From: a virus
Reading direction: 5' to 3' (one strand)
Virus record (IMG/VR): IMGVR_UViG_3300017717_000058
Coordinates: 1 to 26,896 of that record
DNA: 26,896 bases
Below the pieces are notes generated by a model that was given only the letters and a program-made list of their open reading frames with translations, ran no database searches and was not told the DNA's origin. This document shows, in pieces, positions 1 to 26,896 of the stretch; the stretch's first letter is position 1; each line of letters starts with the position of its first letter. The translations under genes were made by a program, and so were the position numbers.

Positions 1-55
1 TACCACCTTTGTGTTCGGTACCGTCCCTAAAGTAATGCTTTACACCTTTAGCCAT
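1..55 (-). CDS. Small conserved marine-phage protein, N-terminal fragment
   Basis: Reading leftward, an ATG at 55-53 opens a frame that runs off the window edge. The 18 visible residues begin MAKGVKHYFRDGTEHKGG. I recognise this opening from short basic proteins of marine phages that sit among late genes, but I know no function for them. The start overlaps the stop of the preceding gene by one base (TAATG), the coupling expected in this operon. Only the 5' end is present, so length and domain content cannot be judged. Confidence 0.6.
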   Translation of the reverse strand, partial: MAKGVKHYFRDGTEHKGG

Positions 56-165
56 TATGCGTTCCTTGTGGGTTTCTTAGGCATTGGTCTGTTAGCTACC
101 ATCGGCTTTTTCTTTTTTGCTTTGGTAACTTTTTTCTTTCCTGATCCATATCCATATCCCGTCAT
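55..165 (-). CDS. Lysine-rich 36-residue protein
   Basis: An ATG at 165-163, one base after the holin-like stop, opens a complete 36-codon frame ending in TAA at 57-55. The product starts MTGYGYGSGKKKVTKAKKKK. It has no acidic residue and about a third of its residues are lysine or arginine, with a Gly/Tyr head. A purine-rich ribosome-binding stretch (AGGGAAAAAG) precedes the start. Tight packing on both sides (1-nt gap, then a TAATG overlap) supports translation. Short Lys-rich proteins of this style recur in marine phages. A nucleic-acid-binding or virion-associated role would fit the charge, but this is inference only. A longer plus-strand frame over the same bases (11-220) lacks such context. 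Confidence 0.6.
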   Translation of the reverse strand: MTGYGYGSGKKKVTKAKKKKPMVANRPMPKKPTRNA

Positions 166-166
166 G

Positions 167-535
167 TTACTTTTTCCCTATCATTTCCATAAGACCTTTA
201 CCGGCTTTAACACCGAATGAGGCTAGTACAATTACCATGAGTATTTCATGATACCAAGTCGGCAAAGTTGCCAATGCTGTAAACCCTGATTGAATATGTC
301 CTACCATGCTTGGTATAAAGACAAGGATCAGAGGTATGCTGAACACTATTGTAAGCCACTCGTCCTTCCACGAGTTCTTGGAAGACTCTGCCATGATGCG
401 TTCCCAATCCGCTGTGGACTGTGCCGCTGTTTTCAGTGCGGTGGCTTTCGCCTCTGCAGTGGCTTTGGTTGATTCCGCCTTGGCACTGACCCATGTACCT
501 GCCAAGTTCGTGATAGCTGTGACTAGCCCAATCAT
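167..535 (-). CDS. Holin-like membrane protein (GTA 3-TM holin type)
   Basis: 122 residues. The first half is an Ala/Lys/Glu-rich amphipathic region (residues 15-45), followed by a Ser/Lys/Trp segment reading SSKNSWKDEWLT. Two hydrophobic spans follow at about 60-82 and 95-112, then a short basic tail (MIGKK). The order of coiled region, SWKDEW-like motif and membrane spans resembles the family described as three-TM holins for gene-transfer-agent release. I assign it by pattern only. Holins make the inner-membrane hole that lets the endolysin reach the wall. The start overlaps the upstream stop as ATGA. It lies at the distal end of the virion operon beside another holin-like gene, so a late lysis role is plausible. 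A structural membrane protein is the alternative. Confidence 0.6.
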   Translation of the reverse strand: MIGLVTAITNLAGTWVSAKAESTKATAEAKATALKTAAQSTADWERIMAESSKNSWKDEWLTIVFSIPLILVFIPSMVGHIQSGFTALATLPTWYHEILMVIVLASFGVKAGKGLMEMIGKK

Positions 536-720
536 GTAGCATCGCCTTTAGGCTCTTTGTGAAGTGGAATACAGGCCATGTTACGTGGGTCTTCTTTATC
601 CTTCATAATGCTCATGGCTTGTAAAAAACACTCTTCTGGTTTGTCAAAGGTGTGCATGTCGATTACTTGAAAAGTATTTGTAGCTACTAAAATGTAATAA
701 ATTCCTACAACCTTCCACAT
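532..720 (-). CDS. Small protein with N-terminal hydrophobic segment
   Basis: 62 residues. The N-terminus (MWKVVGIYYILVATNTFQ) could be a membrane anchor or an uncleaved signal. The rest is polar and carries two cysteines (about residues 31 and 50), which would suit a periplasmic domain with a disulphide. The gene is coupled to the holin-like gene downstream by an ATGA overlap, and the preceding gene ends 3 bases upstream. That places it inside the membrane-protein cassette at the end of the virion operon. I do not recognise the family. A spanin-like or holin-accessory role is possible from position alone. No lipobox is evident, so this is not an obvious outer-membrane spanin. Confidence 0.55.
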   Translation of the reverse strand: MWKVVGIYYILVATNTFQVIDMHTFDKPEECFLQAMSIMKDKEDPRNMACIPLHKEPKGDAT

Positions 721-723
721 AAT

Positions 724-1167
724 TTATCCTTGTTTACTTAACCAGTAAAATATATATATCACCAAACCGACGGCTGAGAGAATGCTAATGCCCAAAGTAA
801 TGCAAAGGCACCAATCCATAATCTGTTTTTTACGTTGAGCTTTTTTGGCTTTCTCAGCTTTTTCTGCGGCTTCACGACTTTCCTTCATTTTACTTTGGTA
901 GTTTAACCAATCAGTCCATAACCCGGCTCGCCCTTGCCAGATCATCATTTGTTTGAGCGTGTTTTCATACTCTTTGAGACGCTCTGTAGCCATGAATGCT
1001 TGGAGATCAGATTTATATCCATGTTCATGTGCTTTCTTTTGTATTGTAGCCTTGAGGCCAAAGTAGTCTGCTAATGCGTCTCCTGCTTCATATAGTTCTT
1101 TACCATTAGCAATGGTTTGTTTAATAACGCCAAAGGCCGCATTAGCGGCGGCCAACTCAGCTATCAT
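724..1167 (-). CDS. Coiled-coil protein with C-terminal membrane anchor
   Basis: 147 residues. Residues 1-60 are helical and Ala-rich. Residues 80-115 form a strongly charged Glu/Lys/Ala helix likely to be a coiled coil. A hydrophobic span of about 20 residues (WCLCITLGISILSAVGLVIY) follows near 120-139, then a short tail. This is a tail-anchored topology with the bulk on one side of the membrane. The start ATG at 1167 follows AAGGAT and overlaps the end of the upstream holin-like gene by 11 bases. Similar proteins sit in the lysis region of marine phages, function unknown to me. Spanins normally have the membrane span at the N-terminus, so I do not call it one. Confidence 0.6.
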   Translation of the reverse strand: MIAELAAANAAFGVIKQTIANGKELYEAGDALADYFGLKATIQKKAHEHGYKSDLQAFMATERLKEYENTLKQMMIWQGRAGLWTDWLNYQSKMKESREAAEKAEKAKKAQRKKQIMDWCLCITLGISILSAVGLVIYIFYWLSKQG

Positions 1168-1339
1168 CTGGGCGATCCTTGCCCAACATCTTTCTTACTG
1201 TTTTTGTTTCGTAAATGCGAATAGCTGTCCACACCAGTGTAAACAATGCCGCCAATGGAGGCAACATTTCACCAATCGTACCTACTACTGTAACTACACT
1301 TAAACCGTCTACGAGTGTCTTAGTGCTTTCTGTTGCCAT
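1157..1339 (-). CDS. Putative small holin (60 aa)
   Basis: Starts at ATG 1339 (MATESTKTLVDGLSVVTVVG). A GTG nine bases upstream is in frame, but the AGGA ribosome-binding site is only one base from it and 10 bases from the ATG, so I prefer the ATG. The product has a hydrophobic hairpin: residues 10-24, a turn with two prolines (MLPP), then residues 28-42, followed by a charged tail ending KDRPDDS. Small size, two closely spaced spans and a charged C-terminus are typical of class II holins. The VDGLSV-TVVG...LPP pattern is one I associate with holin candidates in marine phages. It is the first of four small membrane-protein genes after the tail fibre genes. Confidence 0.6.
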   Translation of the reverse strand: MATESTKTLVDGLSVVTVVGTIGEMLPPLAALFTLVWTAIRIYETKTVRKMLGKDRPDDS

Positions 1340-1357
1340 TTCTTTCACATCCTGCCC

Positions 1358-1738
1358 TTACTCAGCTAAGCTGATGGCGTTCCACCCGGTAGTGTTATCT
1401 GCTTGGTATGCTTCTTCATCCCAAACATAATTACCTTCGGGTTTAGTAATAGGAGATTCCCACGCAAGAGTTGTTGTGTTTTTAGTCCAAGAAGCATATG
1501 GCTGTGGAGACCAAAAGCAATCATTTGCCACATCAAACTCAAAACCTTTACCTGCGTAATTCTTACGAAAGTTAGAGTTGTAGGAAGTTTGCTTCCAAGT
1601 TCCACCTAAGAGTTGGCTACAAAACTCTGATCCAATAGCTTCAGAGCCGGGATAGATACCACCTCCACAGTCATCATTAGAAACAACAATAACTCTTTGT
1701 ACTATGTTATTTGCATCAATTTCTGCAAAGTGGGCCAT
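1358..1738 (-). CDS. Conserved marine-phage protein next to tail fibre genes
   Basis: 126 residues beginning MAHFAEIDANNIVQRVIVVS. The family is familiar from many marine phages: an opening strand pair, a conserved WKQTSYNSNFRKNYAGKGF block near residues 47-65, then an aromatic/proline-rich part (WSPQPYASW, WESPITKPEG). I see no catalytic motif. It lies directly downstream of the two fibre/adhesin genes, with an AAGGAA ribosome-binding site. This position and the Trp/Tyr-rich beta composition suggest a fibre accessory, chaperone or tip protein. That role is inference. I am confident the gene is real and unsure of the function. Confidence 0.7.
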   Translation of the reverse strand: MAHFAEIDANNIVQRVIVVSNDDCGGGIYPGSEAIGSEFCSQLLGGTWKQTSYNSNFRKNYAGKGFEFDVANDCFWSPQPYASWTKNTTTLAWESPITKPEGNYVWDEEAYQADNTTGWNAISLAE

Positions 1739-1756
1739 TATTAAATTTCCTTACGA

Positions 1757-2638
1757 TTAAACTGCGTACCGGATGATGACAACGCCTGTACCGCCGTTAC
1801 CGCCAGTAGCACTGTAACCACCGCCACCGCCGCCTCCAGTATTAGCCGTACCGTTTCCGCCTGCAACACCGCCTGCGGTTCCACCGTTACCACCGCCACC
1901 TTGACCGCCAGTACCTGCCAAGCCGCCTAAGCCTGATCCGCCTCCACCGCCTGCATAGTAAGTGGCTGTACCATTAACAGAAGACTGAATACCATCACCG
2001 CCGTCACCGCCATTAATACCGGCTCCAGTAACGCTTTCACCAACTTCTCCTGCACCGCCACCTCCGGCACTTTGATAGTTAGCACCACCATTAGCTTGTG
2101 CGCTACCACCGTTAAATCCGTGTTGGAATGTGCCTTTACCTCCGCTATGCGAACCGCTGTTGTATGCTTGCGCTCCGCCCCCGCAGCCACCATCTCCACC
2201 TGCACCGTTGGGGAAAGAAAAACCTCCACCGCCGCCATCTACATCAAGGTCTCCGAACGATGTTGTTCCACCTTGAGAGGCTAAAGTAGTACCAGTATTC
2301 GTACCTGCGCCTCCGGCTCCAATAGTAATAGTGTAATCACCTGCGGCTAAGTAAACAGAAGGTTCAACACCTGCTAAGGCACCAGATGTTTCGCCAGAGA
2401 TAGAAGAGCGATAACCACCGGCACCACCTGCAGAACCCAAGGTAGAGCCTCCGCCGCCTCCACCGCCACCTACGATGACGTAATCAAAGAGTCCTGCTGT
2501 AGTAACTGTAAATGTACCAGACGATGTAAACGTATGTATTTTATTACCACCGGCAGTGGTTTCTGTTCCGCCTGAACCCGCCCCTGCCGTAACAGCAGTA
2601 GAGCCTCCGCCTCGTCTAACAACTAAACCTTCACTCAT
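1757..2638 (-). CDS. Glycine-rich tail adhesin
   Basis: 293 residues and extremely rich in glycine. After an N-terminal segment with a beta motif (HTFTSSGTFTVTTAG, about 35-49) come repeated glycine tracts, including nine consecutive glycines beginning near residue 57. Conserved strands such as GDYTITIGAGGAG separate them, and the protein ends in VVIIRYAV. This matches glycine-rich receptor-binding modules of phage fibres, where polyglycine type II helices pack side by side (known for the S16 gp38 adhesin). It would bind the host surface at the fibre tip. The ATG overlaps the stop of the upstream fibre gene as ATGA, which implies matched synthesis. The tracts are written with mixed GGN codons, so they are protein-level rather than simple DNA repeats. 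Confidence 0.75.
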   Translation of the reverse strand: MSEGLVVRRGGGSTAVTAGAGSGGTETTAGGNKIHTFTSSGTFTVTTAGLFDYVIVGGGGGGGGSTLGSAGGAGGYRSSISGETSGALAGVEPSVYLAAGDYTITIGAGGAGTNTGTTLASQGGTTSFGDLDVDGGGGGFSFPNGAGGDGGCGGGAQAYNSGSHSGGKGTFQHGFNGGSAQANGGANYQSAGGGGAGEVGESVTGAGINGGDGGDGIQSSVNGTATYYAGGGGGSGLGGLAGTGGQGGGGNGGTAGGVAGGNGTANTGGGGGGGYSATGGNGGTGVVIIRYAV

Positions 2639-3639
2639 CGGACAACCTTAATCTGAAGCGAAAAACTTTTTGCAGGTTCTGCTGTAGCATATACCTTTAA
2701 TGTGTTGGCTGAACTTGCTTCCACACGATAAACTGTAGCCCACTCTGCACCAATGGCAGTAACGTCTGAATAGGACGCTCCAGATAAATCAATATCTACA
2801 ATTGGTGTATCATTAGCAAGGAGACCACTAACAGTTTTTGTTGCAATGTAAGGGCCAGAGCCTGTCCAATCGGATGAACCTGCTGATCCTGTAACTGTAG
2901 TTGTATATAATGCTGTTGTCGCGTATGTTCCTAAATCACTAACTTGAGATTCAGTAATTGACAAAGCCGCTTGGTGTTGCGTAACCGATGCTTGGGTAAT
3001 GTTTGAATTTGGGACGTTAGCCCATACGACCGCCGCAGACAAATCGTTAGTTTCTGTAAAGCTTTGTAATGCGGAGTCAGCTTTAGCACCCTGTGCCGCT
3101 GTAGCGTAGTCTGTAGATGCTGTAGTAGCGACAGTGCCTAAACCTAAATTAGTACGTGCAGTAGCGGCATTATTTAAATCGGACAGATTATTAGATACAC
3201 TTAAAAAATCCGATGCACTTACAGCCGCATTAACCCATGCAGAACCTGTGTAAACTTTAAGTGTATTGGTGCTAGTGTTAAAATATAAATCACCGGCTGT
3301 TAATGCATCGCCATCATTATCTACTGTAGGATCACTAGATTTAGCTCCTAAGTAAATATCATCAATATTATCAGCCGCTAGTTCAGCGGCGGTCTGTGCC
3401 GCTTGTGCCGCAGTTTTAGCAGTGTTGGCATCATTGGCGTGGCCTAGTGCTGTTGTTGCGTGTCCGCTTGCTGTAGTTGCTGAGCCAGAAGCCGCAGTTG
3501 CGGAAGTAGCCGCCTGTGTTGCTGAAGTAGCGGCGGCAGAAGCTGAAGATGCAGCGGCGACTGCTTGGGCTGTTACATCAGTAACTGTAGCATCTGTAGT
3601 AGAATCACCCGCGCCACCTGTACCACGATAAAGTGCCAT
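2635..3639 (-). CDS. Tail fibre protein
   Basis: 334 residues. Residues 25-90 are an Ala/Ser/Thr-rich repeat (variants of SATxAATSA and GHATTA) typical of trimeric coiled-coil fibre shafts. Next comes a compact domain around residues 95-140 (DGDALTAGDLYFNTSTNTLK, then VYTGSAWV) found in many phage fibre and collar proteins. The C-terminal half is beta-rich and ends in SFSLQIKVVR. I see no clear T7 gp17 N-terminal attachment domain, so how it attaches to the tail is not visible. GGAG lies 7 bases before the ATG. It is the first gene after the capsid terminator and is translationally coupled to the glycine-rich adhesin. Confidence 0.75.
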   Translation of the reverse strand: MALYRGTGGAGDSTTDATVTDVTAQAVAAASSASAAATSATQAATSATAASGSATTASGHATTALGHANDANTAKTAAQAAQTAAELAADNIDDIYLGAKSSDPTVDNDGDALTAGDLYFNTSTNTLKVYTGSAWVNAAVSASDFLSVSNNLSDLNNAATARTNLGLGTVATTASTDYATAAQGAKADSALQSFTETNDLSAAVVWANVPNSNITQASVTQHQAALSITESQVSDLGTYATTALYTTTVTGSAGSSDWTGSGPYIATKTVSGLLANDTPIVDIDLSGASYSDVTAIGAEWATVYRVEASSANTLKVYATAEPAKSFSLQIKVVR

Positions 3640-3657
3640 TAAAATCTCCAGTGTATA

Positions 3658-3685
3658 GAATTAGAAAGAGAGCCTCGAAAGGCTC
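3658..3685 (-). terminator. Intrinsic terminator after the capsid gene
   Basis: Read leftward, a perfect 6-bp stem GAGCCT/AGGCTC closes a TTCG tetraloop (3685-3670) and is followed by the T-rich run TCTTTCTAATTC. It begins 11 bases after the capsid stop and lies before the fibre gene. The T-run is interrupted, so partial read-through into the fibre and lysis genes is likely. The position mirrors the T7 terminator after its capsid gene. Confidence 0.7.
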
Positions 3686-3695
3686 CCTAGTTTAC

Positions 3696-4634
3696 TTAGG
3701 AGTTGAACACCAAAGTAAGAGCTGACTCAGGACGTAAAACTTTTACGCCATACAGAGTGTCTGCAGTGAACAAGTCACCTAAGAACTCTTGCTTGTACTG
3801 AGTTTGTGAGCGAATACCCATTTGCTCTGCAAATACCATTGAGTCACGATGACCAAGGATACCTGCTTTCAACTCTCCACCCGCAGAGTTAGCAGCTGCA
3901 GTTTCTACAACAGGGCAGTTAGTTGAGACATAAACGTCAATACCATAAAGGCTACCGATGTTACCGTTTTGTACAGGCTGACCTGATACGAAATCAGATG
4001 AGCTGTAACGGTCAATACCACGGATAGTCTGTACGACTGATGGAGGTACAACAAGGAAACGTCCGTCCATAGGAGTATCGTTGTCATCTAACTCTTTAAC
4101 TGCTTCACGGAAGCCAGTGTCAGAAAAGATGTCAGCCGCTGCTACAGTGTCAACAGCATAAGCTGTTAAGTTTGTAGAAGCATCCATGAAGAACGAGTTG
4201 CTGTGTACGTAGTCAGCACCATCAGAATCGCCGAATGACTTAGCCAAAGCAAACAAGTCAGTATCGACCTGCTTTGCAAGTGCATAGCCTGCGTCTGAAG
4301 TGTAGAACTGACGTAGTGAAGCGAGTGCTTGCACATCAGTAATGTCTTCGATCATACGAGAGTACTCGTAATGTTGATCTATTGTTACTTGGACTTCTGA
4401 CTCAGTTGCCGCAATCAGAGTTACCTGAGTTGAAGCCGCCTTTGCAGAAGCATCGCCACGAGTTGGTTTAGGGATGTGAAGTGTATCTCCCTTTTTACCA
4501 GTCATTGGCATACGGTTTACAAGATTAGCAAGAACGAGAGCCTTCTCGTATGCTGCGATGATTTCGTCTGACCAAATTTCTGGGATAAAAGTAGCCGCAG
4601 TAGTATTGGTGACGTGGTTAGTACCTAGTGCCAT
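3696..4634 (-). CDS. Major capsid protein
   Basis: 312 residues starting MALGTNHVTNTTAATFIPEI. The N-terminal part (FIPEIWSDEIIAAYEKALVL, then MTGKKGDTLHIPKP) is the pattern of HK97-fold major capsid proteins of marine podovirus-like phages. A Q-V-T-I strand (VQVTIDQHYEYSRMIED) follows near residues 80-97, and the C-terminal half contains FLVVPPSVVQTIRGID and YGIDVYVSTNCPV. Order supports the call: portal, scaffold-like gene, then this gene, then a terminator. Its ATG has a strong AAGGAG site. The internal leftward promoter at about 5.98 kb would give extra transcription of scaffold and capsid. No N-terminal scaffold or protease domain is fused to it. Confidence 0.85.
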   Translation of the reverse strand: MALGTNHVTNTTAATFIPEIWSDEIIAAYEKALVLANLVNRMPMTGKKGDTLHIPKPTRGDASAKAASTQVTLIAATESEVQVTIDQHYEYSRMIEDITDVQALASLRQFYTSDAGYALAKQVDTDLFALAKSFGDSDGADYVHSNSFFMDASTNLTAYAVDTVAAADIFSDTGFREAVKELDDNDTPMDGRFLVVPPSVVQTIRGIDRYSSSDFVSGQPVQNGNIGSLYGIDVYVSTNCPVVETAAANSAGGELKAGILGHRDSMVFAEQMGIRSQTQYKQEFLGDLFTADTLYGVKVLRPESALTLVFNS

Positions 4635-4652
4635 TGTTTTAGCTCCTTAACG

Positions 4653-5453
4653 CTATTTGACACGACCTTCAGCGTATGCTGCCATAATCTCATCAGACAT
4701 AGCTTGGTAACGCTTTGGGTCTGTTTGCATAAGTTTAATAATATCAGCACGACGATAGATTTTACGACTTGGTTTTTCACCAGATCCTTTTACATTTCCA
4801 GTAGACGCTGTTTTAATTTGACGTTCTCGATCTGCATTCTGCATAGCAGCAGTTTCTTTAACTAGGTTTTGCCGTTCTTTCCAGGTACTTAAAAGTTCGT
4901 GTGCAGAAGCATAATCAAATTGTTGGTCTGCTCGTGCATACAATTCTTGTCGTACTTGAGATCCACGCACCCATTCTTGAAATGCTGAATCTTGAACGAT
5001 CTCTCCAAAGTCTGGATGATCTGCTTGCAGTTTATTTAAAGCTGTTGCTTGTTTCATTGCAATTGATGTTTGTTCTGCTTTTTGTACAGCAGGATGTGAT
5101 TCAATTGCTTTGGCAATAGCTTTATCTGGATCAGTAAAAAAGTCGTACTCTTCGTCTTCTTCTTTTTGTGGGCTTACTGTAGCAGTTTGAGTCTTGACAA
5201 AATCATCAACAATTCGTCTGAGTTCACCAACTTCTGAAGATTGCTTGCCTAAAAGTTTTTCAGCTTCCTGGTGCATCTGAACAATATCACTAATATCTTT
5301 GTTCCGATATTTTTCAGGAAGACTATCTTCTTCAGGTTCTGCTTCAACAGATTGTTCCGGTTCTGGATGCTGTTGTTCTTCATTAGTTACATCAGCGAAT
5401 GTTTCTCCGTTATCAGGTTGATATTCGGGACTCTCTTTTAATAAACGTGCCAT
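4653..5453 (-). CDS. Capsid assembly scaffolding protein
   Basis: 266 residues, helical and acidic over the first 80 (runs such as EEQQHPEPEQSVEAEPEEDS). A helix with DISDIVQMHQEAEKLLGKQS follows, with further coiled helices through about residue 220, and a basic C-terminus (PSRKIYRRADIIKLMQTDPK). An acidic disordered head, central coiled coil and basic capsid-binding tail is the usual build of scaffolding proteins, which guide procapsid assembly and are then lost. It sits immediately upstream of the major capsid gene (18-nt gap). Sequence identity with any known scaffold cannot be judged here. The call rests on architecture and order. Confidence 0.75.
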   Translation of the reverse strand: MARLLKESPEYQPDNGETFADVTNEEQQHPEPEQSVEAEPEEDSLPEKYRNKDISDIVQMHQEAEKLLGKQSSEVGELRRIVDDFVKTQTATVSPQKEEDEEYDFFTDPDKAIAKAIESHPAVQKAEQTSIAMKQATALNKLQADHPDFGEIVQDSAFQEWVRGSQVRQELYARADQQFDYASAHELLSTWKERQNLVKETAAMQNADRERQIKTASTGNVKGSGEKPSRKIYRRADIIKLMQTDPKRYQAMSDEIMAAYAEGRVK

Positions 5454-5489
5454 ATTGTTAAACTCCGTGCCGTAGCATTATGGAAGTGA

Positions 5490-5699
5490 TTAGTGTTGAG
5501 CGGCTCTTTCGTGATCCTTAGCCCACGCATCATCGGCATCAGGCCAACCTGTACCTTTGAAATGTGTTCGGATACTAGAGATTATCCGCTTTGCGGTGTC
5601 ACCACACTCAGGACAAGTAGCAAACTCATCAGATGAATCTACCCATTGTTCTTCAATGTGTTGACAGTTAGTGCATTTAAAGTCGTAACGTCTAATCAT
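5490..5699 (-). CDS. FmdB-like zinc-ribbon protein
   Basis: 69 residues from ATG 5699 (MIRRYDFKCTNCQHIEEQWV). Upstream in-frame starts exist to 5750, but they lie inside the neighbouring gene and precede the conserved domain start. Cysteines 9, 12, 29 and 32 form CxxC...CPEC, a zinc ribbon of the type annotated FmdB-like, here with the usual Y-x-F/Y-K-C-x-x-C opening. Such small ribbons bind zinc and probably DNA, RNA or protein. Their role in phage virion operons is not established. The start overlaps the previous gene's stop by 8 bases. The C-terminal half (FKGTGWPDADDAWAKDHERA) is polar and lacks a second domain. Confidence 0.75.
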   Translation of the reverse strand: MIRRYDFKCTNCQHIEEQWVDSSDEFATCPECGDTAKRIISSIRTHFKGTGWPDADDAWAKDHERAAQH

Positions 5700-5925
5700 T
5701 GTCAGACTCCAACTCAAATGCATTTTGTATTCCAGTTTCAAAGCGCACAATATTTAAGAGTGATGTACGTTGTCCTTGTAAATGGAATAATTCTTGTTCA
5801 TTCTTGATATCTTCAATTTGATGTGTATCAAGAGACTCTTGTGCTTCTGCTACAAATTGTTTCCAACCTGGATGCAGAAACAAATCAAGATAGTTTTCAT
5901 AATACTTTTCTTCTTCAGGGGTCAA
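5692..5925 (-). CDS. Small conserved protein between portal and scaffold, TTG start
   Basis: 77 residues. The frame contains no internal methionine, and its first start codon is TTG at 5925-5923. AAGGAG lies six bases upstream of the TTG, which fixes the start. An ATG at 5930 is only one base from that site and reads ATG-CTT-TGA, so it is not a gene. The product is helical and acidic (EEEKYYENYLDLFLHPGWKQ). It resembles small proteins commonly found next to portal genes of marine phages, and I know no function. It is the first gene after the internal leftward promoter, so it opens the scaffold/capsid transcript. Confidence 0.65.
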   Translation of the reverse strand: MTPEEEKYYENYLDLFLHPGWKQFVAEAQESLDTHQIEDIKNEQELFHLQGQRTSLLNIVRFETGIQNAFELESDND

Positions 5926-5963
5926 AGCATTCTCCTTCTTCTGGTGCTTTGAATATGTAGAAT

Positions 5964-5992
5964 ATTATATCATACTTTTTAGAAAATGTCAA
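5964..5992 (-). promoter_or_regulatory. Leftward sigma70 promoter (consensus) for scaffold/capsid
   Basis: Read leftward: TTGACA (5992-5987), a 17-nt spacer, then TATAAT (5969-5964), with TG one base before the -10 (extended -10). Both hexamers match consensus. The -35 overlaps the portal stop codon. The spacer contains AAAAAGTATG, shared with the promoter at 10733-10761. It should raise transcription of the zinc-ribbon, scaffold and capsid genes. Confidence 0.85.
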
Positions 5993-7938
5993 GACCTTTT
6001 GCCACGCATTTGCATTTCAACAATATCTTCTTTTGTTTCAATTTCACGTTGCTTTAATGCAAGCTCTGCAATTTTAGCTCGACGGTTAAATTCTTTTTCT
6101 GTTGGTTCAGAACCCATTCCTTTCATGACAGCAGTGTATCGATCTGTTTCAGCCTCTACTGGTAACAACTGAGTTTCAACTTGATTCTGTTGTACACGTG
6201 TCATTACCTCTGCAGTTTGAGCTTGGACGTACTCAAGTGTAGCTTGTTCTTTAGCTATAGCCATCTGGAATTGTTGTTCTTGTAACTGTTGAGCTTGTGG
6301 GTTAGGTTGATTAGCTTGTTGTAGTCCTGCAATAATTTCTTCACGATTACTTAAATTCATGTTATCAACAATTGACTGAATCAATAATGGATACATAGGT
6401 GACTCAGGTGACATTGTTTGTAACAACTGAACAAGCTGTGTTACTTCATACTCGCGGGCAATAATACCTAAAGAGCTAGAAGCTACAAACTTAAAATCTT
6501 TAACTGGATACAATTCAGGAGCAAACTGCATGTAACGATGCGCTGCTTTAGTTACAAACGGAAGCAAGAAAGAATCTTGGAAATTAATTAACGTGCGCTT
6601 GTGACGCTTGATGATGGCTCCCAGTGACATAGAGATACCTGCGGCTGTGGAATCTCCATTGATACTTCCTGGTATACCTGCCGCATCAATAGCCCCAGTT
6701 GCCATTTGAACCATTTGTTGGAGACTGGCCGATTGATTAAATGTGTTGGCGTCAAGATTTCCAAATCTAAACGGCTGTAAGACTTCTGCGGGATTGCCGT
6801 TCGTAAGGATGGCCTTGCCGGGTCTAACTTCCAGTTTGCTTCCACGAGGTAAACGTGAAGCATCAACAGCAAGCATAGGATGTACAGTAAGCGCAAGTGC
6901 GTCAATTCGTGCTCTCAGTTCAGTGTCAAGTGCTTTCTGTGCGTTATATCCTTTTTCGCAAATACCACGCCCCCAAAAACGAGACGGTACTACGTCCCAC
7001 GGAAAAGCTACAATTGGACGATCCTTCATCATGTAAGGATTTTCTTCTGCTTTTAATAAAATACCATTGTTTGCAATTATAACAATAGCTTCAACATATT
7101 CTGATTGATTAGATTCTGTACTAGATTCTTCATCACCTTCAGTCGTTTTAGCTTCATCTAGTAAGTATCTTGGAACAAGACCATAGTACTTTGTTAAACG
7201 AACTTTGTCATCCATGTACAATGTTAAGTCTTGGTCAGCTTCAATATCTGTATCAGGTGATGCTGTTGTGACATTAGCTTCCGAATCATAGATACCTGCT
7301 TCTTGTGCAAGTTCAACCTGATGTAACGGAACAAACTCATCAATAGCAACACCCAGTGCTTCGTCAATATTTGTAGCAACTGGATCAATCAAAAAGTTTT
7401 GTGGCATTACTGGTCTAAGTTTAACAACGGTTCGCGTACGTTGTTCAACGCCAACTGCTTCCATAGCTCCGTCCATAACAGGTTGCGTAGCAGGAACCAT
7501 TTCTAATGTTTGCTCAAGAACAATTTCACCAATGCCTGTACCAAAAACTGCTGAATTAATTAAACACTCTGCAATTGATTTACGTGCCTTAGCAAACCGC
7601 ATATCTTCGTCAAGTTTTAAACGCAAGTACTGAATGTCTTGGGGCTGTTGATCCATGTAGTCGTCTTTGATGTCGAACCATTTACCACGACCAAATGTCG
7701 CTTCTTCTACTTCAGCTACACTTGACTCAACAGCCTGTTGGAGTGCAGGAGAAATTAATCTAGATCGTTCTGACTGTCGCATTGAATCTTCTTGCGCCCA
7801 GATTCCACGCCATAGCCTGTAGTACTCATCAAACTTTTCTTGGTAGTTTGATTCGTAATGGTCACGCCATTGGTTACATTTATTAATTACCCACCCTTCT
7901 AATGAAGTAGTGTCTTCTACATCGCGTTCATACTGCAT
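5989..7938 (-). CDS. Portal (head-tail connector) protein
   Basis: 649 residues. The N-terminal half carries the helical and strand pattern of portal proteins (WRDHYESNYQEKFDEYYRLW near 22-41, then SRLISPALQQAVESSVAEVE). The middle contains PYMMKDRPIVAFPWDVVPSR and GRGICEKGYNAQKALDTELR, with IDALALTVHPML following. This arrangement is typical of portals of T7-like and related marine phages. The C-terminal 120 residues are Gln/Glu-rich and coiled. Twelve copies form the ring at the capsid vertex through which DNA is packaged and ejected. It lies directly downstream of the large terminase (1-nt gap). It is longer than the T7 portal (536 aa), mostly through the C-terminal coiled region. Confidence 0.88.
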   Translation of the reverse strand: MQYERDVEDTTSLEGWVINKCNQWRDHYESNYQEKFDEYYRLWRGIWAQEDSMRQSERSRLISPALQQAVESSVAEVEEATFGRGKWFDIKDDYMDQQPQDIQYLRLKLDEDMRFAKARKSIAECLINSAVFGTGIGEIVLEQTLEMVPATQPVMDGAMEAVGVEQRTRTVVKLRPVMPQNFLIDPVATNIDEALGVAIDEFVPLHQVELAQEAGIYDSEANVTTASPDTDIEADQDLTLYMDDKVRLTKYYGLVPRYLLDEAKTTEGDEESSTESNQSEYVEAIVIIANNGILLKAEENPYMMKDRPIVAFPWDVVPSRFWGRGICEKGYNAQKALDTELRARIDALALTVHPMLAVDASRLPRGSKLEVRPGKAILTNGNPAEVLQPFRFGNLDANTFNQSASLQQMVQMATGAIDAAGIPGSINGDSTAAGISMSLGAIIKRHKRTLINFQDSFLLPFVTKAAHRYMQFAPELYPVKDFKFVASSSLGIIAREYEVTQLVQLLQTMSPESPMYPLLIQSIVDNMNLSNREEIIAGLQQANQPNPQAQQLQEQQFQMAIAKEQATLEYVQAQTAEVMTRVQQNQVETQLLPVEAETDRYTAVMKGMGSEPTEKEFNRRAKIAELALKQREIETKEDIVEMQMRGKRS

Positions 7939-7939
7939 A

Positions 7940-9193
7940 TTAATATCCTGCTACGGGGTCTAATACTTCAAAGTCTTCTTCTTCATAATCGTAGTAGTAG
8001 GAGACTTTCGCTAATTGATCTATGTATGCTAGTGCATCAATTAAATCATCATGCACTAAATGATTTGGGAACTGAAACAACTCATCCATAAATTGGGAGT
8101 TCCATTCACCTTCGTTTAAAATTATTTGTCCATGTTCAAAACGTCCTTGCAAACCCCAAACAATTCTATCAGTTTTTTTCTTATTCCCATGTGTCAACTC
8201 TTCCACTCGAAAAAATCTTTGAGATGATTTCATAATGTCCGTTAAGTAGGGAAGTACCGCATTCTTTAATGCTCCTTTTTCGATACCAACCGCTACTGGT
8301 TGATACCGTGCTACAGCATCGAATATTTTCTTTGCGGTCTTTTTGATATCCCATCGACCATGAATAATATCTGCTACCCACCATCCGTCTTCATTTGCCT
8401 TTACAACTGCTATGGCTGTTTGATCAAGTTTTTTATTTTTCGATTGTGTTGCTGCTTGTACGTCTGCAAAACCTGCAAGGTCAACTGCAATATAGTAGTC
8501 GCCTGTTTCTGGTTCTTCGTCATTAAACTGTAACCAGTCTTCTTTAAAGATTTCTGAACCCATTGCTTCAAAGCTCGCCATAAACTCCTGACGGAAGGCA
8601 TAGCTAGACATTGACTTCTTAGCTGTGTCAATTTCTTCTGGGTCAAGTAAAGGGTTATCATAGGATGTAAAGTGCCACGCTTTATAGCTTTCATCATCGC
8701 CTACATCAGCATATATATACAAATCATAAAAGTGATTTCGACCCATTGGCGTACCGATAAACATGGCATCACCTTTTTGGTCAGCAAGTGCAGGTCTCAG
8801 AATTTGTTCCCATACAGACGGCTTCATATCCGCATACTCATCCATAACAAGGAATTTAAGGGAGACACCACGCATTGTTTCTGGTCTATCAGCACCCTTA
8901 AGTGAAATCGTTGTACCGTTAATTAAAGTAATTTGCAGATTGTTAATATGTGAACTCTTGATTACAGGATGTGCAATCTCTAACAGAGTAGACCACATAA
9001 TATCACGAGCCTGTCCCTGTGTCGGAGCTACATAAAATACATGACCACGTTCTGCTTGGAGTGCATAGATTACTAACATCCACGCTGCTAGTCTTGACTT
9101 TCCAGTTCGGCGACCTGCCGCTACAATTTTAAATCGAGTAGGATCTGAAAATACTTCTTGCTGCCAGGGCAACAGTTGAACATTAAGCTCCAC
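7940..9193 (-). CDS. terL: Terminase large subunit (packaging ATPase and nuclease)
   Basis: 417 residues. Walker A is AAGRRTGKS (25-33). Walker B is FLVMDEY (114-120, with D118 and E119). The coupling motif is IGTP (146-149). The RNase H-like nuclease follows, with D238 (in YYIAVDLAG), E305 (GIEKGA) and the acidic pair 382-383 in HDDLIDAL. All catalytic positions are present. The protein is compact compared with many terminases (often 450-600 aa) but both domains are complete. It cuts concatemeric DNA and pumps it into the procapsid through the portal encoded next. The start overlaps the LysM gene by 11 bases. Confidence 0.93.
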   Translation of the reverse strand: MELNVQLLPWQQEVFSDPTRFKIVAAGRRTGKSRLAAWMLVIYALQAERGHVFYVAPTQGQARDIMWSTLLEIAHPVIKSSHINNLQITLINGTTISLKGADRPETMRGVSLKFLVMDEYADMKPSVWEQILRPALADQKGDAMFIGTPMGRNHFYDLYIYADVGDDESYKAWHFTSYDNPLLDPEEIDTAKKSMSSYAFRQEFMASFEAMGSEIFKEDWLQFNDEEPETGDYYIAVDLAGFADVQAATQSKNKKLDQTAIAVVKANEDGWWVADIIHGRWDIKKTAKKIFDAVARYQPVAVGIEKGALKNAVLPYLTDIMKSSQRFFRVEELTHGNKKKTDRIVWGLQGRFEHGQIILNEGEWNSQFMDELFQFPNHLVHDDLIDALAYIDQLAKVSYYYDYEEEDFEVLDPVAGY

Positions 9194-9887
9194 CGATTAA
9201 CTCTTCATCACCATTAAGTAATTCGTTTAGTACAACTAACTGTTCAGGTTCCTGCATTGGAACTGGCTGCATTGGGGGTTTAATTGTTTGACCAATCGAA
9301 ATGCGATTTGGATTTTTAATATTATTAGAAGCAACTAACTCATCAACTGAGTAGCCCATTTGTTTTGCAATCTTGCCTAACGTATCACCTTTCTTTACTT
9401 GGTATCCAAGCAAGTCTTCTTTTTTACCTAACAGGATTTTACTTTTTACACCTTCTTCTGGCATTATTTCTCCGGCTAAATAACGAGCAGCACCATACAA
9501 GTCTTTAACTTTTCCTGGAGCAATACGAGAAAAGTCATAATCATCTGTTAAGAAAAGATTACCATCTTCTTCGATAATCGTACCACCACCAATAGTAAAC
9601 GCAGCATCTGCAATTGGATTATCTTTCAAAGTACCTAACAACTCTAAAAAACTTCCACGCTTTTCACTATCACTAACTAAGTCTCTAGCTGTTAAGTTTT
9701 CAGAAATACGTGGATAGTCTTCGTAGTCGATATTCATTCGACCTTCTGATAAAGCATTCATTGCAGCAGAACGTAAAACATCTAGTACTTCCGGTTTAAA
9801 GTCTTCTGTTGTTTTTTCTTCAACACCAAATACAGAACTAGCTAGTTGTTGCGCATACTCTGGAATAAAATTAAACAAACCTTTCAT
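9183..9887 (-). CDS. LysM-domain protein
   Basis: 234 residues from ATG 9887, which shares one base with the endolysin stop (TGATG). A TTG one codon earlier is also possible. AAGGAAG lies upstream. Residues about 162-205 form a LysM domain (YQVKKGDTLGKIAKQMGY, then VDELVASNNI, NRISIGQTIKPP), which binds peptidoglycan. The N-terminal 160 residues are not recognised. They include a Gly-rich turn (FTIGGGTIIEEDGN) and LYGAARYLAGEIMPEEG. There is no signal peptide. Lying between endolysin and terminase, it could be a virion protein that touches the wall or a partner that brings the endolysin to it. Both roles are inference. Confidence 0.7.
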   Translation of the reverse strand: MKGLFNFIPEYAQQLASSVFGVEEKTTEDFKPEVLDVLRSAAMNALSEGRMNIDYEDYPRISENLTARDLVSDSEKRGSFLELLGTLKDNPIADAAFTIGGGTIIEEDGNLFLTDDYDFSRIAPGKVKDLYGAARYLAGEIMPEEGVKSKILLGKKEDLLGYQVKKGDTLGKIAKQMGYSVDELVASNNIKNPNRISIGQTIKPPMQPVPMQEPEQLVVLNELLNGDEELIGGA

Positions 9888-10330
9888 CAAACTTCCTTCA
9901 TTATATTAACAAGCTCTACGCTACGATTACCTACTTGACTATACCACTTACTATTAACCATTTCATTAGCAGCCATTAAGTAGTTACCTTCATTAACATA
10001 ACGAATCATGTTTTTAAATTTAGATAATCGTGATCGACCAAGGTTAAAAGCCATATTTACACAGACACGTTTAGCATCATCTGGATGTGAATCAAAGTTC
10101 AAGAAGACAGCACATGCATCTGTTACTGCAGTATCAAAGTCTTCTTCAAACCAACGATCAACCTGAGCAGCAAGGATTTCATCTCCAACATTCCAGTCAT
10201 CTTGGTTGACTAGATGTCCAATACCGCCGGTCTTGAGTCCTTCAGTATCTAAATAAATATCAAAGCGAATACCTTCATGTCTTTGTAGGTCTAGCTTAAT
10301 TTGGTTTTTTAGTTCTTCACTCAGAGACAT
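9887..10330 (-). CDS. Endolysin, T4-lysozyme type (GH24)
   Basis: 147 residues from ATG 10330 (MSLSEELKN), chosen because GGAG lies 7 bases upstream. A longer in-frame start at 10363 would overlap the small terminase gene by 47 bases. Catalytic residues match T4 lysozyme in spacing: E19 (RHEG), D28 (YLDTEG) and T34 (KTGGIGH), that is 9 then 6 residues apart, as for T4 E11, D20 and T26. The enzyme cleaves the MurNAc-GlcNAc bond of peptidoglycan. There is no signal peptide or signal-arrest segment, so it should need a holin. The holin-like genes lie about 9 kb away at the other end of the operon. Confidence 0.88.
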   Translation of the reverse strand: MSLSEELKNQIKLDLQRHEGIRFDIYLDTEGLKTGGIGHLVNQDDWNVGDEILAAQVDRWFEEDFDTAVTDACAVFLNFDSHPDDAKRVCVNMAFNLGRSRLSKFKNMIRYVNEGNYLMAANEMVNSKWYSQVGNRSVELVNIMKEV

Positions 10331-10706
10331 TTGTGTACTCCGCTTCAATAGGTTCTTTTGCACCTACAATTGTTGTATCACCGCCAACACCTGTAATGGT
10401 AATGCTAACTTGTGAACGACCGCCAGTGTTTTTATCTTTATCAAAGTAGGATAGTGGTAGTACTCTATCCATACACATTTTTAATGCAGCCATCTGTCCA
10501 GGGTGCTCATCGTTCTGCGCAATCTCAATTACTTTATTGATTACTTTGTCGCCCGATGTAGCTAACAGTCTAGCTTTGAATTCGTTAATTCTAGCTGCGT
10601 CACCTGGTGGGCGACCTCTAACACCACGATTACCTTTTTTCTTAGCGTCGATCTCAGTTTTTCTAGGACGACCGCGCTTAGGCTTGGTTTCCGTCACTTC
10701 ATTCAT
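10317..10706 (-). CDS. terS: Probable terminase small subunit (AT-hook type)
   Basis: 129 residues. Two AT-hook-like motifs lie near the N-terminus, KRGRPRK (about 10-16) and RGRPP (30-34), and would grip the minor groove. A helical segment follows (INEFKARLLATSGDKVINKV), with a QMAALKMCMDRVLP motif and a beta-rich tail (RSQVSITITGVGG). Small basic proteins with this build, encoded upstream of the large terminase in marine phages, are taken as small terminases that recognise viral DNA for packaging. It is the first gene of the leftward arm, with AGGA 7 bases before ATG and a sigma70 promoter 27 bases upstream. The endolysin gene interrupts the usual terS-terL adjacency. Confidence 0.7.
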   Translation of the reverse strand: MNEVTETKPKRGRPRKTEIDAKKKGNRGVRGRPPGDAARINEFKARLLATSGDKVINKVIEIAQNDEHPGQMAALKMCMDRVLPLSYFDKDKNTGGRSQVSITITGVGGDTTIVGAKEPIEAEYTNVSE

Positions 10707-10732
10707 AGAAATATCCTACGTTATTTGGCTAT

Positions 10733-10761
10733 AGTATAACATACTTTTAAATGAAAGTCAA
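10733..10761 (-). promoter_or_regulatory. Leftward sigma70 promoter of the virion arm
   Basis: Read leftward: TTGACT (10761-10756), a 17-nt spacer, then TATACT (10738-10733), with TG one base before the -10. The spacer ends in AAAAGTATG, as in the promoter at 5964-5992. The small terminase start lies 27 bases further on, giving a short leader of about 20 nt. Confidence 0.82.
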
Positions 10762-10792
10762 GTATTCCTTTATTGCTGTTGTAATGTAACAG

Positions 10793-10806
10793 ATTCTGCG
10801 CAGAAT
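10793..10806. repeat. Perfect 14-bp palindrome
   Basis: ATTCTGCGCAGAAT reads identically on both strands. It lies 30-45 bases upstream of the leftward promoter. An 8-bp inverted repeat, CAAGTATT (10759-10766) and AATACTTG (10835-10842), flanks it almost symmetrically. Its shape suits a dimeric repressor or activator site. Confidence 0.6.
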
Positions 10807-10927
10807 GTAGTGTGCAATTTCTGTACAGTTATCAAATACTTGTTAGACTTTATAGTAGTTTCGTATTGTCAAAACTTTTTAGTCAATTTAGCTCTTTTTT
10901 GTATCTGTGTAGGTACTGTATAGATCG

Positions 10928-10967
10928 ACGAAGCCACGGCAGCCCCCCGGGGCTATGCAGGTTTCGT
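10928..10967. other. GC-rich two-part hairpin
   Basis: An outer 8-bp stem (10928-10935 with 10960-10967, including one G·T pair) and an inner stem AGCCCC/GGGGCT (10941-10946 with 10949-10954) form a compact structure of 40 bases in otherwise AT-rich sequence. Two extra G-C pairs can form between 39-40 and 57-58 (last digits). Neither strand carries a T-run after it, so it is not a standard terminator. A structured RNA or an origin element is possible. Confidence 0.5.
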
Positions 10968-11056
10968 GCCAGGTCTATCAAGACTCTATTAGACTTTGGT
11001 CTACATAGACTAAGGTATAACTATCCAGGTCTTGACAGTGTGTGGGTCTATGTAGT

Positions 11057-11068
11057 ACCCTATAGGGT
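11057..11068. repeat. Perfect 12-bp palindrome followed by a T-run
   Basis: ACCCTATAGGGT is self-complementary and is followed on the plus strand by TTTTC. As RNA it gives only a 4-bp stem with a TATA loop. It could therefore be a very weak rightward attenuator, or more likely a protein-binding palindrome. The CTATAGGG part resembles the T7 promoter core, but the rest of that promoter is absent. Confidence 0.4.
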
Positions 11069-11347
11069 TTTTCTATTTATAGGCAATGCTGCATACTACT
11101 AAAGTCTATGTTGACAGTGAAGCACCAAGTATGTTAGTCAAGACTATTCATATATTTTAGAAACCTGGTTAGACTTTAGTATAATAGACCTATGTCTAAT
11201 ACCATTGGTGCAACGCACAATATACCATGGCAATTGTCGATACAGACAACGATACAAACAGTGATAGATAAACACGTACAAACTCAAGCAGTATCGTAGT
11301 CAGTGAAACCATATTAGGCATATTGTCAAAAAAGTTTCACAAAGTAG

Positions 11348-11375
11348 TTGACAATTGAATACGAATATGCATAAT
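11348..11375 (+). promoter_or_regulatory. Candidate rightward early promoter
   Basis: TTGACA (11348-11353), a 16-nt spacer, then CATAAT (11370-11375). This is the best -35/-10 pair among the four TTGACA hexamers of the region. The start codon of the first early gene lies about 340 bases downstream, which gives a long leader containing the hairpins described below. An isolated TATAAT at 11180-11185 has no good -35. Confidence 0.5.
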
Positions 11376-11387
11376 AGAATACATAGC

Positions 11388-11522
11388 GTACAGTTTGGGT
11401 GTTGGCCACTACGAAGTGTGGACTGTACATGGCAACATAGACAACAAAAGACCCACTTCTTGGCAACGTGCAGAAGTCAGTGACTGCCACCATTATAAGT
11501 CGCATTCGTGCGCCTATGGGCG
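11388..11522 (+). other. Series of hairpins in the early leader
   Basis: GTACAGT (11388-11394) pairs with ACTGTAC (11422-11428) around CACT-ACGA-AGTG. ACTTCT (11455-11460) pairs with AGAAGT (11472-11477) around GCA-ACG-TGC. CGCA-TTCG-TGCG (11501-11512) overlaps CGCC-TATG-GGCG (11511-11522), so those two cannot form together. No reading frame of note covers the region. Processing sites or a structured leader RNA would fit. None is followed by a T-run. Confidence 0.4.
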
Positions 11523-11629
11523 TGGACACATAATAGTATGCATCCGAATCTGCCTAGTTAAATTGACCTAGCTAGCAAGCAATTGGTACTACGGTCAAAC
11601 GGCTTTATCTCTCACATGTTGCATTGACA

Positions 11630-11667
11630 GTTGGCATCAGCAAAATCCAGGTTTTGTTGGTGTCAGC
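11630..11667 (+). ncRNA. Long leader hairpin with G·U pairs
   Basis: Sixteen consecutive pairs can form between 11630-11645 and 11652-11667, closing the six-base loop TCCAGG. Four are G·U pairs (34·63, 37·60, 40·57 and 31·66, last two digits). These pair only in the rightward transcript and would be mismatches on the opposite strand. This points to an RNA-level structure in the leader of the first early gene. It is a cis element rather than a proven separate RNA. Confidence 0.55.
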
Positions 11668-11668
11668 A

Positions 11669-11716
11669 CTCAATGCATCAAGCATTGGTTAGCTAAACAT
11701 TGAGAGGTAATAGCTA
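11669..11716 (+). promoter_or_regulatory. Mutually exclusive hairpins at the first early ribosome-binding site
   Basis: CAATGC (11671-11676) can pair with GCATTG (11682-11687). Alternatively CTCAATG (11669-11675) can pair with CATTGAG (11698-11704), which covers the start of the GAGAGG ribosome-binding site. A third option pairs TAGCT (11690-11694) with AGCTA (11712-11716), placing the site in a loop and pairing the first base of the start codon. Such alternatives could tune translation. Confidence 0.45.
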
Positions 11717-11937
11717 TGAAATTCGCATCATCAAAGTCTGTTTCTTGGGTTCGTTGGTCAGCATTGCGTACAGCAAAATTGCATGGACGTAAGTTCTTCA
11801 ACCTTGTTGGCATTCGTGGGTTCGTGGCATTGCGTAAGTACAAATCACGTGGTTACACAATCCAGGCCTCACCACTGACTAAACAGGTACATCTTGGACG
11901 ACTAACAGTTGGTGTCGGCAAGTACAACTTTGCATAG
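11716..11937 (+). CDS. Very basic small early protein
   Basis: 73 residues beginning MKFASSKSVSWVRWSALRTA. It contains no Asp or Glu at all and about 15 Lys/Arg, spread evenly, with several aromatic residues. GAGAGG lies 8 bases before the ATG. I do not recognise the family. As the first gene of the early arm, with strong positive charge, it is a candidate host-takeover protein acting on DNA, RNA polymerase or ribosomes. A ribosomal-protein-like or nucleoid-binding role would also fit. No membrane span and no zinc motif are present. The same GAGGTAA-type ribosome-binding site precedes the next two genes. Confidence 0.65.
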   Translation: MKFASSKSVSWVRWSALRTAKLHGRKFFNLVGIRGFVALRKYKSRGYTIQASPLTKQVHLGRLTVGVGKYNFA

Positions 11938-11944
11938 TGTTCTG

Positions 11945-11995
11945 CCAATGGGCATTGGGTATTGACTCAGTGTCCATTATCGGTAACACTACCGA
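11945..11995 (+). other. Two hairpins between the first and second early genes
   Basis: CCAATG-GG-CATTGG (11945-11958) and the perfect 6-bp stem TCGGTA-ACAC-TACCGA (11980-11995) fill the 80-base gap. Neither is followed by a T-run, so termination is unlikely. RNase cleavage sites between early messages, as in T7, are one explanation. Confidence 0.45.
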
Positions 11996-12017
11996 AATCA
12001 TAGAGAGGTAAAGCACA

Positions 12018-12614
12018 ATGGGTAAAGAAAATATCTTGACAATCTTCAACCTGGCTACTCCAGAAGAGGTTGAGCATGGCATTACATGGTACGCTACGGC
12101 ACACTGTGAGTGTCTGTCTATTGCTGAAGACCTAGATATACCACTCAACGTAGTTGTAGGCGTGGTTGCTGCTCTGTCCCCAAATAACAAGTGGGATAGA
12201 AACATTGTAAACGCACGTGACCTGTGTACTACATACGTCAACGGTGACTCTATGGAATCGGTAAAGGTATCAACGTATGGTAAGATGAAAGAAAAGGCAT
12301 GGTCTATTCTTGAATCACAACCAGACTATGATACAACAATATCTATTCTGAATGGTCAGAAGATTGTTTGTTTCTTCCAGAACATCATGGGTGAGAATAC
12401 ATGCACCGTAGATGGTCATGCATACAACATCTTCCATGCTAGTCGGCAAAGCTTGACTGGTTCAATATCAATTGGTAAGCTGCTGTATTCTTTAATTCAG
12501 GATGCGTATCGTGATGCGGGTGAAGCTGTTCTAGTACACGGACGGCCACTCAAAGCCTATGAGATGCAAGCCATCACGTGGGTAACATGGCGTAGAATAC
12601 ACAACATACAGTGA
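12018..12614 (+). CDS. EndoIII-like (HhH-GPD fold) phage protein, putative DNA glycosylase
   Basis: 198 residues. I recognise this as a phage family usually left hypothetical. Four blocks line up in order with endonuclease III-type glycosylases: VVGVVAALSPNNKWDRNI (about 46-63, for the first helix pair), STYGKMKEKAWSIL (85-98, like the IG-Y-N-KA block), LNGQKIVCFF (111-120, at the hairpin) and TVDGHAYNIF (130-139, matching VDTH with catalytic Asp as D132). The C-terminus has QAITWVTWRR. The iron-sulphur cysteines of EndoIII are missing. If active, it would remove a modified base and so could act in repair, host DNA attack or defence evasion. This role is inferred from motif order. GAGAGG lies upstream. 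A methyltransferase-like gene follows after 7 bases. Confidence 0.6.
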   Translation: MGKENILTIFNLATPEEVEHGITWYATAHCECLSIAEDLDIPLNVVVGVVAALSPNNKWDRNIVNARDLCTTYVNGDSMESVKVSTYGKMKEKAWSILESQPDYDTTISILNGQKIVCFFQNIMGENTCTVDGHAYNIFHASRQSLTGSISIGKLLYSLIQDAYRDAGEAVLVHGRPLKAYEMQAITWVTWRRIHNIQ

Positions 12615-12621
12615 GGTAACT

Positions 12622-13203
12622 ATGAGAGTTCTAGTAGCATGTGAGTACAGTGGTAAAGTCCGTGAAGCCTTCCGCAAACGTGGGCATGATGCATGGTCTT
12701 GTGATCTACTACCTGCAGATGATGACAGTCCGTACCATTACCAAGGTGATGTGATGGACATACTGAATGATGGTTGGGATCTACTGATTGGGCATCCACC
12801 ATGTACATACCTCAGTAATGCAGGTGCTAGACATTTGTATCCTAAAGGTGTGTTAAACAAGGATAGGCTTGCTCTGGGTCTAGAAGCTAAAGAGTTCTTT
12901 ATGAAACTGGATAGTGCAGCTATACCTAAGATTTGTTTAGAGAATCCTATACCTTCAAAGGTTTACGGACTACCGCAGTACACACAGACAATACAACCTT
13001 ATGAGTTTGGTCATCCAACATCTAAGAAAACTTGTTTGTGGTTACATGGGTTAGATCAACTACAGCCAACAAACATTGTAGAGAAACAAGAGTCCACCAA
13101 AGTGCCAGGTAATTGGTTCAACAAAGGTGGTAAGGATCGTTGGAAGAAACGTAGTGAAACATTTCAAGGCATTGCTGATGCAATGGCAGAACAGTGGGGA
13201 TAG
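12622..13203 (+). CDS. Short cytosine-C5 DNA methyltransferase-like protein
   Basis: 193 residues. The N-terminus (VLVACEYSGKVREAFRKRG) replaces the usual FxGxG cofactor loop but keeps the following acidic strand end (WSCDLLP). GHPPCTYLSNAG (57-68) gives the PC motif with catalytic C61. LENP (106-109) is the ENV-type motif VI. A closing RSETFQGIADAMAEQWG helix resembles motif X. At 193 residues there is no room for a target-recognition domain, as C5 methyltransferases usually exceed 300 aa. It may depend on a partner, modify short or single-stranded targets, or have another activity. GAGGTAA lies before ATG. It follows the EndoIII-like gene closely, suggesting joint function. Confidence 0.7.
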   Translation: MRVLVACEYSGKVREAFRKRGHDAWSCDLLPADDDSPYHYQGDVMDILNDGWDLLIGHPPCTYLSNAGARHLYPKGVLNKDRLALGLEAKEFFMKLDSAAIPKICLENPIPSKVYGLPQYTQTIQPYEFGHPTSKKTCLWLHGLDQLQPTNIVEKQESTKVPGNWFNKGGKDRWKKRSETFQGIADAMAEQWG

Positions 13204-13206
13204 ACA

Positions 13207-13431
13207 ATGAGTGAAGTTAAAGCATCAAGGTACGTCTTCTCACGTATACCAAATACGGACGAAGGTAGAGAGTTACTAGCTCAGATGAAGAAATATTTTA
13301 ACCGGGATCGGTACAAGATTAGAGTATATGGTCAAGGATTAATAGAAGGCCATCGATGGAAGAACCATAGATATGGTGCTCCACTGAGTTTATCAACACA
13401 CTTACGAGTGTACATTGAAGAGAGAAAATGA
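13207..13431 (+). CDS. Small basic hypothetical protein
   Basis: 74 residues with the conserved-looking stretch YVFSRIPNTDEGRELLAQMK followed by NRDRYKIRVYGQGL. It is rich in Arg, Lys and Tyr, and the C-terminal half is probably beta-stranded. I recall similar short proteins in the early regions of marine phages but know no function. It starts three bases after the methyltransferase-like gene, with GGGGAT as ribosome-binding site, and probably shares its transcript. Confidence 0.6.
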   Translation: MSEVKASRYVFSRIPNTDEGRELLAQMKKYFNRDRYKIRVYGQGLIEGHRWKNHRYGAPLSLSTHLRVYIEERK

Positions 13432-13441
13432 TGGGTAAGTT

Positions 13442-13648
13442 ATGAATACTAGCAGGAATGAAAACAGAATCAGAGTCAATCGCTTGATCGACAAACAAAC
13501 AGGGGAGGCTTTGGATTTACTCAACGAGGCAATGGTGATACTGCACGATACCGGTGACACAGAGTCTGAGACGCTCGATCAAGTAATGACATCGCTAAAG
13601 TACACCACACAGAAACTAACGGAGTACAGGGTGAATGATAGACTATGA
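13442..13648 (+). CDS. Small helical hypothetical protein
   Basis: 68 residues, mostly charged helix, with the segment GEALDLLNEAMVILHDTGDT and a C-terminal helix. It has no cysteines, membrane span or known motif. It lies 10 bases after the previous gene, and its end overlaps the next start by 14 bases. It is part of a run of small early genes between the methyltransferase-like gene and the primase-helicase. Function unknown. Confidence 0.5.
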   Translation: MNTSRNENRIRVNRLIDKQTGEALDLLNEAMVILHDTGDTESETLDQVMTSLKYTTQKLTEYRVNDRL

Positions 13649-13835
13649 TCCGCAAACAGGATGTGATGATGGCTATGACGAAGCACTCAAGTTCTGCATC
13701 GATGAGATCATTGAAGAGATCCACAGAGTAAAGGAGCTAGACAGCATGCGAGTGGAGAATATTTACTACTCTATGTTTAGCAAGGAAATAAACGAACGAT
13801 ACCAGGAATATCTAAATGACTGTCGAACTGATTAA
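13635..13835 (+). CDS. Small acidic hypothetical protein
   Basis: 66 residues starting MIDYDPQTGCDDGYDEALKF. It is acidic and helical. Two thirds of the way in, the frame reads MRVENIYYSMFSKEINERYQ. It overlaps the preceding gene by 14 bases and the following 28-residue membrane protein by 20 bases, so coupled translation is likely. I do not recognise it. Small acidic phage proteins are often inhibitors of host nucleic-acid-binding enzymes, but nothing specific supports that here. Confidence 0.55.
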   Translation: MIDYDPQTGCDDGYDEALKFCIDEIIEEIHRVKELDSMRVENIYYSMFSKEINERYQEYLNDCRTD

Positions 13836-13902
13836 AGTGTACGCTGTAGCTTGCATACTAGTCTTTTGTATGCTATACTACCTAGACCACATCAAGGAGT
13901 AA
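13816..13902 (+). CDS. 28-residue single-span membrane protein
   Basis: ATG 13816 opens a short frame ending TAA at 13902. After MTVE comes one continuous hydrophobic segment (LIKVYAVACILVFCMLYYL) and a charged end (DHIKE), a clear single membrane helix. It starts within the last 20 bases of the previous gene, and its last codons carry the AAGGAG ribosome-binding site of the next. Very small membrane proteins of this type are common in phage early regions. Function is unknown. Confidence 0.55.
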   Translation: MTVELIKVYAVACILVFCMLYYLDHIKE

Positions 13903-13905
13903 ACA

Positions 13906-14091
13906 ATGCGTTGTAAAGCATGTAACAAACAACTGAGTGACTTTGAGTCTACTCGTAGAGGCTTTGAGTCTGGAGAGTTCATTGATCTCTGTAACGAGTG
14001 CTTTGGCACAGTGGCAGAAGACTTCAATGTGACTGAACGTGAAGACCTAAAACATCTGGAAGATGAAATAACACTTGACAAAATTGACTGA
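13906..14091 (+). CDS. Small zinc-ribbon protein
   Basis: 61 residues beginning MRCKACNKQLSDFESTRRGF. Two CxxC pairs (C3/C6 and a pair in LCNECF near 29-32) should bind one zinc ion. The tail is acidic. I recognise this compact ribbon from cyanophages and other marine T7-like phages, where its function is unknown. It is preceded by AAGGAG seven bases before the ATG. A sigma70 promoter begins inside its last codons, so the next genes can be transcribed separately. Confidence 0.7.
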   Translation: MRCKACNKQLSDFESTRRGFESGEFIDLCNECFGTVAEDFNVTEREDLKHLEDEITLDKID

Positions 14092-14102
14092 CATGATATA
14101 AT
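14075..14102 (+). promoter_or_regulatory. Rightward sigma70 promoter before the primase cluster
   Basis: TTGACA (14075-14080), a 16-nt spacer, then TATAAT (14097-14102), with TG one base before the -10. It overlaps the end of the zinc-ribbon gene. The next start codon is at 14192. The roughly 80 bases between them are AT-rich and contain repeated AGTA/TACT units (14127-14153), possibly an operator or a small hairpin. Confidence 0.8.
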
Positions 14103-14191
14103 AACTATATAGATACATAGCTTCTTAGTACTAGTATTAGTATTACTACTACTTATCTTTGAATAACTAGATACTACATAGGACTATAAAG

Positions 14192-14368
14192 ATGGACATA
14201 AAAGACGCACGTGAGATGCATGAGCACCAGACACTGACTGCGTGTGCTGCTCTCATTAAAGACCTAGGACTATCCGAATTCTTACATCGGTTAGGAAACT
14301 ACTCACCGGAACCTGGTTTGGTATTCGTAACAGGTTACGCACTCAAGTTGGAGAAAGACAATGAATAA
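14192..14368 (+). CDS. Small hypothetical protein (58 aa)
   Basis: ATG 14192 with AGGA eight bases upstream opens a 58-residue frame: MDIKDAREMHEHQTLTACAA at the start and GLVFVTGYALKLEKDNE at the end. It is the first gene after the promoter at 14075-14102 and overlaps the next start by 8 bases (AATGAATAA). The head is a charged helix and the rest is mixed. No motif is recognised. The overlap and spacing support it as a real gene. Confidence 0.6.
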   Translation: MDIKDAREMHEHQTLTACAALIKDLGLSEFLHRLGNYSPEPGLVFVTGYALKLEKDNE

Positions 14369-14558
14369 AAACATATACTCAGTCGATGACTTTGAAGAGT
14401 ACCTGTCAGAGCTATCAGTCGGCACAGAATATGCACAGAAACTAACAGAGTTTGTTCGGTTCAAACAGAAACAAGTAACAACACTGAATAGTCGCCTAAT
14501 GACTGCACATTCAATGATCGGTGAGCTAATGCTCCAAGAGAGAATAGACTATGAATGA
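14361..14558 (+). CDS. Small helical hypothetical protein
   Basis: 65 residues (MNKNIYSVDDFEEYLSELSV at the start), predicted to be two charged helices. The second (KLTEFVRFKQKQVTTLNSRL) looks like a short coiled coil. GGAG lies seven bases before the ATG. The gene overlaps its neighbours on both sides by 8 bases and leads into the primase-helicase transcript. Function unknown. Confidence 0.6.
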   Translation: MNKNIYSVDDFEEYLSELSVGTEYAQKLTEFVRFKQKQVTTLNSRLMTAHSMIGELMLQERIDYE

Positions 14559-14859
14559 CATCAGCACAGTGATACTGGTCAGAGAGTTAGACAAGAGGCT
14601 ATCAGACTGGAATCGAGATCCTGATCCACAGTATGATGGGTTCTTCTACTACCTGTCTAAAGGTCAGTCACAGATGCTAGAGTACAGCATCGGTGCTGTT
14701 CTGCAAAAGTATGCTCAGGCTTCAATTAAGAACTTAATTGAGAATGATCCAGAACTGTACGCACAGTACAAGGATCAGTTAGCCAAGCTAGAATCAAAAC
14801 AAGGAGAAGTAAATGGCGTGGGAACAGAAACATCTGCCGTGTCCCAAGTGCGACAGTAG
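14551..14859 (+). CDS. Hypothetical protein upstream of primase-helicase
   Basis: 102 residues. The core is helical with a conserved-looking aromatic patch (DPQYDGFFYYLSKGQSQMLE). The C-terminal quarter is encoded by bases shared with the first 15 codons of the primase-helicase in another frame (47-base overlap). The clear AAGGAG for the primase lies inside this gene. No catalytic motif is visible. Adjacency to the replication enzymes suggests a replication accessory, which is inference only. Confidence 0.55.
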   Translation: MNDISTVILVRELDKRLSDWNRDPDPQYDGFFYYLSKGQSQMLEYSIGAVLQKYAQASIKNLIENDPELYAQYKDQLAKLESKQGEVNGVGTETSAVSQVRQ

Positions 14860-16447
14860 TGATGCATACTCCATCAGTCGCAATGACAAGGGTGAACTCT
14901 GGGGTAAGTGCTTTAGCTGTGATGCTAACGTTCCTATAGAAACCGACTCTGTATCAAGCTACGACATGCACCATAGTAGAGTCGTATCTATCAAGCAGAG
15001 ATTGTCCGATACAGGGCAGTACAATGCGTCTCAGGGTCTATCCTACCGTGCTATTCCGACACGTAAGATCGATGTCAACACGATGGAGAAGTATGGTGTA
15101 GGATTCAGAGGTAACGACATTATTTTTCCATACGGTAATGATACCTCTGCAAAGGTACGCATCAATGGTGACAAACAATTCAAGACTGAAGGTGAATGGA
15201 ATGACACTCCTTTTCTCTTTGGTCAGGAACGATTCAATGCAGGTGGACACCGTGTACTTGTAGTTGAAGGAGAGTTTGATGCACTTACTGCCTACCAGAT
15301 GCTAGGTTCAAAGTACCCAGTAGTCTCTGTACGTAATGGTGCGCAGTCTGCGATCAAAGACTGTCGTAACAACTACGAGTGGCTTGACAGCTTTGACGAG
15401 ATCATCTTTAACTTTGACAACGATGAACCTGGTCAGGCTGCTCAGACTAAGTGTGCTGAATTGTTTGCACACAAGTCAAAGGTAATGACACCAGTCAATG
15501 GTTACAAGGATGCCTGTGACTTTATCAAAGGTAATCAGAAGACATACTCTGATAACTTCTGGCAGTCACAGAAGTGGACACCACAGGGTATCGTGGCAGG
15601 TTCATCCATCTATGATGATGTGATGAAACCACTGGCTGAAGCTGACTGCATGTACCCGTATGATGGTCTTAACAAGATGACATATGGTATACGACAGGGT
15701 GAGATGTTAACGATCACAGCAGGGTCTGGACTAGGTAAGTCACAGTTCCTACGTGAAATTGTATGGCATATACTACAAAACACCAATGAAAAGATTGGCT
15801 TGATGTTCTTGGAAGAGTCGGTACGCAAGACAGGCCTGTCGATCATGTCACTGGCTGCAGATAAACCACTGCATCTTCCTGACTGTAAGGCTACTCAGGA
15901 AGAAAAGGATGATGCATTCAAGCAGACACTAGGTACTGACCGACTGTTTCTCTTTGACCACTTTGGTAGCTCTGACATTGACAACATCATCAACCGTGTA
16001 CGATACCTAGCCAAGGCAGTAGGATGTCGTTACGTATTCCTAGATCACATCTCGATTGTGGTATCCGCACAGTCCAACGGTGATGAACGGAAGGCCATTG
16101 ATGAGATCATGACCAAGCTACGTACACTGGTACAGGAGACTAACATTGCACTGGTCTGTGTGTCACACCTCAAACGTCCTGATTCAAAGGGACATGAAGA
16201 AGGTGCTGCCACATCACTGGCACAGTTACGTGGATCTGGTAGTATCGCACAGTTATCTGACATGGTGATCGGTCTTGAACGTAACGGTCAGGCAGATGAT
16301 GAGACAGAACGTAACACCACCCGTGTACGTGTGCTCAAGAATAGATTCTGTGGTACAACAGGCCCGGCATGTAGTCTTCTCTACTCACTAGACACCGGAC
16401 GTATGACGGAGTATGATGAACAAGACGAGGCGGAGCAAGCCCTATGA
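14813..16447 (+). CDS. DNA primase-helicase (T7 gp4-like)
   Basis: 544 residues. The zinc-binding domain has C10, C13, C33 and C36. The TOPRIM primase domain contains VVEGEFDA (150-157) and the acidic NFDNDEPG (200-207). The helicase domain has Walker A AGSGLGKS (303-310), a glutamate at LMFLEES, Walker B YVFLDH (407-412) and VCVSHLKRP (448-456), then LRGSGSIAQLSDMVIGLERN. All T7 gp4 modules are present in order, so one protein would both make primers and unwind DNA 5'-3' as a hexamer ahead of the polymerase encoded two genes later. AGGAG lies seven bases before the ATG. The stop overlaps the next start as ATGA. Confidence 0.92.
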   Translation: MAWEQKHLPCPKCDSSDAYSISRNDKGELWGKCFSCDANVPIETDSVSSYDMHHSRVVSIKQRLSDTGQYNASQGLSYRAIPTRKIDVNTMEKYGVGFRGNDIIFPYGNDTSAKVRINGDKQFKTEGEWNDTPFLFGQERFNAGGHRVLVVEGEFDALTAYQMLGSKYPVVSVRNGAQSAIKDCRNNYEWLDSFDEIIFNFDNDEPGQAAQTKCAELFAHKSKVMTPVNGYKDACDFIKGNQKTYSDNFWQSQKWTPQGIVAGSSIYDDVMKPLAEADCMYPYDGLNKMTYGIRQGEMLTITAGSGLGKSQFLREIVWHILQNTNEKIGLMFLEESVRKTGLSIMSLAADKPLHLPDCKATQEEKDDAFKQTLGTDRLFLFDHFGSSDIDNIINRVRYLAKAVGCRYVFLDHISIVVSAQSNGDERKAIDEIMTKLRTLVQETNIALVCVSHLKRPDSKGHEEGAATSLAQLRGSGSIAQLSDMVIGLERNGQADDETERNTTRVRVLKNRFCGTTGPACSLLYSLDTGRMTEYDEQDEAEQAL

Positions 16448-17040
16448 AGCAATGTAAGCACTGTGGTGAGCACAAACCACTCGATCAATTCCATAATAAA
16501 ACTGGAGCACCGGACGGTAAGCAGGTGAACTGCAGGGACTGTAGACGTACTGTTGAACGTTACCGTAACACAGACCGTATGTTTGTGAATGGTAAGTTCA
16601 TACCTAAGTCACACCCACTACATAAACCTGGCCGATTCAAGACACTTGATGACGCATGGTCACACACTGAGATTGATACACGCAGCACAGAAGGTGAAGT
16701 GTACATCATTCGCAACCCTGCATTTCCTAACTGGCTTAAGGTAGGTAAGGCAGTAAACAGTGAAGATCGACTGAATGGTTATCAAACCTCTTCACCTTTT
16801 CGTGATTATGTGTTAGAATATTGTGAACACTTTGACAACAGACATGAAGCTGAAGCAACTATCCATGCCCTGTTAGAGAAACACGATCAGTGTATGGAAC
16901 GCAAGGGAGAATGGTTCAAAACTTTCATCCCAACAATCAAAGAGGTTATGAATGAGCACCGCACAACGCAAGTTAGTACTGGATATCGAGACGAATCTAG
17001 CTCGCAACACAATCTGGATCTGTGTCACGCAGGATGTTAG
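16444..17040 (+). CDS. Zinc-ribbon plus GIY-YIG (T5orf172-type) nuclease
   Basis: 198 residues. Residues 1-35 carry a zinc finger (C4, C7, C30, C33) like that found on phage HNH/endonuclease VII-type proteins. A linker with KFIPKSHPLHKPGRF follows. Residues 84-160 match the T5orf172 branch of GIY-YIG nucleases: GEVYII (84-89), WLKVGKA (97-103), R109, the helix with E136, and GEWF (155-158). It lies between primase-helicase and polymerase, linked upstream by ATGA. Its last 89 bases overlap the polymerase gene in another frame. It may be a homing-type endonuclease or a recombination/DNA-processing nuclease. Location within replication genes suits the first, and operon-like coupling suits the second. 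Confidence 0.75.
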   Translation: MKQCKHCGEHKPLDQFHNKTGAPDGKQVNCRDCRRTVERYRNTDRMFVNGKFIPKSHPLHKPGRFKTLDDAWSHTEIDTRSTEGEVYIIRNPAFPNWLKVGKAVNSEDRLNGYQTSSPFRDYVLEYCEHFDNRHEAEATIHALLEKHDQCMERKGEWFKTFIPTIKEVMNEHRTTQVSTGYRDESSSQHNLDLCHAGC

Positions 17041-18616
17041 TACAGGAGAAGTTCAATGTCATACAGACTCGTCAACATTAAAGCCACTGGTAGAACAGTA
17101 CGATCTAATCATCGGTCACAACTTAATTGGTTTCGATGCACCAGTGTTGCGGAAAGTCTGGAACATTGGGATCAAGAAATCGAAAGCGGCAGACACCTTG
17201 ATTCTTTCAAGACTTTTGAATCCACAACTAGAAGGTGGACACAGCCTGAAGGCATGGGGGAGTAGGTTACGAAATGCTAAAGTTGATTTTGCAGTGGAAG
17301 ACTTTGATGGTGGACTCACTGAAGAAATGCGTAAGTACTGCATCCAAGATGTTAGTCTCACTTGTGACTTATACAAGTACCTTATGTCAGAACTTAATCA
17401 GTGGAAGGATCCATCGCAGAGTATACTACTGGAGCACGACATCGCAGTCATCTGTCGCAACCAAGAAACCAACGGGTTTAGACTTGATGTACCTGAGGCT
17501 ATCTCTCTGCGCAATGAGCTTGCAGATAAGATGGATGGTATTGAAGTTGAACTGCAGTCTATTTTTCCGCCGATTGTTGAAGAACGGTGGTCTGAAAAAA
17601 CAAGCAAACAACTAAAGGACAAGGTGACTGTCTTCAATGTCGGCAGTCGTAAACAAATCTCTGAACGATTGATGACTCTAGGATGGAAGCCTAAAAAATT
17701 CACAGATAAAGGTCAACCCATCGTAGACGAGACTACGTTAGAGAACATACAGATACCACAGGCACAGAAGATTGCTGAGTATCTGATGATGCAGAAACGT
17801 GTTGGTCTGCTGGAATCCTGGCTAAAGTTTGTACAGGATGACGACAGAGTACACGGTGCAATCATTACTAACGGTGCTGTAACCGGACGTATGACACACC
17901 ATAGTCCCAACATGGGACAGATACCTTCAGTCAATAAACCATACGGTGAACGATGCCGACAGCTATGGACAGTTGATGTGGGTCACGTACTGGTTGGTAC
18001 TGACTTATCAGGTATTGAGTTGCGTTGTTTGGCTCATTACATGCAGGATGATGCATGGCAGGATGAACTACTCAACGGTGATATCCACCAGAAGAACGCA
18101 GATGCTGCAGGTATTACAAGACCACAGGCCAAGACACTAATCTATGCTACGTTGTATGGAGCAGGCCCGGCCAAGGTTGGTAGCATCGTCAATGGTGGAG
18201 CACGTGAAGGCAATGAGATACTACATCGTTTCTACTCTAACACTCCTGCACTGCAGAAGTTGATGGAGAAAGTAAAGAAGGTAGCAACTAAAGGCTACGT
18301 ACCTGGACTAGACGGAAGGAGAATTCTTGTTAGATCAGAACACGCAGCACTCAACTCACTGTTACAAGGATGTGGTGCAATCATTGCAAAGCAGTGGGCT
18401 ATTGAAGCGCACAAGGAGTTCAAAGCACAGGCAGTACCTGTTAAGCAGGTTGCCTTTGTGCATGATGAAATCCAAATTGAAACACCGGAGAAGTATGGTG
18501 AACAGGTTGCGCAAATCATGTGCAATTCGGCCTCACAATCCGGGATTACCTTGGGCTTTCGATGCCCAGTAGATGCCGAATCAAAGATCGGTAACAATTG
18601 GTTTGACACACACTAA
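16952..18616 (+). CDS. DNA polymerase, family A (T7-like)
   Basis: 554 residues. The 3'-5' exonuclease has VLDIET (D11, E13), GHNLIGFD (D62) and YCIQD (Y129, D133). The polymerase has motif A DLSGIELR (D351), motif B RPQAKTLIYATLYG (K394, Y398, Y402) and motif C HDE (504-506). All active-site residues are present. The position equivalent to E. coli Phe762 is Tyr398, as in T7. The protein is about 150 residues shorter than T7 gp5 (704), and no obvious long thumb insertion for a processivity factor is visible. The start is set by GAGG six bases upstream and by motif I at residue 11. The first 89 bases overlap the nuclease gene. Confidence 0.95.
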   Translation: MSTAQRKLVLDIETNLARNTIWICVTQDVSTGEVQCHTDSSTLKPLVEQYDLIIGHNLIGFDAPVLRKVWNIGIKKSKAADTLILSRLLNPQLEGGHSLKAWGSRLRNAKVDFAVEDFDGGLTEEMRKYCIQDVSLTCDLYKYLMSELNQWKDPSQSILLEHDIAVICRNQETNGFRLDVPEAISLRNELADKMDGIEVELQSIFPPIVEERWSEKTSKQLKDKVTVFNVGSRKQISERLMTLGWKPKKFTDKGQPIVDETTLENIQIPQAQKIAEYLMMQKRVGLLESWLKFVQDDDRVHGAIITNGAVTGRMTHHSPNMGQIPSVNKPYGERCRQLWTVDVGHVLVGTDLSGIELRCLAHYMQDDAWQDELLNGDIHQKNADAAGITRPQAKTLIYATLYGAGPAKVGSIVNGGAREGNEILHRFYSNTPALQKLMEKVKKVATKGYVPGLDGRRILVRSEHAALNSLLQGCGAIIAKQWAIEAHKEFKAQAVPVKQVAFVHDEIQIETPEKYGEQVAQIMCNSASQSGITLGFRCPVDAESKIGNNWFDTH

Positions 18617-18632
18617 CAAAATGTGTTATAAT
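18603..18632 (+). promoter_or_regulatory. Rightward sigma70 promoter before the ssDNA-binding gene
   Basis: TTGACA (18603-18608), an 18-nt spacer, then TATAAT (18627-18632), with TG one base before the -10. It begins in the last codons of the polymerase gene. The spacer contains an inverted repeat ACACA...TGTGT that could be an operator. The next start codon is 33 bases downstream of the -10. Confidence 0.8.
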
Positions 18633-18664
18633 ATATAGTATACCACCAACAAAAGGAGAATGGT

Positions 18665-19075
18665 ATGGAAAGTACACAACGAGTAAAGATCAGTGCCGAT
18701 GTTATGTGGGCATACATGGACAAGCCTAACGACATGTCAGGCAAGTATCAGATTGATCTCTGCCAGTTGTCTGATGCAGCAGTCAATGCATTAGAAGGGA
18801 TGGGCATTACTGTCCGTCAGAAAGAAGACAAGGGTTACTTTATTACCTGTAAGTCTAACAATCCTATTCGTGCTTATGCTACGAACGGTGATACCCTTGA
18901 AGGTATCTCAATCGGCAACGGCTCCAAGGCTGTTGCGATGATTACTCCATACGCATGGAAGTATCAGAAGAAGGAAGGTGTATCTCCTTCACTCCGCAAA
19001 CTAGTTATCAATGAGTTAGTCACCTATGAAGGTGTCGATTCTGCTGATGACTCAGACGGTGATGAGGTTCTGTAA
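18665..19075 (+). CDS. Single-stranded DNA-binding protein (gp2.5-type)
   Basis: 136 residues: a beta-rich body with conserved-looking MDKPNDMSGKYQIDLCQL and KEDKGYFITCKSNNPI segments, and a strongly acidic tail (SADDSDGDEVL). Marine T7-like phages carry ssDNA-binding proteins of this build. The acidic tail would contact the polymerase and helicase, as in T7 gp2.5, although the last residue here is Leu and not an aromatic. AGGAGA lies upstream. Its own promoter fits the large amounts needed. The stop shares one base with the exonuclease start (TAATG). Confidence 0.75.
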   Translation: MESTQRVKISADVMWAYMDKPNDMSGKYQIDLCQLSDAAVNALEGMGITVRQKEDKGYFITCKSNNPIRAYATNGDTLEGISIGNGSKAVAMITPYAWKYQKKEGVSPSLRKLVINELVTYEGVDSADDSDGDEVL

Positions 19076-19746
19076 TGAACCACGCCTTGATTGATGCAGA
19101 TATTCTAGTGTACCGTATTGGTTTTGCAACTAATGACGACACAGAAGACATGGCAATCAGAACTATGGCAGGTTTTATTGAAGATATCTTGATGGTTGAC
19201 CTGCCTCAAGTTCAAAGATGGGAACTCTTTTTAACAGGAAAGAATAATTTCCGGTATGATTATGCCACTACTGCACCATACAAAGGCAATCGTACTTCAG
19301 ACAAGCCAGTACACTACGGACTGCTACGTGAATATCTTATGGCGGCCTGGTCAGCACATGTGACTGACGGGTTAGAGGCAGATGATATGCTAGCAATCCG
19401 TTCTACTGAGCTAGGGGATGATAGTGTGTTGATTACTCTTGACAAGGATCTCGATCAAGTTGTTGGTTGGCATTATAACTTTGTTAAGAAAATTAAATAC
19501 TTCATCACCGAACCTGAAGGACTTCTTAATTTCTACAAGCAGTTTCTCGTTGGTGATCGTATTGATAACATCATCGGCGTTAAAGGAATTGGTGCCAAGA
19601 AAGCCCAGAAGTTACTAGAAGACAAGTCGGAGCAAGAGATGTGGGGTGTAGTTGTTGAACTACTTGGTGAAGAACGTGCAATGGAAAACGGTCACCTACT
19701 CTACATGCTCCGCAGTCTGGACGATAAGTTTACTGCTCCTGTATGA
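19075..19746 (+). CDS. 5'-3' exonuclease (T7 gp6 / FEN-like)
   Basis: 223 residues. Metal-binding acids are in the expected order: D7 and D9 (LIDADIL), E101/D103/D104 (GLEADDMLA), D123/D125 (TLDKDLDQ) and D161/D164 (GDRIDN). A helix-three-turn-helix follows (IIGVKGIGAKKAQKLL, about 166-181). The arch-region YKGNR (69-73) is present. The enzyme degrades DNA from 5' ends, removes primers and recycles host DNA into nucleotides for the reductase encoded downstream. It is coupled to the ssDNA-binding gene by TAATG and to the next nuclease by ATGA. Confidence 0.88.
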   Translation: MNHALIDADILVYRIGFATNDDTEDMAIRTMAGFIEDILMVDLPQVQRWELFLTGKNNFRYDYATTAPYKGNRTSDKPVHYGLLREYLMAAWSAHVTDGLEADDMLAIRSTELGDDSVLITLDKDLDQVVGWHYNFVKKIKYFITEPEGLLNFYKQFLVGDRIDNIIGVKGIGAKKAQKLLEDKSEQEMWGVVVELLGEERAMENGHLLYMLRSLDDKFTAPV

Positions 19747-20084
19747 AAGCATCGTCAGCCAAAGCAAAAGGCAGAAGACTGCAACAAGCAGTACGTGATG
19801 CAATCTTAACTCAGTACCCTACACTAGAACCAGATGATGTACGTAGTACTTCAATGGGTGCAGGTGGAGAAGATGTTCTCCTATCTCCTGCTGCTAGGAA
19901 ACTCTTTCCCTACTCTGTAGAGTGTAAGAATCTAGCAAAGATTGTAGTGTACAATTATTATACACAAGCAGAAACAAACTCAGGTAAGTACGAACCTTTA
20001 GTGGTGATTAAACAAAACAGGTCAAAACCCCTAGCAGTAATAGACTTTGACCACTTTATGGAGTTGATAAGGAGAAAGAAATGA
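19743..20084 (+). CDS. PD-(D/E)xK nuclease, probable Holliday-junction resolvase-like
   Basis: 113 residues. The core motif is D44 in GGEDVLLS followed by E60-x-K62 in SVECKN, the PD-(D/E)xK signature. A basic head (AKAKGRRLQQAVRD) carries a likely first helix. The tail has PLVVIKQNRSKPLAVIDFDH, a strand pair typical of resolvase-like folds. In T7 the corresponding slot holds endonuclease I, which cuts branched DNA before packaging. The family here is different but the job may be the same. ATGA overlaps link it on both sides. Confidence 0.75.
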   Translation: MKASSAKAKGRRLQQAVRDAILTQYPTLEPDDVRSTSMGAGGEDVLLSPAARKLFPYSVECKNLAKIVVYNYYTQAETNSGKYEPLVVIKQNRSKPLAVIDFDHFMELIRRKK

Positions 20085-20302
20085 GTAGACTTGATGACCT
20101 GTTTTATGACGATGATAGCATGACTCGCGTTCATTTTAGCTACCGTTCTTGCGGTAAAAGTATTTCATTAAACAATGACTATGTTATTGATGTAACATGG
20201 GATGAAGTCCTTGACGATGTGATTCGTACATTGGAATCACACTATGGTTATACCTTTGATCTTACAGACTTCTTAGTTAAGGCAGGACGTAACGATGGTT
20301 GA
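20081..20302 (+). CDS. Small acidic hypothetical protein
   Basis: 73 residues (MSRLDDLFYDDDSMTRVHFS at the start), acidic, with a probable strand-rich middle (VIDVTWDEVLDDVIRTLESH) and a helical end. It has no motif that I recognise. It overlaps the resolvase-like gene by 4 bases and the DUF3310 gene by 8, so it is embedded in the replication operon. Function unknown. Confidence 0.6.
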   Translation: MSRLDDLFYDDDSMTRVHFSYRSCGKSISLNNDYVIDVTWDEVLDDVIRTLESHYGYTFDLTDFLVKAGRNDG

Positions 20303-20528
20303 TCTTAATGACCTTGCAGACAGACTACGACAGATTGGGGGTGAGCATTACACTAGCAAAAAGGTACAACCTTGGGATGCAATGGAGTCTTGGTTGACTG
20401 AAGAGCAGTTCAAAGGTTTTATGTTAGGTAACGTTATCAAATACTTAGCTAGGTTTCAAGACAAGGGTGGGCAGACTGACTTAGAAAAAGCCAGGCACTA
20501 CCTTGACAAATGCATTGAACTCTGGTAA
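20295..20528 (+). CDS. DUF3310 protein (T7 gp1.7-like core)
   Basis: 77 residues with the full DUF3310 pattern: GEHY (16-19), VQPWDAM (24-30), FMLGNVIKYLARF (42-54), KGG (57-59) and DLEKARHYL (62-70). In T7 this domain forms part of gp1.7, reported as an unusual nucleoside monophosphate kinase without a Walker motif. Here the domain stands alone. Its place next to the ribonucleotide reductase genes supports a role in nucleotide supply, but catalysis by this short form is not shown. A promoter begins in its last codons. Confidence 0.8.
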   Translation: MVDLNDLADRLRQIGGEHYTSKKVQPWDAMESWLTEEQFKGFMLGNVIKYLARFQDKGGQTDLEKARHYLDKCIELW

Positions 20529-20531
20529 AAT
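20503..20531 (+). promoter_or_regulatory. Rightward sigma70 promoter for the reductase genes
   Basis: TTGACA (20503-20508), a 17-nt spacer, then TAAAAT (20526-20531), with TG one base before the -10. It overlaps the end of the DUF3310 gene, and the next start lies 15 bases downstream of the -10. It would let nrdA and nrdB be transcribed independently of upstream genes. Confidence 0.72.
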
Positions 20532-20545
20532 AATAGGTTCGCTCT

Positions 20546-20722
20546 GTGCTTACATTAGAAGATATAAAACAAAAGCTCAAACAACTTGATGAGATTACTT
20601 TGATGGAGACATTAGAAATTACATCAGAAGATCTTGTCAACAAGTTTGTAGACCGGATCGAAGAACAACAAGAACGACTGGAGAATGATTTAGATGACCA
20701 CATACCTTGGGATAACGATTGA
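20546..20722 (+). CDS. Small helical protein before nrdA (GTG start)
   Basis: 58 residues from GTG 20546: MLTLEDIKQKLKQLDEITLM at the start (GTG read as Met), then an acidic helix (DRIEEQQERLEN) and the end DDHIPWDND. I recognise this LTxEDIKxKLxxLDEITL...SEDLV pattern as a recurrent small phage protein of unknown function. There is only a weak AGG before the start, and no in-frame ATG occurs until codon 20, inside the conserved pattern. Its last 29 bases overlap nrdA. It is the first gene after the promoter at 20503-20531. Confidence 0.68.
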   Translation: MLTLEDIKQKLKQLDEITLMETLEITSEDLVNKFVDRIEEQQERLENDLDDHIPWDND

Positions 20723-22451
20723 TTATGAAAGAGACAGTCGCCTCAGTGCTCAAGCAGATAAACTTATGCGTGACTACTACATGTTCGAGCATGAAGACTC
20801 ACCTCAACAATCCTTTGCGCGGGCTGCGGTTGCTTACTGCAAAGATGACCTCGATCTTGCTCAACGCATTTACGACTATGCTAGCAAAGGTTGGTTTATG
20901 TTTTCGTCACCTGTGCTTTCAAACGCACCTGACAATACACGAAACAATCGGGGCTTGCCTATTAGTTGTTTCCTTACTTACTTGGGGGACAATCTTAATA
21001 GCCTTATTGAACACAATGGTGAAGTAGCATGGCTTTCCGTAAAGGGCGGTGGTGTGGGTGGGCATTGGTCAGATATCAGGGGGATCAGCGACAAAGCACC
21101 AGGCCCAATACCATTCATGAAAGTAGTGGACAGTCAGATGACAGCCTACAAACAGGGCAAGACAAGGAAGGGAAGCTACGCAGCCTACCTAGACGTAAGT
21201 CATCCTGACATTGAAGAGTTCATTTCTTTCAAAGTACCGACTGGTGGAGACATCAATCGGAAATGTTTTAATTTATTTAATGCTGTGAATATCACAGATG
21301 ATTTTATGGAGAGTGTAATTAATGATACAGAATGGAACCTTACAGACCCGTCTACAGGAATTGTCAGAGATACAGTCCAAGCTCGCAAGCTGTGGCAACG
21401 AATTCTTGAAGCTAGGTTCAGAACTGGTAGCCCGTACCTTAACTTTATCGACACAGCCAGAAGAGCTTTACCAGAAGCTCAGAAAAGGCTTGGACTATCA
21501 ATTAACGGCAGCAACCTCTGCAATGAAATCCATCTCGCAACAGATGAACAACGAACAGCCGTCTGTTGTCTCTCATCCGTCAACCTTGAATACTACTCTG
21601 AGTGGCGAGCAAGTAGCATGGTTGCAGACCTTATCAGATTCTTGGATAACGTCATTCAATACTTTATCGACAACGCACCAGAAGAACTGGGAAAAGCTGT
21701 CTACTCAGCATATCGAGAGCGTTCAGTCGGCCTTGGAGCAATGGGCTTCCACGGCTACCTCCAATCAAAAGGACTAGCGTGGGAATCATGGAAGGCTACA
21801 AGTGAAAACTATCGTATATTCCAAGACATCAAACAACAAGCAGAGTATTCTACTTACCAACTTGCTATCGAGCGTGGGGAATGTCCTGACGGCTATGGTA
21901 CTGGTCTTAGGAATATGCATCTACTTGCTATCGCTCCTAACGCTAACAGTTCTATTCTGTGTGGTTGCTCTGCCAGTATCGAGCCTCGTATTAGCAATTG
22001 TTATGTACACAGGACTCGTGCAGGGTCTCACACAGTACGCAATCCGTACCTGGCGGAGTTACTCACGGAGAAAGGTCAGAACACTAAGAAGGTTTGGCAG
22101 TCTATTATGGAGGCTGAAGGATCGGTACAGCATCTGGAGTTTCTATCGGACGTTGAGAAAGATACTTTTAAAACAGCCTTCGAGTTAGACCAGAACTGGG
22201 TTGTTGAGCATTCAGCCAAACGGCAAGAGTTTATCTGTCAAGGGCAGAGTGTCAACGTATTCTTCCCATCTGGTACGGACAAGGCTATTGTCAATCAGGT
22301 ACACCTTAAGGCGTGGAAGGAAGGACTTAAAGGATTATACTATCTCAGAACGACTGCGGGTGTTACGGCTGAGAAGGTTGGAACTAAGGTAGATCGTAAT
22401 GCCCTGAAAGACTTTGAAGACGATGAAGTCTGTGTTAGTTGTCAGGGATAA
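20694..22451 (+). CDS. nrdA: Class I ribonucleotide reductase, large subunit
   Basis: 585 residues. The active-site cysteine pair is C92 (LPISCF) and C291/C292 (AVCCLSSVNL). The radical site motif NLCNE gives N274, C276 and E278. The tyrosine pair for radical transfer is in KGLYYLRT, and the C-terminal redox tail is CVSCQG (C580, C583). The protein starts directly at the catalytic barrel, so the N-terminal ATP-cone present in the 761-residue E. coli enzyme is missing and dATP shut-off is not expected. It reduces ribonucleotides to deoxyribonucleotides for phage DNA synthesis. Two long open frames on the same strand inside it (21322-21777, 21802-22188) are shadows. Confidence 0.93.
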   Translation: MTTYLGITIDYERDSRLSAQADKLMRDYYMFEHEDSPQQSFARAAVAYCKDDLDLAQRIYDYASKGWFMFSSPVLSNAPDNTRNNRGLPISCFLTYLGDNLNSLIEHNGEVAWLSVKGGGVGGHWSDIRGISDKAPGPIPFMKVVDSQMTAYKQGKTRKGSYAAYLDVSHPDIEEFISFKVPTGGDINRKCFNLFNAVNITDDFMESVINDTEWNLTDPSTGIVRDTVQARKLWQRILEARFRTGSPYLNFIDTARRALPEAQKRLGLSINGSNLCNEIHLATDEQRTAVCCLSSVNLEYYSEWRASSMVADLIRFLDNVIQYFIDNAPEELGKAVYSAYRERSVGLGAMGFHGYLQSKGLAWESWKATSENYRIFQDIKQQAEYSTYQLAIERGECPDGYGTGLRNMHLLAIAPNANSSILCGCSASIEPRISNCYVHRTRAGSHTVRNPYLAELLTEKGQNTKKVWQSIMEAEGSVQHLEFLSDVEKDTFKTAFELDQNWVVEHSAKRQEFICQGQSVNVFFPSGTDKAIVNQVHLKAWKEGLKGLYYLRTTAGVTAEKVGTKVDRNALKDFEDDEVCVSCQG

Positions 22452-22454
22452 ACA

Positions 22455-22673
22455 GTGAACGAATATGAACGAGCATTGACCACAATGGGAGAGTCTGGAG
22501 TAGTCATCATTGATGCACTCTTCAGGCTCTGTGTTGTTGTGTTAGTAGACATAGCCAACCTGTTAGGTATTAGCTATGAAGCCTTGAACATTTGGCTGTT
22601 TGTAATTGTTCAACCTAGTATAATAATTTATTTGGCCTGGAAACTATGGAAGAGAAAACACAAAACTTACTAA
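22455..22673 (+). CDS. Two-span membrane protein between nrdA and nrdB
   Basis: 72 residues from GTG 22455, with AGGG seven bases upstream. There is no in-frame ATG nearby. Two hydrophobic spans lie near residues 15-36 (GVVIIDALFRLCVVVLVDIA) and 45-64 (LNIWLFVIVQPSIIIYLAWK), with a basic tail (KLWKRKHKTY). The build resembles small holins, but the setting is the nucleotide-synthesis operon, far from the lysis cassette. It may anchor or tune a membrane process early in infection. Function unknown. Its end overlaps the next gene by 28 bases. Confidence 0.6.
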   Translation: MNEYERALTTMGESGVVIIDALFRLCVVVLVDIANLLGISYEALNIWLFVIVQPSIIIYLAWKLWKRKHKTY

Positions 22674-22858
22674 AAAGACTAGATTTAATTAAAGACCACG
22701 ACCCATTTAATAAACGATTACTTAATGACTGCTTTAATTTATTGCAAGAAGCTAATCAAGAAATACAACGATTACAGTACCATAACAACAACCTGATGAA
22801 TGTAATATATCAGAATCAAGATACCTTGGAGACACTACATGAGCCTACTAGAGAGTAA
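22646..22858 (+). CDS. Small coiled-coil protein before nrdB
   Basis: 70 residues (MEEKTQNLLKRLDLIKDHDP at the start), polar and almost wholly helical, with a likely coiled coil near residues 30-60 (LLQEANQEIQRLQYHNNNLM). It overlaps the membrane-protein gene by 28 bases and nrdB by 20 bases. No enzyme motif is present. It may be a partner of the membrane protein or of the reductase. Neither is supported beyond position. Confidence 0.55.
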   Translation: MEEKTQNLLKRLDLIKDHDPFNKRLLNDCFNLLQEANQEIQRLQYHNNNLMNVIYQNQDTLETLHEPTRE

Positions 22859-23792
22859 CGTAACATACAAACCATTCAAGTATCCTTGGGCTGTGAAGTA
22901 TGCGACAGAACATGAACGCATACACTGGATTGAAGATGAGTTAGAACTACAAACAGACGTTAATCATTGGAAGTCAGATGCCCTATCGAAAGCAGAGAAG
23001 AACCATATCACCCAGATCCTGCGGTTATTTACGCAGACTGACGTTGCGGTGGGAACAAACTACTTGGAGTATTACATTCCCAAGTTTAAGAACAATGAGA
23101 TCAGAGCCATGCTCACGGCCTTTGCTTCACGAGAGTTCATCCACCAACGAGCCTACGCCCTGCTCAATGATACTCTGGGACTACCTGAAGAAGAGTTCAC
23201 AACCTTCTTAGAGTATCAGCAGATGGCTGAGAAGGTAGATTTTATGGGTGACATTGACATGCATAGTCATCAAGGAACTGCACTGGCTATCGCACGTTCT
23301 GTACTTAATGAAGGCATGTCACTGTTTAGTGCGTTTGCTATGCTCTTAAATTATCAACGTCAGGGTAAGATGCCCGGAATGTGTACAGTTGTTGAGTGGT
23401 CAGTACGTGATGAGTCACAACACGCAGAAGGTATGGCTAAATTATTTAGGGAGTTCTGCGATGAGCATCCACGAGTAGTGAATGATGATTTCAAGAAAGA
23501 TATCTACGAGATGTTTCGTACTGCAGTCAAACTTGAAGACAAGGTTATTGATCTTGCGTATGAGATGGGTGACTTGGAAGGTCTCCCGGCGGCAGATGTT
23601 AAGCAGTACATTCGCTATCTCGCAGACAGACGTTTACTGCAACTTGGTCTCAAGACGAATTGGAAGGTTAAGGAGAATCCTTTGCCGTGGATGGAAGAAT
23701 TATTAGGTGGTAGTAGTATGAGTAACTTCTTTGAGAAAAGAGTAACCGACTACAACGCACACGGGCTAGAAGGAGATGATTGGGGATGGTAA
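22839..23792 (+). CDS. nrdB: Class I ribonucleotide reductase, small (radical) subunit
   Basis: 317 residues. The di-metal ligands map as D68 (TQTDVAV), E99 and H102 (SREFIH), E158 (LNEGMSL), and E192 and H195 (RDESQH). Y106, four residues after H102, matches radical Tyr122 of E. coli, so the subunit is of the tyrosyl-radical type and not a Phe or Leu variant. The C-terminus (GLEGDDWGW) is acidic and aromatic, as needed to dock on NrdA. It supplies the radical for the NrdA reaction. It completes an nrdA/nrdB pair separated by two small genes, and its stop overlaps the next start by 7 bases. Confidence 0.93.
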   Translation: MSLLESNVTYKPFKYPWAVKYATEHERIHWIEDELELQTDVNHWKSDALSKAEKNHITQILRLFTQTDVAVGTNYLEYYIPKFKNNEIRAMLTAFASREFIHQRAYALLNDTLGLPEEEFTTFLEYQQMAEKVDFMGDIDMHSHQGTALAIARSVLNEGMSLFSAFAMLLNYQRQGKMPGMCTVVEWSVRDESQHAEGMAKLFREFCDEHPRVVNDDFKKDIYEMFRTAVKLEDKVIDLAYEMGDLEGLPAADVKQYIRYLADRRLLQLGLKTNWKVKENPLPWMEELLGGSSMSNFFEKRVTDYNAHGLEGDDWGW

Positions 23793-23971
23793 CAGCAAGG
23801 TTTCACCATGTATTTGGGTTGTCGATGGAAACTGTGCAGTCTCAACCAGTACTAGGTTGGAAGGAAGGACAAGACATTGATGATTCGACTGTCTATTTTT
23901 TTGACGGTTATATTATTAACGTACCGTTTGTGAAGATTATGATCGGAGACATCTTTGATGTCTTTGAATAA
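23786..23971 (+). CDS. Small hypothetical protein at the end of the early arm
   Basis: 61 residues from ATG 23786 (MVTARFHHVFGLSMETVQSQ), preferred over an in-frame TTG at 23780 because AGGAGA is nine bases from the ATG and too close to the TTG. The C-terminal half is hydrophobic and beta-like (VYFFDGYIINVPFVKIMIGD). It is the last rightward gene before the convergent terminators. No family is recognised. Confidence 0.6.
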   Translation: MVTARFHHVFGLSMETVQSQPVLGWKEGQDIDDSTVYFFDGYIINVPFVKIMIGDIFDVFE

Positions 23972-23993
23972 ACAAAGCCCGCACTAGGCGGGC
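23969..23993 (-). terminator. Leftward intrinsic terminator
   Basis: Read leftward, GCCCGC-CTAGT-GCGGGC (23993-23977) is followed by TTTGTTTA. It would end the virion-protein transcript coming from the right. The hairpin sits beyond the rightward-acting one from that direction, so the two terminators are interleaved. Confidence 0.72.
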
Positions 23994-24011
23994 ATCATAG
24001 GTCTCCAGTAG

Positions 24012-24035
24012 CCCCACATTCGTGGGGTTCTTTTT
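24012..24035 (+). terminator. Rightward intrinsic terminator
   Basis: CCCCAC-ATTC-GTGGGG (24012-24027) is followed by TTCTTTTT (24028-24035). It ends the early/replication transcript. Its T-run overlaps the stop codon of the opposing gene by two bases (24034-24035), so there is almost no space between the two arms. Confidence 0.82.
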
Positions 24036-26896
24036 ATAATCCGTAGTCTTTTCTTTGCTTTGGAGTTAGGCCATACTCATCCAATGCATTTTTATCAAAG
24101 CCGTAGTCTTCTTGGAACTTCTTAGCTTCATACTTTTCTAGACCACCACCAATGTAGTTGTACCAGAATCTTCCAAAAGCAGGAGCACGAGCCATAACCT
24201 TTGAGCTTTCAAGGTCAAGCGTACCTTCATACATCTGCTTGAAGTCTTGAGACACAGCCGTAACGTTATCAGCTAACACACCCCAACCACCAAGCACTGT
24301 GTCCTTTAATGCTTCACCTGCTTTACCCTGCTCGACAGCCGTATTGTAGGTGTACTCAGATACCATTAAAAACTTAGCAACGTTTTCGATGTACTTGTCC
24401 GTAAAGCTATCAACATCTAATGGTTCATTTCTTTTTAAGAATGCGTCCTTCAACTCGCCAGTAGCTACGTTTGTAGTTGGAACAATTGCAGCATACACCA
24501 TACCCTTTGCCACTTTGTCTTTTAAAGGTATATCAGCCGTGATAATATCATTCTTTACCAAGTCCAGTTGTTTAATTACGTAAGACTTTAGCTGATAGAA
24601 TACCCGCCCTGTTGGGGACTCAAGATACTTGACAGGCATTTCAGACAGAGTAATCGGCTGTACATTAGCAAGTTCATTGAACACGTACATCTTCACGTTA
24701 TCAGAGATTGTACCTGCACGTAAATCATTAACAAATAAATCAAACTCATCTCCGTATACTTCACCATACTTTTTACGCAACTGCTCAATGCCTTTAGCAG
24801 ACTTTGACATTTGCTGAGCTTTACGTAACGAACCATTAATTAGAGTTTCTTTACCTAGTCTGTCAATAGCCTTGAATCCTGTACCCTTTAACAGGGTGTC
24901 CAAGACTCTCGACGTGAGTCGTCTACTCGACATCATCTCAGCAGCAATGACATCTTCAAGACCTAGTTGTTTAATCGTAATATCTTTTTTACCAATTAAA
25001 GCACGAATAGTATTACCGATACCGTTGTAGTATGCGGCCACACCAAGATCACCGATCTGCGTTAGAGTTGCAAGCGGGTCACCAATGGTTGTCATGTAGT
25101 TGATGTTACGTATATCTTGTAGTACACCGTGTGCTGCTTTTTCTCCTGCCCCAAACCGAATCTTTAATAGGTGAGAGACACGATCAAGATCTCCGTAGTT
25201 TAAACGCCCTGCATTTAACTCTTCCAATACTAAGTTATCAATGCTTTCGTCTGTGTTAATCTCAGTAGCTGCTCTGTTAGAACGTCCAGTCCCAAAGAAT
25301 CTACGTCTTTCCATATCGTGTGAAGTCTGCTTGACGTAGTGATGCAACGCACTGATTGGATCTTCATACTCATCTAAAAGTCTTTCATCTAACTGCCCAA
25401 GCATCCGTTGTTTTGTGGATGATGGTGCTCCAGATCCACGTGCTCCAGGTGTGATAATAATTTTCTTACCATCTTTAGTAAAGCTAACTTTACGGCCCTG
25501 AATCATCTCAGAAATAATCAAACGTTTTTCATTATCAGATAATGCCCGTCCTAGTTGTTTAGACTTTTGCTTCCATACTTTCTGTACTTCACTAAGTTGT
25601 TTACCACTTAGCTTGGTTTGTAGTTGATCGAGATCTTTCACTACACGTGGGAAGTAGTTTGGAATTTTAGTTACGTTGTACCCATACTTAACTAATTCAC
25701 CGTATGTATTCTGTAAGTAATCATCTACTGCTTTAAAAGAACTGACAAGTTCTGGATTGTACTTAGTAAACAGATTACGTGCAGCATCAAAGTCTCCGTT
25801 GTTCAGATACAATGATGCTTGACGTTGTACAGATTTAGATAGCTTACCAAACTGTCTTGAAAACGGCTCAATAATTTCTAATCCGTTAGCCGCCCGTAAG
25901 TGCTGTCGAGTTTCAAACTCACGTAGTTTAATTGCTAGCTTTGGTGATACTTTTTTAAGGCTAGAATGCATTACCCCAAGCCAGTCAGCTATTGAAGACT
26001 TCTTTAGTGGGGTAGTAATAGGATCCGCTTGAAATTCTTGTATGCTTGCAATCTGCTTAGCTTCTTTGCGGGTGGGAATCTGAAATGGTTTAGTACTTTG
26101 CCCGACTAGCTCAGCTACTTCTCCTTCCGTAAGACCAGATTGTTGCCGAACATACGCAGGAATATCTGCTTTCTTAACACCTTCAGTGACACCACGTGCA
26201 GCAATAGTATTTAACTCATCAATTGCATTGTCAGCCTTCTTAATCTGCTTAGCTTCTTTCTTGGTTTTCCTAAGCTGATTGAGTTTACTAATCTTCTCAC
26301 CACTTTTACGCAGTGCAAACCCCACTGCAGGGGCTGCAATCGCAGATACACCACCAACTACAGCAGTCTGAGTAGGGTCATACGTTTCTAGCGTAGGGTC
26401 TTCTACTGCCTGAGATAAAACATCAGAGCCAATACCAATCAGCCCACCAACTGCTGCCATTGTTTTGTATGCTGCTCCCATAGGAATCAAAGCAAGAGCA
26501 GGATCAAGAACAGCCCCACCTAAACCACCTAAGTTTGCGGCTAGTGTGTCTGTTTCTCCTGCAGCAATAACAGCTTCATTGTCTGCAACAATCTCTTCTT
26601 CACGCCGTTGCTTTAAAAAATCAACACGTTGCTCAAAAGACATCTCAGAAAATGGAGCACCGTACATCTTATCAATTGCAGTGTCATCAAAAGCAGGAAG
26701 GATACTAAAGTCAATCATCTGAAACGGATTGTCTTCCGTTGGCTCTACTAAGTCTGCACGTATTTCTCCAATCGGATACATAGACTGCAGGAGAATAGAC
26801 AAGTTACCTGTGGCATTTGCCATCTCATCAAACCCATAGGATAGCTGATCGAAAGTCGATGTGCCTTTAACTGATTCAGTTACATTAGCAAATGGA
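24034..26896 (-). CDS. Large internal virion (ejection) protein, 5' end outside window
   Basis: An ATG at 26823 gives 929 residues, but the frame stays open through the window edge for 24 more codons (ending ...STFDQLSYGFDEM), and no ribosome-binding site precedes that ATG. The true start is therefore outside the window. The visible protein has an Ala/Gly-rich hydrophobic region near 95-165 (counted from that Met), then Lys-rich helices, a repeat-poor helical middle and a C-terminal end KQRKDYGL. Such very long helical proteins at the end of the virion arm are typical internal virion proteins, which leave the capsid to help the genome cross the envelope. No lysozyme motif is visible in the part present. 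Confidence 0.75.
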   Translation of the reverse strand, partial: PFANVTESVKGTSTFDQLSYGFDEMANATGNLSILLQSMYPIGEIRADLVEPTEDNPFQMIDFSILPAFDDTAIDKMYGAPFSEMSFEQRVDFLKQRREEEIVADNEAVIAAGETDTLAANLGGLGGAVLDPALALIPMGAAYKTMAAVGGLIGIGSDVLSQAVEDPTLETYDPTQTAVVGGVSAIAAPAVGFALRKSGEKISKLNQLRKTKKEAKQIKKADNAIDELNTIAARGVTEGVKKADIPAYVRQQSGLTEGEVAELVGQSTKPFQIPTRKEAKQIASIQEFQADPITTPLKKSSIADWLGVMHSSLKKVSPKLAIKLREFETRQHLRAANGLEIIEPFSRQFGKLSKSVQRQASLYLNNGDFDAARNLFTKYNPELVSSFKAVDDYLQNTYGELVKYGYNVTKIPNYFPRVVKDLDQLQTKLSGKQLSEVQKVWKQKSKQLGRALSDNEKRLIISEMIQGRKVSFTKDGKKIIITPGARGSGAPSSTKQRMLGQLDERLLDEYEDPISALHHYVKQTSHDMERRRFFGTGRSNRAATEINTDESIDNLVLEELNAGRLNYGDLDRVSHLLKIRFGAGEKAAHGVLQDIRNINYMTTIGDPLATLTQIGDLGVAAYYNGIGNTIRALIGKKDITIKQLGLEDVIAAEMMSSRRLTSRVLDTLLKGTGFKAIDRLGKETLINGSLRKAQQMSKSAKGIEQLRKKYGEVYGDEFDLFVNDLRAGTISDNVKMYVFNELANVQPITLSEMPVKYLESPTGRVFYQLKSYVIKQLDLVKNDIITADIPLKDKVAKGMVYAAIVPTTNVATGELKDAFLKRNEPLDVDSFTDKYIENVAKFLMVSEYTYNTAVEQGKAGEALKDTVLGGWGVLADNVTAVSQDFKQMYEGTLDLESSKVMARAPAFGRFWYNYIGGGLEKYEAKKFQEDYGFDKNALDEYGLTPKQRKDYGL

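Follow-up and report, generated by a model that had tools for sequence, protein, structure and literature searches.

Covarying hairpins at the early-cistron junctions of an uncultured phage as candidate RNA-processing signals

The early region, its leader and its relatives

The window, meaning the whole stretch of 26,896 bases that was analysed, is IMG/VR record IMGVR_UViG_3300017717_000058 of an uncultured phage. Its leftward genes encode terminase, portal-like and capsid proteins, its rightward genes encode a DNA primase/helicase, polymerase A and ribonucleotide reductase, and the closest polymerase matches came from the pelagiphages HTVC104P and HTVC103P (45% identity). Neither the scan of nine proteins nor the ORF list showed an RNA polymerase gene; therefore, the early genes are probably read by the host polymerase. 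The predicted sigma-70 promoter of the early leader (Table 1) is the only strong one before the early genes and is near-invariant among the type I relatives. Transcription would be expected to start near 11382, leaving about 335 nt of leader ahead of gene B, the first early gene. A start downstream of 11667, which the earlier note on this DNA had named as evidence against its own reading, was not borne out, the only strong conserved promoter lying upstream. Gene B had no Pfam match and only a sub-threshold PHROG match (E 0.077).

About 10 distinct relatives, few and partly redundant, were collected from IMG/VR via gene B, a DNA pattern, the small terminase and gene C, while a DNA search of phage GenBank records gave no match and a search of genome contigs with the 73-aa gene B family found none. 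Several of them, L004 (2724-2918), L036, L075 and L120, carry an optional early gene A (~64 aa, MDIQDSIDFDARWE...) between the leader and gene B. Two types of leader occur upstream among the relatives, and the hairpin P1 described below is common to both. The non-coding leader itself (11386-11600 in the window; also L006, L010, L075 and L120) is strongly conserved over about 230 nt, with a mean column identity of 82% in type I and 87% in type II, and could be a separate structured RNA. Its 5' end (11388-11455) resembles a pseudoknotted RNA: the stem GUACAGU (11388-11394) / ACUGUAC (11422-11428) shows compensating changes with two double-change pairs, and a possible second helix, UGGGU / ACCCA, becomes UGAGG / CCUCA in L021 with a one-base register shift as seen by eye. 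Repeats of the TTATACTAARGTCTAT / TAGACTAAAGTATAAT type lie between the divergent gene blocks (11150-11200 in the window; 2078-2231 in L004; also L084, L113 and L127), and the same motif stands ahead of early genes in distant relatives.

Table 1. Features of the early leader and of the junction between genes B and C, in window positions
Feature	Position	Strand	Description
Predicted sigma-70 promoter of the early leader	11348-11375	+	TTGACA-N16-CATAAT; 11/12 consensus matches; best-scoring in the window's leader
Anti-SD tract, 5' strand of P0	11604-11620	+	UUUAUCUCUCACAUGUU; pairs with the SD region in the fold
P1	11618-11679	+	lower stem 10 bp, 2x2 internal loop, upper stem 17 bp
P1 lower stem	11618-11627 / 11670-11679	+	10 bp
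P1 2x2 internal loop	11628-11629 / 11668-11669	+	CA / AC, between the stems
P1 upper stem	11630-11646 / 11651-11667	+	17 bp, loop CCAG
P2	11671-11687 (11671-11676 with 11682-11687)	+	CAAUGC / GCAUUG; competes with the P1 lower stem
Weak alternative hairpin	11690-11716 (11690-11695 with 11711-11716)	+	UAGCUA / UAGCUA; seen in the sequence
P0 3' strand	11696-11711	+	holds the SD GAGAGG (11702-11707); from folding
Gene B, first early gene	11716-11937	+	73 aa, basic, conserved in relatives at 79-100%
Sister hairpin before gene C	11935-11991	+	lower stem 10 bp, 2x2 loop, upper stem at least 11 bp
P2-like hairpin	11980-11995	+	UCGGU / ACCGA; reuses the lower 3' strand of the sister hairpin; read from sequences
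SD of gene C	12003-12008	+	GAGAGG; read from sequence
Gene C (second gene)	12018-12614	+	DUF7178, Pfam PF23802

Hairpin P1, its partner P2 and the sister hairpin

The earlier note had described a 16-bp hairpin at 11630-11667, and folding placed it at this position with 17 pairs, 16 of them below a terminal U-G, including the four wobbles that the note had counted (631-666, 634-663, 637-660 and 640-657, last three digits of each position). The hairpin continues downward through a 2x2 internal loop into a lower stem that had not been noticed, and the complete structure is referred to as P1. Folding of the 355-nt leader, one of the checks proposed in that note, gave a structure more stable than 100 of 100 shuffles (z -4.0), and in an 80-nt sliding scan along 10,900-23,800, scored against dinucleotide shuffles, 11605-11684 was the best site (z -7.5).

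Covariation among relatives, another of the proposed checks, was present for both P1 and P2. Across 11 homologous copies of P1, 97.4% of cells were paired with double changes at 6 pairs and a covariation score of 0.405 vs 0.220 in shuffles, and as a control, sliding the partner by 1-3 columns lowered the pairing to 29-45%. The paired columns held 41 G-U vs 0 A-C cells, which bears out the earlier statement that the wobbles pair only in the rightward RNA, and the covariance model of P1 scored 67.8 bits on the + strand vs 24.5 on the - strand. The model also recovered held-out copies in L120 (two) and L171. Among the nine gene-B leaders the lower stem was kept except for one pair broken in four of them, and the loops varied among relatives apart from the 2x2 loop, above which lies the box GCAYU/AGUGY with a preferred U-G wobble. 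These structures derive from single-sequence folding and small alignments, with the boundaries of P1 and P2 trimmed by eye before alignment.

Screening of 80 terminase relatives and 80 gene-C relatives found P1 in the close group only. In more distant phages, possible short cousin stems precede gene C (1449-1474 / 280-305 in L178/L179; 1449-1474 in L182); these stems, of the form TTGACA-AGUGAYGRCAUU..AGUGUCRUCACU, carry the same box without the lower stem. Pattern matches in L013-L062, outside the phage group, and in L158/L162 were judged to be chance after the sequences had been read.

The 3' strand of the P1 lower stem (UCAAUGC in the window) is reused by P2, a short hairpin in which 100% of cells were paired with double changes at 2 pairs in the nine gene-B leaders. 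P2 and the P1 lower stem are both kept, and therefore the middle strand stays complementary to both of its neighbours. The held-out L171 fits the two helices as well, with GUUAUCUUGA/UCAAGGUAAU for the lower stem and CAAGGU/ACCUUG for P2. The mutually exclusive pairings proposed in the earlier note are thus real in the sense that the P1 lower stem and P2 share bases, as do P0, the pairing of the anti-SD tract with the SD region, and the weak UAGCUA hairpin. The latter would leave the SD unpaired in its loop, and a pairing like it was found by eye in only about half of the relatives. A conserved upstream peptide was also considered and rejected: the mini-ORF ATG-TTG-CAT-TGA (11616-11627) overlaps P1 and is absent in relatives by eye.

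A sister hairpin of the same build, which the earlier note had not noticed, precedes gene C and is the second-best fold of the scan (z -6.3). In its alignment, 98.6% of cells were paired with double changes at 8 pairs, the same box GCAYU/AGUGY recurs above the internal loop as in P1, and its model recovered held-out copies in L019, L171 and, as a second copy, L021 (1083-1137). Its paired columns held 22 G-U vs 0 A-C cells, which brings the total with P1 to 63 vs 0. Because G-U cells occur and A-C cells do not, selection acted on the rightward RNA and not on a DNA palindrome. An inverted repeat working at the DNA level, as a repressor operator or a replication element, would be consistent with the overlap of some copies with promoter-like hexamers, but it is scarcely credible against the 63 vs 0 count and arm sequences that covary rather than stay fixed; a DNA operator palindrome as the main cause was ruled out by the strand asymmetry of the wobbles. 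P1, P2 and the sister hairpin are evolutionarily maintained RNA, and it is virtually certain that a real, conserved structure of the rightward RNA has been identified.

The sister hairpin has its own P2-like hairpin, which is absent in L021 and weaker in L010 and L075, and its lower stem begins at the stop codon of gene B. Both in the window (11935-11944) and in L075 (2402-2411), the upstream gene ends with its stop codon inside the lower stem of the following hairpin, on the 5' side, and a terminating ribosome could melt that lower stem and favour the P2-like hairpin. Relatives with gene A have one P1 ahead of gene A and another ahead of gene B, and in L021 an extra gene is accompanied by an extra sister hairpin. 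In addition, the sister hairpin is retained when the downstream gene is swapped: it precedes DUF7178 in the window, L004, L036 and L171, a phrog_1392 protein in L006 and L019, and others in L021. The hairpin therefore follows the junction and not the gene, as expected for a generic inter-cistronic signal rather than a gene-specific sensor, and the series points to generic inter-cistronic processing or insulation instead of a ligand switch or the autoregulation of a single gene. The box with its preferred wobble recurs in both hairpins above the 2x2 loop, and an RNA-binding protein of the phage or the host might recognise box and loop to repress or stabilise each of the early cistrons with no cut; this explanation is improbable, considering that no candidate protein was identified and that different genes follow the hairpin in different phages, which argues against autoregulation by one product.

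Predicted masking of the first ribosome-binding site

One of the pairings in the earlier note was said to cover the GAGAGG site, and P0, the CUCUC tract (11605-11620) paired with the SD region (11696-11710), is the only one found to engage the GAGAGG bases themselves. In the window, the unpaired probability of the SD was 0.00 in the uncut leader and 0.32 after removal of the 5' part, and shuffling the 60 nt upstream of P1 freed the SD in 200/200 trials. The six leaders in which gene B comes first gave unpaired probabilities of 0.00, 0.00, 0.11, 0.17, 0.01 and 0.16, and shuffles left the SD as closed in 0, 0, 14, 10, 0 and 12 of 200 trials, which are not independent as these leaders are related. 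CUCUC was kept in all six (6/6), and L171 shows a compensating change in the P0 helix, CUCUCUA with UAGAGAG.

No masking was found where gene B lies behind gene A (shuffles as low in 93, 149 and 19 of 200), the SD of gene B being mostly open in these copies before any cut, and gene A's own SD was unmasked too (83, 79, 55 and 31 of 200). Masking as a general property of the series was accordingly rejected and is restricted to the gene-B-first leaders. When a cut was simulated by removing the part upstream of the P1 3' side, at a position picked by hand, the SD opened to 0.32-0.83 in the six gene-B-first leaders, and P2 stood at the new 5' end in 10/10 leaders (the nine gene-B leaders and L171). 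From these folding calculations, the SD is probably masked in the intact leader.

The earlier note had interpreted the leader as an RNA switch, thermosensor or attenuator. Part of this stands, in that the RBS can be hidden, the alternative helices are mutually exclusive and both of them covary, while the three specific mechanisms found no support. The SD stayed closed from 5 to 55 C in 6/6 leaders, which speaks against a thermosensor; no terminator-like site was found in 11100-12100, as transcription attenuation would need; and neither an Rfam match nor a conserved pocket was found for a ligand switch. The Rfam search, at the gathering threshold and at E<=1, returned nothing relevant, and the T7 early region was also without a match, so the absence says little about processing sites. 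With the same hairpin standing before unrelated genes, a thermosensor, riboswitch or attenuator is highly improbable.

Insulation is another reading of the same stems, which would shield upstream 3' ends and downstream 5' ends from exonucleases, the masked SD being a side effect. The sister hairpin starting at the gene B stop codon agrees with such a role, as does the 5'-terminal position that P2 would take, considering that hairpins left by RNase III processing can stabilise mRNA (PMC5371410). The restriction of the anti-SD pairing to gene-B-first leaders is left unexplained, and there is only a slim chance that insulation accounts for the series.

A proposed processing model and its relation to known systems

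Starting from the computed exclusive pairing and from the predicted masking and its loss, we infer a cut, an enzyme, an order of events and an effect on translation. Host RNA polymerase would start near 11382 and make a polycistronic early RNA. As long as this RNA is intact, the CUCUC tract upstream of P1 would pair with the gene B SD to form P0, and P1 would close the junction, leaving the first gene masked. P1 would then be cut by a nuclease of the host that is specific for double strands, most likely RNase III. With the departure of the 5' fragment and its anti-SD, the 3' strand of the P1 lower stem would be free to pair with its downstream partner as P2, so that the newly made 5' end carries a hairpin, and the SD would become accessible. 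No RNase III gene is encoded in the phage record, and therefore a host enzyme is assumed; the cut of P1 by host RNase III is proposed because of the T7 arrangement and the release of the adhE RBS by RNase III.

In size and build, the hairpins, with 21 bp or more and a 2x2 loop, match a substrate of RNase III. P1 and the sister are imperfect hairpins that reach or exceed ~20 bp and contain an internal loop, and such hairpins are placed before genes A, B and C and the extra genes, with one conserved promoter upstream. By computation, the SD is masked before and free after removal of the upstream part, as at an adhE-type RBS. Some observations stand against the processing model: the copies behind gene A have one broken lower-stem pair and an SD mostly open uncut; promoter-like hexamers within the hairpins of many relatives could yield a short mRNA without a cut; and the T7 gene 0.3 control showed neither SD masking nor release by the same method (0.44 to 0.31). 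P1 has an even chance of being an inter-cistronic RNA-processing signal, the first of the early-cistron hairpin series, that acts like the T7 early RNase III sites, and the case for an RNase III-type cut as the trigger is likewise evenly balanced.

Good sigma-70-like hexamer pairs, mostly 17 nt apart, were observed inside the hairpins of L006, L010, L019, L075, L120 and L171, and P1 of the window retains TTGACA without a good -10. The main rival to processing holds that the hairpins house internal sigma-70 promoters, so that short mRNAs start inside P1, from P2 onward, and long read-through RNAs from the leader promoter are silenced by P0/P1 with no nuclease involved. Every copy of P1 has TTGACA or TTGATA at its internal loop, and in L006, L010, L075, L120 and L171 a TANNNT or CATAGT hexamer follows after N17. 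The second copy in L004/L036 reads TTGACT-N17-TACAGT, the sister hairpins of several relatives have TTGACA in the apical loop and TACATT at N17-18, and distant relatives show by eye a promoter ahead of each early gene; a start inside the hairpin would yield the same mRNA as a cut, a short one beginning near P2. The candidates in the window are less convincing, with a poor TTGACA-N18-CAGGTT in P1 (7.4 vs a background median of 8.1) and a modest one in the sister hairpin (8.7). Moreover, a promoter does not explain a covarying helix that forms in the rightward RNA only, selection for which requires transcription from upstream. Internal promoters are likely in some relatives and weak in the window, and as the explanation of the series they are doubtful. 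The cut and the internal start may both operate, in different phages.

A broader and rather unlikely reading is that each early cistron brings along a modular RNA element made up of P1 with its box and 2x2 loop, P2 as a partner for strand exchange and, in many cases, an embedded promoter. Read-through RNA would then be untranslatable, only RNA cut or started inside the hairpin would be translatable, and cistrons could be inserted or swapped with the control kept. If the cut were confirmed, early-mRNA maturation known mainly from T7-like coliphages would also serve aquatic phages in which no RNA polymerase is seen, with an added device: a single cut would both expose the first ribosome site and free a strand to fold into a new hairpin at the 5' end. 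The recurrence of the hairpin with each gained or swapped early gene provides natural replicates for the way host-takeover genes are plugged into an early operon, and the covariance models could be used to locate such junctions in phage genomes that lack annotation.

When the T7 early region was scanned in the same way, the known RNase III regions were among the top folds (about 844, 1408, 5848 and 6388). In T7, RNase III cuts the early RNA of ~7,000 nt at five sites into mono- and dicistronic mRNAs and aids the translation of several of them (PMC4858673). The series described here resembles R0.3, R0.5, R1, R1.1 and R1.3 in that RNA made by the host polymerase carries long, imperfect hairpins, interrupted by internal loops, ahead of its first early gene and at the junctions of early cistrons, although cleavage is known in T7 and proposed here. 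Features that set the present series apart from T7 are the lower-stem strand shared with P2 and the predicted masking of the first SD by a tract upstream; the same computation did not reproduce this masking for T7 gene 0.3, and it is therefore not claimed that T7 uses it. Against the T7 early region (L163), covariance model R1 gave no match and model R2 a chance-level one (13.9 bits, E 1.5), and without sequence homology to the T7 sites no common descent is claimed.

The lambda N leader is tied to N autoregulation and antitermination, and no N-like system was identified in this phage. Like P1, it holds a leader hairpin of the first early gene, which PMC5371410 and PMC4858673 cite as processed by RNase III. 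In Escherichia coli adhE, the RBS is occluded by RNA structure until RNase III frees it, and the adhE leader and lambda cIII resemble the P1 leader in that RNase III relieves the occlusion (PMC5371410); they differ in being single cellular or phage genes without a sister hairpin for each cistron. Type I toxin mRNAs are likewise kept inactive by their structure until the 5' part is removed (PMC11228461), as is predicted for the leader here, and are distinguished by an antisense antitoxin RNA, of which none was identified in this case. The series most likely represents phage early-mRNA processing hairpins of a known type, to which an SD mask and a strand-exchange partner have been added.
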